This document shows positions 1 through 64,000 of a DNA stretch of 64,000 nucleotides, one piece after another. Below the pieces are notes generated by a model. That model searched no databases. It had not been told where the DNA came from and saw only the letters and a program-made list of their open reading frames with translations. Where the stretch lies: the NCBI RefSeq assembly GCF_032678705.1, contig NZ_JAVTSS010000001.1, positions 2,046,001-2,110,000 of the forward strand, given 5' to 3'. The translations under genes were made by a program, and so were the position numbers. Origin of the DNA: Pedobacter frigiditerrae (GTDB lineage: Bacteria; Bacteroidota; Bacteroidia; Sphingobacteriales; Sphingobacteriaceae). Numbering within the stretch: position 1 is the stretch's first letter; every line of letters starts with the position of its first letter.

Positions 1-1158
1 CTCAAACATCACGTTCCACTGCCCATAAATTCTTTTTTTCATGTATACTCCACCTTCCACACTGTGAAGCTTAGGTGGTTCGATAAACTTGTTTACCTTA
101 TATATTATACCATTACTTGCGGGTACCGATCCTACTATGGTTGGTCCTATTTTACCAATAATTTGTGGGTAGGTTGTGGTACGAAGTTCTGGATTGTTTC
201 TAACGATATCGCTTTTATACCATGTATCTCCAAGAAGTGTAGCCCTAAGAATTTCTGTTTTTATAATTTTAGGCAAGGAATCAATTGTATTGTAAAGGTC
301 TGGCAAATAAGGTTGGAAATAGCTCATGACTACTTCGTTTGTAGGCGCAAAAAATGTAGACAATACACTTTCACTAGCAATATTTCGACTTAATGAATAT
401 GATTTATAGAGTGTTGTATCTACTCTACCAAATTCATCTTTAGGACCAAGCACATAAGTTACGTGTGCATTTAACCAAGAGTTAAAAATAGAAATCTGAG
501 GATCGGCGGCAATTGCCAAGTCCATTCGTGGTTGAATGGTAAGAGACGTTTCAAGTACATGAATCACGCCATTACTGGCATCAATATCATATTTTGTATC
601 AGAAATTTTAGCAGTCTCCACCATAAAACCTCCTCCTGCTTGGTTAAATAAGGTTTTATAATCGTCTTGTTGTAGATTGAAGAAAGAAGGTGTAAATATT
701 CTTATAGACTTAGCGGGTATCAGGTTCTCTGCACGAGTAGTATAATAGGTTGCTTTTGTAGGATTAAGTCCTCCCACAGCATCTTTATATCTTTTTTCTA
801 TATCATATTTGTAATACATCCCATTAATGAAATGGCTGTTTACAAACTGGCGTAAAATAATTTCGGGAACAACATCAATTGAAGCATAACCCTTATTTTT
901 AAAATATTCAAGAACCTGATCGTTTTTTGGGGCTAAACAAGTGTAAATTGCGCTCTCACCAAGAGTTTTTCTTAAACCAAGCTTATCAATAAGTTTTACA
1001 AACTCAGAGAATTCTTGGTCTTCAGCCAATATCTGCACGATATTTTTATCTATGCGGTTAGAAGGATTATAATGTTCATCGAATTCCTTTGAACAGGATA
1101 TGCTAAATATGGTTAGAAAGACGCATAGGGCTACTAAGTAGCGATTATTTTTTTTCAT
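1..1158 (-). CDS. FAS1 (fasciclin) domain lipoprotein, C-terminus cut by window edge
   Basis: The reverse strand is open for 386 codons from an ATG to the first base of the window, so the gene is partial. The N-terminus has a short hydrophobic signal ending in a lipobox (FSISCSKEF), predicting a lipoprotein. Two fasciclin-like units are visible: one at about residues 40-210 (IYTCLAPKNDQV, then NGVIHVLETSL) and one at about 220-375 (TFFAPTNEVV, then SNGIIYKVNKFIEPP), and the protein continues past the edge. FAS1 lipoproteins often accompany SusC/SusD loci in Bacteroidota as surface or adhesion proteins; their exact role is unclear. A palindromic operator of the sialic-acid regulon lies 130 bp upstream, so it probably belongs to that regulon. 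Identity as FAS1 is fairly sure; function is inferred. Confidence 0.85.
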   Translation of the reverse strand, partial: MKKNNRYLVALCVFLTIFSISCSKEFDEHYNPSNRIDKNIVQILAEDQEFSEFVKLIDKLGLRKTLGESAIYTCLAPKNDQVLEYFKNKGYASIDVVPEIILRQFVNSHFINGMYYKYDIEKRYKDAVGGLNPTKATYYTTRAENLIPAKSIRIFTPSFFNLQQDDYKTLFNQAGGGFMVETAKISDTKYDIDASNGVIHVLETSLTIQPRMDLAIAADPQISIFNSWLNAHVTYVLGPKDEFGRVDTTLYKSYSLSRNIASESVLSTFFAPTNEVVMSYFQPYLPDLYNTIDSLPKIIKTEILRATLLGDTWYKSDIVRNNPELRTTTYPQIIGKIGPTIVGSVPASNGIIYKVNKFIEPPKLHSVEGGVYMKKRIYGQWNVMFE

Positions 1159-1582
1159 CCCGTTTAAAAGTTGCTGGAATATTTGAAAAGTTTACCATTT
1201 ACGGCAAGCTTTCTTGTTCATTCAGCATTGATTAATATATGATACAGTTTATTTTGGTTTCGCAAATATGCCTTTTAGATATCGTCCTTATGTAGGACAT
1301 ATTTACATAATCAAATATAATAACATATTATTTGATTATCCAAATTATATTGTAATAAAATGCAGATTAATTTAATGTTAATCACAAACAGCTTAGCAGG
1401 TTAGCCTAACTAAGTACTAAATGCTATTTATATCATTTTAAAAGGCAAATAAGCTATTTTTGGTTTAGTTTTTAAGTCTGTTATCAGGAGTTTTACCCAC
1501 ATTTATATTAGTTATCCAAGGGCTTTGAATTAACATAACTAAGGTGTTACATTGCGTGAAAACAGATTGGCTGGCGATAACC
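1159..1582. other. Intergenic region between sialidase 1 and the FAS1 gene
   Basis: AT-rich, with no coding potential seen on either strand. It contains one copy of the regulon palindrome (see its own entry) and presumably the FAS1 promoter. I found no convincing terminator hairpin after the sialidase gene. Confidence 0.6.
1263..1302 (-). promoter_or_regulatory. Regulon operator TTATGTAGGACATAT with near-consensus -7 box (FAS1 gene)
   Basis: The palindrome occupies 1288-1302 and has the core TATGT-AGG-ACATA. On the minus strand it is followed after 17 bp by CATATTTG (1263-1270), one base off the Bacteroidota -7 box TAnnTTTG. It matches the FadR-subfamily GntR pattern TnGTnnnACnA and the other copies in this window. 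Binding by the local FadR-type regulator is inferred. Confidence 0.65.
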
Positions 1583-3226
1583 TTAATTGGAAAGAAGATC
1601 TTTCAATTTAATTGCTTGAAATATAATGTCTGCCTGGCTACTTTCATAAAAAATTCCTATGGTTTCTTTATCAATACTTGTTAAACAAGAATAGCCCCGT
1701 CCACTGAAATCATCAAGGCGAATTACTTTATTTGATGGCCAAGTCATTCCATTGTCTAAGCTCTGTTTAATACTAATCCTATTTCTGGTTGTTTTTGAAT
1801 CTGGATTTGAAAACAAGAGTAAAGACTTTTGGTGTCCATCTTGTAGATAATCGTGACGAATTAAACTGGCCATACACCCTGGTTCAATTAGCGCATTCCT
1901 CGAAGTTGGATGAACCGACCATGTTTCACCTAAATCTTTTGTGATAGACATTATTCTTCCGTTGCCAACCATTCTGCCCTTATTAGCCCCCGACCGCATG
2001 GTTAGTAAAATTGAGCCATCTTCTAATTCTGCAGCCATATTTTCTGTTGTTGATTCGACAGAAGCTGGATTACTAGTCTTCCATGTTTTTCCTTGATCTT
2101 TACTATAGGTTATATTTGAAAAACCTTTGCCTTTTTTATCCCTTCCCTGTGTTGGAAAAACAAGTGTTCCATCTTTTAATGTAATACCATGACCTGGTGC
2201 AGGAGCTAACAACCACCATTCTTCTCTTTTAATCATTTTTGTTAGGTTAACTGGCTTAGACCAAGTTTTCCCATCATCGGTACTTTTTACAATCATGAAT
2301 TGAGAAGTTTCTTTTACCCCAAAACCTGGCTGTGAGCCTTTGGTCTTCCACTGATGATTCCAGTCGGTGCTCTCATTGGTAAGGTTTTCCAACCATTTAC
2401 CTTCTTCATTTATTACACCATGCATCCACAAACCAGCTATATATATGGCATTGCTGTTTTTATCTACCAAAATGCAAGCGTCAGACACTCCATTAAATTT
2501 TTCAGGTAATCCGCCCCACTCTCCCATATCCATGGCAATTTGTAATGGCTTCCAGGTATTTCCTCCATCCTCACTTCTGTGGATACCTATATCTATATTT
2601 CCTTGCAAGTCTCTACCACTATCACGGCGAGCATCAAAAGTGGCAATTAACGTTCCTTTGTTTGTGGTAACTAGACCAGGAATGCGAGAGGTATGAATGC
2701 CATCTTGCAGATAAGTTCTAACAGCAACGCCTAAACGTTGGCGAAGCTTATCTTGACTCGCCGATGGCTTTATTACTGAGCCATTAACATCAACTTCAAC
2801 AACTTGTGCATCTACAAGGTTATTTAAACCTGCGGTTTCGTTTAGTTCATAAGAAACCCAAAAATAGTTGTCGCCCTTTACTAAAAGCTGATCGCTCTTT
2901 AAGGTAATTTCATTTTTTATTGTAGATGTGGACGATATGAGTTTGCCTTTGCCAGACATTGGATTACCTGGTACAGAATCTTTTCCGTAGTAAAATAAAC
3001 GTATCGTTTTAATTTCTTTAAGCTCGGTAGTTCCATTAGTGCTTAGCACAATGTGGTTTATCTTTTCTCCCTCTTCTACATTCGATAACTTTATCTTAAT
3101 TATTGGATTGTTACTTTTCCCTTTTAATACAGGGAGTTGATATTGTGATACCTCAACTTGAACTACTGGTGTAAATGACTTCAAAAAAAGACACAGGAAA
3201 AGACAAGAAATTTTAAAACAGTTCAT
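1583..3226 (-). CDS. Exo-alpha-sialidase (GH33, BNR repeats) with N-terminal accessory domain (sialidase 1)
   Basis: Hydrolyses terminal sialic acid from glycans, probably in the periplasm or at the surface. A hydrophobic signal segment (about 1-22) is followed by a beta-rich N-terminal domain (about 25-160), as in NanH-type Bacteroides sialidases, and then the propeller. The catalytic signature is present: the RIP arginine (HTSRIPG, R181), a likely acid/base Asp near 206, Glu near 395, Arg in LLTMRSG (411) and the nucleophile Tyr in GRGYSCL (512). Five Asp boxes (S-x-D-x-G-x-T-W) are seen, for example SEDGGNTW and STDDGKTW. It is the last gene of a six-gene minus-strand operon with the NHL, MFS, kelch, DapA-type and dioxygenase genes. 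At 547 aa it is the longest of the six sialidases here because of the N-terminal domain. Confidence 0.93.
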   Translation of the reverse strand: MNCFKISCLFLCLFLKSFTPVVQVEVSQYQLPVLKGKSNNPIIKIKLSNVEEGEKINHIVLSTNGTTELKEIKTIRLFYYGKDSVPGNPMSGKGKLISSTSTIKNEITLKSDQLLVKGDNYFWVSYELNETAGLNNLVDAQVVEVDVNGSVIKPSASQDKLRQRLGVAVRTYLQDGIHTSRIPGLVTTNKGTLIATFDARRDSGRDLQGNIDIGIHRSEDGGNTWKPLQIAMDMGEWGGLPEKFNGVSDACILVDKNSNAIYIAGLWMHGVINEEGKWLENLTNESTDWNHQWKTKGSQPGFGVKETSQFMIVKSTDDGKTWSKPVNLTKMIKREEWWLLAPAPGHGITLKDGTLVFPTQGRDKKGKGFSNITYSKDQGKTWKTSNPASVESTTENMAAELEDGSILLTMRSGANKGRMVGNGRIMSITKDLGETWSVHPTSRNALIEPGCMASLIRHDYLQDGHQKSLLLFSNPDSKTTRNRISIKQSLDNGMTWPSNKVIRLDDFSGRGYSCLTSIDKETIGIFYESSQADIIFQAIKLKDLLSN

Positions 3227-3280
3227 TTTTATAATTTGTAATTCTTAATAATCAATTCATTTAAAAGATGATGTTGCCTA

Positions 3281-4237
3281 TTAAACTCTTATTAGCTTAA
3301 CAGGATAAACCTGATTTGAATTCCACTGAGGCACATACAAATTCTCATCATCATCTACACAAACATCATGTGGATGTATAAAATGTCCAGCTAGTTTTTG
3401 TTGTGGCAACAGTACTCCATTTTCATAAATCGGTTCAGTAGCTCCAGGCGAAGAAATTACTTGATTATGTTCATCTAGTATAGTTAAATACCCTGAACCA
3501 AAATTCTGATTATCACCTGAGCGAAAAACTGCTGCATAAATGTTGTTACCCTTTACAACTGGTCTGCATACAAATGAACCAGGCATATCAATTGTTCCTA
3601 AATATTCTCCAGTAAGAGAAAACTGTTTGAAGGCATTTTGATTTCTTGAGGTTACTAACAGGATATTTTTATCCGCATTGCGATTATCCAAAGCAATTCC
3701 GTGAGCACAATCTAAATTGGAAGGCCCATCACCCCTACCACCAAAATGCCTGATATATTCACCTTTTGCATTGTACTGAATTACAAATTGCAATCCGTAA
3801 CCATCTGTTACATAAATATCGCCATTGGGCATAATTAAGGTTTCAGTTGGTTTATACGTAGCTGCATTTTCGTAATCAGTTATCTCCTTCGGATAAGGAA
3901 TTTCCATTACTACCTTTCCAGCTAAAGTTGTCTTTGCGACAATACTTCTGGCCGTATCAGTGATATAAAGAAATTCTTCTCCGTTTTCATTGTGTAAGGT
4001 TAAACCGTGACCACCCGGATAATCGTGTCCCCAAGAACCCATCACTTTACCATCCTTGTTAAAGATGATTACATTATTTGTGGTTTCATTGCCCAGCATG
4101 TACAACAAGCCGTTAGCAGCCATCACCATCTCATGGCAATCTTTTAAAGGCAATTTTTGGTCTTTGCCAGCTACCCAATCTTTTTTTACACGATATTGGT
4201 AGCCATTATGACCTACAATCTCATCAACACTAGGCAT
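3281..4237 (-). CDS. NHL-repeat six-bladed beta-propeller protein
   Basis: The 318-aa protein shows repeated NHL-type blades (for example NGDIYVTDGYG, HGIALDNRNADKNILLVTSRNQ, HPHDVCVDDDENLYVPQ), resembling peptidyl-glycine alpha-amidating-lyase-like and other NHL propellers. No signal peptide is visible (MPSVDEIVGHNGYQ), so it may be cytoplasmic, unlike most propeller proteins of such loci. Its start overlaps the end of the upstream MFS transporter gene by 8 bp, implying translational coupling and a related job. A catalytic role on a sialic-acid derivative (for example lactone or isomer handling) or a binding role are both possible; neither can be shown from sequence. The fold is clear and the function unknown. 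Confidence 0.75.
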   Translation of the reverse strand: MPSVDEIVGHNGYQYRVKKDWVAGKDQKLPLKDCHEMVMAANGLLYMLGNETTNNVIIFNKDGKVMGSWGHDYPGGHGLTLHNENGEEFLYITDTARSIVAKTTLAGKVVMEIPYPKEITDYENAATYKPTETLIMPNGDIYVTDGYGLQFVIQYNAKGEYIRHFGGRGDGPSNLDCAHGIALDNRNADKNILLVTSRNQNAFKQFSLTGEYLGTIDMPGSFVCRPVVKGNNIYAAVFRSGDNQNFGSGYLTILDEHNQVISSPGATEPIYENGVLLPQQKLAGHFIHPHDVCVDDDENLYVPQWNSNQVYPVKLIRV

Positions 4238-5465
4238 TTTTCTTTATTTTAATAGCCAAAAGTGATAGTGTAGCAATCAGCATCAGCAGAGCCGATACCT
4301 GATATACAACGGCAAGATCAACTTTTGCATCTTTAAGAGCGCCACCAACATAAACCATGATACCACCAACAATTGTGCTGATAAAATTTAGGAAACCATA
4401 TCCAGTAGCGATGTACCTGTTATCAGCGATCTGACGGAGAACAGGCATTAAGTTGGCATCATTTATTCCTCTTGCTATTCCAAATACGAACATCGCTAAA
4501 ATGGCAACGGCAAATACTGTTGTAGATGACATTAAGAATAAAAATGGAGCGCCCACACTAAAGCCAATAACAATCATATATATCCTGCTTTTTTTGTTCT
4601 TTGCAAACCAACGATCTGCCAATATCCCTCCTAAAATCACCCCTACGAAAGAGCCGATTTGTATATAACCTGTTGCAGAGAAACCTGCTTTTCCTGGGTC
4701 AAGGTGAAAATGTTCTTTTAAAAAAGTAGGCAACCATCCATAAACCAACCAGTTTGCCATACCAAGTACACTAAAATAAAATAGTAACACTAAAAAAGAT
4801 TTAGCCTTAAAAAGATTTTTCATCGAACCCCATAAGGAAAGTCGAGGTGAAAGATCAGCTTCACCATCTTCAGCTTCGCCATCTACTGTTTTCTCTACAT
4901 CTTTAAGGTAATAAAGAAGGAAAATTGAATAAAGGATCCCAAATACGCCAAACACTTGAAAACCTGATCTCCATCCATAAAACTCTGCAATGTAACCTCC
5001 AAGTCCACCAAATGCCAGACCAGCGTATAATCCACTCATGTGCAGACCAGTAGCTAAAGAACGTGTTTTTCCTCTGTGGTAATCTGTAATCAATGCCAAA
5101 GCAGCGGGAATATAACAAGCTTCACTTAGCCCCATAAAAAACCTAGAGGCCAACATTTCCTCAAAAGAAGAGGTAAAACCTGTCCACAACGTAACAGCCG
5201 ACCAAATGGAAACACTGAATATGATTACTTTCTTGCGACTGTATTTATCGGCCAAAAAGCCACCAAAAGGGCTCAATAAACCATACGACCATAAAAAAAC
5301 TGAGGTAAGTAAGCCAAATTGAGCATCGGTAAGTCCGAATTCACTTACTATAGGATCTCTCATCGAAGTGATCATGATCCTATCAAAATAGTTAAGGAAG
5401 GCAACTACCCAAAGTAGTGCCACAAGACCCCAAGCGTAATATTTAGAAGGTGTTGTATTAGTCAT
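4230..5465 (-). CDS. MFS transporter, probable sialic acid (or derivative) importer
   Basis: A 411-aa inner-membrane carrier with 12 predicted membrane segments and the MFS loop motif GGFLADKYSRKK (cytoplasmic loop 2-3), repeated as GGILADRWFAKNK after segment 8. The N-terminal FLNYFDR motif and the overall pattern match the anion:cation symporter family, which includes organic-acid and sugar-acid carriers. It sits in the dioxygenase/DapA-type/kelch/NHL/sialidase operon and overlaps the NHL gene. By context it should import sialic acid or a related acidic sugar released in the periplasm, as NanT does in Bacteroides nan loci. The transporter class is certain; the substrate is inferred. Confidence 0.85.
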   Translation of the reverse strand: MTNTTPSKYYAWGLVALLWVVAFLNYFDRIMITSMRDPIVSEFGLTDAQFGLLTSVFLWSYGLLSPFGGFLADKYSRKKVIIFSVSIWSAVTLWTGFTSSFEEMLASRFFMGLSEACYIPAALALITDYHRGKTRSLATGLHMSGLYAGLAFGGLGGYIAEFYGWRSGFQVFGVFGILYSIFLLYYLKDVEKTVDGEAEDGEADLSPRLSLWGSMKNLFKAKSFLVLLFYFSVLGMANWLVYGWLPTFLKEHFHLDPGKAGFSATGYIQIGSFVGVILGGILADRWFAKNKKSRIYMIVIGFSVGAPFLFLMSSTTVFAVAILAMFVFGIARGINDANLMPVLRQIADNRYIATGYGFLNFISTIVGGIMVYVGGALKDAKVDLAVVYQVSALLMLIATLSLLAIKIKKNA

Positions 5466-5487
5466 TATAATTTTTTTTTAATAATTA

Positions 5488-6606
5488 TTATTGATGGATA
5501 GTAACGGTGATTACTCTTGGCGTTCTTATAGCTGGCCTCACTTCACCAGATGGGAATACTAAAAGGTTATTCCACATAACAAGCGATGAGGTAACAGCTG
5601 GCCAAATGCTTCCATTGGGATTAGAGCTTGCATCTGCCTTAATTTCTTTATGGATTTTACCTGCAACAGACCATTGTTTGGTTTTTACATTAAAGGCTAG
5701 TATTTGATCTGAAAACCCAGGATGTTTTTCCTTGAGCCCTGCTGCTTGTTTTGCCAGTGAACCATCATCGCCACCAAAAACTAACAATGAATTTCCGTTT
5801 GCATAAGCAGGGCCAGGAGCTGCCACTACTGCCTTTGGCAGACTGGTTAGTTTTTTCCATCCCTTTCCTGGCTCATAAGAAAAAGCATCAGTCAAGTATT
5901 TCCGCTCTAATTCGCCAGCTGCGTTTTTAAACAAATTAGTTCCACTAAACAGGTAAAATTTACCTGAACAACTTCCAGCCACGGCTAACATTCTAGGTTC
6001 TCCCGGCCAAGTTTCTAACACATTCCAAGTCGCTTTATTACCTTTGGCTAAGTCAATGTTATAAAAAACACTAGCTGCCTCTTGAGCATCAGGCTTTGCC
6101 AAACCTCCAGCAATATAAAGTTTACCTTTTACCAAAGCACCAGACATGTTCGCCAATGGCTGAGGCAAATCTCTCAATTTTTCGATGTGAAGCTCGCCTT
6201 TATGGTAGGAAATGGCATATACTTTTGCCGAATGCCCCAATTCATTGCTACCACCCACACAAATCATTTTTCCATCTATGCTAACTGCAACACCATAACC
6301 CATCGGCTCTGGTAGTTTACCCACCAATTTCCACTCGCCATCTGTTTTATCTAAGGCAAAAACTTTATCTGTCCACACCTTTTTTGAACCTGTCCAGGGA
6401 GCTCCCCCGTCTGGAAAATTCGCACCACCCGCGACAATTAGTGCACCACCAGTAACTCCGCTAAAAGAACCGGCGAAGCCAAATTTATCTGGAATAGCAG
6501 GAAGTTCTCCCCAAGTAAAAGATTGATTTTTATTTAATGTTTGTGCATCTGAAAATGTAATTGTGGAAGTGAGCATGATCAATAGTAAAATTTTTAAATA
6601 TTGCAT
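5488..6606 (-). CDS. Kelch-repeat NanM-like mutarotase/epimerase (secreted)
   Basis: The protein resembles the cyclically permuted kelch mutarotase family related to N-acetylneuraminate epimerase NanM, which interconverts sialic acid anomers after sialidase release. Kelch blades show the typical GG turns (ALIVAGGANFPDGG, MICVGGSNELG, LYIAGGLA, LLVFGGDDGS). I chose the start at the ATG giving MQYLKILLLIMLTS..SDAQ, a good signal peptide; an in-frame ATG 13 codons upstream would bury this behind a polar extension. The mature protein is then periplasmic, about 350 residues. It lies 22 bp upstream of the MFS gene in the same operon, which fits anomer conversion before uptake. Family is clear; activity on Neu5Ac is inferred from context. 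Confidence 0.85.
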   Translation of the reverse strand: MQYLKILLLIMLTSTITFSDAQTLNKNQSFTWGELPAIPDKFGFAGSFSGVTGGALIVAGGANFPDGGAPWTGSKKVWTDKVFALDKTDGEWKLVGKLPEPMGYGVAVSIDGKMICVGGSNELGHSAKVYAISYHKGELHIEKLRDLPQPLANMSGALVKGKLYIAGGLAKPDAQEAASVFYNIDLAKGNKATWNVLETWPGEPRMLAVAGSCSGKFYLFSGTNLFKNAAGELERKYLTDAFSYEPGKGWKKLTSLPKAVVAAPGPAYANGNSLLVFGGDDGSLAKQAAGLKEKHPGFSDQILAFNVKTKQWSVAGKIHKEIKADASSNPNGSIWPAVTSSLVMWNNLLVFPSGEVRPAIRTPRVITVTIHQ

Positions 6607-6682
6607 TTTATATGTATTTAAGCTGATGTTGTGTTTTGCAAACATCCATCAAATCTTTTTATTTTCTTTATTTATGCTGGTT

Positions 6683-7621
6683 TCATATTTCATTGAGCAA
6701 GAAACGTGGCATTAATTGTTCAGCTTTTTTTCTAGCAGCTAAAACATCAGCTTCTGGTATCCATTTGTATGGCCATCTTAATCGTGTAGGCAATTCGCAC
6801 CAACCGCCAACTGCAGCAAGAAATTTATCTAATGCAGGATTTGAATAGCCCATTTTTTGATAAGGCGATATACATTCTGCGAAGAATTCAAGTATAGTAT
6901 TTTCGATTTTTAATGCTTCTTCTAAATCAGTTTGCATCAGATGCCACATTTTTTGAGCAGCTACAGGGTTAATGCAAGCTACATTAGAATAGGCACCATC
7001 GGCTATGCCAGATTTAACTCCTTTGGCTAAAAAATGTCCTGGAACAAATACTGATAAATGTGATGCAAATTCTTTCATTTCCTTAACCCAAGTTTCGTCT
7101 TTGCTTAATACTTTTATTCCAATAAGCGTAGGTACGTTTTCCTTGAATACGTGGAAATCTTTTGGCTGTAATTCTAATTTCGCATGAGGCGGATTATAAA
7201 GCACCAAGGGGATTCCTTTTGCATTTGCTTCAATTCTATTTAAAAAGGAGAGTTGTTCTTCTTCTTTGGCGGTTACCCAATCTGGTAGAATAACCTGAAA
7301 AGCATCTGGCTTTAAATGAACAGCTCTTTTTATTCTTTCTAATGAAATAATTGGCGAGGGATGGCTGCAACCAATTTGAAAACGCATACCTGCTAGCCTA
7401 CATTTTGCAGCCAATAACTCGCTGATTTGATCAAATTCTGCCTCTGTTTGATTATGAAATTCTCCTGCTGTTCCATTTGAATAAATTCCATCAACCCCAA
7501 ATGAGATTAATTTGTCTATTTCTTGTCCCAATAAACCAAAATCTATGGAATCATCGGCAGCTATGGGAAGTAGCAAGGTAGCCCAATTACCTCTTAAGTT
7601 AGTTGCGGTAAGCTTCTCCAT
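6683..7621 (-). CDS. DapA/NAL-family Schiff-base lyase, divergent (second lyase)
   Basis: A 312-aa cytoplasmic TIM-barrel of the dihydrodipicolinate synthase/N-acetylneuraminate lyase superfamily. The Schiff-base lysine is present (LIGIKVLS, K170), as is the family tyrosine (PLVLYNPP, Y142). The pyruvate-carboxylate motif reads GTAGE (50-54) where the family usually has GTTGE or GSTGE, so one hydroxyl side chain is missing. It is clearly different from the canonical lyase at 21.2-22.1 kb, so the locus has two lyase-type enzymes. It is separated by only 3 bp from the dioxygenase gene upstream, suggesting a joint step. The substrate may be a modified nonulosonate or another 2-keto-3-deoxy sugar acid; this is inference. 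Confidence 0.82.
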   Translation of the reverse strand: MEKLTATNLRGNWATLLLPIAADDSIDFGLLGQEIDKLISFGVDGIYSNGTAGEFHNQTEAEFDQISELLAAKCRLAGMRFQIGCSHPSPIISLERIKRAVHLKPDAFQVILPDWVTAKEEEQLSFLNRIEANAKGIPLVLYNPPHAKLELQPKDFHVFKENVPTLIGIKVLSKDETWVKEMKEFASHLSVFVPGHFLAKGVKSGIADGAYSNVACINPVAAQKMWHLMQTDLEEALKIENTILEFFAECISPYQKMGYSNPALDKFLAAVGGWCELPTRLRWPYKWIPEADVLAARKKAEQLMPRFLLNEI

Positions 7622-7624
7622 ATA

Positions 7625-8404
7625 TTATAAATCTGATTCAAAAGCCTCAACTTCAGGGAATTTGGTTTTACCTTTTACTAGTTTACCTAGTCGGGGTTTG
7701 CTATTATTGTATACTTCAATAGCATCCGCATCTGCGTACCTTAGAAAAAGAATTCTACGGTCTCGATCGGCAGAATAGTTTCCATCAGATTTATGCAACA
7801 TCCAACAGTTGAAGATTAACACATCTCCCGCTTTCATTTCCATTGGGATGGCTAAACTTTCATCAGCTTCTACTATAATTTCAGAACCACTTTTTTTCTG
7901 TTCTTCATTTTGTTCTACCCTAATTTGGCCATCTTTATGACTGCCTGGAATTAGCCATAAACAGCCATTACCCTTATCTGTATCATCTAAAGCGGTTAAG
8001 GTAGTTAATGCATTATAAGGTTCAAGTTCGCCATAACCATTGTCTTGGTGCCAACCAAATGGTTTTGTATTGCCACTCATTTTAAAGGTAAGTTGAGAAG
8101 TTGCACCCTTAATATTTGGACCAATTAATTGCGAAGCAATATCAACTAGCGGTCCATTGAAATAATAGGCTTTTACTGTTGGAGATTTATGATGAATATT
8201 AACCAACAATGAGTTTTGAAGCCAACTCTTGTTTGGATCGAAAGATTCTTTCTCTTTGGCCCAAGCTTCCATTGCTTCAGACTGCATTTGTGCCAATCCG
8301 TTTGGGCTTAAAATAGCTCTGATTACCAGATAGCCATTCTCCTTAAAAAAATCGAGCTCGCTATCGGTTAGCCTCTTATAGTTAAAAAGGGTTTCCAAGT
8401 TCAT
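7625..8404 (-). CDS. Phytanoyl-CoA dioxygenase (PhyH)-family Fe(II)/2-oxoglutarate oxygenase
   Basis: A 259-aa soluble protein with the facial triad of Fe(II)/2-oxoglutarate oxygenases: HxD in GWHQDNGYG (H119, D121) and the distal His in WMLHKSDGN (H204), followed by an Arg (DRDRRILF, 216-217) suited to bind 2-oxoglutarate. No signal peptide, so cytoplasmic. It is the first gene of the operon ending with sialidase 1 and lies directly behind a perfect copy of the regulon palindrome. PhyH-family members hydroxylate very diverse small molecules. In this context a hydroxylation or oxidative step on a sialic-acid derivative is the simplest idea, but no such role is established by sequence. Family assignment is strong. 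Confidence 0.87.
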   Translation of the reverse strand: MNLETLFNYKRLTDSELDFFKENGYLVIRAILSPNGLAQMQSEAMEAWAKEKESFDPNKSWLQNSLLVNIHHKSPTVKAYYFNGPLVDIASQLIGPNIKGATSQLTFKMSGNTKPFGWHQDNGYGELEPYNALTTLTALDDTDKGNGCLWLIPGSHKDGQIRVEQNEEQKKSGSEIIVEADESLAIPMEMKAGDVLIFNCWMLHKSDGNYSADRDRRILFLRYADADAIEVYNNSKPRLGKLVKGKTKFPEVEAFESDL

Positions 8405-8486
8405 ATCGTTTATATTTGTATTACACCTATTTGGTAGGCTTTCTCTGCCGCTTATAAGATCATCATCATCTCAATCAGCCGCTAAA

Positions 8487-8520
8487 CAAATATAACAATA
8501 AATCATTATGTACTACATAA
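8487..8520 (-). promoter_or_regulatory. Regulon operator TTATGTACTACATAA plus -7 box (dioxygenase operon)
   Basis: A perfect 15-bp palindrome at 8506-8520. On the minus strand TATATTTG (8487-8494, perfect TAnnTTTG) follows after 11 bp. The promoter drives the six-gene operon from the dioxygenase to sialidase 1. The operator-to-box block is almost identical to the one before the sialidase/sulfatase operon near 17.05 kb. Confidence 0.78.
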
Positions 8521-8559
8521 AAAATTAATATTTTTTAATACTTTTTGTACCTTATGATG

Positions 8560-9276
8560 TTATCCGTTCTTTTTAATATCCTGAAGGCGCTCGAAATGTG
8601 GCTTGAGGTGTTCGTACATTCCTTTTTTGAATTCTTCCTTATTACCAGACTTTAAGATGTTTACCAAATCTTGATGGGTAACAGCTCCCGATTTGTATTC
8701 GTTTTCCTTTTCGTTCTGCAACACATAACCAAACACTGGAAGTAGCATATTTTGGAAACGTTTCAAGGTATCATTTCCTGCCATTTCGTAAAGCTTGCCA
8801 TGGAAGGCAACCTCGTTTACAATACGGAATAGTTCTTTATTGTTCTTTTTTTCGTTGGCTACTATTTTTTCCAACTCAAGAATGCTTTTTTCGTTAAGAT
8901 TTAAAAAAAGCACTTCTGCTAAGCCCATTTCTAAGATTAATCTAAGTTCGAACAAATCTTGTAACGCATCCGGACTTATGATTAGCGGATCCATTACACG
9001 TTCAAAACCGCCCAAAACATCAGGACTAGATAAAATCATTCCTCTTTTCTTTTTTGTTTCGATGATACCTAGCATTCTTAGTCTACTGAGCGCTTCACGA
9101 AGCACATTCCTACTCACACCCAAAGCCTCTGCTAATTCTTGCTCTTTTGGTAATGCATCTCCTGGGACGAATGATTTCTTTTTGAAATAATCCCTCAGTT
9201 TTAACTCCACAATGTCGGCCATTGTATCTGTAGGGATTTTTGAAATATGTGTACTTAAATCATTTACTAATGCCAT
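8560..9276 (-). CDS. FadR/GntR-family (FCD) transcriptional regulator, likely regulator of the sialic-acid locus
   Basis: A 238-aa regulator. The N-terminal GntR winged helix (about 20-85) shows LPKEQELAEALGVSRNVLREALSRL, with the recognition helix near 54-66. The C-terminal helical FCD sensor domain (about 100-225) has typical ligand or metal His positions (AFHGKLYEMAGN, THQDLV). FCD regulators bind acidic sugar or organic-acid effectors and recognise TnGTnnnACnA palindromes. Exactly such a palindrome, TTATGTnnnACATAA, recurs in front of the units of this locus and in degenerate form before this gene. I therefore infer that it is the locus regulator, probably a repressor relieved by a sialic-acid catabolite, and autoregulated. 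Confidence 0.88.
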   Translation of the reverse strand: MALVNDLSTHISKIPTDTMADIVELKLRDYFKKKSFVPGDALPKEQELAEALGVSRNVLREALSRLRMLGIIETKKKRGMILSSPDVLGGFERVMDPLIISPDALQDLFELRLILEMGLAEVLFLNLNEKSILELEKIVANEKKNNKELFRIVNEVAFHGKLYEMAGNDTLKRFQNMLLPVFGYVLQNEKENEYKSGAVTHQDLVNILKSGNKEEFKKGMYEHLKPHFERLQDIKKNG

Positions 9277-9298
9277 GCGTTTAATTTAATTCTCAAAT

Positions 9299-9325
9299 CA
9301 AATATAAGATTTTATGCCCTACAAA
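9299..9325 (-). promoter_or_regulatory. Degenerate regulon operator plus -7 box before the FadR-type regulator
   Basis: TATGC-CCT-ACAAA (9313-9325) matches the operator core TATGTnnnACATA at 8 of 10 half-site bases. A perfect TATATTTG box (9299-9306, minus strand) follows after 6 bp, the same spacing as at the nanA promoter. The shared geometry makes weak autoregulation likely despite the mismatches. Confidence 0.5.
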
Positions 9326-9399
9326 TATATTTAATTTTGCAATGTGACTAAGGTTGATTGCCTATTAATGATTTTGTTGGCTGGTTAGCCGTTTAATGA

Positions 9400-9439
9400 A
9401 AAAGAGTGATGTACATCAAGATAATGCCATCACTCTTTT
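9400..9439 (-). terminator. Rho-independent terminator after the SusC/SusD pair
   Basis: Arms AAAAGAGTGATG (9400-9411) and CATCACTCTTTT (9428-9439) form a 12-bp perfect stem with a 16-nt loop. On the minus strand it lies just after the SusD stop codon and ends in a short T-rich tract. Confidence 0.75.
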
Positions 9440-9454
9440 AGTATTAGTTAATAT

Positions 9455-10912
9455 CTAGGGTAGATATCCCTCAGTTTGTTTTAATTTCGGATTGGCAGCT
9501 AATACACTAACTGCAAGTGGCCAGTACAATGGTGTTGTTTTTCCCACAAGATTTGGTACATAAGTGTAAGCATTAATTGTTCCACCTGTATGGAAACGAA
9601 CAATATCATACCATCTTTTATTCTCAAAGAAAAGCTCTCTTCCACGCTCATCAAATATTGCTCGCTCAACACTTGCCTTATCGGTTGCACCTGTGTACAA
9701 GCCATTCCCTGCTCTTAAACGAACTTTTTCAAGCGACTTAATGGCTTCTGCAGTATTATTTAATCCAGCGTATGCTTCTGCTTTAATTAAGTGAATATCT
9801 GCTAAACGGAAAATAACCACATCATTATCTGAAATCCTGTCATCAGCATACTTATTTCCTGGTAATTTGGTAATCCACGCATATTTTTGTGTAGTACCTT
9901 GGCGCTCGATGATAAATGTAAAAGGAATACGTTTGTCGGTAGCAGTCAAACCACTAAATAATCCACGACTTTTAGTTGTAATTTGATAACTGCCCAATCC
10001 ATTTGTAGAAACTTCGGCAACTGGAATACTATCTAAGTTTGCAGCACCAGCAACTACCGATCTAAATGGCAATGCATTAAGCGCATAGTTGGCACCAATT
10101 TCATCCCTTTGATAATAAGCAGAAAGGATAACTTCATTATTTGCTTTTACCGTGTTCACATCTCTAAAGTTAGCTAACAACGAAACGCCAGATGTTTCTA
10201 CTTCTGTTGCAGCAGTAACAGCATCATTAAATGCAGTAGCTCCCCCACCCAAAACTTTTGCATTCCATAAAGAAGCTTCAGCTTTAAGTGCTTGTGCTGC
10301 ACCATAAGAAAAACGATATTTAGAAACATAAGTTTTTTCAGGGAAAAGGCTAATCGCCATATTTAAATCTGCCATGATTTGCACCATTACATCTGAAGCT
10401 TTTGACCTTGGCAATAAAGGCACATTTTCATCGGTTATGGCTTGGAGCATCAATGGAGTATCGCCAATAATGCGAACTAAATAAAAATAGAAGTAAGCTC
10501 TTTGACTATAAGCTTCAGCCATTAGGCGATTTTTAGTAGCCTGATTAGCAAACTCAAAAGTTTTAATTTTCTCTAACAAAAGGTTACAATGCCCAATGGC
10601 ACTGTAAAAACTACCATAATTAACAGCACCAACAGTAGGGCTCAATATTTGAGACCAAGCAGTTGATAAACGTGCATTGAAAGCATTGGTTAGCTCTTCA
10701 CTACGTTCTGTACCGTATACAATATTGTTGGCAAAACTGCGCATTGGCACATAAATTCCAGTAACATAGGGTGCAAAGTCTCCTTCACTTTTAAAATACA
10801 CCTGATCTGTAATTTGCGATTCAGATTTTACATCGAGTAATTTCTCACAAGATGTAAGTGACACCGTTAATGTGGCAACCAGCATAACGGTTATATATTT
10901 ACGTAACATCAT
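9455..10912 (-). CDS. SusD/RagB-family glycan-binding lipoprotein (NanU-like)
   Basis: A 485-aa outer-membrane surface lipoprotein that binds glycan for its SusC partner. The signal peptide ends in the lipobox VSLTSCEKLLD (Cys about 22). SusD hallmarks are the N-terminal SESQITDQVYFKSEGDF start, helical TPR-like segments (LMAEAYSQRAYFYFYLVRIIGDTPL) and the C-terminal RagB region (RLADIHLIKAEAYAG, IFDERGRELFFENKRWYDIVR). It lies 21 bp downstream of its SusC gene. Among the sialidases it should bind sialic acid or sialoglycans, as NanU does in Bacteroides and Tannerella; the ligand is inferred from context only. Confidence 0.92.
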   Translation of the reverse strand: MMLRKYITVMLVATLTVSLTSCEKLLDVKSESQITDQVYFKSEGDFAPYVTGIYVPMRSFANNIVYGTERSEELTNAFNARLSTAWSQILSPTVGAVNYGSFYSAIGHCNLLLEKIKTFEFANQATKNRLMAEAYSQRAYFYFYLVRIIGDTPLMLQAITDENVPLLPRSKASDVMVQIMADLNMAISLFPEKTYVSKYRFSYGAAQALKAEASLWNAKVLGGGATAFNDAVTAATEVETSGVSLLANFRDVNTVKANNEVILSAYYQRDEIGANYALNALPFRSVVAGAANLDSIPVAEVSTNGLGSYQITTKSRGLFSGLTATDKRIPFTFIIERQGTTQKYAWITKLPGNKYADDRISDNDVVIFRLADIHLIKAEAYAGLNNTAEAIKSLEKVRLRAGNGLYTGATDKASVERAIFDERGRELFFENKRWYDIVRFHTGGTINAYTYVPNLVGKTTPLYWPLAVSVLAANPKLKQTEGYLP

Positions 10913-10933
10913 ATCTTTATAAATTAATAGTGA

Positions 10934-13900
10934 TTAAAAACGCAATGAAGCGCCGAAGGTAAATTGTCGTGGTAATGGATAACCTCCTGGATCAAAACCT
11001 GTTGTTGTTTCTGGATTTAGTCCTTTGTAAGCAGATAAATAGCCAATGTTACTTACACTTGCAAAAAGAGTCATACCAGTAGCATTTATCTTTTTCATAA
11101 AGTTTTTTGGCAGATCATAGCTGAGGTAAACCTCACGGAATGCTAAATAATCGCCTTTGCTGATCATTGTACTTACATCAGAAGCATAGGCGCTACCTGT
11201 CCAATCGTAACGGATGTAATTTCTTTGGCCAGTATCATAATCTTGAAAAGAGAAACGGGCGTATTTTTTTCCCTCATCACCTGGTTTTTGCCAAATATCT
11301 GGACCCAATGCTTCTGAAGGTGCTCCCTCGTTAAAGGCACGACCAGTTCCCAAAGCACGAGCAAGCGAACCGTCACTAATTACATGGCCTAATGCAAAAT
11401 CAAAGTTTACACGCATGCTAAAATTCTTATAGGTAAAGGTATTTTGCATCCCTCCAACTTTGTTAGGGGTGCGGTAACCTACTTTCACCATATCACGCGT
11501 ATCAATGATGTTGTCATTGTTAAGATCTGCAAACTGATAATCTCCTGCATGCTTGCCATTAGTAATACCAGCCGGAGATGCAGAGCGATCTACTTTTCCC
11601 CAAGCCTGTGCTTCTGCTTCTGTAGAGAAAACCTTTTCTACTTTATAGGCATAATAAACGAAAGGACGTTCTCCTTCTGCATAACCTCCTACTTCAATCA
11701 CTTTACCGGCTGCAGCATCATAAACAGAGCCTCCACCTTGACGATTTTTATCTCTTCCATTACTAGGCAGCTTTAATATCTTTTGGGCGTTGTAATTGAA
11801 TGAAAAATTCGTTCTCCAAGAAAAATCGCGGTTTTTTAACACAGTTGCACCCAATTCTATATCGATACCTTTATTCTGTAAAGTTCCATTATTGTATACA
11901 ATTGATGAAAACGGAGATTCCAGTGGCAATGGTTTCGAATCAAGCCTATCTTTAGTTAATTTATTATACCAATCTAAGGTTAAATCAATCCTGCCATTAA
12001 AGAAACTAGTTTCTAATGCAATATCTGTGGTTTCTGTAGTTTCCCATTTTAGATTTGGATTGGCTAAAGAAGCACGTAAAATACCTGGCGATTGTGCATA
12101 AGCATTGGCATTATAGTTACCATAAGTATCAGTTAAGCTTAAGTCTCTAGAACCTGCTTGCCCCCAACTTGCCCTCAGCTTCATAGAACTAATTGCCTTA
12201 ACATTCCAGAAACTTTCTCTATGAATGTTCCAACCTAAGCCTGCCGAGGGAAATAAAGCATATTTGTTATTTGGTGCAAAGTTCGAAAATCCATCATAAC
12301 GCAATACTCCAGATAGTATATACTTACCATCAAAATCGTAGTTAAACTGTCCGAATAAACTGGCAGATTTATCCAACCTCAATCCCGTACCCAATTGCGT
12401 AACGTTGGTAACTACCGCACCATTAACTGTAGTAACTGTAGGTTCTTCAATGGTAACAATGTAATCATTGGTAGCACGTTGTGTACCTACATCAATTGTA
12501 TTTACATTGTTTTTGGTATAGTTAAATCCAGCCAAGGCCATAAAGTTATGCTTATCTTTTATCTTGAAATTGTACTGTAATATTTGGTCAATCATTAATT
12601 GACGCATATCATTTACGTTTTCATTCTTTTGTCTTGAGGTAGCGAACTGAATAGCACCAGGAAATGCTTTACGAGAAAATATGGTTTTATCGTTATCAAT
12701 TACATAAGACATTGCTGGTTTAAAGTGAAGTTGAGGAATGATTTCCCAATCTGCATCTACTCTTGAAATGGCTCGTTCTGTAGAAACACGTGTATCATCG
12801 TACATTAAGGTATGAAATCTGTTTCTTGCAGTTAACACTTCCCCAGCTAACGGTAAGCCGCCATCATCAAACAACCTAATTAATGGAGTTATCCTTGTTG
12901 CACGAACTAAATCGTTGGTATATCCAGCTACATAATTTGGCAATACATTTTGGTAATTCAACATCGCATTAACCTGAATATGATTCGATGCCTTGAAAGA
13001 AAAATTACCCAATGCGCTATAACGTTTATAGTTGGTGCCCACAAACGTTCCTTCTTGGTTAACATAGTTGAGGGATATATTGTAACTGGCATCAGTACCA
13101 CCACCATCAACACCAATGTTGTAGTTGTTTGAGTGCCCAGTATTCCACAACAAATCTTGATAATTGTTATCAGCATACAACAACTTAGTTCCAGGATTTG
13201 CCGGATCGTCCATTGTCATCCAACCATTTGCCAATAAATTGTCTACATAATTTTGCCCTTCTACACTCACAATATTGTTGTAAAGTGCGGTTAGGTTGAT
13301 ATTAGAACCATATTGCCCTTTTGCAGTATATACTCTTGTTCCAGCAGAAAAACCACCATTGTTTAAAAGCAAATTCTTATCATAAGGATCTGTGGTGTTT
13401 TTTACGGTAGTTCTGGCTAACCTTAAATAATCAGTTGCATTTAAATAATCATAGCCCCTAGCTTGAGTTTCTAGGTTAGAGCGATAATTAAAGGTAATAT
13501 TAGCCTTTCCGCTATTGAACTTTCCTCCTTTTGTTGCAATTACAATTACACCATTTGCCCCCCTAGCTCCATAAGGCGCAGTGGAGGCAGCATCTTTCAT
13601 CACTTGCATCGAAGCAATATCATCTGGATTGATATCTTTTAGCGTACGGAAAACCCCATCAATAATTACTAATGGACTACCTGCATCACTACTTAAAAAG
13701 TTATTTCCATTCGAATTACCTGTACCAGTACTATAGGCATTTAGTTTCGAGCTTCCTCGGATGATAATGTTGGGAGGTGCGGCACCTGGCTGACCATTAC
13801 TTACTGGAATAGATACACCTGCAATTTTACCACGAAGCGCAGCAATTGGACTGGCATTAGCTGTATTTTCAAGCTGTTTGGTATCTAGCTTAGAAACCGC

Positions 13901-14281
13901 AGCCGTTGTTTTTGCCTTCGATTGTTGCGAATAACCTACAATGATTACATCATTAAGCGATTTAGCCTCTGTAACTATCGTAATGTTTAAGGTAGTTTTA
14001 CCATTTAATGGTGCTTCAACAGCTGTATAGCCAATTGATGTAAATGTTAAAATGGCGTTAGCTGGAGCCTGAATAATATATCGACCATTTTGATCGGTCA
14101 TCACACCTGTGGTAACTCCTTTTACCCTTACACTAACTCCAGGAACAGGTAAATCCTTGTTAGCAGGGTCTTTTTCGGAAACTATTCCGCTTACAGTTAT
14201 TTGTCCACCTGTTTGCGCCTTGAGCATTAATGGCCCCAAGAGCATGATGAACATGACAAAGTACTTAAGTTTTATTTTCAT
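10934..14281 (-). CDS. SusC/RagA-family TonB-dependent outer-membrane transporter (NanO-like)
   Basis: An 1115-aa outer-membrane beta-barrel that imports glycan fragments using TonB energy. In order: signal peptide (1-22, ending LMLKAQ), carboxypeptidase-D-like regulatory domain (about 28-110), a TonB-box-like DVIIVGYS, a plug domain (about 118-250; RGSSKLN, ASTAPYGARGANGVIVIATKGG is the SusC signature), then the barrel ending in the aromatic terminus FGASLRF. It is co-transcribed with SusD downstream. An operator palindrome lies about 38 bp upstream of the start. Context suggests sialic acid or sialo-oligosaccharide uptake, parallel to NanO. Confidence 0.93.
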   Translation of the reverse strand: MKIKLKYFVMFIMLLGPLMLKAQTGGQITVSGIVSEKDPANKDLPVPGVSVRVKGVTTGVMTDQNGRYIIQAPANAILTFTSIGYTAVEAPLNGKTTLNITIVTEAKSLNDVIIVGYSQQSKAKTTAAVSKLDTKQLENTANASPIAALRGKIAGVSIPVSNGQPGAAPPNIIIRGSSKLNAYSTGTGNSNGNNFLSSDAGSPLVIIDGVFRTLKDINPDDIASMQVMKDAASTAPYGARGANGVIVIATKGGKFNSGKANITFNYRSNLETQARGYDYLNATDYLRLARTTVKNTTDPYDKNLLLNNGGFSAGTRVYTAKGQYGSNINLTALYNNIVSVEGQNYVDNLLANGWMTMDDPANPGTKLLYADNNYQDLLWNTGHSNNYNIGVDGGGTDASYNISLNYVNQEGTFVGTNYKRYSALGNFSFKASNHIQVNAMLNYQNVLPNYVAGYTNDLVRATRITPLIRLFDDGGLPLAGEVLTARNRFHTLMYDDTRVSTERAISRVDADWEIIPQLHFKPAMSYVIDNDKTIFSRKAFPGAIQFATSRQKNENVNDMRQLMIDQILQYNFKIKDKHNFMALAGFNYTKNNVNTIDVGTQRATNDYIVTIEEPTVTTVNGAVVTNVTQLGTGLRLDKSASLFGQFNYDFDGKYILSGVLRYDGFSNFAPNNKYALFPSAGLGWNIHRESFWNVKAISSMKLRASWGQAGSRDLSLTDTYGNYNANAYAQSPGILRASLANPNLKWETTETTDIALETSFFNGRIDLTLDWYNKLTKDRLDSKPLPLESPFSSIVYNNGTLQNKGIDIELGATVLKNRDFSWRTNFSFNYNAQKILKLPSNGRDKNRQGGGSVYDAAAGKVIEVGGYAEGERPFVYYAYKVEKVFSTEAEAQAWGKVDRSASPAGITNGKHAGDYQFADLNNDNIIDTRDMVKVGYRTPNKVGGMQNTFTYKNFSMRVNFDFALGHVISDGSLARALGTGRAFNEGAPSEALGPDIWQKPGDEGKKYARFSFQDYDTGQRNYIRYDWTGSAYASDVSTMISKGDYLAFREVYLSYDLPKNFMKKINATGMTLFASVSNIGYLSAYKGLNPETTTGFDPGGYPLPRQFTFGASLRF

Positions 14282-14311
14282 ACTATTTTAATTGGTTAGA
14301 TTATTAAATAT

Positions 14312-14326
14312 TAATGTACTACATAA
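14312..14326 (-). promoter_or_regulatory. Regulon operator TAATGTACTACATAA (SusC/SusD promoter)
   Basis: The core is AATGT-ACT-ACATA, one mismatch from the TATGTnnnACATA consensus, with its centre about 38 bp before the SusC start codon. No perfect -7 box was found downstream; the sequence there is very AT-rich. Confidence 0.65.
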
Positions 14327-14363
14327 TTGATTTTAAATTCTTTACACAGCTTTTCGCCACTTA

Positions 14364-15809
14364 CTAATTCAATCTATAAGTTGATATTTGTTTGCTGAAG
14401 CCAATGATTTGCTTCTTGTATTTTGCGTCAGCTACCACATTATGATTTTCTGCTTGATCAGTACGATAATCATAAAGCTCACGAGCTAAAACCTTATTGG
14501 TTTGTAGTTCAATCCACTCTGTGTAACTAAAATTTGCGGTGTGAATGGTATAGCCCATTATTGCTGGTCTATTGGTGTATGCCATTTGATTTGGAAATTG
14601 ACTAAAGGCTACGCCACTCCCTGTAAAAGGCTTTCCTTTGATAATTTTAGCAAAACTTTGTCCATCTGTATCGGGCTTTTGCAATCCGCAAAGCTCACTT
14701 AATGTGGCGTATAAATCAACAAGCTGAACAACCGAACTTGATTTTTTGCCAACAGCTAATTTTTCTGGGTCAGCGATGATGAGTGGTACTCTTGTGTCTA
14801 ACTTCGAATTGGTGGTTTTACCCCAAAGCCCATGTTCTCCTAGATGGAACCCATGATCACTGAGCAGAACGACAATTGTATTTTTATCTAAATTGAGTCT
14901 TTTTAACTCATTTAGCACTTTACCTACTTGCTCATCCATAAAAGTTACCGAAGTATAGTAGCCTTTAATAAGCTCTGCAGATTTTTTCTCGTCAATTGGT
15001 CCAAGATCTGGAATATCGGTATAACCTCTTAATTCTACGGAGTTGTGTTTGGAGAAATCGGGCACCTTTGTTGCTTTTGCTGTATCTGGCGATAAGGGAA
15101 AAATCCGATTTTGATTCTTTTTCCAATAACTTAGTGGGGCAGTAAAAGGCAAATGAGGGCGACGAAATCCAACGGCCAAGAAAAAAGGTTTGTTACCAAC
15201 TTGATTAAGTTCTTTTATAGCTGCGTCAGCAACCATCCCATCTATATAGGCACTATCAGCAACATCTGCCCATTCTGTAGCGGTAGACTTTGGAGCTTTA
15301 GCTAAGTTTGATTCTAAAGCATATTTACCTTTATTAGTGGTTACAGCCAACAACTCAGGTACACTCCAAGATAATGGATCTTGTGCTACTTTGGGGTCGT
15401 GGTAAATTTTCCCAATCTGCCTGGTGTAATAACCATTGTTTTTAAAATATTGAGGCAATGTAACTACGTTTGGCAACGCTTTCCTGAAATGTGTTTCTAA
15501 ATTCCAAACCTGCGTGTGATCTGGCTTTTTACCAGTCATAAAAGATGCCCTAGATGGTGCACATACTGCCTGCTGACAATAAGCATTTGTAAATAAGGTG
15601 CCATTAGCAGCCAACTGGTCTATATTGGGCGACGAAGCATTTTTATCGTCATAACTGCCTAATGCTGGTCGTAGATCATCAACAACAATGAAGAGTACAT
15701 TGGTTTTCTTCTGCGCCAACACAGGAATAGCGAACAGGACCAGATAAACAAAACAACCGCATCGAAATAACAGTAAGCTAAGTTTTTGTATAAATTTAAA
15801 ATCGGTCAT
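14364..15809 (-). CDS. Secreted sulfatase, iduronate-2-sulfatase-like (family S1)
   Basis: A 481-aa arylsulfatase-superfamily enzyme that removes sulfate esters from sugars in the periplasm or outside. It has a hydrophobic signal segment (about 9-32), the metal-binding NVLFIVVDDLRP (DD at 44-45) and the catalytic signature VCAPSRASFMTG, whose Cys83 must be converted to formylglycine, so a maturase elsewhere in the genome is required. LLSDHGFHLGEHGLWGK provides further metal and sulfate ligands. The VDDLRPALGSYDD start resembles iduronate-2-sulfatases. It lies 28 bp downstream of sialidase 2 and behind the same operator, so sulfate and sialic acid are probably removed from the same glycan. Substrate is not determinable from sequence. 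Confidence 0.88.
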   Translation of the reverse strand: MTDFKFIQKLSLLLFRCGCFVYLVLFAIPVLAQKKTNVLFIVVDDLRPALGSYDDKNASSPNIDQLAANGTLFTNAYCQQAVCAPSRASFMTGKKPDHTQVWNLETHFRKALPNVVTLPQYFKNNGYYTRQIGKIYHDPKVAQDPLSWSVPELLAVTTNKGKYALESNLAKAPKSTATEWADVADSAYIDGMVADAAIKELNQVGNKPFFLAVGFRRPHLPFTAPLSYWKKNQNRIFPLSPDTAKATKVPDFSKHNSVELRGYTDIPDLGPIDEKKSAELIKGYYTSVTFMDEQVGKVLNELKRLNLDKNTIVVLLSDHGFHLGEHGLWGKTTNSKLDTRVPLIIADPEKLAVGKKSSSVVQLVDLYATLSELCGLQKPDTDGQSFAKIIKGKPFTGSGVAFSQFPNQMAYTNRPAIMGYTIHTANFSYTEWIELQTNKVLARELYDYRTDQAENHNVVADAKYKKQIIGFSKQISTYRLN

Positions 15810-15837
15810 CTTTTAAATGTTGCGACGTTATTTCTAA

Positions 15838-16983
15838 TTATGGTTTTGTGGCTTCTTTTAAATTGATCAACTGAAAGGCAATACCTTCATAAGGTTTTTC
15901 TATTCCTGCCTCATACAAAATACCCAATCCCTTGTTTTTATAGGTTGTAATATCAGAATAAGCGGCTGGTCCAGCATGAATAACTTTTGCATTTGTCCAA
16001 GAAGTTCCTTCATCAAAACTTGTGCGTAGGGTTAAATTCATTCTTTTGGTTTTGTGTGCTGGGTTGATAAAAAACAACACTGGCTTTTTACCAATTGCAC
16101 TATTCAATAAACTACCCTGACAAATAGGTTCTACAAGTATGCTATCCTTTCTCACATCAGACCAAGTTTGTCCGCCATCATTACTTATACTAGTATGTCT
16201 TTGTTTTATTGTTCTATCGGCATTACGCATATTCAACATTAATCTACCATTACCAATTTCCGCAACTGTGGTTTCATTCATTTGATCTTGTGGCGTATTG
16301 TTACCTAGCTTCCAAGTATCACCATGATCATCAGAATAAATAATGTTAGCAAAATTCTTTTTGGCAGGCATTTCCACATGGTTAACGGGCACAACTAGTC
16401 TGCCTTTATATTGTCCATTTGCAATTTGTAACCCATGGCAAGGACCTGTTGCATACCATGTCCAGTTATTCATTTTAACACTACTAGTGATTTCTTTTGC
16501 TGAAGTCCAGGTTTTGCCATCGTTGTCAGAATGTTGTACATAGACCTGGCGACCTTTTTGGCTGCTTAAATCTATGATTTGTTTCTCATGGTCTGTTCCT
16601 AAATTCCAACTAGTCACCAATAGGATTCTACCATTTGTTTTATCCAAAATTGAAACCGGATTACCACAAGTATTGGTTGAGTCACTTCGAACCACCTGCA
16701 ATTCAGACCAATTTTTGCCACCATCAATGGAGCGTCTTAGGACTATATCTATATCACCAGCATCACCACAGTTAAGTTTACGAGCCTCTGCAAATGCAAG
16801 CATTACATTTTTAGAAGTTGTTAATAATGTTGGGATGCGGAAACAAGCATATCCCCCATCACCAGGTTTATAAATAAAATTAAGCGGTATAGTAACTGAA
16901 GATTGGGCAAATGAAGATTTGATGGAAAAAACCCCAATTAAGCCAATCATTAATATAGCAAAGCGATTTAGGAATATATTCAT
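15838..16983 (-). CDS. Exo-alpha-sialidase (GH33) with Sec signal peptide (sialidase 2)
   Basis: A BNR-propeller sialidase of 381 aa from the chosen start, which gives a clean signal peptide MNIFLNRFAILMIG..SSFAQ; an in-frame ATG 12 codons upstream would add a polar extension. Catalytic residues: FRIP Arg (49), acid/base Asp in GDAGDID (74), Glu in MNETTV (237), Arg in LMLNMRN (253), Tyr in AAYSDI (342). Five Asp boxes include SIDGGKNW and SDDHGDTW. The protein is soluble and periplasmic or secreted. It is first in a two-gene operon with the sulfatase and follows a perfect operator palindrome. This is the compact single-domain form of the family. Confidence 0.93.
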   Translation of the reverse strand: MNIFLNRFAILMIGLIGVFSIKSSFAQSSVTIPLNFIYKPGDGGYACFRIPTLLTTSKNVMLAFAEARKLNCGDAGDIDIVLRRSIDGGKNWSELQVVRSDSTNTCGNPVSILDKTNGRILLVTSWNLGTDHEKQIIDLSSQKGRQVYVQHSDNDGKTWTSAKEITSSVKMNNWTWYATGPCHGLQIANGQYKGRLVVPVNHVEMPAKKNFANIIYSDDHGDTWKLGNNTPQDQMNETTVAEIGNGRLMLNMRNADRTIKQRHTSISNDGGQTWSDVRKDSILVEPICQGSLLNSAIGKKPVLFFINPAHKTKRMNLTLRTSFDEGTSWTNAKVIHAGPAAYSDITTYKNKGLGILYEAGIEKPYEGIAFQLINLKEATKP

Positions 16984-17033
16984 TGCAAGATTTAAATTTG
17001 GTTGGTGCCCGATAATCAATCAGGTAGCTAGAA

Positions 17034-17069
17034 CAAATATATAATAATAAATCATTATGTAGTACATAA
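17034..17069 (-). promoter_or_regulatory. Regulon operator TTATGTAGTACATAA plus -7 box (sialidase 2/sulfatase operon)
   Basis: A perfect 15-bp palindrome at 17055-17069 is followed on the minus strand, after 13 bp, by a perfect TATATTTG box (17034-17041). The flanks (AATGATTTATT, then TTTGTT and TAGC) nearly repeat the dioxygenase operon promoter near 8.5 kb, suggesting that one promoter was copied from the other. Confidence 0.78.
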
Positions 17070-17110
17070 AATTAATTTATTACCTACGATGAGAGATATT
17101 TTCTCTTATA

Positions 17111-18271
17111 TTATTTACTAATTAGATCTCTGATTTTAACTGTTTTTAATACAATGCGATAGTTTCTACTTACCGTTTCATTAGATTCATAAAGGCAATA
17201 AATCTCGCCCTTCTTTCCTACAGCCAAATCTGAATAACCTGCAAAACCTGCGTCCAATATTTTTTTTACTGTCCAATTCTCACCATCATCGAAGCTAACT
17301 TTAGCTGTAAGGTTTTTACGTGGTATTTTAGGGTCGTTCTGGGTATCAGGATTAACAAAAAGTAAAGCTGTTTTACCATCAGTCCCTTGGTTTGGCAATT
17401 TAATTAAGCTGGCCATGCAAATGGGTTCATAAAGTTCTTCATCAAAAGTTGGCACTGTCCATTTTGTAGCACCATCTGCACTATAACTTATACCCCTTCT
17501 TCGAATATCAGTTTCATGCCTAATGTTTAACATCACTCTTCCATCATTTAATTGAACTGCTACCGTTTCACTTGGATTTTTAAAGTTTGGATTATTGATT
17601 GCAATGATATCTCCATTTTGCCATGTCTTACCTTGGTCATCACTATAAATGGTGGCAATGCTAGATGGACGATGACTTTTATGCGGTAAGAGTTTATCTG
17701 AATCTGCTAACCAAATAGGCACCAATAACCTTCCATTTTGCAATTGTATAGAATGCCCAGGACCAGGGGCTAATACTTTCCAGTTATAACTTGCTTTAAA
17801 TTTCTCAAAAGCATAAGTTATGTCGGTTGGCGGAGTCCATGTCTTACCATCGTCTGTAGATTTAATATAAAATGCCTCTGCATAACCACGTTGGTATAAC
17901 AAATGGATTGTACCATCACTACCTACAATTGGCGTGGCGTTACTAGTTGGCTCAATTCCCCTTCTTGGCGCTACAATTTGCTCTGCTGCCCAGGTTTTAC
18001 CACCATCAAAGCTTCTTTTTAACACGATATCCATTTCTGCCCAATCACTTGCACTTGCAATTCGACCTTCACAAAAAGCTAATAAAGTTCCTTTTTTAGA
18101 TACAACTAACGCGGGAATACGCATTGAAGCGTAGGCACTTCCCTTAGGTTCAAAAACGGTAACCGTGGTTGATTCACTACTATTTTGCATACGAACTTTG
18201 CATCCAGCAATGCTGATGAAAAACACAAAACAGATTAAATAATGGAGCGGCTTAAGCATTAGGGACTTCAT
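17111..18271 (-). CDS. Exo-alpha-sialidase lipoprotein (GH33, sialidase 3)
   Basis: A 386-aa BNR sialidase with a lipoprotein signal (FFISIAGCKV, Cys24), so membrane-anchored. Catalytic residues are visible: MRIP Arg51, acid/base Asp76 (SASDWAEMD), Glu235 (PSETV), Arg251 (VMLNIRH), Tyr346 (AGYSDL). Asp boxes: SFDGGKTW, STDDGKTW, SDDQGKTW, a degenerate SADGATKW, SFDDGENW. It stands alone: its own operator lies upstream and the next gene's operator lies just after its stop. Anchoring differs from neighbouring sialidase 2, suggesting work in a different compartment or on a different linkage. Confidence 0.93.
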   Translation of the reverse strand: MKSLMLKPLHYLICFVFFISIAGCKVRMQNSSESTTVTVFEPKGSAYASMRIPALVVSKKGTLLAFCEGRIASASDWAEMDIVLKRSFDGGKTWAAEQIVAPRRGIEPTSNATPIVGSDGTIHLLYQRGYAEAFYIKSTDDGKTWTPPTDITYAFEKFKASYNWKVLAPGPGHSIQLQNGRLLVPIWLADSDKLLPHKSHRPSSIATIYSDDQGKTWQNGDIIAINNPNFKNPSETVAVQLNDGRVMLNIRHETDIRRRGISYSADGATKWTVPTFDEELYEPICMASLIKLPNQGTDGKTALLFVNPDTQNDPKIPRKNLTAKVSFDDGENWTVKKILDAGFAGYSDLAVGKKGEIYCLYESNETVSRNYRIVLKTVKIRDLISK

Positions 18272-18313
18272 ACTGGTAAAATATTTGGTTTAAATTATTC
18301 CTACATAAACACA

Positions 18314-18328
18314 TTATGTACTACATAT
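18314..18328 (-). promoter_or_regulatory. Regulon operator TTATGTACTACATAT (sialidase 3 promoter)
   Basis: The core TATGT-ACT-ACATA is perfect, centred about 50 bp before the sialidase 3 start codon in the divergent region shared with sialidase 4. No perfect TAnnTTTG box was found on this side. Confidence 0.72.
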
Positions 18329-18385
18329 CAAATGTGTTGCTTTTTTTAATAACTTCCAAATTTTATCGTAAATATTACATAATTT

Positions 18386-18417
18386 TTATGTCCTACATAA
18401 CTATTTATTTATATTTG
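18386..18417 (+). promoter_or_regulatory. Regulon operator TTATGTCCTACATAA plus -7 box (sialidase 4 promoter)
   Basis: A perfect palindrome at 18386-18400 (apart from the central bases) is followed on the plus strand, after 9 bp, by a perfect TATATTTG box (18410-18417). The operator covers the space between the expected -33 and -7 elements, which fits repression by steric block. Confidence 0.75.
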
Positions 18418-18472
18418 ATATATGTACCAAGTATCTTCCAGCCCACCTAACAAGGGCATAATCTTTTCACAA

Positions 18473-19711
18473 ATGACAAAGCTATTTCTATGCCTTACCT
18501 ACGCATTGATCTTCATTTGCCACCCTTCATTTGCACAAGAAAAATCTGAAAAACCATTTATCAAACAAACACTTGTTTTTCCTTTTGCAGAAAAAAACAA
18601 ACCTAATTATAGAATTCCTGCCATAGTTAGCACAAGCAATGGCAACCTCTTAATTTTTGCAGAAAAGCGAAGGAAAAGCGTTGCAGATGTAGGTTATACA
18701 GACATCATTATGACTCGAAGTACAGACAATGGCGCAACTTGGGAAAAGGAAGTTTTATTATTTGGTGGCAATAACGAATCTCATGCTGATCCAACTACCC
18801 TTGTAGACCGAATAAACAAAAAAGTATATCTTTTCTTTTTGAGGGATAAAAAGCAATTCTACATGATGTATACGATGGATAATGGCAAAAGTTGGAGTAC
18901 GCCAAAATCTATTCACAATGAGGTAACAAAACCTGAATGGGATAGTTACAGTGGTTCTACTAATCGGGTAAGTTCACCTCCAGACTCTATTAGCAAAGCT
19001 GAGGACTGGAAGCAAAATTGGCAACAAAGTTATGGTATTGGCCCAGGCAATTCGGGCATCCGCTTAATTACAGGAAAAAGAAATGGAAGATTGCTTGTTC
19101 CTATAAGGCGAAAAAATGCTACCCACGTAGTTTATAGTGATGACAATGGCACATCGTGGCAGGTTGGCCCAGTTGCTGTAGAAAGAGCATCGGAAGCACA
19201 ATTAATAGAATTAGCCAATGGCGATGTCATGATAAACGCTAGAAATGGAAACACTACTGATAGCACCAATATTAAACGGATCGTTAACATCAGCCATGAT
19301 GGCGGTGATACCTGGGGCAAAAGTTACCTCGATAATAATTTGGAAGAAACTAGTTGTAATGCAGCCATCATTCGTTTATCATCCATGAAAGATGGAGGCC
19401 AAAATCGCCTGCTATTTTCCAATCCAAAAAACAATGTAAGAACCGCAAAACATCCTTATGGACGTATTAATATGTCGGTACGTTTAAGTTATGATGAAGG
19501 CAAAAGCTGGCCAATTAACAAGACAATCTATCCATATACTTCGTCTTATTCTTCACTGGTTGTACTAGATGATCAAACCATTGGGATTGTTTACGAGAGA
19601 GGAAAGGATGCAAAAACGCCTTACTATTGGGATGAATTATGGTTTGCACGCTTTAACATCGAATGGTTAACCGATAGTAAAGATTTTAGAAAGAAAAGTG
19701 ATACTAACTAG
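18473..19711 (+). CDS. Exo-alpha-sialidase (GH33) with Sec signal peptide (sialidase 4)
   Basis: A 412-aa sialidase from the chosen ATG, which begins the signal peptide MTKLFLCLTYALIF..SFAQ; the in-frame ATG 17 codons upstream adds a polar, unlikely leader and would start only 4 bp after the -7 box. Catalytic residues: YRIP Arg47, Asp72 (VADVGYTD), Glu241 (ASEAQL), Arg257 (MINARNG), Tyr359 (SSYSSL). Asp boxes STDNGATW, TMDNGKSW, SDDNGTSW, SHDGGDTW and SYDEGKSW are all clear. An insertion at about 150-190, rich in Ser, Trp and Gln, is not seen in its paralogues. It is the only plus-strand sialidase and is divergent from sialidase 3 with paired operators between them. Confidence 0.93.
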   Translation: MTKLFLCLTYALIFICHPSFAQEKSEKPFIKQTLVFPFAEKNKPNYRIPAIVSTSNGNLLIFAEKRRKSVADVGYTDIIMTRSTDNGATWEKEVLLFGGNNESHADPTTLVDRINKKVYLFFLRDKKQFYMMYTMDNGKSWSTPKSIHNEVTKPEWDSYSGSTNRVSSPPDSISKAEDWKQNWQQSYGIGPGNSGIRLITGKRNGRLLVPIRRKNATHVVYSDDNGTSWQVGPVAVERASEAQLIELANGDVMINARNGNTTDSTNIKRIVNISHDGGDTWGKSYLDNNLEETSCNAAIIRLSSMKDGGQNRLLFSNPKNNVRTAKHPYGRINMSVRLSYDEGKSWPINKTIYPYTSSYSSLVVLDDQTIGIVYERGKDAKTPYYWDELWFARFNIEWLTDSKDFRKKSDTN

Positions 19712-19729
19712 GTTCATAGGGTAGCTAAA

Positions 19730-19765
19730 AAGAAAAGGCAAGATCTAAAAATCTTGCCTTTTCTT
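19730..19765. terminator. Bidirectional Rho-independent terminator between convergent sialidases 4 and 5
   Basis: Arms AAGAAAAGGCAAGAT (19730-19744) and its exact complement (19751-19765) form a 15-bp stem with a 6-nt loop. It sits between converging genes and has A-rich and T-rich edges on both sides. Confidence 0.9.
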
Positions 19766-19786
19766 TACAATTACTTAAGTTTTATA

Positions 19787-21010
19787 TTAAGGTTCTACTG
19801 AACCATTTAAAATCCATGGTAAGTTAAATTTATGGAATTCTATAGAACGGTTACTCGTTGCCGAGCTAGCAGTGTTTTCATTGATTTCAATCAATGCACC
19901 AACCATATTATCAGCCGTTTTAGCCATACTTGAATAACCACCCTTTCCCTGATCAATAGCTTGTTGCTCTGTTAAGTTATCAAAAATCCTGCGACTTATT
20001 GGCCAACTGCTTCCTTCATTGTAACTAATCCTCACCCTCATTTTTCCTCTGGTTTCTGTACTGGCAGAATTGAGGAACATGATTCGGTTAGGGCTGTCTG
20101 TATACCTAAGTACGGAAGCCTGACAAGCTGGATCAAGCAGTTCATCATCAGCGGTCCAACTTGGGAAACTTGTAATTGTCCCATTAGAAATTCTTCTTCT
20201 TTTAGATAATTCCCATTGGCTACCTACGGCTCTGTCGTTACGAATTAGACCACCGTTTAGTTTTTCTAGCACTGTTCCCTCGCTGGTTCCAGATGGCAAG
20301 GTTTGATAAGCCCAAGTCTGTCCATGATCATCACTATAAATATTTCTGCCAATAGCAGGAATAATTAACCTACCTGTTGCTCCTGTTTTGTTCTTTTGCG
20401 CACCAACACCTGGCCCCATCGCGTCCCAAGTTTGTCCGGGTGGCAATAAGGTAGCAGTTAAATCTAATGGGGTTGACCAACTTGAACCATGGTTATCGCT
20501 GTATGAAGCGTATACTTTACGTTCTCCCCAACTGTCTATAGGTTGATAACCATCCGTTCCAGACTGATTATGTACATCATCATTCCATGACATAAATAGC
20601 CATACTCTACCATTTGATTGATCTACAACAGCCGTTGGGTTTCCCCAAGTACCCGGACCAACGCCAACTACTTCGCCCATGGCAGACCAAGTAGCACCAT
20701 TATCTGTTGATCTTTTGAAAACTACATTGATATTGCCATAATCCTTATTGTCCGACATTCGTCCTTCTGCAAAAGCTATCAATGTTCCATTAGTGGTCCT
20801 GATTAGGGATGGAATGCGAAAAGAATGGTACCCACCAGTACCACCATCAAAGATTTTTGCCTGTTCATGCACTTGTGTAGCAGCCAAAGCCTGAACCTGT
20901 GGTTCTTTGTCTAATAGCAAATTACTTTCTTGGAATTCTTGTTGTTTAGCACAGGCCATGAAAGTCAATAGTCCAAATCCAACAAAGCTTAGTTTAATTT
21001 TCTTGTTCAT
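19787..21010 (-). CDS. Exo-alpha-sialidase lipoprotein (GH33, sialidase 5)
   Basis: A 407-aa BNR sialidase with the lipobox LLTFMACAK (Cys20). Catalytic residues: FRIP Arg65, Asp90 (DNKDYGN), Glu in GTSEGTV, an Arg in GLIRNDRA and Tyr359 (GGYSSM). The Asp boxes are STDNGATW, SDNHGSSW, SDDHGQTW and SYNEGSSW. The region around the second Arg (LIRNDRAVG) departs from the MLNMR form of its paralogues and resembles actinobacterial-type sialidases. No operator palindrome lies directly upstream, so it may be read through from nanA or have its own promoter in the 150-bp gap, which holds a long hairpin. Confidence 0.92.
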   Translation of the reverse strand: MNKKIKLSFVGFGLLTFMACAKQQEFQESNLLLDKEPQVQALAATQVHEQAKIFDGGTGGYHSFRIPSLIRTTNGTLIAFAEGRMSDNKDYGNINVVFKRSTDNGATWSAMGEVVGVGPGTWGNPTAVVDQSNGRVWLFMSWNDDVHNQSGTDGYQPIDSWGERKVYASYSDNHGSSWSTPLDLTATLLPPGQTWDAMGPGVGAQKNKTGATGRLIIPAIGRNIYSDDHGQTWAYQTLPSGTSEGTVLEKLNGGLIRNDRAVGSQWELSKRRRISNGTITSFPSWTADDELLDPACQASVLRYTDSPNRIMFLNSASTETRGKMRVRISYNEGSSWPISRRIFDNLTEQQAIDQGKGGYSSMAKTADNMVGALIEINENTASSATSNRSIEFHKFNLPWILNGSVEP

Positions 21011-21108
21011 ACGATTATATTTGGGTTAGGTTAAAATTATTACCAAAATTTTGAACGTAGTGATACTTACTATTCCACTTCTTGCTGTAGCAAAGACAAT
21101 AGAATAAC

Positions 21109-21149
21109 ATCACGTAATACATAGCAAAACATGCTATATATTACGTGAT
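21109..21149. repeat. Long imperfect dyad/hairpin between nanA and sialidase 5
   Basis: 17-nt arms (21109-21125 and 21133-21149), complementary except for one C/T difference, enclose a 7-nt loop. The arms begin ATCACGTAATA. It follows the nanA stop on the minus strand. No T-tract follows, so it may attenuate rather than end transcription, or be a binding site or RNA stabiliser. Confidence 0.6.
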
Positions 21150-21163
21150 AGAATTGGCCTTTT

Positions 21164-22114
21164 TTAGTTGGCGATGGCTTGCTCCTGACTCACGATATTC
21201 GCAGGAGCATAAGTTTGAAGCAAATCGAAGAAACCAATTGACTTCAATTCACCATTTAGCTTGTTATAATCAGCATCAGATAATGGAACCAATGGCAATC
21301 TTGCATCGCCAAGATCAAAGCCTAGCATTTTCATGATTGCTCGTTGGGCGGCAATAGATGGATATTTAGCAAAACACAAGATAAAATCTACCACTTTTAA
21401 TTGTAGATCACGTGCTTTGTCAATTTCGTTCGCCTTAAATAATCTTATAATTTCTATGTAAACTGGTGCGGCGAAAGTGTAGGTGCTACCAATTGCTCCA
21501 ACAGCTCCTATAGCAAGTGCACTTAATAATAATTCATCAAAACCAGACAGTACTTCAAATTTACCTTCATTAAAATTTAAGCAAGCTTGAAGTTCATGAA
21601 GTGACGATGCTGTGTATTTTATTCCAGCCAAATTAGGAATACGTTCTTCACCTAGTCTCAAAAACTCTACCATATCCATTCCAACGCCAGTTAATGTAGG
21701 CATGTGATAATAGTAGAATGGCAAGTTTGGCGCTGCAGAAGCAATTTCTGCCATGCAGTTTACCAAATTTGAAACCGAAACAGGCTTAAAATAGAATGCG
21801 GCAACTGATGAAAATGCATCAGCACCAATTTTTTCTGCGTGAATTGCTAATTTTTTACACTCTGCTATTGACGTATGTCCAACATGTACTAAAATAAGAA
21901 TTCGCTTGTTCGCAGCCTTCACATATGCTTCTGCAATAGCCATACGCTCTTCAACAGTCATGTTCGGGCCTTCCCCATTGGTACCACATATATAGATTCC
22001 AGAAATTCCTTCCGATATTAATTTATCTACTAAAGAAGGAATGATTGAAAGATTTAAAGATCCATCTTTCTGATATGCAGCAAATGTTGCAGCTACTATG
22101 CCTGTTATTTTCAT
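21164..22114 (-). CDS. nanA: N-acetylneuraminate lyase (sialic acid aldolase)
   Basis: Cleaves N-acetylneuraminate to N-acetylmannosamine and pyruvate, the first cytosolic step of sialic-acid catabolism. The 316-aa TIM barrel shows the Bacteroidota/animal type of NAL: GTNGEGPNMT motif (44-53), catalytic Tyr136 in PFYYYHMP and Schiff-base Lys166 in LAGIKYT, both in the expected places, plus the LTGVGMDM region typical of sialic-acid lyases. No signal peptide. It has its own operator and -7 box 37 bp upstream and is divergent from the secreted esterase. It is distinct from the DapA-type enzyme at 6.7-7.6 kb. Confidence 0.93.
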   Translation of the reverse strand: MKITGIVAATFAAYQKDGSLNLSIIPSLVDKLISEGISGIYICGTNGEGPNMTVEERMAIAEAYVKAANKRILILVHVGHTSIAECKKLAIHAEKIGADAFSSVAAFYFKPVSVSNLVNCMAEIASAAPNLPFYYYHMPTLTGVGMDMVEFLRLGEERIPNLAGIKYTASSLHELQACLNFNEGKFEVLSGFDELLLSALAIGAVGAIGSTYTFAAPVYIEIIRLFKANEIDKARDLQLKVVDFILCFAKYPSIAAQRAIMKMLGFDLGDARLPLVPLSDADYNKLNGELKSIGFFDLLQTYAPANIVSQEQAIAN

Positions 22115-22136
22115 CTGTTATTTATAATTGATTACT

Positions 22137-22165
22137 CAAACATAAAATTAATATGTCATACATAA
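22137..22165 (-). promoter_or_regulatory. Regulon operator ATATGTCATACATAA plus -7 box (nanA promoter)
   Basis: Core TATGT-CAT-ACATA at 22152-22164. On the minus strand a perfect TATGTTTG box (22137-22144) follows after 6 bp. This is the first of three operators in the divergent nanA/esterase region. Confidence 0.75.
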
Positions 22166-22203
22166 AAACATTTTAATGATTTTTTTATATTAATTTTAAA
22201 TTC

Positions 22204-22218
22204 TTATGTAGAACATAA
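22204..22218. promoter_or_regulatory. Central regulon operator TTATGTAGAACATAA in the nanA/esterase region
   Basis: Perfect half sites TTATGT and ACATAA. Its centre is 53 bp from the nanA-side operator and 50 bp from the esterase-side operator, close to five helical turns each, so proteins on all three could face the same side of the DNA. Confidence 0.72.
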
Positions 22219-22253
22219 TTAAGATGCACTATTATTGCTAAATAATATACCTT

Positions 22254-22288
22254 ATATGTTGGACATAATTACAAATTATTTATTTTAG
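22254..22288 (+). promoter_or_regulatory. Regulon operator ATATGTTGGACATAA with near -7 box (esterase promoter)
   Basis: Core TATGT-TGG-ACATA (22255-22267). TATTTTAG (22281-22288), one base off TAnnTTTG, follows after 12 bp on the plus strand, 14 bp before the esterase start codon. Confidence 0.7.
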
Positions 22289-22302
22289 TAAAAAATATTA
22301 AC

Positions 22303-23214
22303 ATGAGAACAACCACTTTGATTACCTGTTTTTTAAGTATCTGTTTTGCAACCATATCAGCTAAAGCACAAACCATCGTCAATCTTTACACAGATATTCC
22401 AAACTCCATTAAGAATGATCTTGTCGAAAAAATAGATACCGTAAAGAAAACAAGGTTGAGCGGTGTAACCATTCCAACAATTACGGCATACCTGCCTGAT
22501 CCAAAAATTGCCAACGGAACTGCCGTATTGATTTGCCCTGGTGGTGGATATACTTATTTGGTTGTTAACATGGAAGGAAGGGATATCGCTTTAGAGTTAA
22601 ATAAAAAAGGTATTGCTGCTTTTGTATTAAAATATAGATTACCAAGTCCACAAATTATGGTAAATACAGAGATAGGTCCACTGCAAGACGCACAACAAGG
22701 GATGAAATTAATAAGAGAAAATGCTTCTAAGTGGAACATTAATCCAAATAAGGTTGGGATCATGGGATTTTCTGCAGGAGGTCATTTAGCGGCCACTGCT
22801 TCTGTTATGTTCGAAAGAAAATTAATTGAGAATAAGTTAAACACCAACCTACGGCCAGATTTTTCTGTATTGGTTTATCCGGTTATCAGTTTTACTGATA
22901 GCTTGGTACATGTTGGCTCTAAAACGAAATTAATTGGCGAAAAAGCATCTGCGGAAAAAGTAATTGCTTATTCTGCAGAACTTCAGGTCAAAGCCAGCTG
23001 TCCACCTGCATTTTTAGTGCATAGCAGTAACGACAAAGTAGTTCCTGTAGCAAATAGCATTAATTATTACCTGGCGCTTCAAAAATTAGGTATAAAGGCA
23101 GAATTACATATTTATCAAGCAGGCGGTCATGGCTATGGACTAAATAATCCTACCACCAAAGACAAATGGATAGAAAGTTGCTACAATTGGATGCTGACCA
23201 ATAAGTGGCTTTAA
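22303..23214 (+). CDS. Secreted alpha/beta-hydrolase, carbohydrate esterase-like
   Basis: A 303-aa alpha/beta-hydrolase with a signal peptide (MRTTTLITCFLSICFATISAKAQ). It has the HGG-like oxyanion motif CPGGGYTYL (about 74-82), the nucleophile elbow GFSAGGH (Ser about 158), Asp in HSSNDKVVP and His in GGHGYG, a full catalytic triad. This resembles the acetyl-xylan-esterase/BD-FAE-type enzymes common in Bacteroidota PULs. Behind a regulon operator and divergent from nanA, it most likely removes O-acetyl (or similar) groups from sialic acids or the glycan so that sialidases can act; that role is inferred. Confidence 0.85.
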   Translation: MRTTTLITCFLSICFATISAKAQTIVNLYTDIPNSIKNDLVEKIDTVKKTRLSGVTIPTITAYLPDPKIANGTAVLICPGGGYTYLVVNMEGRDIALELNKKGIAAFVLKYRLPSPQIMVNTEIGPLQDAQQGMKLIRENASKWNINPNKVGIMGFSAGGHLAATASVMFERKLIENKLNTNLRPDFSVLVYPVISFTDSLVHVGSKTKLIGEKASAEKVIAYSAELQVKASCPPAFLVHSSNDKVVPVANSINYYLALQKLGIKAELHIYQAGGHGYGLNNPTTKDKWIESCYNWMLTNKWL

Positions 23215-23260
23215 TATTCTTATTTGATTAATAAATACTTTGAGTGGTTCTTTTAAGCTT

Positions 23261-23360
23261 TACGAGCGTTAACGATGGAAGCGGCATCCTTTTTGGCTCT
23301 CATCCTGAGCGTAGTCGAAGGATAGCCAAAAAGATACAGCGTACAGCGTGTTAAAACGCC
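23261..23360. repeat. Bacteroidota-type intergenic hairpin repeat
   Basis: A structured non-coding element with a bulged outer stem, ATC(C)TTTTTGGCT at 23286-23298 pairing with AGCCAAAAAGAT at 23324-23335, and an inner ATCCT/AGGAT stem (23302-23306, 23319-23323). The core CATCCTGAGCGTAGTCGAAGG is a sequence I recognise from intergenic repeats in many Bacteroidota genomes. It lies between the convergent esterase and ROK genes and could also end transcription from both sides. Confidence 0.65.
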
Positions 23361-23426
23361 CAAGTATTTAATCAAGCTATTTAAGGCTAGATAAAACATC
23401 AAGCCGGAAAATTATCGTTATTTTAA

Positions 23427-24290
23427 TTAATTACAAAAACGAGCAACAGCACCTAAAATCATAGCTTGCTCACCTAAAAGAGATGGGCGAACAGGAATGC
23501 TATAACCCATGGCTTCTGCTAGGTATTTCCTTGTTTTGTCTAAAAAGTATTGTTCAGCTTTGATAATATTACCACCAATTACAACAGCCAATGGTCTTTT
23601 TTTAGTAATGAAGAAATATAAAAAAGAGGAAAGGTTTCTACTAAATTCCTCAAACAAAGTTTGAAAATGTGGTGAGTGATGATGATTATCTACCAAGTCT
23701 TTTACATCTTTAATTGCCACACCACTTAGTTCCTTAAATCTGCTAACAAACCATTTTGTTGAGATATAATCTTCTGCTATGCCACTAAGTAATGGCGTTT
23801 TCCAAAGGTTTGAATCTTGTGCCTTGCCTTTAACTGTATGTGCTGTACCTAGTCCCGTCCCCAATGTTAAGCCGATCGCATTATCAAACTCGCTTACACT
23901 TCCATTAAAAAGCTCACCCTGTAAAAAAGAAGCAGCATCGTTCATGAAATGGATATTTGATTTTTCAAAACCTAGCCTATTAGCCAAGAGTTCTTTAATA
24001 TCCTTACCATAAAGATCATCGTATTTGTTCATTCCCTTAATGTGGGAAATCCCATTTTTATAATCCATTGGGCCAGGCATGGCTAGGCTAATATATTGTG
24101 GTTTAAATGGAGAACTAGCCATAGAAGACTCTATTGTATTCGCCCATATATCGATAATTTCATCCGTTTTAGCGTTGGTGTTTAAATGATTCCTTTGCCA
24201 GGTTGAACTAAGCCCTTCCTTTTTAGCAATATCTACCAGTTGGGAAGTAATGTGTGAGCCGCCAATATCGACCCCTAATATTGTTTTCAT
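23427..24290 (-). CDS. ROK-family sugar kinase lacking the zinc-binding cysteine motif
   Basis: A 287-aa cytosolic ROK protein. The phosphate-binding GVDIGGSH (6-13) and the catalytic Asp in FMNDAAS (118) are present, as are the GTGLGTA loop and a C-terminal VIGGNI motif. The H-x..-CxCGxxGC zinc motif of most ROK kinases is absent, and at 287 aa it is shorter than the usual ~310-320. It is last in an operon with a sialidase-like gene and a sialate O-acetylesterase, and the context suggests it phosphorylates ManNAc, mannose or another sugar released by the lyase. The substrate cannot be fixed from sequence. Confidence 0.82.
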   Translation of the reverse strand: MKTILGVDIGGSHITSQLVDIAKKEGLSSTWQRNHLNTNAKTDEIIDIWANTIESSMASSPFKPQYISLAMPGPMDYKNGISHIKGMNKYDDLYGKDIKELLANRLGFEKSNIHFMNDAASFLQGELFNGSVSEFDNAIGLTLGTGLGTAHTVKGKAQDSNLWKTPLLSGIAEDYISTKWFVSRFKELSGVAIKDVKDLVDNHHHSPHFQTLFEEFSRNLSSFLYFFITKKRPLAVVIGGNIIKAEQYFLDKTRKYLAEAMGYSIPVRPSLLGEQAMILGAVARFCN

Positions 24291-24342
24291 TATTAAATTA
24301 TTATTTCAAAAACCATTAAGGCTTCATTGTTTACGTTACAGC

Positions 24343-25743
24343 TTACCAATTATCAGTTCTAAAAGGAGCCATTGGCAATCCTTCAACATTGTACAAATTA
24401 CCAGCACTAGTATCTTTAAAGGCATACCTTACCGCTACAGGCACTTTTACTTTCTCGCTAGTTACTGCAATTGTTCTGGCTGCTATTACGGCATTTGCCT
24501 GATAAAAGACTTTATCCTCTCCGGCAATTTCAAAAGAGATGATTTTTTGATCGTAACTCGTTAATCCCATCACAACATGATCAAAACTTAAGACAGCTTT
24601 ATCTCCAGTAATTTTTAATGATTTGTAAGTTGGACCCATAAAAGAGATACCTTCTTTTCCATAATCTTTTGCCAATGCCCAATAAAGTAACCGTTTGCTG
24701 ATGATGGTTTTATTTGGAGGATGTATGGTTGTGTTACTTCCAGCATCTACACTTACCACCATTCCAGAATTCGGAATGAGCGCTGCTGCTTTTGCCTGTG
24801 CCTCATATAAAAGTGGGATGTTTTCTTTGACATCCTTGTAAACATTAGGAGCAATTTGCACATAATAAAACGGCCAATTGCCAATATCCCATAACTTGCG
24901 CCATTCGGTTACCATAGCAGCCATTTTCCTATCGTACGTTAGTGGATTAAATCTGTTGTTCTCTCCTTGATACCATAAAACTCCTTTTATATGAAAACCT
25001 ACAATTTGGTTAATCATCGCATTGAACAATACTGTAGGATCGTTTTTTATGATTTTTGCGCTATCTGGTGGATTTTTAAAATCAGAAAACCCATCTAAAC
25101 TCTTTTTAGTCATCCAAGCTTCTATATCTGTTCCTCCATAAGCCGATTGAATAATTCCCACTGGAACATTTAACTTTTGCTGTAACATACGTGCAAATTG
25201 ATAACCAATTGCACTAAATTCTTTTACGCTAGCGGCACTTGTATGTTCCCATTTATTTGAAAGCACAGTTAATGGTGTTCTGCTCAAGTTCTTTTCAATT
25301 CTAAAAAGTCTAACGCCTGGTTGATCTGCATCAGTAAGGATATCATTTGAATTGAGCGTTGGCTGATTGCCAAAACCTTTAACTGGCATTTCCATATTCG
25401 ACTGACCAGAGCAAAGCCAAACCTCTCCTATCAAGATATCGTTAATGACTAATTTCTGTCCGTCATTAAATGAGATTTCATACGGTCCACCAGCTTTTGG
25501 TGTTTGGATTTTAATGTTCCAGTTTCCAGCAGCGTCAACCTTAGTCTGATGGTTCAATTTATCCCAAGACGCCGTAATGCTAAGCAAAGAATTAGGCTTA
25601 GCCTTTCCCCAAATTTTAACTTTTTCTTTTTGCTGTAATACCATTCCGCTTCCAAATACCGCAGGAAGTACAACATTTGCTTGTAGAACTTGGATGCAGC
25701 TCAACAGCATCAATACTAGCACGATGATTCTTTTCATTTTCAT
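24343..25743 (-). CDS. Sialate O-acetylesterase (SASA/SGNH family), secreted
   Basis: A 466-aa protein with a signal peptide (to about residue 22, LLSCIQVLQAN), an N-terminal beta domain, then the SGNH esterase domain: CSGQSNMEMP with the nucleophile Ser115 and GVLWYQGENN oxyanion region. It removes O-acetyl groups from sialic acids, allowing sialidase action. In the usual C-terminal catalytic block GDANDIHPxNK, this protein reads SNTTIHPPNK: the His is kept but the preceding Asp is Thr, so activity is not assured. It lies 6 bp downstream of the sialidase-like gene. Its paralogue at 42-44 kb keeps the Asp. Confidence 0.87.
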   Translation of the reverse strand: MKMKRIIVLVLMLLSCIQVLQANVVLPAVFGSGMVLQQKEKVKIWGKAKPNSLLSITASWDKLNHQTKVDAAGNWNIKIQTPKAGGPYEISFNDGQKLVINDILIGEVWLCSGQSNMEMPVKGFGNQPTLNSNDILTDADQPGVRLFRIEKNLSRTPLTVLSNKWEHTSAASVKEFSAIGYQFARMLQQKLNVPVGIIQSAYGGTDIEAWMTKKSLDGFSDFKNPPDSAKIIKNDPTVLFNAMINQIVGFHIKGVLWYQGENNRFNPLTYDRKMAAMVTEWRKLWDIGNWPFYYVQIAPNVYKDVKENIPLLYEAQAKAAALIPNSGMVVSVDAGSNTTIHPPNKTIISKRLLYWALAKDYGKEGISFMGPTYKSLKITGDKAVLSFDHVVMGLTSYDQKIISFEIAGEDKVFYQANAVIAARTIAVTSEKVKVPVAVRYAFKDTSAGNLYNVEGLPMAPFRTDNW

Positions 25744-25749
25744 TGTATT

Positions 25750-26883
25750 TTAATCGTTATTTCGTTTTTCCAATAGCCATTCCATGTTAAATCTGGCCAA
25801 TGAAACTTTTTGGGGCATGTGTTTTCTTCCGCCGTGCCCATAAAGGCAGATGATACTTTTATCTGGAAGCACTGCTAAGTCCGAATAAGTTGCTCCGCCA
25901 GCTTCTAGCAAACGAGCTATCGGCCAAGTTTTACCTTCATCTTTACTCATTCTAATGCTGAGGTCTTTCCTTTGAGTTGGGTCAACTGGTTGAGAAATAA
26001 GGTAAGTTGTTGGTGAATAATTGGTTAGACCTATATCACAAACCTTACCAGTTAATGCCGTATCATATTGTAAAACCCTAGACCAAGTTACCCCTCCATC
26101 TTTACTCCAAACTTTAGCTTGGTAAGCTCCTGCCTTGGGATTTAAAGTTCTGCCAATTAACAACAAGTCTCCGTTTTGCTGGGACACCAATTGCGACTCG
26201 TTCAACTCTCCAATTGGAGTATCGCCACCAACTTTCCAGCTTTTGCCATGATCATCACTATAAATACAATTAACTCCATAATTCCTTTGTGCTGCTGGAA
26301 ATGTTATCGATTTTCGGTGCCAAATTGGGATAACCAATCTACCATTCTTTAGCTGAATACCATGACCTGGACCCGGTAAATGGAAGGTCCATCCATTTAA
26401 ATTATTTTCAAACAAGGATGTAATTGATTTAGCCTCCGACCAATTCAAACCATCATCTTTACTCACTTTATAGAAAACCTCAGTATGTTTATTTTCGTAA
26501 TTTAAGGCATAAAAAAGAAAGATCTCTTTTGTCTTTCGATTTTGCACAACTGTTGGGTTTGCCCATGATTGTCCACCCTTACTTTCTACCACAACCTGCG
26601 ACTTTGAAAAACTGACACCTTTGTCTGTACTTCTTTTCATGACAATATGATGTGCGCTATCATCAGCACCAGTTGTTATTCTTGCTTCTGCAAACGCAAG
26701 GATGCTACTCTTGCTAGTCACATGTAAACCATATACAAAATAAGCAAAAATGCTATCCTCCTTTTCTTCCCATACCGTTGTTTTATGCAATAACGTTTCC
26801 TTTTCATTAATCCTGCTTTTGAAAGAATGGTTAATGAAAAAAAAGAATGACAGGACCAAAACATTAAGCCTTGTCATTTGCAT
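25750..26883 (-). CDS. Sialidase-like BNR protein lacking the RIP arginine (sialidase 6, divergent)
   Basis: A GH33-type propeller with Asp boxes (a degenerate STDKGVSF, then SKDDGLNW, SDDHGKSW, SKDGGVTW, SKDEGKTW), acid/base-like Asp (GADDSAHH), Glu in LNESQL, Arg in LLLIGRT and Tyr in ATYSDL. The F/Y-R-I-P motif, whose Arg binds the sialic carboxylate, reads YFVYGL in exact alignment with its paralogues. I chose the start giving MQMTRLNVLVLSFFFF.., a signal peptide; a longer frame starting 13 codons upstream would run through the operator palindrome. It heads an operon with the sialate O-acetylesterase and ROK genes. It could be an enzyme with changed specificity or a binding protein. Confidence 0.82.
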   Translation of the reverse strand: MQMTRLNVLVLSFFFFINHSFKSRINEKETLLHKTTVWEEKEDSIFAYFVYGLHVTSKSSILAFAEARITTGADDSAHHIVMKRSTDKGVSFSKSQVVVESKGGQSWANPTVVQNRKTKEIFLFYALNYENKHTEVFYKVSKDDGLNWSEAKSITSLFENNLNGWTFHLPGPGHGIQLKNGRLVIPIWHRKSITFPAAQRNYGVNCIYSDDHGKSWKVGGDTPIGELNESQLVSQQNGDLLLIGRTLNPKAGAYQAKVWSKDGGVTWSRVLQYDTALTGKVCDIGLTNYSPTTYLISQPVDPTQRKDLSIRMSKDEGKTWPIARLLEAGGATYSDLAVLPDKSIICLYGHGGRKHMPQKVSLARFNMEWLLEKRNND

Positions 26884-26899
26884 ACGAAATAATAAGTTA

Positions 26900-26914
26900 T
26901 TATGTAGGTCATAA
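26900..26914 (-). promoter_or_regulatory. Regulon operator TTATGTAGGTCATAA (sialidase 6 operon)
   Basis: Core TATGT-AGG-TCATA has one mismatch. It lies 17 bp before the chosen start of sialidase 6 and argues against the longer upstream start, which would place the operator inside the coding sequence. Confidence 0.62.
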
Positions 26915-27161
26915 TAAAACAAATATGGAGAATTATTTATTACTGTTCCTAATTTTTAGAATTATTTTTTTGAGGGAGGTGAGATGTAATTAAGGTGGGC
27001 AATGTTGTTCGAACACAAAAAGGCAATAAAACCCCTAATAACTAGGTTTCGAAAAACATTGATTTAATTAAATGCGGACTAAAATTATTAAGATTTTGAC
27101 CAAAATAAATTTTTATATTCTTTTAAATCATTGTTTTTTATAAATTCCTGAGACCCGACAA

Positions 27162-27890
27162 CTACAAGACAGTGAACTTGAAAACTGAAGATTCTGATTT
27201 ATTTCCTAATTTGTCTTTTGTTACAATTTTCCAGTAATAAACGGTCGCTGGAGTTACAGAGACAGACAATAATGCACTTACATGATCATTCTTTAACAAT
27301 GGAGGACTCGCAGTTGTTCCGAAGTAGATGTCATAGCTCAGGATGTCAAAGTCTGGATCATCACCCCTCCAAACGAGATTTATTTTTCCGCTGACTGAGG
27401 AAACGCTTGCATCCATCAGAGGTGAAGTCAATTCTGCAGGATATGGGGTAAAGGACGAAGTCGCTTCTCCAGCATTGTAAAATCGCCAAATATCGCTCTC
27501 TAAAGAACTAGAATTCAAACTCGAATTTGTTTTAACCGACCATGAGAATGCTGCGTTTTTTGCTAAAGCTAATTCAATTTGCGTGTTAGTTGTGGTACCA
27601 GTGGTCAACTCAGATGTTACTAAATTCTTAACCGTTATAGCATAATCTTTTACAAAAGCAGAAGCGTTCCATTTAAATGTAATTTTATTCATTGTACTGG
27701 TGTAAGGGACACCCGTGGTGCATAGCTCATCTTTTGCAGGAGCAATCAGCACTGCCTTTGTTGTTTCGTTAGGCTTGGGCGCAGGTGGCACAACTGGTGG
27801 CGGAGTGGGAGTCGGATCTTTAGATTTGCCGCCGCAACTAAACATACAGGATGCCATCGCTATTAAGAATATTGATTTTATATATCTCAT
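27162..27890 (-). CDS. Lipoprotein with proline-rich linker and two FN3-like domains
   Basis: A 242-aa lipoprotein: signal with lipobox CMFSCGG (Cys about 19), a PTPTPPPVVPP linker (about 26-41), then two beta-sandwich units (about 45-145 and 150-242), each with a conserved Trp (FKWNAS, WRGDDPDFD) as in fibronectin type III-like domains. No catalytic motif seen. Its start codon overlaps the stop of the 2109-aa T9SS protein gene by 4 bp, so the two are co-translated, and it may be a surface partner or anchor for that protein. Function unknown. Confidence 0.78.
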   Translation of the reverse strand: MRYIKSIFLIAMASCMFSCGGKSKDPTPTPPPVVPPAPKPNETTKAVLIAPAKDELCTTGVPYTSTMNKITFKWNASAFVKDYAITVKNLVTSELTTGTTTNTQIELALAKNAAFSWSVKTNSSLNSSSLESDIWRFYNAGEATSSFTPYPAELTSPLMDASVSSVSGKINLVWRGDDPDFDILSYDIYFGTTASPPLLKNDHVSALLSVSVTPATVYYWKIVTKDKLGNKSESSVFKFTVL

Positions 27891-30800
27891 TTTTTGATGA
27901 TTTTAGATTGTCTGACCAAATTTTCCGACTCAATTTTTAGCATATATATCCCTGATGTTAAAGTCGATAAATCTAACGAAATCTCCATATTCTCTATAGT
28001 ATGGGCTTTTGAGTAAACTTGTCTCCCATTTAAGTCGTAAACATATACTTTTACAACTCTCTGGTGAAACTCGGATCCAATCTGTACCTTCAAAATTTGT
28101 TCAAATGGATTTGGGTAAGGCATTATACCAGACGCCAATGTTATGCTTTTTTTGATTACACCCTGACAAGCAAGATCTGAGGTTATCATCAAACTATTAC
28201 TCCCAGTGCGAAGTGGCAGCGTAATATCATTATTGCTCGTTGTATAGTTTTTTCCATTGAGTTCAATATGATACGTACTTGCTCCATCCAAATTTAAGGT
28301 CACTGTTTGATCGGCATTTACAATTGATGAAAACAATGTAATGTCTTTTGGCTCTGTAACTACTACTTCAAAACACTGCTTAAAATCTGGGTAACCCGCC
28401 GCTGTAATGCAAATCGTATAATTTGCAGCCTGTAGTGATCCTACTTGTAAATTTGAAGTAAAATTTAACGTCTTGTTGAAACTAGGTCCTGACACTATAG
28501 CCGTATAGTTCATATTGGCTGTAGCGTTAATTTCAATGGATCCGTTATTCGATGACCTACAAGTTTCATTCGTTGCCTTTATTTTAAAATTGGTTTGAGG
28601 TAGTGTATTCAAAACGTTGAACAAAAATGGTTGCGAAACCAACCATTTTTCTTTGTGCTTAATTGCTACAGTATATGATCCAGCCTCGCTAACGGTAAGT
28701 ACGTTTGATGTTGCTCCTGGGATAATGACCCCATTTTTTCGCCATTCATGAATGAAAGAAGACTCGGTATTTGCAGTAAGCTTTAATACGGTACCAAGAT
28801 AGTAAGGCGAATTTTTATCAACTGAAATACCTGGTGCCTTTGCTAAAACAAAGCCTGGCAAACTTGCAGTTCCATAAGTCGTCTGCACTGTAATCTCTCC
28901 AGATCGTAGAAACTCTGATGCAGGAAGCTTCACGGTAATAGTATTGTCATCCACCAAGGTGAAAGGGAAGGAAACTGAGAACCAAACCTTGAATGTTTCT
29001 GTAAAATATTTGCCTTTAATTGTAACTGTTTCACCGATTTCGGCAACCATCGGACTGAAAGACGTTATTATCGGCGGAGGTGTAAATTTAAATTGAAGAT
29101 AATCAAACGAACCTTCATCACTGGTCAAAGTAACAGGACCACTATCTCCTAGGCCAACCACTGCTGTAATCACAGTAGAGGATTCAATCTTAAATGACGA
29201 CGCTTGCACACCACCAAAACTCACTCCTGTAACCGAATTGAAGTTGAAACCGGTTAACGTTATAATTTTTCCTTGTGCACCTGATGTTGAAGACATATAG
29301 CTCAAAACAGGTTTAGTAATCTGTTTACTAGAAAGTACTGCAGAAGAACTGAATTCTGAAAATGTTATGATGTCAGGTTTTCCATCTTCATCAATATCTG
29401 CCGTTATACCTAATATTGGAGTATGCGGCTGTGCATACTTTACACCCTCGGCAAAAGAGATATTTCCAGGCTGACTAGTATTTTTCAAAACTGCAACCGC
29501 ACCGATTGCCCTAAATATATCAGGTTTTCCATCTCCATCTAAATCAGCTAGATTAACAACAGAAATGGCTTCTGTCTCTTTAAGTACCTCTATAGCCGGA
29601 GCAAAGCTAATCGTACTTAAGGTACTGGTATTTCGAAAGGCCAAAATACTGTTGCTAGCTACTAACAATTCAGCTTTGCCATCACCATCAATATCTCCTG
29701 CAACCAAATCTGATCCTGCAGTTGCAATTTGAAAGATTAATGGAGCATCGAATGAAATTTGCCCACCTTGACTTGTGTTTTTAAGGATTACAGCTTGGTG
29801 TGAAGAATTGCTTGTATAAGCCAAATCTATCTTTCCATCACCATTAAAGTCTTGCAAAATCAGTTTTGGAACCCAACCTTGTGCTAACAAATCTACTTGC
29901 TGTCCAAACTTAATGGTTCCTGCGCTACTTTCATTTCTGAAAATAGAGATTTTTTTATTGCTGTAGTATGATATTACAACATCTGTTTTACCATCATTAT
30001 CTACATCACCTACTTTGATATCTGACAATGAATGATCATTCTCTCCATCTACAGCAAAATCCAATTGAGTGAGTGAGATTTTACCGGGAACGGAAGTGTT
30101 TTTAAATACATGAAACTGATAATAGCTATAAACCACTAAATCCATTTTTCCATCTCCATCTATATCGGTAACAAGACTGGTTTCGGCCTGATTGATCATT
30201 GGGATGACTAATGGCGCATCGTAGATGGTTTGTCCATTTTTTTTACCAGCACGATAGATATGTAAAGACTTATCGTTGAAATTATTCAGGCTGTAGATGA
30301 AATCCATTTGACCATCACCATCCAGATCTGCCACTGTCCCCTTTTTATAAGTGGAATGAGGACGAATTGCAGGTGCAAAAGATTTTTCAGTAAAACCACT
30401 TTGGTCACCTGCGAAGGTAAGTACAAAAGAATTGATACTAGATCCAATCAAACCATTGGAAGTCACCGATATCGGTGCATAGGTCGCTTTAGATGGTACG
30501 GTGACAGTAAGCGTAGTAGAAGTGGCAGCAGTGACCGTTCCATATGCTAAACCGAACAATACTTTATTTTCTGAGATGTTTTCGCTAAAATTTTTACCTG
30601 ATATAACGATGGACGTTCCTGCATTAGCCTTCACTGGGAAAAACGAACTGATGATTGGAGGTAGACCGTATGAAAAGCCAGGTAAGGTTGATGAGCCAAA
30701 AGAATTGGCTATAGTGACTGATCCACTTGCACCGTCGCCAACCGTGGCGGTTATCTGCGTTGGAGAGTCGATTATAAATTTGGCAACTGGCAATCCGCCT

Positions 30801-33800
30801 AGGTTAACAGTACTCACTCCAGTAAAGTTTGTACCTGTAATAACTACGACATCACCTTTTTTAGCAATTGAAGGAGTAAAAGAAACTAAAAATGGAGACT
30901 TATTGACTTTGTTTTTTAGATAGGAAATCTTAGCGTTTCCTTCGCTCTGGAAAACAATGTCTGGTTTGCCATCTTGATCAATATCGCCTGCACTAATTGT
31001 TTTTACATTGCTGAGTGTTGCAAACATCACTTTCTGCGCTAACTTAGGGCTTCCAGTTGAACTGATATTTTTTAAAACAGATGCAGATTTGTCTACCTCA
31101 CTATAAAATAGTACGTCTATCAATCCATCACCATCCAGATCGTGAATAGACAGACTTGTTGGACGGCTTCCTACCGGATATTTCAATGGTGTAGCGAACG
31201 CAAAAGAGTTATTACCTGTGTTTTTATAAACATTTAATTCGTTAAGATTATTGCTTATCGTGACTAAATCAATTTTGCGGTCTCCATCAATGTCTGCCGC
31301 CACAAATTCTGATGGCCTGCTCGTTGGAATCTCTAGCACTTTTGTAAAAGAAATTTTGTCTAAGGTACTTTCGTTTTTATAAACATCGAGTTTATTTAGC
31401 GTGGAGCTACTGTCATAGGTGATCATATCTAGCTTACCGTCATCATCAAAATCCGCAATTTCTACAATTGGCCCAAAAATCTCATCGTAATTTGCAAAGC
31501 TAATGTTGCCAGGGCTAGATGTATTTTTTCTGATTAATCCACCTGTAACGAAATCAGGTTTCCCATCTCCATCAATGTCCCTGAACCCAAAATACGGGTT
31601 GTTGACGCTAGAAAGAACGTTTGGCGAAGCCAAAAAGGAGATCTTTCCAGGACTTGAAGTATTCTGATAGATGAAAACCCCTGGGTACACGTATCGATCG
31701 CAGATTACCATATCTGGCTTTCCATCGCCATCCATGTCTTTTGCGCTAAAAATAATTTCCGACGATTGAAAAAATAAACTAGTCTTTTCATCGAACTTAG
31801 CCTCGCCAGCAATTCCTTTGTTGCGGTAGAATGCCACTTCGTTGGTGTTAATACTTCCTTTGATAAGCAAAACGATATCTAAAAAACCATCTCCATCAAA
31901 ATCATAGAGTTTAAAATCACTTGGTTTTCCTATTATGGGAAGATAAATTTTATCGGCAAAGGATTCGCTGCTAATGCTATTTTCGCTACTTAAAGTCTTT
32001 ACGAATGGTGTTTTTCCATCTGCCGTGAGCGAATTTGTAGTTACAGAAAGGGGTTTGAAGGTAGAAATTGCAGGAACCTCCACTGTTAAAGCCGTAGCAG
32101 TAGCGTTAATCACCTTTCCTTTAATGTCACCGAACAACACAATATTCCCATTAATGTCATTACTAAAGTTCGACCCGGTAATAGTTATGCTACCTCCGCT
32201 TGTACTGAAACGCGGACTGAAGTCATTGATTTTTGGAGGGTTGTAAAAGGTAAAGCCAGGCAAGGAATGTGTGCCATTTTTGGTTGTAACGATTACAGAA
32301 CCACTACTCGAAGCTCCCACAACCGCCGAAATCATGGTTGTATTTATCACAGTAAAGGACTTAACCGCTGTATTGCCAATACTAACTGCCGTAGCCCCTA
32401 AAAATCCAGCCCCTTTAATAACTACGATCTCTCCATTTGTACCACTTGTTGGGGTAAATGATTCAATGGTGGGCAGCATATTGAATCCTAGCAATGCAAT
32501 AGTACCTCCCAAGGATGTTACGGCCACGCTTCCGGATTCGCCAACGCCAACTACCGCATCAATCCTTGTGGGAGAAACTACAGAGTATGACATTACTGGC
32601 ACCCCTCCAAATGTTACTGCTGTAACATTAATGAAATTGCTACCATTAATGGTAACAGTTCTCCCTTTAGTCGCACTTGTAGGTGCAAAAGATGTAATGG
32701 TTGGAGGGGGAAGATAGTTAAAGCCTGCCATCACTGAAAAGCCGCTTGGACCTGCCACATAAACTTCTCCAGATTTTCCGGCACCCACTTTTGCCATAAT
32801 AGTAGTGGGAGAAACAACAGTAAACGACGAAGCATTTGTTCCTCCAAAGGTTACCTTGGAAGCTCCTGTAAAGTTTATTCCTGTTATTGTAACTATTGAA
32901 TTTAATCCAGCATCTTTCGGAGAAAAATCCATAATTTGAACACCCTGCTGAAGCAAGATCTCCTTCGTTAACGAAGCAGTCTGTATACCGCTTGTAACCA
33001 CCAAGGTAATTTTGTTTTTTAGGTTAAAATTATCCCTTTGAAAATTTACATCGTAGGAAGTTGCAATGACCACATCATTTAGCAACCATTTGAAACTGTA
33101 ATCTGACTTTGAAAAATTCAACAACTTTACGGTATTTGTTGTTGATAATGTACTGAGATCTATCCCAAACACTGGTCGGAGAATGGGCACACCCCCGCCA
33201 TTTGTTGTTGATTCTATAAAACCATAACCACCACCAACCCAAAAATTGTCCTTATCCCAAAACTGAGCATCATAATGAGTGTAACTCAGATAACTAAAGT
33301 TATTATCCCGAGGTAATTGTTCCCAGTTTTTGCCCCCATTTGAAGTTTTATATATGATATAGTCAGGGCCAATGGCATAGCCTAGGTTGTCGTCAAAAAA
33401 TTTTATTTTAGTAAAATACAAGGGATCGTATTCCGCATTGTTTTTTAAGTCCCAAGTATTTCCTCCATCAGCACTGGAATATAGGTAACCACCGTAATCT
33501 TCAAGATTTAACCAAACTTTTGCCGAGCTTAAATGAGTTGCACTTTTTATTATTCCATTAAAACCAGTTGGGAGCTTAAGTTTGGTAAATGAAACGCCGC
33601 TATTGGTAGATCGAATGACTTCTCTAGCACCAACAGCTGCCACAAAAGTACCTGAAGCCTCAATTTGCTTGTAGTATGATCCTGTGGAAAGATAGATACT
33701 TACCCATGTTTGGCCCTTGTTGGTCGTTTTAAGTATGCGATCCTCATCAATGGCATAGCCAATGTTACCATTGTCGGGAAACACCATATCTATCATATAA

Positions 33801-34216
33801 GAAAATTTAGTGTCGCTACTTTGTTGGTGATAAACGATTTTGTAGGTCTCACCCCCATCGGCTGAAGTGAGGATTACCGGTACAAGTCCGTAATCTCCGT
33901 ATATGATCAAATTATTCTTGTCGAAGGCTTTCACTCCTGAAATAGCAAAGCCAAAAGTCAGGTTTACGGAAAAGCCATTAAAATTTACATTGGTAAGTGT
34001 GATACGCTTCTTTTGAAAGGTAGCTCCGCCATCTATGGTATAGCCAATCCAATCTCTAAATGCAATATACCCTTCAGTTTTTGAGTAAAAACAGAATTTC
34101 CGAACCTCATTATCTTCATTGCTATCCTTATAAACCTGTTTTAATTGCGCATAGGCTTGATGGAAGGCAAACATTAAAAAAAATGAACAAAGGAGCGTTA
34201 GTAGTTTAGATTTCAC
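27887..34216 (-). CDS. Giant T9SS-secreted multidomain protein (BNR/YCF48 propeller, TIG and FG-GAP/VCBS repeats)
   Basis: 2109 aa. In order: signal peptide (1-23); a Ycf48/BNR-type propeller (about 25-345; TTNKGQTWVS, SADGGNTW, TSNGGKNW); a short beta domain; four IPT/TIG units (about 430-760; ATKGRTVTINGSNF type); seven FG-GAP/VCBS repeats with calcium-binding DxDGDGxxD loops; two TIG units; seven more FG-GAP repeats; two TIG units; Ig-like domains (about 1840-2020); and a C-terminal T9SS type A sorting domain (YPNPFEQ.., GIYMLKIESENLVRQSKIIKK-like end). It is exported to the surface by type IX secretion, with 14 calcium loops stiffening it. An adhesin or glycan-binding role is likely. No operator of the sialic regulon was found upstream. 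Confidence 0.9.
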   Translation of the reverse strand: MKSKLLTLLCSFFLMFAFHQAYAQLKQVYKDSNEDNEVRKFCFYSKTEGYIAFRDWIGYTIDGGATFQKKRITLTNVNFNGFSVNLTFGFAISGVKAFDKNNLIIYGDYGLVPVILTSADGGETYKIVYHQQSSDTKFSYMIDMVFPDNGNIGYAIDEDRILKTTNKGQTWVSIYLSTGSYYKQIEASGTFVAAVGAREVIRSTNSGVSFTKLKLPTGFNGIIKSATHLSSAKVWLNLEDYGGYLYSSADGGNTWDLKNNAEYDPLYFTKIKFFDDNLGYAIGPDYIIYKTSNGGKNWEQLPRDNNFSYLSYTHYDAQFWDKDNFWVGGGYGFIESTTNGGGVPILRPVFGIDLSTLSTTNTVKLLNFSKSDYSFKWLLNDVVIATSYDVNFQRDNFNLKNKITLVVTSGIQTASLTKEILLQQGVQIMDFSPKDAGLNSIVTITGINFTGASKVTFGGTNASSFTVVSPTTIMAKVGAGKSGEVYVAGPSGFSVMAGFNYLPPPTITSFAPTSATKGRTVTINGSNFINVTAVTFGGVPVMSYSVVSPTRIDAVVGVGESGSVAVTSLGGTIALLGFNMLPTIESFTPTSGTNGEIVVIKGAGFLGATAVSIGNTAVKSFTVINTTMISAVVGASSSGSVIVTTKNGTHSLPGFTFYNPPKINDFSPRFSTSGGSITITGSNFSNDINGNIVLFGDIKGKVINATATALTVEVPAISTFKPLSVTTNSLTADGKTPFVKTLSSENSISSESFADKIYLPIIGKPSDFKLYDFDGDGFLDIVLLIKGSINTNEVAFYRNKGIAGEAKFDEKTSLFFQSSEIIFSAKDMDGDGKPDMVICDRYVYPGVFIYQNTSSPGKISFLASPNVLSSVNNPYFGFRDIDGDGKPDFVTGGLIRKNTSSPGNISFANYDEIFGPIVEIADFDDDGKLDMITYDSSSTLNKLDVYKNESTLDKISFTKVLEIPTSRPSEFVAADIDGDRKIDLVTISNNLNELNVYKNTGNNSFAFATPLKYPVGSRPTSLSIHDLDGDGLIDVLFYSEVDKSASVLKNISSTGSPKLAQKVMFATLSNVKTISAGDIDQDGKPDIVFQSEGNAKISYLKNKVNKSPFLVSFTPSIAKKGDVVVITGTNFTGVSTVNLGGLPVAKFIIDSPTQITATVGDGASGSVTIANSFGSSTLPGFSYGLPPIISSFFPVKANAGTSIVISGKNFSENISENKVLFGLAYGTVTAATSTTLTVTVPSKATYAPISVTSNGLIGSSINSFVLTFAGDQSGFTEKSFAPAIRPHSTYKKGTVADLDGDGQMDFIYSLNNFNDKSLHIYRAGKKNGQTIYDAPLVIPMINQAETSLVTDIDGDGKMDLVVYSYYQFHVFKNTSVPGKISLTQLDFAVDGENDHSLSDIKVGDVDNDGKTDVVISYYSNKKISIFRNESSAGTIKFGQQVDLLAQGWVPKLILQDFNGDGKIDLAYTSNSSHQAVILKNTSQGGQISFDAPLIFQIATAGSDLVAGDIDGDGKAELLVASNSILAFRNTSTLSTISFAPAIEVLKETEAISVVNLADLDGDGKPDIFRAIGAVAVLKNTSQPGNISFAEGVKYAQPHTPILGITADIDEDGKPDIITFSEFSSSAVLSSKQITKPVLSYMSSTSGAQGKIITLTGFNFNSVTGVSFGGVQASSFKIESSTVITAVVGLGDSGPVTLTSDEGSFDYLQFKFTPPPIITSFSPMVAEIGETVTIKGKYFTETFKVWFSVSFPFTLVDDNTITVKLPASEFLRSGEITVQTTYGTASLPGFVLAKAPGISVDKNSPYYLGTVLKLTANTESSFIHEWRKNGVIIPGATSNVLTVSEAGSYTVAIKHKEKWLVSQPFLFNVLNTLPQTNFKIKATNETCRSSNNGSIEINATANMNYTAIVSGPSFNKTLNFTSNLQVGSLQAANYTICITAAGYPDFKQCFEVVVTEPKDITLFSSIVNADQTVTLNLDGASTYHIELNGKNYTTSNNDITLPLRTGSNSLMITSDLACQGVIKKSITLASGIMPYPNPFEQILKVQIGSEFHQRVVKVYVYDLNGRQVYSKAHTIENMEISLDLSTLTSGIYMLKIESENLVRQSKIIKK

Positions 34217-34514
34217 GGAGCATAATTTTTCCTAAAATAAGAGTTTTTTTTAGAATAAATGATATTGCAAAACCACAAACGAGTATGAGTGTTTCTGATT
34301 CTCTTTAAGGTTTTTTCTGATGATGAAGCATCTTACATAAACTTGATTTGTATACAATTTAGCCGTATAGAAAATCTAAGTTTTAAATGCATTGTAGTTT
34401 GTGTTTAAGTTAGTTTCGAATGCTTTTTGCACAAATTAATAGCTTCTACTCTACTAAATGGCAAGAAAGGGTACCCTATGAATTGATGTTGTCGGATGAA
34501 TCCTGAAAACAAAA

Positions 34515-34540
34515 AAAGCAGCTCTTTTCAGAACTGCTTT
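34515..34540 (-). terminator. Rho-independent terminator, minus strand
   Basis: Arms AAAGCAGCTC (34515-34524) and GAACTGCTTT (34531-34540) pair over 10 bp with one G-U. On the minus strand the stem runs straight into TTTTGTTTT. It probably ends transcription from the AraC gene about 280 bp upstream. Confidence 0.62.
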
Positions 34541-34548
34541 AAAACTAG

Positions 34549-34734
34549 GGGTCAGTGGCGGTACAAATTTCGAACAAATTTATAGCAGATTTGAAGGCTT
34601 GTGCAGAACTTGACATTAGGCTAAAAGAGTTCAATTCGTTGACGGGAACAAAGAAAATGGTCCAAAAACCCAATCTGGAAAAGGCCAAAAAAACCACTTC
34701 AAAAAACGGCAAAAACCGGAGAGTTGACACATAA
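34549..34734 (+). pseudogene. Possible gene remnant (C-terminal fragment, unrecognised)
   Basis: A plus-strand open stretch between two stops reads GSVAVQISNKFIADLKACAE.. and ends in a Lys/Asn-rich tail (KKTTSKNGKNRRVDT). The amino-acid composition looks protein-like (amphipathic helix plus basic tail), but there is no ATG at its front and no promoter. It could be the 3' end of a decayed phage or mobile-element gene; small terminase-like tails look similar, but I cannot support that identity. Confidence 0.25.
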
Positions 34735-34822
34735 ATGACATAATCACCAAAAAAGCTCGAACACCTCGATTCAAAGTCGAAAAAGCAATTTTAAAGAAAA
34801 ATAATTTTTATTAAATACGTCA

Positions 34823-35704
34823 TCAATTCAACAAAAGCATTTTTTTATAGGTTCTGGGTGTAACGCCCTTGGCCATCTTAAAAAACTTGTTAAAATTAGA
34901 AAGATTATTAAAACCACAGCAATAGGCAAGGTCGCTTATGGGTTGGTCGGTCTCGGCTAGTAGCTTACACGCATGGCCAATCCTGACCTCATTTACAAAG
35001 GTTACGAAAGTTTTTTGGGTACGGCTCTTAAAATACCTACAAAAGGCATACTTATTCATATGGCTCATCTCAGCTACCTCATCAAGCAGTATTTCCGTAT
35101 TGAAATTATCAAAGATGTACTTTAAAACCCTATCCATTTTATCATTATCCTTAAGTTGGTAATTATTGGTATAGCCAGGACTTGAAAGCAATTGATAATC
35201 TTTTGCATGGCAAAGCAGGTTTAAAATTTCGAGCACCACTATTAGAATCTTGATTTCATCCGTTTCTGACACCGCCTTGATCAACAACTTGCTCACCGCC
35301 AATTTAGTAGGCAAACCAAATTTCATCCCTCGTTTGCTCAACAAAAAAAAATTCTTTAATCGTTGTATATTTTCTGGTTCCTTAAAAATATGCAGTATTT
35401 TTTCTGGATGTACAAAAAGTGAAACCGAACGGGCATGAGCGTTTTCCAGTTCATGGTTAAAATACTGATTATTATTATGCCATACGTGAGGTAGGTTTGA
35501 GCCCACAAAAATTAACTCATCATGATTAAAATTCGCTATACTATCGCCAACCATGACACGCCCCTCGCTCTCTATGGTATAAGTTAGCTGACATTCTTCA
35601 TGAAAATGAAAATCGGTAGAAAAAAAAGGTACGTCTATCACCTTTAGGCCATAGGTGTCATTTATTTTACCATCAAGTATTTTAGCAAATACAGGCTTCA
35701 TCAT
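34823..35704 (-). CDS. AraC-family transcriptional regulator
   Basis: A 293-aa regulator with an N-terminal cupin-type sensor (about 1-120; DFHFHEECQLTYTIESEGR, LIFVGSNLPHVWH) and a C-terminal double helix-turn-helix (about 192-291; LDEVAEMSHMNKYAFCRYFKSRTQKTF, then ISDLAYCCGFNNLSNFNKFFKMAKGVTPRTY). Soluble, no membrane segment. It is divergent from the L-fucose catabolic operon with 170 bp between, so it most likely activates that operon in response to a sugar such as fucose. The effector is inferred. Confidence 0.88.
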   Translation of the reverse strand: MMKPVFAKILDGKINDTYGLKVIDVPFFSTDFHFHEECQLTYTIESEGRVMVGDSIANFNHDELIFVGSNLPHVWHNNNQYFNHELENAHARSVSLFVHPEKILHIFKEPENIQRLKNFFLLSKRGMKFGLPTKLAVSKLLIKAVSETDEIKILIVVLEILNLLCHAKDYQLLSSPGYTNNYQLKDNDKMDRVLKYIFDNFNTEILLDEVAEMSHMNKYAFCRYFKSRTQKTFVTFVNEVRIGHACKLLAETDQPISDLAYCCGFNNLSNFNKFFKMAKGVTPRTYKKMLLLN

Positions 35705-35875
35705 AAAGGTTGATTTTTAAAAGAATAATCCTTAAAAATACGCTGAATTATCTATAATTTAAAACAAGCTGACTAAAATAGCTAATATAGCATCATTATT
35801 GGCAAATCAAACTCTAGTTACTGTAGCCATTCGTTGATAAATTAGCTTTATTAATTCCAACCAAATATTATCCTT

Positions 35876-36640
35876 ATGCTTCATGACAAAATCGTTGTTT
35901 TAACTGGCGGTGCCGATGGCATAGGCTGGGAATGTGCAAAGGCCTATGCAAGAGCAGGCGCTAATGTTTGCATTTTAGATAAGAACCCAATACCAGTATC
36001 ACGACTTAACGAACTTCAGGCCAAGCAAAAAATAGCAATAACCTGCAATTTGATCAATGAGGCTGAGGTGGCCGCAGCCATGACAACCATAATTGAAAAA
36101 TTTGGCCGAATAGATGCCATACATAACAATGCTGGTATTGCTCATCCTTCTAAAACGCTAGATCAGACCAGTGATCAGGAATGGGACCTGTTAATGAACA
36201 TTAACGTGAAGAGCATCCTTTACACTACACGCCATACCTTGGCACATTTAAAAGAAAGCCAAGGATGCATTTTAAATACCAGCTCATTAACAGCAACCAT
36301 TGGCCAAGATAACCATGCTGCATATGTAGCCACAAAGGGTGCCATTAACGCCTTAACAAAAGCCATGGCCCTAGATTATGCGCCCTACAAAATACGTGTA
36401 AATGCTGTTTCGCCAGCCGCTATAAATACACCAACCCTTCAATCATGGAGTAAAGAGCAGCCTGATCAAGAACAAATGCAACATTACCTAGACAACTTAC
36501 AGCCTTTAGGTAACATGCCAGCTGGCGATGTAATTGCAGATGCTTGTACATTTTTATTAAGCGATGCCGCTAGGTTCATAACCGGAACCATTTTACCAGT
36601 AAGCGGAGGTGCAGAACTGGGCTACAGAACCATTATTTAA
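35876..36640 (+). CDS. Short-chain dehydrogenase, probable L-fucose (or 2-keto-3-deoxy-L-fuconate) dehydrogenase
   Basis: A 254-aa classical SDR: cofactor motif TGGADGIG (10-17), Asp35 after beta-2 (CILDKN) favouring NAD, NNAG (84-87), Ser136/137 and the catalytic YVATK (Tyr150, Lys154). It is first in the operon, 9 bp before an L-fuconate dehydratase, so it should act in the non-phosphorylative L-fucose pathway. Two SDR steps exist there (fucose to fuconolactone, and oxidation of 2-keto-3-deoxy-fuconate); sequence alone does not decide between them. Confidence 0.82.
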   Translation: MLHDKIVVLTGGADGIGWECAKAYARAGANVCILDKNPIPVSRLNELQAKQKIAITCNLINEAEVAAAMTTIIEKFGRIDAIHNNAGIAHPSKTLDQTSDQEWDLLMNINVKSILYTTRHTLAHLKESQGCILNTSSLTATIGQDNHAAYVATKGAINALTKAMALDYAPYKIRVNAVSPAAINTPTLQSWSKEQPDQEQMQHYLDNLQPLGNMPAGDVIADACTFLLSDAARFITGTILPVSGGAELGYRTII

Positions 36641-36649
36641 CTTGATATA

Positions 36650-37867
36650 ATGATTAACAAAATAGAAGTTACCGACAAACGATTCGATTTAGTAAAAGGT
36701 GCAGGAAGCGATGCCATCCATAAAGACCCTCAGTATTCTTATGCAGTAACGCAACTAAGTGAGGGAGATCAAACTGGAACCGGATTAGCATTTACACTTG
36801 GCGCAGGAAATGATTTAGTTTGTAAGGCTGCCCAATTTTATGCCAATACCCTTAAAGGAAAGGAAATAGAAGAATTGATGAGCGATTTTGGAAACACATT
36901 TCGCAACCTATCAAACGAGCAACAGTTTAGGTGGTTGGGGCCACATAAAGGCGTGGTACACCTCGGTCTTGCATCGGTAACCAATGCCTGTTACGATTTA
37001 TGGGCCAAAAAACGGGGTGTTCCCTTATGGAAATTACTGATAGACCTTAGTCCTGAAGAAATTGTAAACACCTTAGATCTTTCTTACCTGGAAGATGTAA
37101 TGACCAAGGAAGAGGCCATTGATTTACTGAAAGACCAGGCAGGTCAAAAAACTACTAGGACTGGTATATTAGCCACAGGCTACCCAGGTTACGATACTTC
37201 TGTGGGTTGGTTTAACTACGATGACGAAAAGGTAAGGGAAAATTGCAAAAAAGCGATTGCCAATGGCTTTACAGCCATGAAACTTAAAGTTGGCTCTGCA
37301 GACCCTAAACGAGATATACGAAGGGCAAATATTGTAAGAGAAGTTGCAGGTGAAAACGTAAAAGTGATGCTTGATGCCAATCAACAATGGACATTGCCAC
37401 AAGCCATATCAATTTGTAATGAACTTAGGCACATGAATCCATTTTGGGTTGAAGAACCAACCCATCCTGATGATATCTTGGCACACCAAACCCTGGCAAA
37501 AAAAATTGCACCTGTGAAATTAGCATTAGGTGAACACGTGCCAAATAGAATTATTTTCAAAAACTACCTACAATCTGGCTGCACAGGTTTTGCCCAGGTT
37601 GATGCAGTTCGTGTTGGCGGGGTTAGCGAGTTCATTACCATCAGTTTATTGTGTAAAAAATTCAATGTTCCGGTAGTGCCACATGTTGGCGACATGGGTC
37701 AACTACACCAGCACTTGGTGCTGTTTAACCACATTGCCATAGGACATGAAGCGTTGTTTCTAGAGCATATCCCGCATTTAAAACAACACTTTCTCAACCC
37801 AATAAAAATAGAAAAAGGAGTTTATATCACGCCACAAGAACCTGGTAGCAGCTGCGATTTAAAATAA
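36650..37867 (+). CDS. L-fuconate dehydratase (enolase superfamily)
   Basis: Dehydrates L-fuconate to 2-keto-3-deoxy-L-fuconate in the cytosol. The 405-aa protein carries the family-specific stretch ATGYPGYDTSVGWFNYDDEK (175-194) and all expected catalytic and metal residues, about six positions before those of the Xanthomonas enzyme FucD: KLK (K211, K213), D242 in LDANQQW, E268 in WVEEPTHPDD, E295 in LGEH and H345 in PHVGD. It sits in an operon with the SDR, a sodium symporter, fucosidase and mutarotase. This residue match makes it one of the safest functional calls in the window. Confidence 0.93.
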   Translation: MINKIEVTDKRFDLVKGAGSDAIHKDPQYSYAVTQLSEGDQTGTGLAFTLGAGNDLVCKAAQFYANTLKGKEIEELMSDFGNTFRNLSNEQQFRWLGPHKGVVHLGLASVTNACYDLWAKKRGVPLWKLLIDLSPEEIVNTLDLSYLEDVMTKEEAIDLLKDQAGQKTTRTGILATGYPGYDTSVGWFNYDDEKVRENCKKAIANGFTAMKLKVGSADPKRDIRRANIVREVAGENVKVMLDANQQWTLPQAISICNELRHMNPFWVEEPTHPDDILAHQTLAKKIAPVKLALGEHVPNRIIFKNYLQSGCTGFAQVDAVRVGGVSEFITISLLCKKFNVPVVPHVGDMGQLHQHLVLFNHIAIGHEALFLEHIPHLKQHFLNPIKIEKGVYITPQEPGSSCDLK

Positions 37868-37889
37868 TCAACCCAAAAACAGACCAGAT

Positions 37890-39536
37890 ATGATAAGTAC
37901 AACTGATATTGTGATAACCATTGGCTACATTCTTTTTATTGTAACTATTGGTTTATGGGCTGGTACCCGTAAAAAGAAAAGTGAAAAAACCAGTAGTGGC
38001 GACTATTTCTTAGCCGGAAAAACACTTAAATGGCCAATGATAGGCCTTGCACTTTTTGCCACCAATATTTCTTGTCTACACTTGGTAAGCTTGGCACAAA
38101 GTGGATTTGATTCTGGACTGCTTAATGGAAACTTTGAGTGGATGGCGGCATTTACCTTGATCTTGTTGGCTGTTTTTTTTATTCCTTTTTATATTCGCTC
38201 TGGCGTTACCACTTTGCCCGATTTTTTAGAACGACGTTATAATAGGGCCTGTAGAGACTGGTTGGCATTCATTTCTATCATCTCTGCAATTATCATCCAT
38301 ATTGCTTTTTCTTTTTTGGCTGGCGGTATTGTACTCGAAACGCTCTTTGGGATTAACATGTACATCAGTATCATTACCATAGCTGCTTTAACTGGGCTTT
38401 ATACCATTATTGGCGGATTACGTGCAGTTGTGGTTACGGAAACCATTCAAAGCGTGGTTTTAATAGCAGGAGCTATTATCATTACTATCTTTTCATGGAA
38501 TAAATTGGGTGGCTGGGAAAACCTGACCACTGTTTTGCAGCAGCATGATTCCATGGATAAGCTAAGCATGATCAGGCCAATTGGGGATGAAAGCGGCATG
38601 AGCTGGATTTCTATATTTTTAGGCTATCCGATTTTGGGGATATGGTATTGGTGTGCCGATCAAACTATTGTACAAAGAGCATTAGGGGCAAAAGATGAAG
38701 ACCAAGCAAAAGCAGGCGTACTTTTTTGCGGTTTCATAAAAATTTTACCTGTATTTATTTTCGTATTACCTGGCTTATTTGCCTATGCCTTGTACAAAAG
38801 CAATTTAATGGATTTATCAGGCCTACAAACCGTAGTTGATGGCAAAACCGTTATAAATACAAAAGGGATTTATACCTTGATGATTACCCAATTACTACCA
38901 TCGGGCTTGATTGGCATTTTGGTGGCAGCCTTGCTTTCTGGCCTGATGAGCCAAATTGCAGGTGCATTAAACTCTATTGCTACTTTAAGCAGTTACGATC
39001 TGTACAAAAGATTTAAGCCTGCAACTTCCGATCAAAAATTGGTAACCGTTGGTCGATGGTCTGCTGCCATAGCCTTACTTGTATCCATTGGCCTATTGCC
39101 GCTATTAAATCAATACACAAGTCTTTTCGAGGGCATAAATGATATCATTGCACACATTGCCCCTCCTATTACCTGTGTATTTTTACTAGGCGTATTCTGG
39201 AAAAAGGCATCAGGAAAAGCAGCTCAATATACCCTTTGGCTAGGTTCATTTTTAGGTGTTGTTGTTTTTGCCATTAACAAACTTAATCCAGACACATTAA
39301 TAGGCAAAATTCCCTTTATGATGATGGCCTTTTATCTTTTTATTGCCTGTGTGATCATACAAGTTTCTTGTTCTTACATTTATCCTGTAGTACATACAGA
39401 ACAAAGCAAAAAGCTATACTGGAACTCCTTCTGGGAGCCGCTACAGGTTAAAGGTTGGACAGGTTTTGGTAACTACAAATTTTTATCGGCATTGCTTTTA
39501 ACCATTATGGTGGTGCTATACAGCTACTTTAAATAA
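37890..39536 (+). CDS. Sodium:solute symporter (SLC5/SglT-like), probable L-fucose importer
   Basis: A 548-aa inner-membrane protein with about 14 transmembrane segments and SSS-family features: GDYFLAGKTLKWPMIGLALFATNIS in helix 1, the TIIGGLRAVVVTETIQ helix 5 region, and SGLMSQIAGALNSIATLSSYDLYK. SglT-like carriers import neutral monosaccharides with sodium. Between fuconate dehydratase and a fucosidase it should carry L-fucose; the substrate is inferred from context. A different sodium symporter lies at 59-60.6 kb. Confidence 0.88.
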   Translation: MISTTDIVITIGYILFIVTIGLWAGTRKKKSEKTSSGDYFLAGKTLKWPMIGLALFATNISCLHLVSLAQSGFDSGLLNGNFEWMAAFTLILLAVFFIPFYIRSGVTTLPDFLERRYNRACRDWLAFISIISAIIIHIAFSFLAGGIVLETLFGINMYISIITIAALTGLYTIIGGLRAVVVTETIQSVVLIAGAIIITIFSWNKLGGWENLTTVLQQHDSMDKLSMIRPIGDESGMSWISIFLGYPILGIWYWCADQTIVQRALGAKDEDQAKAGVLFCGFIKILPVFIFVLPGLFAYALYKSNLMDLSGLQTVVDGKTVINTKGIYTLMITQLLPSGLIGILVAALLSGLMSQIAGALNSIATLSSYDLYKRFKPATSDQKLVTVGRWSAAIALLVSIGLLPLLNQYTSLFEGINDIIAHIAPPITCVFLLGVFWKKASGKAAQYTLWLGSFLGVVVFAINKLNPDTLIGKIPFMMMAFYLFIACVIIQVSCSYIYPVVHTEQSKKLYWNSFWEPLQVKGWTGFGNYKFLSALLLTIMVVLYSYFK

Positions 39537-39542
39537 AAAACT

Positions 39543-41039
39543 ATGAAAAAGACACTAATTGGTTTACTCTTTTTAATACTGGCATCTAATTATTGCGGCG
39601 CACAAACATTATTGCCTGCAACTTCGCCAAATTTGGCGCAGGCAGCCATGATCAAACGTGGATACGGGATGTTTATTCACTTCGGCATCAATACCTTTAA
39701 TGAAACAGAATGGTCTGATGGAACTTTACCAGGAAGTTCTTATAACCCCACAAAGCTCGATCCCGACCAATGGGTACGTACAGCAAGAGACGCAGGTTTT
39801 AGGTATGTGCTATTGGTAACCAAACACCATGATGGCTTTTGCCTATGGGATAGTAAATATACCGATTATGATGTGGCCTCTTCTCCAGTAAAAAATGATG
39901 TGGTTAAAGAAGTTGCAACAGCTTGTAAAAAGTACGGTATCCAATTTGCCATTTATTACTCTTTATGGGATAGGCACGAACCATCTTATAACGATAAAAA
40001 CCCTCAAAAATATATCGATTACATGTTAAACCAATTGACTGAACTTTTCACTAATTATGGACCAATAGGTGAACTTTGGTTAGATGGGGGCTGGGACCGT
40101 AAGCCAGAAGATTGGGGCATAGATCAAGTTTATAAATTAGTAAAAAAATACAATCAAGCATGCGCTGTAAGTGTTAACCAAACCATTGTAAACGAAGAAG
40201 GCAAACGTAATTATACTTTACCTGCTAACATGACTATGGATAATAAATACTTTTTCCAATATTTCCCTTCTGATTTTCGGTTATGGGACCCAAAAATGAT
40301 TACAAGATTTGACAAAAAACAATATCTGCATCAAGGAAAATCATACTACCTACCATTTGAACACACCATTTGTATCAGCAAAAGTTGGAACTGGTTCGAG
40401 AAAAAAGAAGAGTTGCCTGTAAGGGATTTGGATGAGCTGGAAGAACTTTTTTATTGGAGTACTTATAATGATAATTGCCTAGTGGTAAACGTACCACCAG
40501 ATCAAACAGGAAAAATACGTGAGTATACGGCCAATACCATTATCAGTTTAGGTAAACGACTTAATTTATCACTTAACAAGCCTCTCCCAAAAAATGGTAA
40601 TTTTATATCAATTAACATGCCGGTAACAGCTACTAGTACTTGGGTGGATAAAGACAATCAATTTGCCGGTAATGCCATAAACGATGGGAAATTTGACACC
40701 CGGTGGGCTTCGGCTGATCTAATGGCGAGTGTTGAAATAGATCTTGATCCAAATGAGGCATTTAATAAAATCAGCATTTTCGAATATCAGGATATCAAGG
40801 ATCAAAAAGATGGTTTCTCTCAAGTTAGGATTTCACGTATTCAAAAATACAGTGTAGCTATCATGAAGAATGGCGAATGGCAAACCATCTATCTTTCAGA
40901 CGAACCCATAGGCGATTATAAAGTGATCCGTTTTCCTATTCAGTATAAAACCAATAAACTCCAATTTAAGGTGTTAAAGGCATCTGCACCACCTTCCATA
41001 TACGAATTAAGTGTAATTAATATGCCGATAAATAATTAA
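39543..41039 (+). CDS. Alpha-L-fucosidase (GH29), secreted
   Basis: A 498-aa enzyme with a signal peptide (MKKTLIGLLFLILASNYCGAQ), a GH29 TIM barrel (about 35-345; GMFIHFGINTFNETEW, LVTKHHDGFCLWDSKYTDYDV) with the nucleophile Asp181 in ELWLDGGWD, and a C-terminal discoidin-like beta domain (about 365-495; GKFDTRWAS). It releases terminal alpha-L-fucose in the periplasm, feeding the fucose catabolic genes around it. It starts 6 bp after the symporter stop. The short loop with LWLDGGWD and the C-terminal domain fit the GH29 subgroup with more restricted substrates, though subgrouping needs a tree. Confidence 0.92.
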   Translation: MKKTLIGLLFLILASNYCGAQTLLPATSPNLAQAAMIKRGYGMFIHFGINTFNETEWSDGTLPGSSYNPTKLDPDQWVRTARDAGFRYVLLVTKHHDGFCLWDSKYTDYDVASSPVKNDVVKEVATACKKYGIQFAIYYSLWDRHEPSYNDKNPQKYIDYMLNQLTELFTNYGPIGELWLDGGWDRKPEDWGIDQVYKLVKKYNQACAVSVNQTIVNEEGKRNYTLPANMTMDNKYFFQYFPSDFRLWDPKMITRFDKKQYLHQGKSYYLPFEHTICISKSWNWFEKKEELPVRDLDELEELFYWSTYNDNCLVVNVPPDQTGKIREYTANTIISLGKRLNLSLNKPLPKNGNFISINMPVTATSTWVDKDNQFAGNAINDGKFDTRWASADLMASVEIDLDPNEAFNKISIFEYQDIKDQKDGFSQVRISRIQKYSVAIMKNGEWQTIYLSDEPIGDYKVIRFPIQYKTNKLQFKVLKASAPPSIYELSVINMPINN

Positions 41040-41100
41040 TAATTGTAGGAAAAAAGCACTGGCACGTTAACACCTAATTAATCTTAATTAAAACCAACAA

Positions 41101-41538
41101 ATGAAACAGATGATGAATTTTAAAACATTTATTCCTCTTTTAATGCTTTTGTTATTTTTTAATTCTTGTTCTCAAAAACCAGAAACGAAGGAAAGCAATG
41201 TAAAACGTTATGCCTCAGTTACTGGCCTTAAACCCGAAAAAATAGCCTATTATAAAAAATTGCATGCCGCAGTATGGCCAGCTGTACAAAAGCAAATTAC
41301 GGCAAGTCATATCAAAAACTATTCCATCTATTTAAAGGAAATAGATGGAAAGCAATACCTTTTTAGTTATTTTGAGTACACTGGCAATGATTTTAATAAC
41401 GACATGAAAAAAATGGCTGCTGATACCATTACACGACGTTGGTGGCAAGAAACAGCCCCAACACAAATTCCATTACCAGATGCTGCCTCAAAGGGAGAAA
41501 CCTGGAGCTCCATGGAAGAAGTGTTTCATCAAAACTAA
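41101..41538 (+). CDS. L-rhamnose/L-fucose mutarotase-family lipoprotein
   Basis: A 145-aa protein of the L-rhamnose mutarotase (YiiL/RhaM, DUF718) family: YKKLHAAVWPAVQKQI with the catalytic-type His, NYSIYLKEIDGKQYLFSYFEY, and the C-terminal WSSMEEVFH. Family members interconvert sugar anomers, and one branch serves the L-fuconate pathway. Unusually it begins with a lipoprotein signal (LLLFFNSCSQ, Cys about 23), whereas the classic enzyme is cytosolic, so here anomer conversion would occur in the periplasm before uptake. It is the last gene of the fucose operon; its stop is 11 bp from the end of the convergent SDR remnant. Confidence 0.85.
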   Translation: MKQMMNFKTFIPLLMLLLFFNSCSQKPETKESNVKRYASVTGLKPEKIAYYKKLHAAVWPAVQKQITASHIKNYSIYLKEIDGKQYLFSYFEYTGNDFNNDMKKMAADTITRRWWQETAPTQIPLPDAASKGETWSSMEEVFHQN

Positions 41539-41549
41539 TACAAATTAAT

Positions 41550-42035
41550 TCAAGTTTTAGCATCAATATATGTCCAGCCCTTTCCAGGCATTCGCTTGTA
41601 AAGGCTACCATAAGGCAAGGCAACAATACCCCCTAATAAAGAAACATTAATGATGGTACCACTACCGTTGTTACTCAAGTAAGGTAATACAGCATGCGTA
41701 ACATCCATTAAACCTGAAACATTAACTTCATACTGCTTATTGATGTGCTCTTGGGTTGCCAATTCAAATGGTTGTATCAAATCATGACCTGCGTTATTCA
41801 CAAAGGCATCTATGCTACCAAAGCGTTCTATACCAGCCTTAACAGCACTTTGAATAGCATAAGGGTCTTCTAGATCAAGACGAGTGATCAATACATTTCC
41901 CAATCGATTTAATTCTTCTCCACTTTCTGTAAAATGCATCGCAGCAATCACATTCCAACCATAAAATGCAAATAACTTTGCAGTTGTTTTGCCAAAACCA
42001 GAAGAAGTAATCGTTATCAATACTGTCTTTATCAT
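41550..42035 (-). pseudogene. Truncated short-chain dehydrogenase (likely decayed)
   Basis: A 161-aa SDR lacking about 90 C-terminal residues of the usual ~250. The cofactor motif reads ITITSSGFG where TGASSGFG is expected, so the first Gly is lost. NNAG and NVSLLGG remain, but after PYGSLYK, where the catalytic Tyr-x-x-x-Lys should follow, the frame passes into an unrelated short tail (RMPGKGWTYIDAKT) and stops. It is last behind the sialate O-acetylesterase gene of the big PUL. I see a remnant cut by a rearrangement that joined it to the fucose operon; a short functional protein is less likely. Confidence 0.65.
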
Positions 42036-42082
42036 CCCGTTTAAATTAATTGTTCAATGCACCTCGAAAGGGCTTAAACAAA

Positions 42083-44071
42083 TTATTTGGTAATCCCTGG
42101 CCAGTTATCCGTTCTAAATGGTGAAGCTGGCAAATTAGAGTTGTTGGTTAGGTTAAGGTTTGGATTATCTGCCCATGCATACCTAATGGCAATTGGTAGT
42201 TTCACATTTTCTGAAGTAACTTCTATATGGTCTCCAACAATAACCGCATGAGCGTTATAGAACTTTTGATCTGCTCCAGCAATGGTAAAACCTTGCAAAG
42301 CCTCACTACCAACTTTCTTAAGTCCATTGGCGAAATCAAAATCTATTCTAATTTTATTACCCATTATTTCATGAGAGCGATACAGTGGCCCTGAATAATT
42401 TGTGGTTGTTCCATAAGTTTTAGCCAATGCAATTAAGGCAAGCCTGCGACCAACTTCTTGTTTGTTTTTTGGATGAATATCGTTGGCATCGCCAATATCT
42501 ATGGCTACTGCCATCCCCGTATTTTTCAGTTTCAAGGCACCAAATTGAGCATCCCTTAATTCGGCCCATGCCGAAGGGCCTGGAACAGTGTCTGCCTTTT
42601 TAAAGTTAGCCAATTGCACAAAATAGAAAGGCATATCTACCAAATTCCATTTCCTTCTCCAATCGTTAATCAACGCTGGAAACAACGTTCTATATTGCGT
42701 TGCCCGATCAGCATTGCTTTCTCCTTGATACCATATTACCCCACGTACTGCGAACTGTAAAAACGGATGAATCATCTTGTTATACAAAACTGTTGGCCTG
42801 CTCGAACCTGAACCGGAAATTGGCGCAGGTGCTACTTCATTAAGATTAACTCCCACTCTGTATTTCCAATCGCCTGTTAACGTTATACGAGTACCATCTC
42901 CAGCAGCTAAATAAAGTTCTTCATTTTTAGCAACCACACCACCACCACCCATGCCATCAAAAACCCTAATGGTAATTTCTGCAAAACCTTGTTTTACCAT
43001 ATTTGCGGGTATGGTATAGATGCGTTGGCGATCATAGCCTATTGTTTCGCCTATTTTTTCTCCATTAAAATAAGTGATGTCATTATCATCAATTGTACCT
43101 AAACTGATCTTTAAATCTTTATTGGCTAAAGATACCGGAATTTCCACCTTCTTTCTTAACCAAACCACCCCATCAAAATCTGGTAATACCGAGTTCTCCC
43201 AAGCTGTGCCGATAGGCATTGTAGACCAAGTAGAATCATCATAGTCTTTTGAATTCCATTGCGTTTTACCCGTAACATAGCCTTTATCCTTTTGATCAAC
43301 TGTTTTTTGCCATTTTGCCATTCGCTGAACATCACTTCCCGCAGCGTTATTTGTTAACGCTTCTATTTGTTCATTAAAATAAGGAAACCCGCTCAATGCC
43401 TCAGCACTCATCCATGCTTCTGCCGGCGTGCCGCCCCAAGAGGTGTGGATCAACCCAATTGGAATCCCTTTCTTTTCATATATTTCCCTGGCAAAAAAAT
43501 AGGCAACAGACGAGAACTCTGCCACATATTGAGGGATACAGGGCTTCCATCCTAAATTGGCCACTTGGGCATCATTGGTAGAAACATTACTGGTCACATG
43601 ATCAACCTGAAGTAACCTTATTGATGGATATTTGGCTGCTGTAACTTCCTGCTCATAATTATTGATCTTTCCCCATCCTGCCAAGGGCATCTCCATGTTA
43701 GATTGTCCTGAACATATCCAAACTTCTCCTATCAGCACATTCATCAATACCAAGGGCTCTCCATCAGAAATCGTCATTGCATAAGGACCGCCATAAGATG
43801 GTGTTGCCACCATGACCTTCCAGTTCCCATTTTCATCTGCCTTTGAGGTATAACGTACGCGGCTCCATGTGGTACTGATTGTGATCGTTTTTCCAGGATC
43901 AGCCTTACCCCAAACCGCTGCTTTTGTTTTTTGCTGAAAAACCATGTTATCGCTAAAAACAGAGGGCAGCTTTACCTTGGCCTGAACGTAGGCTGATGAC
44001 ATTAGCAAAGCAGTCAACAATATCATTGAGGGTAAACTTTTCCTGATTTCCTTTTTTAAGATCATCTTCAT
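42083..44071 (-). CDS. Sialate O-acetylesterase (SASA) with inserted jelly-roll domain
   Basis: A 662-aa secreted esterase: signal segment (about 12-31), N-terminal beta domain, the nucleophile motif CSGQSNMEMPL (Ser124), an inserted GH2-like sugar-binding jelly roll (about 270-400; VVWLRKKVEIP), then GVIWYQGESNADR and the complete catalytic block IDIGDANDIHPKNK. It removes acetyl esters from glycans. Being in a fucose/galactose PUL, it may act on acetylated sugars other than sialic acid. It lies 19 bp downstream of the GH36 gene. Compared with the shorter paralogue at 24.3 kb, its catalytic residues are intact. Confidence 0.9.
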   Translation of the reverse strand: MKMILKKEIRKSLPSMILLTALLMSSAYVQAKVKLPSVFSDNMVFQQKTKAAVWGKADPGKTITISTTWSRVRYTSKADENGNWKVMVATPSYGGPYAMTISDGEPLVLMNVLIGEVWICSGQSNMEMPLAGWGKINNYEQEVTAAKYPSIRLLQVDHVTSNVSTNDAQVANLGWKPCIPQYVAEFSSVAYFFAREIYEKKGIPIGLIHTSWGGTPAEAWMSAEALSGFPYFNEQIEALTNNAAGSDVQRMAKWQKTVDQKDKGYVTGKTQWNSKDYDDSTWSTMPIGTAWENSVLPDFDGVVWLRKKVEIPVSLANKDLKISLGTIDDNDITYFNGEKIGETIGYDRQRIYTIPANMVKQGFAEITIRVFDGMGGGGVVAKNEELYLAAGDGTRITLTGDWKYRVGVNLNEVAPAPISGSGSSRPTVLYNKMIHPFLQFAVRGVIWYQGESNADRATQYRTLFPALINDWRRKWNLVDMPFYFVQLANFKKADTVPGPSAWAELRDAQFGALKLKNTGMAVAIDIGDANDIHPKNKQEVGRRLALIALAKTYGTTTNYSGPLYRSHEIMGNKIRIDFDFANGLKKVGSEALQGFTIAGADQKFYNAHAVIVGDHIEVTSENVKLPIAIRYAWADNPNLNLTNNSNLPASPFRTDNWPGITK

Positions 44072-44090
44072 TTATGTTTATCAATCCAGA

Positions 44091-46289
44091 TTAATTTACG
44101 GTTTCAATTTTTAAAATTACGCTTGCCCTACCTGCACTTACATTGGGATTCAGACCAATGTTCATCAAAAAATCGCCACTATAAATCTTTGTTTCATCAA
44201 TCGTTGTTTTTTCGCCAGGGTAAACGTTAACTTCTCTTATCTGATACTTTTTATCAGTAGCTAAACCCGCTATTTTAATCGGTTTTTTGCTCCCTTCTTC
44301 ATACCTGTTATTAACAAGATAATTAAAAATAACGCCATTATTCTGTAAAGAATCGATGTATAAAACTGAAGCAACATTTTCAGTTCTTGGATTAGATAAA
44401 CGGTACTGATCCCCATTCCAGATAATAGACTTTATGCCATTATAAAGTGTAACTGCATCCTTGCAAAACTGAAGGTCTTTTTCTGGCAATTTACTTACCA
44501 CTATATCAAAGCCCAGCTTACCCATCATGGCTACATCTGTTCTAAACTTAATGGGTTGTTTGCCCCAGTCGGTAACATGGTTAGAAGTGCTAATGGCAGG
44601 ATAAAAATACGAATACTCCCATTGCATGAAAATGCGTTCTAAGGGATCTGTATTATCACTTGGCCAAAACTCTGTAAAATATTGTAAAGCCGCATAATCT
44701 ACCCTTCCCCCACCACCAGAACACAACATCATTGGGAGCGTATATTTAGCTCGTACACGTTCTAGAATCTTATAAAGCCCCCTAACATATTCGATATAAA
44801 AGTGTTGCTGATTTTTTTGATAGCTAGAATAGGCATTATAGATAACTGCATTGCAATCCCATTTGATATAAGCCAGTTTAGGATTTTTTTGAAGCATACC
44901 ATCAATGGTATTATATACAAAATCTTGCACTTTTGGATTGCTCAAATCTAGCACCAACTGATTTCTGAAATAAAATTCATCTCTGCCAGCTTGTTTAATC
45001 ACCCAATCAGGATGTTTTTCATACAGTTCACTTTTAGGACTTACCATTTCAGGTTCTAGCCAAATTCCAAATTTAACACCCGTAGCTTCTGCTTCTTTAA
45101 CCAATGAAGCTATTCCATTAGGTAATTTTTCTCGGTTCTCCTGCCAATCACCCAATCCGGTATGGTCGTTATTTCTAGGGTATTTATTGGCAAACCAGCC
45201 ATCATCCAAAAGAAAAAGATCAACACCCAGTTTTTTGGTATCCTTTAACAGAGATGATAATTTACTTTCGTTAAAATCAAAATAAGTTGCTTCCCAGTTA
45301 TTTAATAGCGTTAAACGATTGCCTCTGCCATCTAATAATTTATATTTTCTGGCCCAATCTTGCATTTGCCTACTCGCCTTTCCCTTACCTTGATTAGAAA
45401 GCGTAAAAAGAAATGGTGGTGTTGTAAAAACTTCGTCGGCCTTAAGCGTATATACAGAGGCGTAATTATTCATGCCTGCAATAATTCTCAGGTTATCCAA
45501 ATAATCGAGTTCAAGGTCTATTTTAAAATTACCACTATATGCTAAAGCACCATAAAAAACGCTGCCTTCAGTTTCTGTTGCGGGCTGATTTAGTGAGACC
45601 ATAAAAACAGAAGGTTGAAAAAGATTTGCCCTTGTTCCCAGTTTACTGTCTATAGTTTTAATACCATGGGTAAGCTTAGATTCCTCCGGTTGCATTTCCC
45701 TTGCCCAATCGCCATGATATTGGTTCAACCAATAAGCATCGGCCTTGAGGCATAGATTTGCCGAGGCAAATTTTTGCAAGGTTACATTTCCTTTTTCTTT
45801 ATGTTGAATGGTGCTCCACTGCTCTATCATGTCTTCCTTAAAAAAAGTTTTATAGTGCAAGGTTACCGTAAAATCATAAACGGGATCTTTAAGTGTTACA
45901 TTTAACACAGCAACATTTTCATCTATTTTTTGCAAGTCATGCTTTATATATTGAAGCTCCAATGAAGTATTTCCATCGGTATGAACTACAGAAATAGCAG
46001 GCTCTACTAGGTTTTTCCCACCTGATGGTGTATATGCATTATTCAACATAGAACTATAATCGTTGCCTTTGTACATTGCCGAAATATTGTTGTATTCGCT
46101 CTGATTGGCCAGCTTTTTCCCAAAATAAATAATCTTTAGCCCATCCTTTTGGTTAGCAGTTAAAACAAGGGCATTATTTTGGGTTTCAATAGGAATAGTT
46201 TTCGTTTGGGCCTTGATTTTCCCATAAACGAAAGTTAATAGTAAAAAAGTAAGGCTAACTATTTTAATTTTGGATCTTAGTTTAAACAT
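44091..46289 (-). CDS. Alpha-galactosidase (GH36), secreted
   Basis: A 732-aa enzyme with a signal peptide (to about residue 27, VYGKIKAQ), an N-terminal beta-sandwich (about 30-300), a GH36 barrel (about 310-640) and a C-terminal beta domain. The nucleophile Asp478 lies in AYIKWDCN and the acid/base Asp548 (or 545) in FWPSDNTDP; other signatures are LFLLDDGWFANKYPRNND and FGIWLEPEMVSPKS. It hydrolyses terminal alpha-galactose. It is in the SusC-led PUL between a second GH-D enzyme and the acetylesterase, suggesting alpha-galactosylated and fucosylated substrates such as blood-group-B-like or plant glycans. Confidence 0.92.
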   Translation of the reverse strand: MFKLRSKIKIVSLTFLLLTFVYGKIKAQTKTIPIETQNNALVLTANQKDGLKIIYFGKKLANQSEYNNISAMYKGNDYSSMLNNAYTPSGGKNLVEPAISVVHTDGNTSLELQYIKHDLQKIDENVAVLNVTLKDPVYDFTVTLHYKTFFKEDMIEQWSTIQHKEKGNVTLQKFASANLCLKADAYWLNQYHGDWAREMQPEESKLTHGIKTIDSKLGTRANLFQPSVFMVSLNQPATETEGSVFYGALAYSGNFKIDLELDYLDNLRIIAGMNNYASVYTLKADEVFTTPPFLFTLSNQGKGKASRQMQDWARKYKLLDGRGNRLTLLNNWEATYFDFNESKLSSLLKDTKKLGVDLFLLDDGWFANKYPRNNDHTGLGDWQENREKLPNGIASLVKEAEATGVKFGIWLEPEMVSPKSELYEKHPDWVIKQAGRDEFYFRNQLVLDLSNPKVQDFVYNTIDGMLQKNPKLAYIKWDCNAVIYNAYSSYQKNQQHFYIEYVRGLYKILERVRAKYTLPMMLCSGGGGRVDYAALQYFTEFWPSDNTDPLERIFMQWEYSYFYPAISTSNHVTDWGKQPIKFRTDVAMMGKLGFDIVVSKLPEKDLQFCKDAVTLYNGIKSIIWNGDQYRLSNPRTENVASVLYIDSLQNNGVIFNYLVNNRYEEGSKKPIKIAGLATDKKYQIREVNVYPGEKTTIDETKIYSGDFLMNIGLNPNVSAGRASVILKIETVN

Positions 46290-46324
46290 TATTGCTTCTT
46301 CTTAATAGGTTATTTTTATACTAA

Positions 46325-48352
46325 CTATTTATTGATTTTTAATATTATAAATATTCTTGCATCTGCAGCTGGCAAAATGAGATTTGCATTTTCTTTCAGC
46401 AAAATCTTTTCATTACTTAAAATATCTATTGCCATGTAGTTTTGTTTCGTGTCTAATCCCATGCTAGTTGGAGACATAGAAATTCCTTGCTCGCCATCAT
46501 TATAATTGAATGCAACCAAATAAGCAATGTCTTTTACTTGTTTAGTAAATAGTGTTGATGCGGTTCCATCAGTTTCTAATGGCCTAAAAGATCTACCATC
46601 TCCAATGATTTTTAAGAGATCTGGATTTTGAAAAAGCTTTTTAGCCATGTTCTTCCATGGTCCATTTATAGAAAAATCATCTCCAACAATCAGGCTTCCA
46701 GTAGCAAGGGCAGAGAATAACCGAGCCCTACTAACCCCTTCTTTCTCTGTCTTTAATACGATGTGGTCTGCATCCATGTAATCATATAAATAGGTTTGCC
46801 ACCAGCCATAGGTAAGGCTATTCATGGTATATTTCGTATCGCTTATAGAGTGAAAGGCGTCGCAAGCAATTCTTCGCACATGCACATACCTTGCAGTGGC
46901 GATATTTGGAGAGATGGCAGCATAGATGAGCATCTTGCCATCTAATTGGCGCAAAAGAAACCGCATCCCTTCTCCATAAGCCTGCATACCAGTAGTTATT
47001 TTGGGATTATAAAAATGACTTGATTCTATTGCCGCATGGCCCAAAAAATCTATCTTGATCATTTCAAAACCGCATGCTTTTAATTTATTAATCACCAGGG
47101 CCATCCTTCTTTGCGTACCCGGATGCGTAGGATCTAGCGCCCTTGCACCATCAATATCATGATAACCTTTTCCCGTTTTGGTCCACAATTCACCATAGGT
47201 ATAACTACTTCCTTCCACTCTCCTGTTTGAGCCACTTTTAAAGCCCCAATCTGTAAATGGCGCCCAATACACACCTGGCTTTAAACCTCTCTTTTTGGTA
47301 TAATCGGCAAATGCCTTTAGTTGGCTAAAATCTCCTTCCAAACCACCATCAATTAGTTTATCCCAATAAGAATCTAAATCGATAAAAGCAGTTCCCCCAC
47401 TTCTAAAGCCCTTAAGGCTATCAGCAAAATAATCAACTGTTTTAATTACCTTGTCATAAGAAATATGCTCTTGCATAGCCCCCCAACTATTCCAGCCCAA
47501 TGGTGTAGCTTTTTTCCACTTAAACACAATTGGGGGATCTGCCAACCTACAAACTTTGGCAAAAGCTTCCATCCCCTTTCTCCAGTCAGCAAAGGCACCA
47601 AAAAATATCCTTGACGAGGAGATTTGGTTGCCCTTTATATAACCATGTGGTATGGTATCTCTGGTAATTCGTTGGTCTGTAAACCCATTTTTTACCGCAA
47701 TAAAAATAGAATTACCGATATTAAGTTTAGTTTCGACACCAGATTTCCAATTACCTTGTTCAACTGAGCCAGCAACTAGTCCTTTTCTCGAGCTATTTTT
47801 ATACAGCGCCCCTACTTCTGCACTCATTTGAGGAGCATCACTCGTTAGCGTTTTAGTATGATAACTGATAAATGTATCGTTATCAAATGGCACAAATACT
47901 GAATTGATGCCCGATTGATCCCCAAAATAACTTACATCACCTTGTATGGGAAATAGCTCATTAGAGGAAAGGTAATTGCCTATAAGTTGAACCTGACATA
48001 AAAAGTAAGGCAGTGCATCATATACATAGAAGACCTGGCGCATTTGTGGCAAGCCCTTCCCTTTAAGCGTAATTATATATTTTTTGCCTTTACCAATGTT
48101 ATCATTTAGCAATTCTTTACTATAGATTCTGCTATCATAATCTTTTGAGCTGTATATCTTGTCGTGATTTTTCACAACTGAGCACCCATTTGCTAACCAT
48201 TGAGTTGTTTGTTGAAAAACTTTGAAATTCCCTTTTTTTAAATCATAACTGATTTTACCAGTTTTGCCAAATGGAATATCGATTCCCCAAGATTTGGTAA
48301 GGAGACAGCACATTAAGAAGAGGCTTAAGAAGAGGATTTTTTTATTGGTCAT
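46325..48352 (-). CDS. Alpha-galactosidase-like clan GH-D glycosidase (GH27/GH36 type)
   Basis: A 675-aa secreted enzyme (signal to about residue 22, LTKSWG). An N-terminal beta domain (about 25-275) precedes a clan GH-D barrel: TPLGWNSWGA (283-292), FIDLDSYW, PGVYWAPFTDWGF, nucleophile Asp435 in MIKIDFLGH and probable acid/base Asp498 in IACDAFHS, and a C-terminal beta domain. The GWNSWG start is shared with GH27 and some GH36 groups. It probably cleaves alpha-galactosides, or alpha-N-acetylgalactosamine or beta-L-arabinopyranose, with a specificity different from the neighbouring GH36 enzyme. It lies 35 bp upstream of that gene. Confidence 0.85.
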   Translation of the reverse strand: MTNKKILFLSLFLMCCLLTKSWGIDIPFGKTGKISYDLKKGNFKVFQQTTQWLANGCSVVKNHDKIYSSKDYDSRIYSKELLNDNIGKGKKYIITLKGKGLPQMRQVFYVYDALPYFLCQVQLIGNYLSSNELFPIQGDVSYFGDQSGINSVFVPFDNDTFISYHTKTLTSDAPQMSAEVGALYKNSSRKGLVAGSVEQGNWKSGVETKLNIGNSIFIAVKNGFTDQRITRDTIPHGYIKGNQISSSRIFFGAFADWRKGMEAFAKVCRLADPPIVFKWKKATPLGWNSWGAMQEHISYDKVIKTVDYFADSLKGFRSGGTAFIDLDSYWDKLIDGGLEGDFSQLKAFADYTKKRGLKPGVYWAPFTDWGFKSGSNRRVEGSSYTYGELWTKTGKGYHDIDGARALDPTHPGTQRRMALVINKLKACGFEMIKIDFLGHAAIESSHFYNPKITTGMQAYGEGMRFLLRQLDGKMLIYAAISPNIATARYVHVRRIACDAFHSISDTKYTMNSLTYGWWQTYLYDYMDADHIVLKTEKEGVSRARLFSALATGSLIVGDDFSINGPWKNMAKKLFQNPDLLKIIGDGRSFRPLETDGTASTLFTKQVKDIAYLVAFNYNDGEQGISMSPTSMGLDTKQNYMAIDILSNEKILLKENANLILPAADARIFIILKINK

Positions 48353-48359
48353 TTTTAGG

Positions 48360-50705
48360 TTAAGCTTTTGTAGCCATTACATTGATTATTTTACCATTAA
48401 GTCTAACCTTTACCATTCTAGGATTGGAGGAATACACTCGATATTTGGTTACCTTACCATCTTTCCAGTTGATATCTACTGTAAAATTACCCCTTGCTTT
48501 AAGTCCCTTGATCATGCCATATTTTTTCCAGGCATCTGGAATTGCAGGCAAAAGATCAATAAATCCATCATGGCTCTGTAATAACATCTCTACAATTGCT
48601 GCAGATGCGCCAAAATTTCCATCAATCTGAAAAGGCGGTCCAGCAGACAGCATATTAGGGTAAACACCACCTCCTGCTCCGTAATTAATGTCGGTTCTGA
48701 GCGTAGGTTTTAAAATTTCCCTGAGTAGTTTAAACGCTCTATTTCCATCTTGCAGCCTTGCCCAAAACAATTGTTTATAAGCTATAGACCAACTTGGGCC
48801 ATCATCACCTCTAACTTCTAATGTTTTTTTTGCAGCTTCCGCTAACGCTGGAGTTGAATATGGGCTAATTAAAGCCGCAGGATATAAGCCATACAAATGT
48901 GAAATGTGCCTATGTTGCGGGTCTGTTTCCTTATAATCTTCCAACCATTCCTGAATACGCCCATCCTTGCTAATTACTCCTGCAGGTGGAAGCATTTTTA
49001 ACCTAGATTGAAGCTCTGCTCTAAATTCAGGATCAATACCCAATAATTTGGATGCTGTAATTACATTACCAAACAACTCTCTTACAATCTGATTATCGAT
49101 AGTTGGCCCCATAGAGATGCTAGCCGTTCGACCGTTTGGCAGATAAAAAGAATTTTCTGGCGAAACGGAAGGTGAAGTAACCAACCAACCTGATTTTGGA
49201 TCTTTGATTAACGCACTTTTGTAAAATGATGCTGAACCTTTTAGTACAGGATAAATACTTTTAAGATATTTTAAGTCTTGGCTAAAGGCATAATGCTCCC
49301 AAAGGTTATTGCATAACCAACCAGACCCAGCGTTAGACGCTCCCCAAGAAGCACTTTCTCCGGGCTCTGTAAAGCCCCAAACATTCGTAATTACATGGGC
49401 AATCCAACCATCTGCATTGTAATAAGCCTTCGCTGTTCTTTCCCCAGGCTTTTGTAAACTACGCACCAGCTCTGAAAGGGGAAGATTTAACTCCGAAAGG
49501 TTAGCTGGCTCTACGGCCCAATGGTTCATCTGAACATTGACGTCTAAATGGTAATCTCCGTTCCATGGCGTATTGATTTGATTAGCCCATAAACCTTGTA
49601 AATTGGGAGGTAGTAATCCAACACGGGTACTGCTAATACTCAAATACCTTCCAAACTGAAAGAATAAAGGTGCCAAAGCCACATCATCCCCATAATTTTT
49701 ATAGAAATGATCCAATCTTAAATTAGTAGGGAGCTTTGTCGAATTTCCTTCACCCAAATCTATGCTTACCCTTTTAAAAAGCTTAGCATATTTTGCAATA
49801 TGGTTGCTAAGTTCCAGTTGAAAAGGCTTTTTCTTAGCTGCAACAAGAATATCGGCAGTTTTCTTTTCGAAATTTGGATCCTTAAAATCTGTTGCCGCAG
49901 AAACGTAGATGACTACTTCTGTAGCGTTTTTTATAGTTAAGGAATTCTGGCCTGCCACAATGGTGCCACCAGTAAGCTTTGCGTTTACCCTACTCAAATA
50001 CCGCATCCCTTTGCCGTCTGTGCCATTATCTAATTGGCCATACATTTGCAATTCATTTCCAACCACATTTACTGTTGACCGCTCTGGCCTGGTGATGCAA
50101 ATAGTTAAATTTAACTTACCTGGTTGATCCGCAGTAAGCCTGATGATATTTATATCACTATCAAAACTGCAAAAATACTCTTTCTTGTAGTTAACCCCAT
50201 TTAAACGGTAGGTCGCTTTAGCCACAGCTGTATTTAAATCTAATTCCCTTCTATAGGTTTCGGGATCTGGCTTTTGACCTTCTACGCCAGGATAAGTAAA
50301 GTTAAGTTGCAAATTGCCCAGCATTTGGTATTTGCCCCATTGTGCTCCACCAGATCCGGGACCTTTACAAACAAAATCACGATTGACCAAATCTTGGGCT
50401 TCATCATTCTTACCTTCTAAGATAAGTTGCCTTATTCTTGGCAGGCTTTTATGAGCCTCGTAGTTATTCGCATCTTGCTTGCTACCAGACCACAGGGTGA
50501 TATCGTTTAAAACAATATTTTCATTATACACTCCACCATCAGGAGTCATACCCAGTCTGCCGTTGCCCAGAGGAAGAGTTTCCTCCCATATTTTTGCAGG
50601 CGAATTATACCATAACATCTGTGGTTTAACTTGCGCAAAGGAGCTATGAATGGTAACAAGACATAAAATTGAACAAAGAATAAAAACGAAAAGCTTTTTA
50701 CACAT
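48360..50705 (-). CDS. GH95 alpha-L-fucosidase/alpha-L-galactosidase-type enzyme, secreted
   Basis: A 781-aa enzyme with a signal peptide (MCKKLFVFILCSILCLV..SSFAQ). The GH95 N-terminal domain starts LWYNSPAKIWEETLPLGNGRLG, and a helical (alpha/alpha) barrel follows with LPPNLQGLWANQINTPWNGDYH and the C-terminal FQIDGNFGASAAIVEMLLQSH. GH95 inverting enzymes use a Glu acid and an Asn/Asp pair; the usual YHxNINxQMNYW segment reads YHLDVNVQMNHW here, so the first Asn of the pair is Asp388 while Asn390 is kept. That may mark a different sugar preference (fucose versus L-galactose). It is followed after 7 bp by the GH-D gene. Confidence 0.88.
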   Translation of the reverse strand: MCKKLFVFILCSILCLVTIHSSFAQVKPQMLWYNSPAKIWEETLPLGNGRLGMTPDGGVYNENIVLNDITLWSGSKQDANNYEAHKSLPRIRQLILEGKNDEAQDLVNRDFVCKGPGSGGAQWGKYQMLGNLQLNFTYPGVEGQKPDPETYRRELDLNTAVAKATYRLNGVNYKKEYFCSFDSDINIIRLTADQPGKLNLTICITRPERSTVNVVGNELQMYGQLDNGTDGKGMRYLSRVNAKLTGGTIVAGQNSLTIKNATEVVIYVSAATDFKDPNFEKKTADILVAAKKKPFQLELSNHIAKYAKLFKRVSIDLGEGNSTKLPTNLRLDHFYKNYGDDVALAPLFFQFGRYLSISSTRVGLLPPNLQGLWANQINTPWNGDYHLDVNVQMNHWAVEPANLSELNLPLSELVRSLQKPGERTAKAYYNADGWIAHVITNVWGFTEPGESASWGASNAGSGWLCNNLWEHYAFSQDLKYLKSIYPVLKGSASFYKSALIKDPKSGWLVTSPSVSPENSFYLPNGRTASISMGPTIDNQIVRELFGNVITASKLLGIDPEFRAELQSRLKMLPPAGVISKDGRIQEWLEDYKETDPQHRHISHLYGLYPAALISPYSTPALAEAAKKTLEVRGDDGPSWSIAYKQLFWARLQDGNRAFKLLREILKPTLRTDINYGAGGGVYPNMLSAGPPFQIDGNFGASAAIVEMLLQSHDGFIDLLPAIPDAWKKYGMIKGLKARGNFTVDINWKDGKVTKYRVYSSNPRMVKVRLNGKIINVMATKA

Positions 50706-50777
50706 ACCTATCTTAAATTTATATTGGATTTAATCTACCTCCAAAAAATGTATCTACAGAATTAAATGTTAATTAAT

Positions 50778-52004
50778 TTATTGTTTATTCCAAAATCTCA
50801 ACTCACTCATATTGCTGTAATTACCGTCGCCAGTTGTTACATGTTTAATCCTGATCCTGATATAACGTATTGGTTTACCTTGGCTGTCTAGGTCTACAGT
50901 TATTGCATTTTTTCCATCATCACTGCGCACAACATCCTTTAGCAAGGTCCATCCTTTAGCTATTGATTCATTTGCCCAACCACTATTGTTTGCTCTAAGC
51001 GTAGTAGCCGCATTAGTTAAATCAGCAATACCCCATACCTCAAACTGATCTGGGTTATTACAACAATCTCTTCCTGTTTCTTCTATTCTAGCCAGGTTTG
51101 AATAAACCTTTCCTAAATCAAAGGTGAGCACATGTGGCATTCCACCACCTCCATCACTATGAAAAATATTCGGATAGCCCTGTGGACCTACGCTTCCATC
51201 CCATAATTTGCTAATACTTGTTCCCGATTCATAGGTATTAACATCATTAGGCAGACGAACTTCTCTAAACAACGAACGGTCGCACAATACATAAGTAAAT
51301 ATTTTCGGGAAGGTAGAGAAATCTGTTACCGTGAAAATATCTAAAGAACCTTGTCCAGGGATGTAAGAAGATTTATAGAGGATATCGGTTCCTGCCTTAT
51401 AATCTGTCAGTGTAATATTGTTCTCGGTTGGCAAAAGGGTTTTATCTATACTTGCTCCGCTGGTACTGGTATACCTGATAATGGTATTCACGTTAATGGT
51501 GTCTGGTGTATCAAAATTCAATTGCACAGATCCATTACCGTTTACCACGTATGGAGTCGTAGCATTATAAGGTCTGTTTAGCAGGCCTGATTGATACAAA
51601 GGTCCAAATACCCTTACGTTATTTGCGGCAATTGGAATGGACCTATTGCCTTTTGCATCATAGGAATAGATGGTAAAGGTGTAGGTGTATTCCTTAAGGT
51701 TTGGAATAGTTACTTTAATGATATCTGAGGTATTATGACTGGATGCACTAACCACCACAGAATCTAAGTTGTTGTTCCAATAAATCACATATCTACTTAC
51801 ACTTGGGTCTGGACTTGGATTCCACCATAAAGCGGTTCTTAAATTACCAGGTTTGGCTGTCACATTAGCCACTTTACCTGGGTAAATAATCTCTCCATTC
51901 TTTAAATAATCTTTAAAGTCAACATCATCTTTAGTACAACTTATGATTACAATGACCAATAGTAATAACAGCCCACTAATTTTATATATATTTTTCATGT
52001 TCAA
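50778..52004 (-). CDS. Glycan-locus lipoprotein with DUF4998-like and discoidin-like domains
   Basis: A 408-aa lipoprotein: lipobox LVIVIISCTKDD (Cys about 23), an FN3-like DUF4998-type domain (about 38-130; VTAKPGNLRTALWWNPSPDPSVSRYVIYW), a middle beta domain, and a C-terminal F5/8 type C-like carbohydrate-binding domain (about 255-407; KLWDGSVG, PHVLTFDLGK, RYIRIRIKHVTTG). It is the third accessory gene after SusC/SusD and by position is a surface glycan-binding protein. Its substrate is not deducible. Confidence 0.8.
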   Translation of the reverse strand: MNMKNIYKISGLLLLLVIVIISCTKDDVDFKDYLKNGEIIYPGKVANVTAKPGNLRTALWWNPSPDPSVSRYVIYWNNNLDSVVVSASSHNTSDIIKVTIPNLKEYTYTFTIYSYDAKGNRSIPIAANNVRVFGPLYQSGLLNRPYNATTPYVVNGNGSVQLNFDTPDTINVNTIIRYTSTSGASIDKTLLPTENNITLTDYKAGTDILYKSSYIPGQGSLDIFTVTDFSTFPKIFTYVLCDRSLFREVRLPNDVNTYESGTSISKLWDGSVGPQGYPNIFHSDGGGGMPHVLTFDLGKVYSNLARIEETGRDCCNNPDQFEVWGIADLTNAATTLRANNSGWANESIAKGWTLLKDVVRSDDGKNAITVDLDSQGKPIRYIRIRIKHVTTGDGNYSNMSELRFWNKQ

Positions 52005-52034
52005 AAATTTAGCTTTTATAATTTTTACATCTTA

Positions 52035-53270
52035 TTACCTCGGATCACCATAAATCGCCATTTCCATTGCATGGGCAAAAGTACCGCTAGACCAAGTGCT
52101 GGCAACAGATAGGCGGATATAGCTAACTTTGGGATTGGTTAAAGGGAAGTTGAAGCTTACCCCCGCTTTTACGAAATCATTATCTGCTGTTGTATGGACT
52201 ACCGGAGCCAATCCTGAAGGAGGAGGAGGATAATTGTAGTTACCCATATTTATCCAATCGCCTATAATTGTACCCACCGGTGCTGATAGCGGCAACTGCG
52301 CATCTCTAGGCGCTGCAGCGTTTGAGCCCCATATCGAAAATACCTTTGGATTACCGTGGCCAAATGCAAATTTTTCGCTTCCATCAGGTCTTTCCCATAA
52401 AACAAAGCGGCTTAATTTTGCACTTATGCCCAAACCAAAAGTTGCAATTGCTGGCATTGCCCCACCAGGTGCAGTGTGCCATCCATTAGAATTTCCGTCT
52501 GTTTTTCCATCCCATAAATAAGGCAAGTCCCATCCATAGGCAATTACCCCATCACTAGGAAGTCTGTATTGGAAAAATTTAGTCCTATCCAGTATAGTTT
52601 CAAAAAATGGAGTAACGGTTTTATAGGTCGTATCAGAAATATTGCCAAAATTATCAGTTACATAATAGCCAATTTTTTTTGCAACAGGTGCGTAACCTCT
52701 CACCGAGTAATCTATGGTTTCTATCTTACCATAATGCTGATCAATAACATCAGAGCCATTATTATCGCTTACACCTAATAGAATTATCCCCAGATTCTTT
52801 TTTAAGGGGTTTAAGCCTGTTATTTTTATCCCACCAAAATCTGGATCGGCATTAATTGTTGGTTTTAATAGTAAATACGGCGGGGTATCTGGATTAACCT
52901 TTACCACTACAGGATCCGATTTAACCTCTGCCCTGCTAACTGCATACAAAGTAACATCGTAACCTTGTTTCTTGGCAAAACCATCAACCATAATACTATC
53001 AGAATAGTAACTAGATTTTGTTTCTCTTGTCGTTACACCATTTATCTTATAACGGGCCAACACGTATAAAAGGTTTGCAGTGTTGGGCAAATCGTAAGTG
53101 ATATAGGCACCCCCATTAAAATTGTCTACTTTAATATTGGTTACCATACCTGGCTTAGCCATATCTGTAGATGATGGCTCGTTATAGCTTTCAACTTTTT
53201 CACAAGCGCTGAAGCTAGCGAAAGCTGAGATTATGGCTAACGAAAACAGCCAATTTTTAAAATTTTTCAT
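52035..53270 (-). CDS. Surface glycan-binding lipoprotein (DUF4959/DUF5126/DUF5000 type)
   Basis: A 411-aa lipoprotein with lipobox FASFSACEKVE (Cys about 23). It follows the DUF4959-DUF5126-DUF5000 layout: FN3-like N-terminal domain (about 36-130; AKPGMVTNIKVDNFNGGAYITYDLP), middle domain (about 130-235), and C-terminal discoidin-like domain (about 245-410; YLWDGKTDGNSNGWHT, PAIATFGLG, YIRLSVASTW). Such proteins directly follow SusD in many Bacteroidota PULs and bind glycans at the cell surface. It lies 36 bp after SusD. Confidence 0.84.
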   Translation of the reverse strand: MKNFKNWLFSLAIISAFASFSACEKVESYNEPSSTDMAKPGMVTNIKVDNFNGGAYITYDLPNTANLLYVLARYKINGVTTRETKSSYYSDSIMVDGFAKKQGYDVTLYAVSRAEVKSDPVVVKVNPDTPPYLLLKPTINADPDFGGIKITGLNPLKKNLGIILLGVSDNNGSDVIDQHYGKIETIDYSVRGYAPVAKKIGYYVTDNFGNISDTTYKTVTPFFETILDRTKFFQYRLPSDGVIAYGWDLPYLWDGKTDGNSNGWHTAPGGAMPAIATFGLGISAKLSRFVLWERPDGSEKFAFGHGNPKVFSIWGSNAAAPRDAQLPLSAPVGTIIGDWINMGNYNYPPPPSGLAPVVHTTADNDFVKAGVSFNFPLTNPKVSYIRLSVASTWSSGTFAHAMEMAIYGDPR

Positions 53271-53306
53271 ATCATTTAATGTAAATATTTATAAACATCA
53301 TTTCAT

Positions 53307-55238
53307 TTACCAATAGGGATTTTGAACCAAGTTTGGATTAACTACCAAATCATAGCTCTTGATTGGCCACAAGTAATCTTTTAATCCAAATACTGGAATA
53401 AACTGTGTAGTTGGGCGGTAATAGTTAATGGCGTCAGCATTATTGATGCTCCAACCTTGTATGGGGCTGCTTAAAACTGCCTGTAGTTCTTTCCACCTAC
53501 GTAAATCCCAACCACTCTGTCCTTCAAAACACAATTCAATCCTTCTTTCTTGATGGATAATCTGTCTTAAGCCATCTTTGGTACTAAATTTATTGGGGGT
53601 TTTAGAGAAGTTTGTCCACGAGGCTTGAACGCCTTGCAAACCAGCCCTTTGCCTAACCTTATCAATATAGGTAAACACCTCTGCAGTTGGTCCATTTACT
53701 TCATTTAGGGCCTCTGCATAGAGTAAATATAAACCAGCTAACCTAATCAATGGCAGGCGAAATGGAGAAGATTGGAAACCATCATCATAAACCGAGGTAT
53801 AGCTTACCAATTTTTTAGGCCAATAACCAGTGATGTTCAATCTTATATTATCACTCGGTGCCGCAAAACCACTTCCCCTTGCAGAAACAAAGTACAGCGG
53901 GTTGGCAGGATCGTCTTGGTTATTTCTTCCATTTCCGAACCATACGCCACCATCAAAAGCCATATCGGCATAAAATCTGGTTTCGCGGGCAAAATGTCCT
54001 TTTATGGTTTCATAACCTTGCTGTATGTAATAACGGCTCGCATTATCTCCAGTTTTAATCGTATGCCTGCCTGCATAATCCCAAGTTTTATCTTCAGTTA
54101 TTGGCACTCCATTTACCGTGTAAAATAATTCTTGCGTACTTATAGGAGCAGAAAATGTAGAAGGATTTGAAAAAGCATTAACAGCAGATTTTGCAGTTAG
54201 CCTTGGAGTAGAATGTCCTTGATAATTAAACTCGGGATTTGAAGCCCAAATTACCTCTGGATTTAATTCCCATTTTTCTGTCACTGCATTTTGTACATCC
54301 AGTTGTCGTTTTATCGAATCGGATAGTTTACCTACTGTTGATGGCGAATTAAAAACATACAGTTTCACACCTTGTGTTTCTACTGCATTTATGGCCGCTT
54401 TGGCTGCTGTAGCTGCCTTTTCCCACTTTTGCGCATCATATACCAGCGGAAATAAACTAACTCCTTCCTTGTCTTTAAAACTCGTATAGTCTGGGTTACC
54501 ATTAAAAAGTGGACTTGCAGCAGTTGCTAACACCTCGGCTTTTACAGAAAGTGCAATTACACTGGTTACCCTCCCTAATTCTGTGGCCTGACTTGTAATG
54601 CTTGGTGGTAAATCAGGAGCAGCTTCATCCAATAATGAAACGATGTATGCCACAACCTCATCAACGGGTGATCTTTTTACACGCACTTCGTCTGTAGTAC
54701 TGTTAATGGCCAAATTTGTTTTAATTAACGGTATTGGGCCATACATCTTAAATAGCACATAGTGATAATAAGCTTTCAAGAATTTGGTTTCTGCTATCCA
54801 TCGTTTTTTTTCTGCAACCCCCAGATCAATAGGCTGATCTATGTTCTCGAGCATTGTATTACAGATCCTAATCGACCTCCACAAACTGTAGCTGCCTTCG
54901 CTTCCATCCCAAGCATTTAATCCTGGGTTTGCTGCAGTTTGAGTGCCTCTCAACAAGTTGAAACCCGTTCTGTTAAAACCTTGGAAATTATCTAGGGAAT
55001 TTGAATAAATCAGTTCTGAAGAAGTTGTAAAGCCTGGATTGGAAGCCACATCATTCATCCTTTGCAAATAGGCATAACACGAATAAAGATAATTCTGTGC
55101 TTCATTTCTATTTCTAAAAGCATAATCAAGTGTGCCAATATTATCAGGTGTTACATCAAGGTACTTTTTACATGATGTAAAAGACCAAATTGCAATGATG
55201 ATGCAACTATATTTGAAATATATTTTTATCGTTTTCAT
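53307..55238 (-). CDS. SusD/RagB-family glycan-binding lipoprotein (fucose/galactose PUL)
   Basis: A 643-aa outer-membrane lipoprotein with lipobox IWSFTSCKKYLDVTPDN (Cys23). I chose the ATG that starts MKTIKIYFKYSC; a 27-codon in-frame extension upstream overlaps the SusC gene and hides the signal. With this start the SusC stop and this start share TAATG (1-bp overlap), a typical coupled pair. SusD features: RNEAQNYLYSCYAYLQRM, ETKFLKAYYHYVLFKMYGPIPLI and the C-terminal FRLPLIRLAGLYLLYAEALNEV and RRIELCFEGQSGWDLRRW. It presents glycan to SusC. Confidence 0.92.
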   Translation of the reverse strand: MKTIKIYFKYSCIIIAIWSFTSCKKYLDVTPDNIGTLDYAFRNRNEAQNYLYSCYAYLQRMNDVASNPGFTTSSELIYSNSLDNFQGFNRTGFNLLRGTQTAANPGLNAWDGSEGSYSLWRSIRICNTMLENIDQPIDLGVAEKKRWIAETKFLKAYYHYVLFKMYGPIPLIKTNLAINSTTDEVRVKRSPVDEVVAYIVSLLDEAAPDLPPSITSQATELGRVTSVIALSVKAEVLATAASPLFNGNPDYTSFKDKEGVSLFPLVYDAQKWEKAATAAKAAINAVETQGVKLYVFNSPSTVGKLSDSIKRQLDVQNAVTEKWELNPEVIWASNPEFNYQGHSTPRLTAKSAVNAFSNPSTFSAPISTQELFYTVNGVPITEDKTWDYAGRHTIKTGDNASRYYIQQGYETIKGHFARETRFYADMAFDGGVWFGNGRNNQDDPANPLYFVSARGSGFAAPSDNIRLNITGYWPKKLVSYTSVYDDGFQSSPFRLPLIRLAGLYLLYAEALNEVNGPTAEVFTYIDKVRQRAGLQGVQASWTNFSKTPNKFSTKDGLRQIIHQERRIELCFEGQSGWDLRRWKELQAVLSSPIQGWSINNADAINYYRPTTQFIPVFGLKDYLWPIKSYDLVVNPNLVQNPYW

Positions 55239-58200
55239 TATAATGTTACGTTTAAACCAACATTGAATACCTTTTGTATCGGATAAGCAAAACCATTTCC
55301 GCCTTGTTCTGGGTCCCACATTTTAAATGGACTCCAAGTAATTAAATTTAATCCATTGAAATAGATGCGGCATGAAGAAAGCTTAATGCTTTTGGAAACT
55401 TTTACTGGAAGTGTATAACCAACTTCTAAAGATTTTAATCTCATCAGCCTGCCATTCCTCATCCACCAAGTGCTGGTTTGTGCATTGTTTTCCAAATCAA
55501 CCGAATTAACAGCCAACCTTGGATACAATGCATAAAGGTTCTGATTTTCTGGAGACCAGTGGTTATCTGCAAAATCTTTAAGCAGTTGCGTATTCCCTAA
55601 AATATATTGTTGGTCACTTGGTACAAAAGGGCTAACCTTACGGGGATCAATAAAGAATGTCATCCTGTCTTGCCCAGTAAAAAAGGCAGAAAGATCGAAA
55701 CCTTTATATGAGGAGCTGAAACCAAAACCGTAAACTAATTCTGGCGATTGCGGGTATCCAATATATGCCTTGTCTGCATCATCTATTCTACCATCATTAT
55801 TTAAATCTCGGTACTTGATGTCGCCTGCTTTTGGTGCCTTTCCATTCGTAGAAAAAATTTGAGTTGGTGAGTTCAACACCTCTTTATCATCAACAAATAA
55901 ACGCTCTGCAATGTAACCAAAGTTTCTGCTAATAGGTTGCCCTGTAGTATAACGGTATGATTCTGCCCATTGTGGTTCTTCGTAATTAATGTATTTATTT
56001 TTAGCAAAAGTTAAATTAGATCTTACTGCAAAAGAGAAATCGTTTACCTTAAATTTATAATCTAGCGTTAAGTCCATTCCCCTTGAGCGTGCCTCACCTA
56101 CATTTGCACCAACCGCAGCCTCTAAACCTAACGTTGTAGGTAAATTGGCTCTAGTCATGTAAATATCGTACCTGTAATTATTGTAAAACTCTGCGATTAG
56201 ATTAAGATTCTTAAAAAATGTAGCTTCCAATGCTAGATTGGTCTGTCTTGAGGTTTCCCAAGTAACATCCTTATTTTCATAATTATTGATGAATACCCCT
56301 TCTCTACTTGATCCATTGTTAAATCCAAACTGTGCATAGTTACCACCTCCATTGAGATTAACATCAGAAATGTAAAAAAATCTTTGTGCACCGATGGCAT
56401 CATTACCAACAATACCATAACTACCTCTTAATTTTAGGCGGTTAATTACTTTGGAAATTCCTCCCTCCCAGAATTTTTCGTTAGAAACAATCCATCCAGC
56501 ACCAATTGTAGGGAAAAATCCAAATCTATGGTCTTCAGAAAATCTTTCTGAACCATTATACCCAAAATTTGTCTCCACAAAATAGCGACTCTTGTAAGAA
56601 TAAGTCAACCTTCCTGCTAAACCCAAATTACGAAAAGGCAGTGAATTTTGTAATGAACTTGCATTACTATAAACGGTTTGTTGGGCTGTACCTATCAAGG
56701 TACCACTCACGCTGTGGCTTCCGAAAGTTCTATCGTAATTTAATGAAGCTTGACCATATAAAAAGGTATTGATATTGGTTCCACCGGGGCTGTAGCTTAA
56801 ATATTCTTGCGCAATGTTTGGCGCACCATTAACCACAGAAGAGTTTAACCAGTTTAACACATAGGTGTTGCTAGCCTTATCATAAGAACCTACATTATAA
56901 TAAAATGCAGAATAAGCCCTTTGCGAATCAAAATAAGAATACCTGTTTGTGCTAAATATAGACTTAAAAGAAAGTCCCTCGGTAAAGAAATTTAATTTTT
57001 GGTTCAACTCAAATTGTGCAGACATCCTAGATTCTGACGAATTTTTGTGTCCACGTAACATGGCTGCATATGGGTTATTATCCAATATACTGTTTACGCC
57101 TGTTCCGCCCCTGTTCCCAAAAAGAATATGTTGGGTATTTTGGTTGGCAGCATCAGCAGGGAAATATGCAGGGAAAGCCACAGGGCTCGTATGTACGGCA
57201 ATATTATATAGATCAGTAGAAAATCCCCCATCGGTGGCTACTGGACCATTATATTCGCTGAAATTTCCCGATAAACGCACTACCATCTCAGTGGTTTTGG
57301 TTAAATCAATGTTGATGTTTGAGCGAAGCTGGTAGTTGCGAAATTTTACGTTGTTATCGTTATTATTCCTGTCATCTTGCTTAAGCACCCCATTATCCAG
57401 GTTATACGAGCCAGCTATATAATACCTAGCAACACCACCACCGCCACTTACGTTCATATTGGCACGTTGGGTACTTGTGCGCTTTTTAAAGAGCATATCT
57501 AACCAATCAACAGCAGGATAAACATATTGGTTATAACCCGAACTTTTATTTACCGTTGCTTGGGTATTGATGATTTGGTTTGGGGTAAACATAGGATCCA
57601 TTCCCCTACCAATAGATGCTTCGTTGAAAAGTTTCATATAGGTAATTGGATCAGCAAGCTGAAGATTTTCTGCAGATTGCGAAGCAGAATTCTCTAATCG
57701 GAAACCTATTTTAGCCTTACCCTCCTTACCAGACTTGGTACTCACTAAAATTACTCCATTTGCACCCCTAGCCCCATACAATGCAGTTGCACTTGCGTCT
57801 TTAAGGATAGAAAAACTCTCGATATCATCTACCTGCAACCTTGCTAGGTCTGAACTGGTCAATTCCACATTATCGATCAAAATAAGCGGGTCTCTCTTGT
57901 ATCCAAAAGTAGTTACCCCTCGAATAAAAAACTGAGAATTATCCTGCCCAGGCTGTCCGCTACGCTGATAACCGATCACACCGGCAATCTGACCAGATAG
58001 TGCATTGGTTAAATTACTTGAGGGAACTTTGAGGTTGGCCACCTTTACGGTTGTAACTGAACCTACAACTGCTTCTTTTCGTTGTCTCTGACCCAATGCG
58101 GTAACCACCACTTCATTTGCCAAAGTGGTAGCTTCTTCTTTCAACACTATAGTATAGGAAGCCTCGTTGGTAACATTTATGGTCCTTACAATGTAGCCAA

Positions 58201-58492
58201 CCAATGATACCTTTAATACTGCTCCTGTAGAAACATCTAATACAAAACGTCCATTGGCGTCGGTCTGGGTGCCTAACTTAGTGTTTTCTACGGCAATGTT
58301 TACACCAGGCAGCACAGCGCCCAGGCTATCTTGCACTGTACCAGTAATAGTTTTCTTGGGATTCTGTTGGCTTAAAGCAGGTGCAGTACAAAATAACAAT
58401 TGTACTACTAAAGCTAAGCAGGTTAATCCCAGTAAATGTTTCAACTTTAAAAGCGCACCAAGGCGCCCGTAAAACAAAAATGAGTGTGTCAT
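55238..58492 (-). CDS. SusC/RagA-family TonB-dependent transporter (fucose/galactose PUL)
   Basis: A 1084-aa outer-membrane barrel. It has a long signal region (hydrophobic about 20-42, ending APALSQQ), a carboxypeptidase-D-like domain (about 48-125; ITGTVQDSLGAVLPGVNI), the TonB-box-like ANEVVVTALG, the plug with ASATALYGARGANGVILVSTKSG, and a barrel ending FNVGLNVTL. It leads the PUL operon of SusD, two binding lipoproteins, GH95, two GH-D enzymes and the acetylesterase, so it likely imports fucosylated or galactosylated oligosaccharides. Start context: an earlier hydrophobic stretch (MTHSFLFYGRLGALLKLKHLL) makes the leader longer than usual; the internal start could lie nearer the hydrophobic core. 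Confidence 0.92.
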   Translation of the reverse strand: MTHSFLFYGRLGALLKLKHLLGLTCLALVVQLLFCTAPALSQQNPKKTITGTVQDSLGAVLPGVNIAVENTKLGTQTDANGRFVLDVSTGAVLKVSLVGYIVRTINVTNEASYTIVLKEEATTLANEVVVTALGQRQRKEAVVGSVTTVKVANLKVPSSNLTNALSGQIAGVIGYQRSGQPGQDNSQFFIRGVTTFGYKRDPLILIDNVELTSSDLARLQVDDIESFSILKDASATALYGARGANGVILVSTKSGKEGKAKIGFRLENSASQSAENLQLADPITYMKLFNEASIGRGMDPMFTPNQIINTQATVNKSSGYNQYVYPAVDWLDMLFKKRTSTQRANMNVSGGGGVARYYIAGSYNLDNGVLKQDDRNNNDNNVKFRNYQLRSNINIDLTKTTEMVVRLSGNFSEYNGPVATDGGFSTDLYNIAVHTSPVAFPAYFPADAANQNTQHILFGNRGGTGVNSILDNNPYAAMLRGHKNSSESRMSAQFELNQKLNFFTEGLSFKSIFSTNRYSYFDSQRAYSAFYYNVGSYDKASNTYVLNWLNSSVVNGAPNIAQEYLSYSPGGTNINTFLYGQASLNYDRTFGSHSVSGTLIGTAQQTVYSNASSLQNSLPFRNLGLAGRLTYSYKSRYFVETNFGYNGSERFSEDHRFGFFPTIGAGWIVSNEKFWEGGISKVINRLKLRGSYGIVGNDAIGAQRFFYISDVNLNGGGNYAQFGFNNGSSREGVFINNYENKDVTWETSRQTNLALEATFFKNLNLIAEFYNNYRYDIYMTRANLPTTLGLEAAVGANVGEARSRGMDLTLDYKFKVNDFSFAVRSNLTFAKNKYINYEEPQWAESYRYTTGQPISRNFGYIAERLFVDDKEVLNSPTQIFSTNGKAPKAGDIKYRDLNNDGRIDDADKAYIGYPQSPELVYGFGFSSSYKGFDLSAFFTGQDRMTFFIDPRKVSPFVPSDQQYILGNTQLLKDFADNHWSPENQNLYALYPRLAVNSVDLENNAQTSTWWMRNGRLMRLKSLEVGYTLPVKVSKSIKLSSCRIYFNGLNLITWSPFKMWDPEQGGNGFAYPIQKVFNVGLNVTL

Positions 58493-58971
58493 TTATTTTT
58501 AAACTTTAAAATGAGTAAACTAAGGTAATCCATGATTATTGGACCTTAAGAAAATTGTTTGCCTTTAAATGTTCTGACGAACATATTTCATCAATTGAAA
58601 TGACGGAACTGAAAAAAACAGGGATTCTCCAGCATTGATTAGATAGGGAATTGTTCATTATATGGTATATTTGGTTGATTTCTTCTTTTTATTAATGCAA
58701 CAGTTAACTTGTAACTGATTTAAACCGTAGCATTAAATTTCAAGGTAAAACAGGTTTATTAATCTATCCTATCCTATCCTATTATTAATACAATAATAGA
58801 CATTTTTTTTTATTATACAATATTTCCAAAAAAAAATAAAAATGTAAGGGATGAATAACAATTAGCCTGTGAAACAGCGCAGTGAAGACATTGACCAATC
58901 TTTTAAAGCAAAAATTCTTAGCCATTAGCAAATAAACTAATTCAACAGCTGCTTTAACGGAAATAAATAGG
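58493..58971. other. Regulatory gap before the fucose/galactose PUL
   Basis: About 480 bp, very AT-rich, without coding potential. It holds a small tandem repeat, CTATC x3 followed by CTATT (58764-58783), overlapping an inverted repeat CTATTATT/AATAATAG (58779-58799). Either could be part of the PUL control region, though both lie about 290 bp before SusC. The sialic regulon palindrome is absent here. Confidence 0.5.
58779..58799. promoter_or_regulatory. Candidate operator: inverted repeat CTATTATT-n5-AATAATAG
   Basis: 8-bp perfect arms separated by 5 bp in the gap before SusC. It is AT-only apart from the ends, so chance is a real alternative. No second copy was recognised in the window. 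Confidence 0.3.
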
Positions 58972-60570
58972 CTAAGCTATTCCAACTTTAGAGAATAAGA
59001 CAAAAACCAAGATCATTAATACAACTAGAAATCCATTATAAAGATACCTATGTTTCCATGGTTTAATATCTACCATGTTTTCCATCTTTAGTTCATACTC
59101 TTTCTCCAGGGGAAAAAATTTACCAATTACTAACATTAAGAAAGACGTTAATAAAAAAATAAGCGCAAGGCAATGTAGGTAGTGAATGTTGAACTTAAAA
59201 ACAAACTGGCTGAGTATATAACAGGAGATAAAGAATAAAATCCCGATTTTAGCAGCAGATGGTGGCATTTTTTTCGTAAAAAACCCCAAAAATATAATTG
59301 TAAAGATAGGCAGGCTAAATATTGCACTAATTTTTTGCAGATACTCATAGAAACCTCCTTGGGAAAAAATTATAAAGGGGGCAAATAGCATTGCAAACAA
59401 AGAAATTGAAATCTGAAACAATTTCCCAGTTCTGAGTAAGCTGCGCTCACTTAAAACAATATTTTTTCGTTTTTCTACAAAGGGCTTATATAGGTTTAGG
59501 GTAAACAGCGTACTTGAACTATTTAAACCTGCATTAAAGGTAGTTATCGCTGCACCAAAAAGCATGCAAGCTGCAAGGCCGGTTAATATTGGTGGAAGAA
59601 CATCCTTTACCAGTAACGGAAAAACCTCAGTGGTATTGGTTAAGCTTGGATAAAGATGCACCGCTATCAATCCGGGTACATTGATCAACAATGGACAAAG
59701 CAGTTTTGCAAATCCAGCTAGGGCTATTCCCTTTTGGCTGTCTTTTAAGCTTTTTCCCGCTAAAACCTGCTGAACGATGTATTGCTCCATGCCCCAATAA
59801 TACAGATTGATGATAATCATTCCTGTAAAAAGCGTGGCAAAGGGAATCGCATCTTGTTTAGAACCAACCGCATTGAGGTGTTCTTTCTTTGAGGAAAGCA
59901 CAGTGCTAAGTCCCGTCAAAAAATCGTCATGACCTAAATAACGGAGCCCAAAATAAGGGATGGCCACCATTAACACCAACATACCTGCACTTAGTACCGT
60001 ATCAGACATGGTGATGGTTTTTAAGCCTCCCAATATCGTATACAAAGAACCAATAAGTCCCATTACCCAAACCAATATCCAAATGCTTCCCCAATAAGAA
60101 ATATGGAGATTTCCGGATAGGTTGAGCAACCCACCAAAGGCTACCGCACCGCCATATAGTACCGTAGGTAGTAAATTTACGATATAACTGAAAAGAAACA
60201 CCACTGAAACCAAGGTCTTGGTATCCTTGTCATATCTTTTCTCCAAAAAATCTGGAATAGTGCGGATTCCTGTTTTTAAATAAATGGGTATAAAAAATTC
60301 TGAAACGATAACCATTGCCAGCACTGAAGATAACCCCCAGCCAATTACAGACATGTTATTGATATAAACAGATTCGTTTTCGCCAATAAACTGATTTGCG
60401 CTGATGTTGCTAAAAAACAGGGAGGCCCCTATAATGATAAACCCATTAGACCTGTTTCCCAAGAAAAATCCAGTTGTAGTTTTATTCTGACCTTTACGCG
60501 AATTGAAGAATGAAATAATAGCAGCTATGACAGTAAATATCACAAAACTTATGAATGCCGTTTTTCCCAA
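58972..60570 (-). CDS. Sodium:solute symporter (SLC5/SglT-like)
   Basis: A 532-aa inner-membrane carrier with about 14 transmembrane segments and SSS-family signatures: TTTGFFLGNRSNGFIIIGASLFFSNISANQFIG (helix 1), LYTILGGLKTITMSDTV (helix 5) and GAAITTFNAGLNSSSTLFTLNLY. It lies 10 bp downstream of the GntR-sensor regulator, forming a two-gene operon that leads into the PUL. It probably imports a monosaccharide released by the PUL enzymes, fucose or galactose; sequence alone does not decide. Confidence 0.87.
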   Translation of the reverse strand: MGKTAFISFVIFTVIAAIISFFNSRKGQNKTTTGFFLGNRSNGFIIIGASLFFSNISANQFIGENESVYINNMSVIGWGLSSVLAMVIVSEFFIPIYLKTGIRTIPDFLEKRYDKDTKTLVSVVFLFSYIVNLLPTVLYGGAVAFGGLLNLSGNLHISYWGSIWILVWVMGLIGSLYTILGGLKTITMSDTVLSAGMLVLMVAIPYFGLRYLGHDDFLTGLSTVLSSKKEHLNAVGSKQDAIPFATLFTGMIIINLYYWGMEQYIVQQVLAGKSLKDSQKGIALAGFAKLLCPLLINVPGLIAVHLYPSLTNTTEVFPLLVKDVLPPILTGLAACMLFGAAITTFNAGLNSSSTLFTLNLYKPFVEKRKNIVLSERSLLRTGKLFQISISLFAMLFAPFIIFSQGGFYEYLQKISAIFSLPIFTIIFLGFFTKKMPPSAAKIGILFFISCYILSQFVFKFNIHYLHCLALIFLLTSFLMLVIGKFFPLEKEYELKMENMVDIKPWKHRYLYNGFLVVLMILVFVLFSKVGIA

Positions 60571-60580
60571 TTCCCTAATC

Positions 60581-61603
60581 TTAAAGTGAGTTCCTTAATA
60601 TCAATTTGTTTTCCATGACGTGCTTAACAGGAGCTCTTGTCAATACAAATTCTGCTGCTCTTATACCCATTTCGGCAAAATCGACAGAGAAAGTCGTAAT
60701 CCCATCAAATATGATTTCTTTCACATTGTCATCATTATGGGAAAGTATGCCCAAGTCTAGACCCACCTTGAGGCCTTTCACTTTCGTATCCTTCAAAATT
60801 TCCCAAAGCTCCAAGTTATGGATCGTAAAGTAAACCTTATCAGGAGCTATACTACCACTCTTGTATTCACTCTGGATTACCCCGTTAACTTTATGGTCCT
60901 TGATGAAACGCTCAAAGGAAATCAAGATGTCATTAGGTTCAGCAGAATTGGGCCTAAAGAAAAACACGAACTCCGAAAACTCCTTGATTCGTGGTGCAAG
61001 TTTTACAAAGGCATCATAAGAAGACTGCTTGAATTCTTGGACGATATATGAATAGGGCACATTCATCTCCACGTACCTATCAACCATCAAAAACTTATCC
61101 ATGGGAAGCTCTTCCAGAATACTGATAGCAGATGGACTATCAATTGGCGCAATCACATACATTCCATACTGGCCTTTATTGCTATTGATGATTGATTCAA
61201 AAACCGTAAGGTTATTGTGGTGAAAAAAAACGTCGACTTGAACGTTGGGTCCTAAGTGATTCCTGAAATTTTGGTAAAAGGTTTCCTGGAAGGTATCAAA
61301 GGCATAGATCAATAGGCAAACCTTTAGATGCCGCTCGGTATCGTCTGTTGCGACAAAATAACCCTTCCTGTTCTTAGATTCCAAGATCCCCCTTGCAATT
61401 AATTCCTTATAGGCCTTACCAATGGTTTCCTTGGCAAACCCCAGCTCCCTTATCATCTCATTAACAGAAGGCAAAATATCTCCCCTTGCAATGACCTTCT
61501 GATTTAATGCATTTATTATTCCCTGAATAAGTTGCTCATGCTTTGAAAAGCTACTAATGTTAGCCAACAGTTTTATTTCGGAGAATAGTCTGGTTTTGTT
61601 CAT
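60581..61603 (-). CDS. GntR-family regulator with periplasmic-binding-protein-like sensor (FucR-like layout)
   Basis: A 340-aa regulator: GntR winged helix (about 20-90; ILPSVNEMIRELGFAKETIGKAYKELIARGILESKNRKGYFV) and a LacI-type sugar-sensing domain (about 92-340; KVCLLIYAFDTFQETFY, MYVIAPIDSP, GLDLGILSHNDDNVKEIIFDGITTFSVDFAEMGIRAAE). This layout is shared by Bacteroides sugar regulators such as FucR and AraR, which repress until the sugar binds. It precedes a symporter and the fucose/galactose PUL, so it is a good candidate for PUL control. The effector is inferred. Confidence 0.86.
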   Translation of the reverse strand: MNKTRLFSEIKLLANISSFSKHEQLIQGIINALNQKVIARGDILPSVNEMIRELGFAKETIGKAYKELIARGILESKNRKGYFVATDDTERHLKVCLLIYAFDTFQETFYQNFRNHLGPNVQVDVFFHHNNLTVFESIINSNKGQYGMYVIAPIDSPSAISILEELPMDKFLMVDRYVEMNVPYSYIVQEFKQSSYDAFVKLAPRIKEFSEFVFFFRPNSAEPNDILISFERFIKDHKVNGVIQSEYKSGSIAPDKVYFTIHNLELWEILKDTKVKGLKVGLDLGILSHNDDNVKEIIFDGITTFSVDFAEMGIRAAEFVLTRAPVKHVMENKLILRNSL

Positions 61604-62003
61604 TCAGAATTGAAATATTAAAATCGAAATGTAAAAATATTTAAATTATTTATAAAACTACCATTAAGTCTCTTGCCATTCGGCAAACCTCGAATATCCA
61701 GTTAGACGGAAACTGGTCGACAAAAGGAGCTAATTACAAAATTCAAGTATATTGAAGGCGTTAATAAGCAAGTAAAAACCAGAGGATCGGCTACAAAAAA
61801 TTAGGTGTTGCAAATTAGAATAGGCCAAACGCGGCAATGGTGCTCGAACACCAAAATTCAGATAACACACTCATTAATAAGGATTTAAAAAAACTATATT
61901 TTTATATCGAAATAAGTTAAAATTATCGAACACTGCAAAAAGCCATTTCACAGCATAAAAAAAGGCCAAAACCTTTAAGATTTTGACCTTTTGAAAATTT
62001 CGG
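61604..62003. other. Gap between the GntR gene and tRNA-His
   Basis: 400 bp with no intact gene. Short plus-strand open stretches around 61690-61805 (for example LDGNWSTKGANYKIQVY, then EGVNKQVKTRGSATKN in another frame) look like traces of a decayed coding sequence, but nothing recognisable remains. The promoter of the GntR gene must lie at its left end. Confidence 0.4.
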
Positions 62004-62078
62004 GGTGGCTGATGGGGCTCGAACCCACGACCCTCGGCACCACAAACCAATACTCTAACCAACTGAGCTACAACCACC
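62004..62078 (-). tRNA. tRNA-His (anticodon GTG)
   Basis: A full cloverleaf reads on the minus strand: acceptor GTGGTTG/CAGCCAC, D-arm GCTC/GAGT, anticodon stem TTGGT/GCCGA with loop TTGTGGT (anticodon GTG), and T-arm GTGGG-TTCGAGC-CCCAT. The extra 5' G (62078) opposite C73 (62004) is the hallmark of tRNA-His. CCA is not encoded. Confidence 0.96.
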
Positions 62079-62463
62079 GTGTTTTTCAGAGCAACAAAGG
62101 TAGGATTTTTATTATTCCCTGCAAATATTTTTCTACTAAAAAAGCGCAAAAAACACAACTTCCTAGTGCACAATTATTTCCGAATGCGAGGCACTTAGCT
62201 AAAAAGCAAATATAAATTCTACTGTGCTTGTTTAGGATGGGTTTCATGGCAGCGAGCTTAGTTCTTAAACCCGATAGCAGCCCAAATAGCCCACAGCGAG
62301 GCACGAGCGAGGACTATGGGCGGATAGCGGGGCTACAGTTCACGATGGAACACCTCCTTTTATTTTCAAATTAACCTTGTTACTTATTAATAACTGAGGA
62401 TCCAATCTTCTTTTCAACATCTATACTGAGTTTTGACCAATAAAACTTAGTTTTGCGCTGTTT
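62079..62463. other. Gap between tRNA-His and rnhA with a GC-richer hairpin element
   Basis: The left part is AT-rich with no coding signal. The right part (about 62240-62345) has a clearly higher GC content than its surroundings and a structured repeat-like element, described separately. TAGTTTTG (62448-62455) fits a -7 box just before rnhA. Confidence 0.5.
62270..62331. repeat. Structured intergenic repeat-like element
   Basis: An outer CCCG (62270-62273)/CGGG (62328-62331) stem and inner GCCCA (62280-62284)/TGGGC (62317-62321) stem extended by TAG/CTA enclose a loop rich in AGCGAGG-type repeats. GATAGC occurs in both internal-loop flanks. It shares ACGATGGAA in its flank with the 23.3-kb element, so both may belong to a family of intergenic repeats of this genus. 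Confidence 0.5.
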
Positions 62464-62928
62464 ATGATAGAGATTTATACAGACGGTGCAGCAAGTGGAA
62501 ATCCTGGTCCAGGGGGTTACGGTGTAATTTTACGTTCGGGCGCTCATTACAAAGAGTTGAGTGGCGGCTTTAGAATGACCACCAATAACAGAATGGAGCT
62601 ATTGGCTGTAATCGAAGGGTTAAAGTCTATCAAAAACCCCGGACAGGATGTTACCGTGTACTCAGATTCTAAATATGTAGTAGATTCTGTTGAAAAAGGC
62701 TGGGTATTTGGCTGGGTTAAAAAAGCTTTTAAAGACAAAAAGAACAAAGATCTTTGGATCCAATACCTTAATTTACATAAACTACATCAGGTTAAATTCA
62801 TCTGGATAAAAGGCCATAATGAACATCCAGAAAATGAAAGGTGCGACAGGTTAGCCGTAGCTGCTTCTCAAAACAAAGCTGCCCTAGCCATAGATGCTTT
62901 TTTCGAAGCCGAACGCAAAAACGCTTAA
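62464..62928 (+). CDS. rnhA: Ribonuclease HI
   Basis: A 154-aa cytosolic endonuclease that degrades the RNA strand of RNA-DNA hybrids. It has the RNase H fold with the metal-binding carboxylates: Asp7 in IYTDGAASGNPGPGGYG, Glu in NNRMELLAVI (about 45), Asp in VYSDSKYVVDSV (about 67) and Asp in ENERCDRLA (about 129). It has the basic protrusion (GWVKKAFKDKKNKDLW) of the E. coli type I enzyme and the usual length. A single gene, bounded downstream by a strong terminator. Confidence 0.97.
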   Translation: MIEIYTDGAASGNPGPGGYGVILRSGAHYKELSGGFRMTTNNRMELLAVIEGLKSIKNPGQDVTVYSDSKYVVDSVEKGWVFGWVKKAFKDKKNKDLWIQYLNLHKLHQVKFIWIKGHNEHPENERCDRLAVAASQNKAALAIDAFFEAERKNA

Positions 62929-62978
62929 TTAAAATTCTTTTCTTAAAATTATCATGATCGTTTAAGCTTTAAAAAACA

Positions 62979-63005
62979 AAGCCCTATATCATCAATATAG
63001 GGCTT
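62979..63005. terminator. Bidirectional terminator between rnhA and the convergent hypothetical gene
   Basis: Arms AAGCCCTATAT (62979-62989) and ATATAGGGCTT (62995-63005) form an 11-bp perfect stem with a 5-nt loop, with A-rich sequence before and T-rich sequence after. Confidence 0.88.
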
Positions 63006-63025
63006 CATTATATGAATATAAACTT

Positions 63026-63610
63026 TTAGGCCTTCAACATTTTATTTACAGCCAGCTGAACTTTAATAATATCTTGAGCGATAGTTTTCTGAATATTTTC
63101 ATCAAAAGATGCAACAAACCTTGGTTCAAGAAGAACTTTATCAGCTTCATTTGTAATGTTTAACCTAAAAATGTGCTTACCAAACTTAAATCCAGCTCCA
63201 ATTTTAGTGACATCAGCCTCAACAATTTGCATAAACTCATAGCTATTACTTACTTGGTCAAGAAAATCTTTAACCGCTTGAAACACAAAGTCGGTTTCAA
63301 TATCTAATCCATTGATAATAATGATACTATCTTTTAAAGCAGCCTTAAGTACATCATTTCCCCTTACCGTTTCATGAAGGTTTTGTAATGGCTCTAATAA
63401 GTCTTCACTGAAAATGATGCTCCTTTTATCCGTAATCAATATTGCGTTAGAACTACCATTTACACCTGGCCCGTGTTTTAGAAGCACTTCATCGTTGCCG
63501 TCTCTCACAACATATTCACCTGCTGATTTTTGCTCTACCTTTGAACCTGCTATTGCTTTTGCCAAGGTGTTAACAATATAGGCTAAAGCTGGGTATTCTT
63601 CTGTTTTCAT
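63026..63610 (-). CDS. Hypothetical protein, 194 aa, unrecognised
   Basis: A soluble, mixed alpha/beta protein without signal peptide or membrane segment. I chose the ATG giving MKTEEYPALAYIVNTLAKAIAG, a plausible cytosolic start; an in-frame start 37 codons upstream adds an unlikely Cys/Leu-rich leader. Visible segments: GEYVVRDGNDEVLLKHG, ILITDKRSIIFSEDLLEPLQ, and a C-terminal amphipathic helix (IAQDIIKVQLAVNKMLKA). No catalytic motif was recognised. It converges on rnhA. Confidence 0.7.
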   Translation of the reverse strand: MKTEEYPALAYIVNTLAKAIAGSKVEQKSAGEYVVRDGNDEVLLKHGPGVNGSSNAILITDKRSIIFSEDLLEPLQNLHETVRGNDVLKAALKDSIIIINGLDIETDFVFQAVKDFLDQVSNSYEFMQIVEADVTKIGAGFKFGKHIFRLNITNEADKVLLEPRFVASFDENIQKTIAQDIIKVQLAVNKMLKA

Positions 63611-63839
63611 CCAATTATTTTTTTCGCAAAGATACGGCAGCAAATCCATTATTCTAGGTGAAAAAATGAATAAACCGCAGTCTTTAGAAATCAATTGAAA
63701 ACGATATACAATCCTTCCCACTACGTCAAGTCGTCAAAGCAAATTTGCCTTAACCCTCAACACTTTTGAAGCAGAAAGAAACAACACTTTTTTACTTTAA
63801 AGATATTACTTATTTTCAGTGCAAATTAACAACGCTCAA

Positions 63840-64000
63840 ATGTTTGGCTACTGGAACGACTTTTATTTTATCCCTGTTATTTTACAAGTAATAACCATTA
63901 TCCATGCCCTTAAAACAGGTAGAAGAGATTGGATCTACTTACTGATATTCTTACCCTTAATAGGTGCAGTAATTTATTTTTTCATGGAGTTGCTACCTGA
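63840..64000 (+). CDS. Membrane protein N-terminus (PLDc_N-like), cut by window edge
   Basis: An ATG is followed by 53 open codons to the window end: MFGYWNDFYFIPVILQVITI.. then a charged turn (KTGRRDW) and a second hydrophobic segment (IYLLIFLPLIGAVIYFFMEL). Two membrane helices with a W-x..-P-x-x-G-x..-Y pattern resemble the N-terminal domain of cardiolipin-synthase-like (PLDc_N) membrane proteins. The rest lies outside the window, so the function is open. Confidence 0.6.
   Translation, partial: MFGYWNDFYFIPVILQVITIIHALKTGRRDWIYLLIFLPLIGAVIYFFMELLP

Follow-up and report, generated by a model that had tools for sequence, protein, structure and literature searches.

Why should a sialidase operon carry an Fe(II)/2-oxoglutarate oxygenase (PhyH) and a DapA-type lyase (hereafter DAP) in a locus that also holds a canonical N-acetylneuraminate lyase (NanA)? 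Sialic acid breakdown is usually treated as one path, through NanA, NanE and NanK. We address the question with a window of 64,000 nucleotides, the whole stretch of DNA that was analysed, and with related loci from other genomes. The reading that we favour, with a probability of roughly 45%, is that DAP would act in parallel to NanA, cleaving a nonulosonate which NanA handles poorly, and that PhyH, with or without an NHL propeller protein, would remove a modification. The features on which the discussion is based are collected in Table 1.

Table 1. Genes and operator sites of the locus, in window positions
Feature	Position	Strand	Evidence and remarks
Sialidase with BNR_assoc_N domain	1583-3226	-	profile match; final gene of the PhyH-DAP operon
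NHL/6-bladed propeller protein, without N-terminal extension	3281-4237	-	profile match; PhyH-DAP operon
MFS transporter	4230-5465	-	PF07690, 208.5 bits; PhyH-DAP operon
NanM-like kelch protein (N-acetylneuraminate epimerase family)	5488-6645	-	PF24996 NANM, 130 bits; PhyH-DAP operon
DAP, divergent N-acetylneuraminate-lyase-superfamily protein, 312 aa	6683-7621	-	DHDPS PF00701, 57.6 bits
PhyH-A, Fe(II)/2-oxoglutarate oxygenase, 259 aa	7625-8404	-	PF05721, 114.7 bits
Operator, perfect 15-bp palindrome TTATGTACTACATAA	8506-8520	-	precedes the PhyH-DAP operon
GntR/FCD regulator	8560-9276	-	best NCBIfam match NanR, 82.6 bits, under cut-off
Further operator sites	14312, 17055, 18314, 18386, 22204		at most one mismatch; just ahead of nan-regulon genes
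Canonical NanA-type lyase, GFDE and GSTYT motifs	21164-22114	-	PF00701, 187.4 bits

An earlier note on this DNA had described PhyH and the DapA-type lyase as lying 3 bp apart behind a perfect operator and ahead of NanM-like, MFS, NHL and sialidase genes. The ORF coordinates bear out the gap (7622-7624) and, on the minus strand, the gene order; the palindrome sits 102 bp ahead of the PhyH start, and the GTAGE motif attributed to the lyase is indeed present in DAP. The interval 5488-8520 includes, on the ORF map, the NanM-like gene besides PhyH and DAP. With up to one mismatch, the 15-bp palindrome (TTATGTANTACATAA) occurs at six sites in the 64-kb window against ~0.07 expected, and all six are located 22-115 bp upstream of gene starts, namely those of PhyH, SusC, sialidases, NanA and an esterase. 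As this operator is common to the PhyH operon and NanA, the products PhyH, DAP and NanA would answer one signal. The same note had placed a canonical nanA elsewhere in the locus; the gene is present, but it is not merely elsewhere, being linked by its operator to the same regulon. In another genome (G122), the same palindrome core precedes a separate operon composed of sialidase, PhyH and NHL genes, which suggests that PhyH keeps its regulon membership even apart from DAP. These operator sites assign both PhyH and DAP to the nan (sialic acid) regulon, and the GntR/FCD protein is the probable regulator of the palindromes. We have little doubt that both proteins belong to sialic acid catabolism, as their setting predicts.

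A scan of genome contigs for DAP yielded 247 relatives, from which 80 loci were kept; the closest relatives of the window protein are found in Pedobacter species, which places the window in the Pedobacter branch. The window DAP exceeds the PF00701 cut-off (57.6 against 22.1 bits) and so falls within the superfamily. It remains below the NCBIfam equivalog cut-offs for NanA (43 versus 382 bits and 40 versus 281 bits) and for the dihydrodipicolinate synthase DapA (55.3 versus 206 bits). Its AF2 model (pLDDT 94.6) has the (beta/alpha)8 fold of E. coli NanA as the nearest solved structure in Foldseek. DAP resembles NanA (EC 4.1.3.3; E. coli 1NAL, 4BWL) in fold (TM 0.81-0.85), Schiff-base lysine, catalytic tyrosine, carboxylate-binding Thr/Glu and gene context, despite an identity of only ~21%. 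The lysine and tyrosine, Lys165 and Tyr137 in NanA numbering and Lys170 and Tyr142 in the window DAP, are matched in 80/80 aligned DAP sequences, as are the carboxylate-binding Thr and Glu; the motifs GTAGE, LPDW, YNPPHAK, PGH and LRWPY can be recognized in the window protein. Because the lysine, the tyrosine and the carboxylate-binding motif are kept, DAP is very probably an enzyme that acts by Schiff-base chemistry on a 2-oxo acid.

In contrast, at the positions of the sialate-binding residues Asp191, Glu192 and Ser208 of NanA, 79-80 of the 80 DAP sequences carry Gly, His and Asn (His for Glu192 in 79/80); Trp stands in place of Tyr110 and the equivalent of Thr167 is variable. True NanA proteins encoded in DAP loci retain Asp191, Glu192 and Ser208, and DAP displays conserved features of its own beyond NanA (H146, K148 and LRWPY). 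Since the NanA cut-offs are missed by far and the sialate-binding residues are replaced, DAP cannot be filed as a NanA. By alignment, it forms a conserved branch of its own within the N-acetylneuraminate lyase superfamily, and we infer that it recognizes the sugar tail differently from NanA. The absence of the usual Thr167 equivalent and the presence of Trp in place of Tyr110 make a retro-aldol activity less than certain, and DAP could be a dehydratase instead.

DAP is rare, being present in 5/296 Bacteroidota genomes of our phylum sample and in 2/289 genomes of the class to which a DAP-bearing Ensifer genome belongs. Among the 80 loci, we found a true NanA in 44, a sialidase in 47, NanM in 40 and any of these three in 49, when NanA would be expected in ~0.04% of random 21-kb windows of the phylum (~0.03 of 60 such windows). 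Another DHDPS protein ('DHDPS1') is encoded in 19/80 loci. The remaining 31 loci lack NanA, sialidase and NanM within the stretch read, and 18 of them carry DHDPS1 only. For GC-rich loci the genes were assigned by profiles; a true NanA in the rhizobial DAP loci was considered and rejected, the partner being a different DHDPS according to residue alignment.

The transporters beside DAP are unrelated to one another: SusCD and MFS in Bacteroidota, TRAP in Sinorhizobium meliloti and a peptide-type ABC transporter in Rhizobium. The S. meliloti operon reads NanR-SiaP-TRAP-TRAP-DAP-NanA, the last gene encoding a true NanA. A small alphaproteobacterial genome (G505) combines DAP, NanA, NanE, NanK, an ABC transporter and two copies of a second oxygenase subfamily, PhyH-B, in one locus, and a Pelomonas locus contains NanM, DAP, DHDPS1, an AGE-family protein, an aldo/keto reductase and PhyH-B. 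Gene neighbourhoods in several phyla associate DAP with NanA, NanM, sialidases and transporters of the sialic-acid type. DAP is also found in loci of Rhizobiales and Larkinella that lack classical sialidases, and in Larkinella and one further genome (G033) DAP stands beside divergent BNR proteins without NanA. The association with BNR-type hydrolases in loci devoid of NanA favours a function parallel to NanA, and we consider it an even bet that DAP is a second lyase of this kind.

The frequency with which a second DHDPS protein adjoins DAP (44 NanA and 19 DHDPS1 in 80 loci), together with the loss of Tyr110 and Thr167, could also be explained if DAP were not a lyase but a partner or sensor for NanA, either in a hetero-oligomer or as a pseudo-enzyme. 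This seems highly improbable to us, as all 80 sequences keep the complete Schiff-base machinery and some DAP loci contain no partner.

For the ManNAc epimerase step, none of the 80 DAP loci encodes a NanE-type AGE, whereas AGE lies within 10 kb of NanA in 8/18 genomes that have NanA but no DAP. A profile search for AGE (PF07221) in the window genome gave no match, and the only match to the NanE family (PF04131) in that genome was a false one, corresponding to GuaB. Both AGE and NanE are missing from 8/46 Bacteroidota DAP genomes, the PF07221 matches in the others being not all classified, and AGE occurs elsewhere in many DAP genomes. These absences imply that some DAP carriers either handle ManNAc differently or use sugars that do not yield ManNAc, such as KDN. 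The window shares with the nan operons of Bacteroidetes (nanLET, NanOU) and with nanATEK-yhcH of E. coli the sialidase, SusCD-type uptake, NanM, MFS, NanA and a regulator; it differs from them in having no NanE/AGE in the locus or genome and in the additional presence of DAP, PhyH and NHL.

One possibility is that the epimerase is bypassed by a sequential oxidative route, in which NanA would release ManNAc (or mannose), this product would be oxidised, the N-acyl group would be lost through PhyH and a PAL-like NHL protein, and DAP would cleave the resulting 2-oxo aldonate. Besides the epimerase gap, both within loci and in whole genomes, such a route would account for the similarity of the NHL protein to peptidyl-alpha-hydroxyglycine lyase (PAL) and for the dehydrogenases or sugar-acid dehydratase (enolase superfamily) encoded in some DAP loci. 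However, a ManNAc dehydrogenase is absent from the window regulon, PhyH and NHL are both missing from most loci combining DAP and NanA, and DAP is also present in loci without NanA and in the G505 locus with NanE and NanK. We therefore regard this route as unlikely.

The gap has a second possible explanation: DAP itself could substitute for the missing ManNAc 2-epimerase, by forming a Schiff base at C1 of ManNAc. It would then be clear why no DAP locus encodes AGE and why several DAP genomes lack both AGE and NanE. This is nonetheless very unlikely, because the carboxylate-binding GTxGE motif is retained, which predicts a 2-oxo acid substrate, and because DAP coexists with NanE and NanK in G505; DAP is furthermore found in many genomes with AGE elsewhere, and in loci without NanA.

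The oxygenase of the window, PhyH-A, possesses the elements of an Fe(II)/2OG site, with the 2-His-1-carboxylate triad H119-x-D121 ... H204 and the 2OG-binding Arg; these residues, including both R214 and R216, are invariant in 20 relatives. No signal peptide was seen on the protein. The nearest folds to its AF2 model (pLDDT 86.5) are SnoK, MysH, proline hydroxylase H11, GriE and EvdO1, and the fold neighbours of this model do not point to a substrate. PhyH-A shares its fold and the HxD...H plus Arg signature with PhyH-type oxygenases (SnoK, EvdO1, proline hydroxylase H11, MysH, EctD, PHYH); it differs from all solved members in its roughly 15-23% identity and in its context, the sialidase operons.

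PhyH-A is rarer than DAP. Taking as PhyH-A the window type and its relatives of 60-83% identity, we found it in 12/395 genomes of the family and in 4/296 genomes of the phylum, all four among the five with DAP (Fisher 1.6e-8, kinship ignored). A sialidase is located near every copy read with ~10 kb around it (window, L012-L015, L018-L020, L026, L028, L034, L041, G122, G162 and further fetched loci); two copies available as short stretches only (G894 and G858) show SusD, DAP and NanA.

For the earlier note, a pair equally common without sialidases would have counted against its proposal; the vicinity of sialidases to every widely read PhyH-A speaks in its favour. The conserved pairing that it proposed to look for is borne out insofar as the PhyH-A genomes of the phylum sample are a subset of the DAP genomes, but the pair is not obligate. 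A strict two-gene unit has to be abandoned, since DAP is much wider than PhyH, which was detected in about 14/80 DAP loci, and PhyH occurs with sialidase and NHL apart from DAP in G122. Its guess of a dedicated side branch now has more support than a single window could give, both genes being tied to sialic-acid loci by conserved context; the fixed two-gene, two-step path is unsupported. The label 'PhyH nearby' switches seven times on the DAP tree, suggesting that PhyH is an accessory gained and lost, and its absence from most DAP loci implies that the two proteins need not share one substrate. On the evidence of context, DAP is a wide, NanA-linked enzyme and PhyH a narrower, sialidase-linked one.

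PhyH-B, ~25% identical to PhyH-A, accompanies DAP in three classes, its loci lying in Bacteroidota, Pelomonas and G505. Its existence bears on a more trivial explanation, namely that DAP is one of the ordinary 2-keto-3-deoxy-sugar-acid aldolases or dehydratases in which the DHDPS superfamily abounds, and PhyH an unrelated chance passenger of sialidase operons. The rhizobial loci, which join DAP to another DHDPS and a peptide-type ABC transporter, would agree with this. However, a chance passenger would hardly have entered DAP loci of different classes in two independent PhyH lines, PhyH-A has a sialidase nearby wherever its context was read and carries the common operator, and the DAP-NanA pairing recurs with unrelated transporters. 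We consider the trivial explanation quite unlikely as a whole.

The NHL protein is encoded in the window and in five PhyH loci (L012, L019, L028, L041 and L096, the last in G122), adjoining PhyH in L028, L041 and G122. The copies of the PhyH loci and that of G033 form one group without N-terminal extension; the family is also found where no sialidase is visible, in whole genomes as well as in individual loci. The longest single-stretch match of the protein among solved structures is PAL (3FVZ; positions 80-234, total 56 bits), TRIM-type NHL proteins outscoring PAL only as summed short repeat matches. PAL is the lyase half of peptidylglycine amidation and acts after PHM. Across 22 relatives of the NHL protein, His35, His77, His179, His290, Tyr147, Arg186 and Arg198 do not vary; they may correspond to the zinc-binding His and catalytic Tyr/Arg of PAL. 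The window set resembles PAM (PHM hydroxylase and PAL lyase) in joining a hydroxylase to an NHL propeller with conserved His, Tyr and Arg. In contrast to PAM, the window hydroxylase would be 2OG-dependent rather than copper-dependent, and cytosolic; the analogy is a lead only. By this analogy, a hydroxylase and a PAL-like lyase would work together as in oxidative N- or O-dealkylation.

In the reading that we prefer, that of a parallel lyase with an accessory modification remover, DAP would work alongside NanA and cleave a nonulosonate, modified or not, on which NanA performs poorly. In a subset of loci, the accessory PhyH would oxidise a modifying group on the imported sugar and thereby remove it; an O-alkyl or N-acyl group hydroxylated adjacent to the heteroatom is one example. 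The NHL protein may then be the lyase for the hydroxylated intermediate, as PAL is after PHM, and the freed sugar acid would pass to DAP or NanA. That PhyH acts before cleavage is a tentative assignment, and that its step is specifically an oxidative dealkylation is on the unlikely side. It is tempting to extend these ideas to a complete oxidative nonulosonate branch, in which the Fe(II)/2OG oxygenase and the PAL-like NHL lyase strip the modification or N-acyl group through hydroxylation beside the heteroatom, DAP cleaves the product as a new class of 2-oxo-acid lyase, and bacteria free of ManNAc epimerase use the sugar; we find this rather unlikely.

Searches of the open literature, subscription journals being outside their coverage, retrieved no description of such a system, in agreement with the earlier note's view that a PhyH-based step is undescribed. 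If our interpretation is correct, modified or non-mammalian nonulosonates would be used by a separate, widespread enzyme set. The DAP subfamily would also help to annotate many genes of rhizobia and Bacteroidota that currently bear the name 'dihydrodipicolinate synthase family protein'. Within one family, the copies of PhyH may reflect transfer of the whole locus. The window genome (G000) is that of a soil Bacteroidota and measures 4.85 Mb.

The genome that carries the window (G000; locus L128) has a gap in its textbook sialic acid path. It encodes the canonical lyase NanA and several sialidase-like genes; no ManNAc epimerase of the AGE/RnBP family was found in this genome, which is 97.7% complete, and the sole match to the NanE family was GuaB. 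One of the sialidase-like proteins of the window reads VYG near its N-terminus where the RIP arginine motif is usual, and thus seems to have lost one residue of the arginine triad.

Features in the window and at loci of DAP, the divergent DapA-type protein
Feature	Location	Coordinates	Remark
NHL propeller protein	window	3281-4237	
Sulfatase	window	14364-15809	
Sialidase-like protein	window	25750-26922	
Very large repeat protein	window	27887-34216	2109 aa, exported-looking; adjoins sialidase cluster
Peptide-type ABC transporter and non-NanA DHDPS protein	L214; L043	5568-12942; 19-5661	rhizobial plasmids; adjoin DAP
Enolase-superfamily sugar-acid dehydratase and D-2-hydroxyacid dehydrogenase	L040; L039	13062-14327; 10923-11894	Larkinella; downstream of DAP
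Nonulosonate locus	L222 (G505)	1195-15221	small alphaproteobacterial genome

Sulfatases adjoin DAP or lie near it in loci L010, L058, L067, L076 and L086, and the window also holds one; sulfated sialic acids are thus possible substrates. The invariant His/Tyr/Arg set of the window NHL protein resembles that of peptidyl-alpha-hydroxyglycine lyase. As read from the sequences, NHL proteins of the sialic-acid-linked group have no N-terminal extension, unlike their relatives in other settings, and genes of the DUF1501/cytochrome-like kind adjoin several of those relatives.

The DHDPS partner on the rhizobial plasmids has a GSE...VPG motif. Since a matching set (transporter, non-NanA DHDPS protein and DAP) stands beside NanM in Pelomonas, it may represent a nonulosonate transporter system. 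The G505 locus combines two PhyH oxygenase genes in tandem, BCAT-like and M81 proteins, DAP and two BNR proteins with a NanA-NanE-NanK-ABC operon, which makes it a densely packed and unusual nonulosonate locus.

Follow-up and report, generated by a model that had tools for sequence, protein, structure and literature searches.

A triad of arginines is regarded as a defining and indispensable feature of sialidases, and we take the glutamate of the LYE motif to be the residue that buttresses the first of these arginines (R1), as E361 presumably does for R37 in Salmonella NanH; a literature search for this partner role returned no paper. Mutation of R1 inactivates T. forsythia NanH (PMC9472817), and the arginine contacting O4 is R276 in RgNanH (PMC4510645). 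The Trypanosoma cruzi protein TcTS Y342H resembles the protein described here in having a sialidase fold with one key residue changed, but it lost the nucleophile, whereas ours retains the nucleophile and lost a carboxylate arginine (PMC3515882). Fungal Kdnases of family GH33 have shifted to another nonulosonate and, unlike the present protein, retain the full triad (PMC11727334), and P. aeruginosa PA2794 (pseudaminidase), as cited by title in PMC3658417 and PMC2716378, has a sialidase fold with proposed variations of substrate and mechanism. In the open-access literature, we found no report of a bacterial sialidase clade without R1.

The stretch of DNA analysed here, 64,000 nucleotides from a soil-type member of the Bacteroidota and hereafter called the window, is a sialic-acid utilisation region. 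It encodes six sialidase-type proteins, NanM, two DHDPS-family proteins (one lyase-like), a GntR/FCD regulator, SusC/SusD-type proteins, a sulfatase, a SASA-type esterase and a ROK kinase-like protein. Five of the sialidases carry R-I-P at the start of the propeller, as established by Pfam or domain search with alignment: 15838–17019, 17111–18271 and 19787–21010 on the minus strand, 18422–19711 on the plus strand, and a two-domain protein (BNR_assoc_N plus BNR_3) at 1583–3226 on the minus strand. The sixth, named the FVY protein after the residues that replace this motif, is our subject.

A sialidase-like protein without the first triad arginine

The FVY protein is encoded on the minus strand at 25750–26883, giving 377 residues from the ATG at 26883; the frame is open over 25750–26922 and would give 390 residues from a TTG at 26922, the reading that our residue numbers follow. 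When the six window sialidases are aligned, F62-V63-Y64 occupy the column that reads R-I-P in all five paralogues, and D87, E242, R258, R318 and Y346 are common to all six. R1 is Phe in the FVY protein; the second and third triad arginines, R2 (R258) and R3 (R318), are retained. Across all paralogues and 31 sequences, Y346 and E242 match the Tyr/Glu nucleophile pair and D87 the Asp acid/base. Five Asp boxes can be read from the sequence—STDKGVSF, in which Phe replaces Trp, SKDDGLNW, SDDHGKSW, SKDGGVTW and SKDEGKTW. A sequence-only reading of the window had claimed both the exchange of R-I-P, present in five paralogues, for F-V-Y and the survival of the acid/base Asp, the Glu, the Tyr and the later Asp boxes, and the alignment and the sequence bear it out. 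It had missed two further replacements: G362 stands in place of the partner Glu that accompanies R1 in ordinary sialidases (LYE to LYG), and H91-H92 stand in place of Ile-Asp beside the acid/base loop.

AlphaFold2, run with a 31-row alignment, predicts a six-bladed sialidase propeller with an N-terminal hydrophobic helix resembling a signal peptide (mean pLDDT 92.6, pTM 0.89), and the protein is probably periplasmic. The best solved matches listed for this model are sialidase structures, headed among those listed by the Micromonospora viridifaciens sialidase 2ber (Z 46.9, 1.6 Å over 325 residues). The structure prediction suggested by the sequence-only reading returned a sialidase propeller. 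The M. viridifaciens enzyme, a member of GH33, is also the closest solved relative by sequence (phmmer E 6.3e-24), and Pfam assigns the FVY protein to BNR_2.

With the GH33 exo-sialidases of M. viridifaciens (2ber/1eur) and Clostridium (NanI, 2bf6), the FVY protein has in common the fold (Z 46–47), the Asp boxes, the acid/base Asp, the Tyr/Glu pair, two triad arginines and the O4 arginine; it differs in having Phe for the R-I-P Arg, Tyr for the Pro, Gly for the accompanying Glu and His-His beside the acid/base loop. By fold, Asp boxes, Tyr/Glu pair, Asp acid/base and descent within the family it belongs with GH33, and it lacks the full arginine triad and the (F/Y)RIP motif. We therefore describe the FVY clade as GH33-derived without a full triad and, because the complete triad and the RIP motif are absent, withhold the exo-sialidase label.

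Operon and regulon context

The FVY gene heads an operon in which a SASA gene and then a ROK gene follow at gaps of 6 and 52 bases. The second gene (24343–25743, minus strand) encodes a SASA-family, sialate O-acetylesterase-like protein (Pfam SASA E 1.4e-21), and the third (23427–24290, minus strand) a ROK-family kinase-like protein (Pfam ROK E 1.2e-15, residues 5–157) for which no NCBIfam equivalog scored above cut-off. An operon with a sialate O-acetylesterase and a kinase had been proposed from the sequence; the operon and the SASA match stand, and the kinase assignment shrinks to a partial ROK match over residues 5–157. Adjoining the operon, 27887–34216 reads as a 2109-residue secreted-looking repeat protein with a C-terminal sorting-like tail, whose repeats we take to be IPT-like and FG-GAP-like.

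A palindromic operator, TTATTATG-ACCTA-CATAATAA (26897–26917, no strand), lies 13 bases before the ATG at 26883 and holds the regulon motif TATGTNNNACATA with one mismatch at 26901–26913. Because this operator falls within the TTG-started reading, translation more likely starts at ATG 26883 than at TTG 26922. Allowing up to one mismatch, we counted TATGTNNNACATA 12 times in the window, where 3.95 were expected and none of 100 shuffles gave as many, and its sites precede PhyH, SusC, sialidase and lyase genes as well as the FVY gene. This enrichment, together with the site at 26901–26913, confirms the earlier placing of the gene under a regulon operator. Another operator candidate, TGTTCGAACA, was rejected as no better than chance (25 matches versus 27.8 expected), and a search for inverted repeats in 26923–27161, a range that stops short of the operator, returned none.

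The probable reader of the operator is a NanR-like GntR/FCD protein at 8560–9276 (minus strand), whose best NCBIfam match is NanR, below cut-off. Other genes of the window include a NanM-type N-acetylneuraminate epimerase (5488–6645, minus strand; Pfam NANM E 1.2e-37, above cut-off), an N-acetylneuraminate lyase-like DHDPS-family protein (21164–22114, minus strand; Pfam DHDPS, with PRK04147 as best NCBIfam match, below its cut-off) preceded by three operator sites (22152, 22205 and 22255), and a sulfatase (14364–15809, minus strand; Pfam Sulfatase) with relatives at 43–44% in other FVY loci (L135 and L136).

Occurrence and ancestry of the FVY clade

Nine FVY proteins were found in eight genomes from two Bacteroidota families. 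A scan of one genome per species gave 35 relatives, one of which is also F-V-Y-G (Niabella ginsengisoli, locus L054, 47% identity). Besides the window genome, a sample of 301 genomes from its family yielded G593 (63% identity) and G555 (40%), and besides Niabella, a sample of 394 genomes from its family yielded G991, G976, G881 and G1039, the last with two tandem copies. No further members appeared in overlapping samples of 59 relatives and of genomes from the genus (145), the class (395) and the phylum (395); the large-group profile searches scored the best 4–6 candidates per genome, taking only matches over the E-value limit, and may have missed some. Among the 145 genomes of the genus, the window genome is the only one with an FVY protein, which speaks against vertical inheritance within the genus and makes horizontal exchange of the gene within the two families likely.

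All nine proteins have F-V-[Y/F]-G, His-His, W[HN]R and LYG. The clade retains the acid/base Asp, Glu, Tyr, R2, R3 and the AEAR Arg; among the eight full-length proteins, R2, R3 and the Tyr/Glu pair never vary, and the Asp is also kept. Frames are open in eight of the nine genes, the Niabella copy being frameshifted, with its LYG read from another frame. Two FVY genes stand in tandem in L135 (8582–9703 and 10303–11445), one of which reads FVFG and carries GEA in place of NES around the Glu. Fixation of the same residues in nine proteins of eight genomes excludes decay or sequencing error. The proposed search for orthologues with the same F-V-Y thus yielded a clade of this size instead of an isolated, clearly decaying gene, and the suggestion of a kept but changed function gains support from the coordinated change in nine proteins, eight open frames, membership of the same regulon and a high-confidence sialidase fold. 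Because a small family of relatives shares this loss of R1, the FVY gene probably encodes an altered enzyme and is not a broken gene.

In an unrooted tree of 103 rows, built after masking the motif columns, one clade (SH-aLRT 99) unites the eight full-length FVY rows with an R-I-P sister sialidase (L112 9130–10413, genome G483). The FVY-only branch has a support of 53; FVY is placed once and needs one change. The FVY rows fall into two halves, the window protein with G593, G976 and G991 (support 99) and G555, G881 and both G1039 copies (support 100), and the clade nests among R-I-P sialidases, with R-I-P retained in the neighbouring groups. Given one group with an R-I-P sister and R-I-P neighbours, R1 would most simply have been lost once, from an R-I-P ancestor, on a tree that is unrooted and weak at the FVY-only branch. 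End branches in subclade A (0.29–0.32) are not longer than the tree median (0.36), and so give no sign of decay.

The sister shares FH[LM]PGPGHGI, W[HN]R, RxYG, NES and an Asp at the CxAS position with the FVY proteins but, unlike them, retains R-I-P and LYE and has Lys-Ser where they have His-His. Beside the sister gene in G483 lies a relative (L112 10629–11414, 60%) of a phytanoyl-CoA dioxygenase-like protein that is encoded in the window at 7625–8404 under the regulon operator; from this adjacency, the window protein may be part of sialic acid use.

The sialic-acid setting recurs across the clade. NanM is present in all eight FVY genomes, at most 26 kb from the FVY gene in seven, and a NanR-like GntR protein in all eight, within 17 kb by coordinates in six. 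With TATGTNNNACATA as the operator motif and a GntR protein in 8/8 FVY genomes, the clade fits a NanR-type regulon with a shared operator and a regulator predicted to bind it. The FVY gene of G593 lies apart from any nan operon, yet a perfect TATGTACTACATA stands 59 bases upstream of its start; the nan operons of that genome carry TATGTTCTACATA, the same motif as the operator at the orphan gene. Perfect motifs precede the SusC gene or the first gene of the FVY-bearing cluster in G976, G991 and G555, and the 20-kb locus of G1039 has none at up to one mismatch. Next to FVY in G991 and G976 is a gene for NanM fused to a sodium:solute symporter domain (L133 10585–13317 and L134 6775–9444). Sulfatases and R1-bearing sialidases accompany several FVY loci, GH31, GH127 and nucleoside-hydrolase-like genes neighbour FVY in some, and a SASA esterase adjoins it in the window only. 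FVY clusters also hold sialidase-like proteins with IQ[SA]PA at the R1 site (L054 1925–3559, L136 5064–7001 and L135 3–1454) that have lost the Glu, R2 and acid/base positions and are candidate sialoglycan-binding proteins.

Covariation between the first arginine and its putative partner

A profile of 31 sequences matched 161 frames in the loci examined. Wherever R1 is Arg and the partner readable, the partner is Glu (107/107; eight more Arg rows have an unreadable partner), and it is Gly in all eight FVY rows in which it can be read, two rows being cut. The other rows without R1 pair, as R1/partner, E with Q or N (L059, two genes), Y/S (one), G/D (three), H/T (two), H/E (two) and Q with an unreadable partner (three); the remaining rows are gapped at R1. 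Counted by rows the covariation is strong, but counted by events it is weak, because well-supported branches hold only four independent losses of R1; three of these coincide with loss of the Glu, and no event runs in the opposite direction (sign test, P = 0.25).

The E/Q or N rows are neighbouring sialidase-like genes of a Planctomycetota locus (L059 6267–7646 and 7908–9164) with Glu at R1 (YEVPA and YEIPV) and Asn or Gln at the partner position; by sequence they are a second R1-less pair, separate from FVY. The H/E rows, an HVP group from two Bacteroidota genomes (L106 1336–2652 and L128 1375–2628), have His at R1 and retain the partner Glu.

Relative to the R-I-P sister, the fixed differences of the FVY clade include F62, V63, Y64 (Phe in one), H91, H92, S108, S114, L182, G298, L338, G362 and P370. 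In this comparison the clade has not gained any fixed Arg or Lys, the only new cationic residues being the two His. Normal Neu5Ac hydrolysis with another Arg filling the R1 site had been named as an observation that would count against a changed function, and no orthologue gained such an Arg. W201-H202-R203 was rejected as a substitute for R1, as the sister also has that Arg.

Discussion

From the directly observed sequence change, its conservation, the covariation by rows, the fold, the regulon motif and the neighbourhood, we infer catalysis, a substrate and a role for each replaced residue. Our main reading, held at a probability of roughly 0.5, is that the FVY protein is a secreted glycosidase that derives from sialidases, keeps its catalytic equipment and has a rebuilt carboxylate subsite, acting on a sialoglycan that ordinary sialidases handle poorly. 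The carboxylate clamp would have been rebuilt by exchanging R1 for Phe and its accompanying Glu for Gly, with Val-Tyr-Gly and the His-His pair around them, leaving the acid/base Asp, the Tyr/Glu nucleophile pair, the O4-contacting Arg and the two other triad arginines unchanged. The enzyme would still bind C2 of sialic acid or a close relative and use a Tyr-linked covalent intermediate, and its carboxylate pocket would consist of two arginines and an aromatic or hydrophobic wall at the former position of the third. Such a pocket would be expected to tolerate a C1 acyl group other than a free carboxylate. Working alongside five ordinary sialidases that share its NanR-type control, the enzyme would most likely target a sialoglycan in which the carboxylate at C1 is not an anion that is free and presented in the ordinary way, with lactone or ester forms as leading candidates. 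Against this reading, a tested sialidase is inactivated when R1 is lost, and the FVY proteins could likewise be inactive.

A narrower version, a dedicated glycosidase for sialic acids with C1 blocked as a lactone, ester or amide, is tentative and on balance doubtful. In this version the two arginines would bind the acyl oxygen, and the alkoxy side would find room at the Phe/Tyr/His wall. C1-blocked sialic acids occur naturally (PMC10202986, PMC3658417): gangliosides in lactone form withstand ordinary sialidase (PMC10202986), and mucins are reported to contain bound Neu5Ac 1,7-lactone (PMC3658417). Of the three options offered by the sequence-only reading—a different sugar, an esterified or lactonised sialic acid, and a lectin—the second appears the most attractive on chemical grounds. 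The sequence itself holds no pointer to lactones or esters, and GH31 and GH127 at some loci would also suit a wider glycan.

An ordinary exo-sialidase with a weakened carboxylate clamp, for which two arginines suffice to cleave the usual Neu5Ac glycosides more slowly or with looser specificity, would explain why all other catalytic residues, the sialidase fold and nan regulon membership are retained, but we consider it unlikely. Mutation of R1 inactivates T. forsythia NanH (PMC9472817); the joint replacement of R1, partner and Ile-Asp, fixed in 9/9 proteins, looks adaptive, and the window genome already has several intact sialidases.

Less probable still is a glycosidase for another nonulosonate or a differently presented ulosonate (pseudaminic, legionaminic or Kdo-like), its free carboxylate reoriented by R2, R3 and the His pair. 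The retained nucleophile pair suits 2-keto acid sugars, and PA2794 offers a precedent for a sialidase-like protein with another nonulosonate (cited in PMC3658417 and PMC2716378), but the association with NanM and NanR suggests Neu5Ac. Kdnases retain all three arginines (PMC11727334), so a changed sugar alone need not cost R1, and KDN is rejected as the reason for its replacement. A wholly different sugar, as offered by the sequence-only reading, is conceivable, yet the clade is constantly linked to NanM, NanR and ordinary sialidases, which suits that option badly.

A hydrolase of a sugar lacking the C1 carboxylate, co-opted into sialoglycan breakdown, would account for the loss of R1 with its partner and for the GH31, GH127 and nucleoside-hydrolase-like neighbours at some loci; it is improbable, given that none of the eight full-length proteins departs from R2, R3 and the Tyr/Glu pair, residues that serve an anomeric centre bearing a carboxylate. 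Least probable is a sialic-acid-binding lectin or sensor without turnover, for although loss of R1 can kill turnover and inactive lectins of sialidase fold such as TcTS Y342H are known (PMC3515882), such lectins lost the nucleophile, whereas all catalytic residues but R1 are retained here, the Tyr, Glu and Asp of every full-length member being unneeded in a pure lectin.

Under the main reading of a rebuilt carboxylate subsite, automated annotation of these proteins as exo-alpha-sialidases may be wrong for the FVY clade. If lactonised or esterified sialic acids are the substrate, the enzyme would provide both a tool and a breakdown route for sialoglycans left intact by ordinary sialidases. A conserved clade that lacks one arginine and its accompanying glutamate, yet remains in a sialic-acid regulon, is a natural experiment on the role of that arginine and on how the sialidase family changes substrate.
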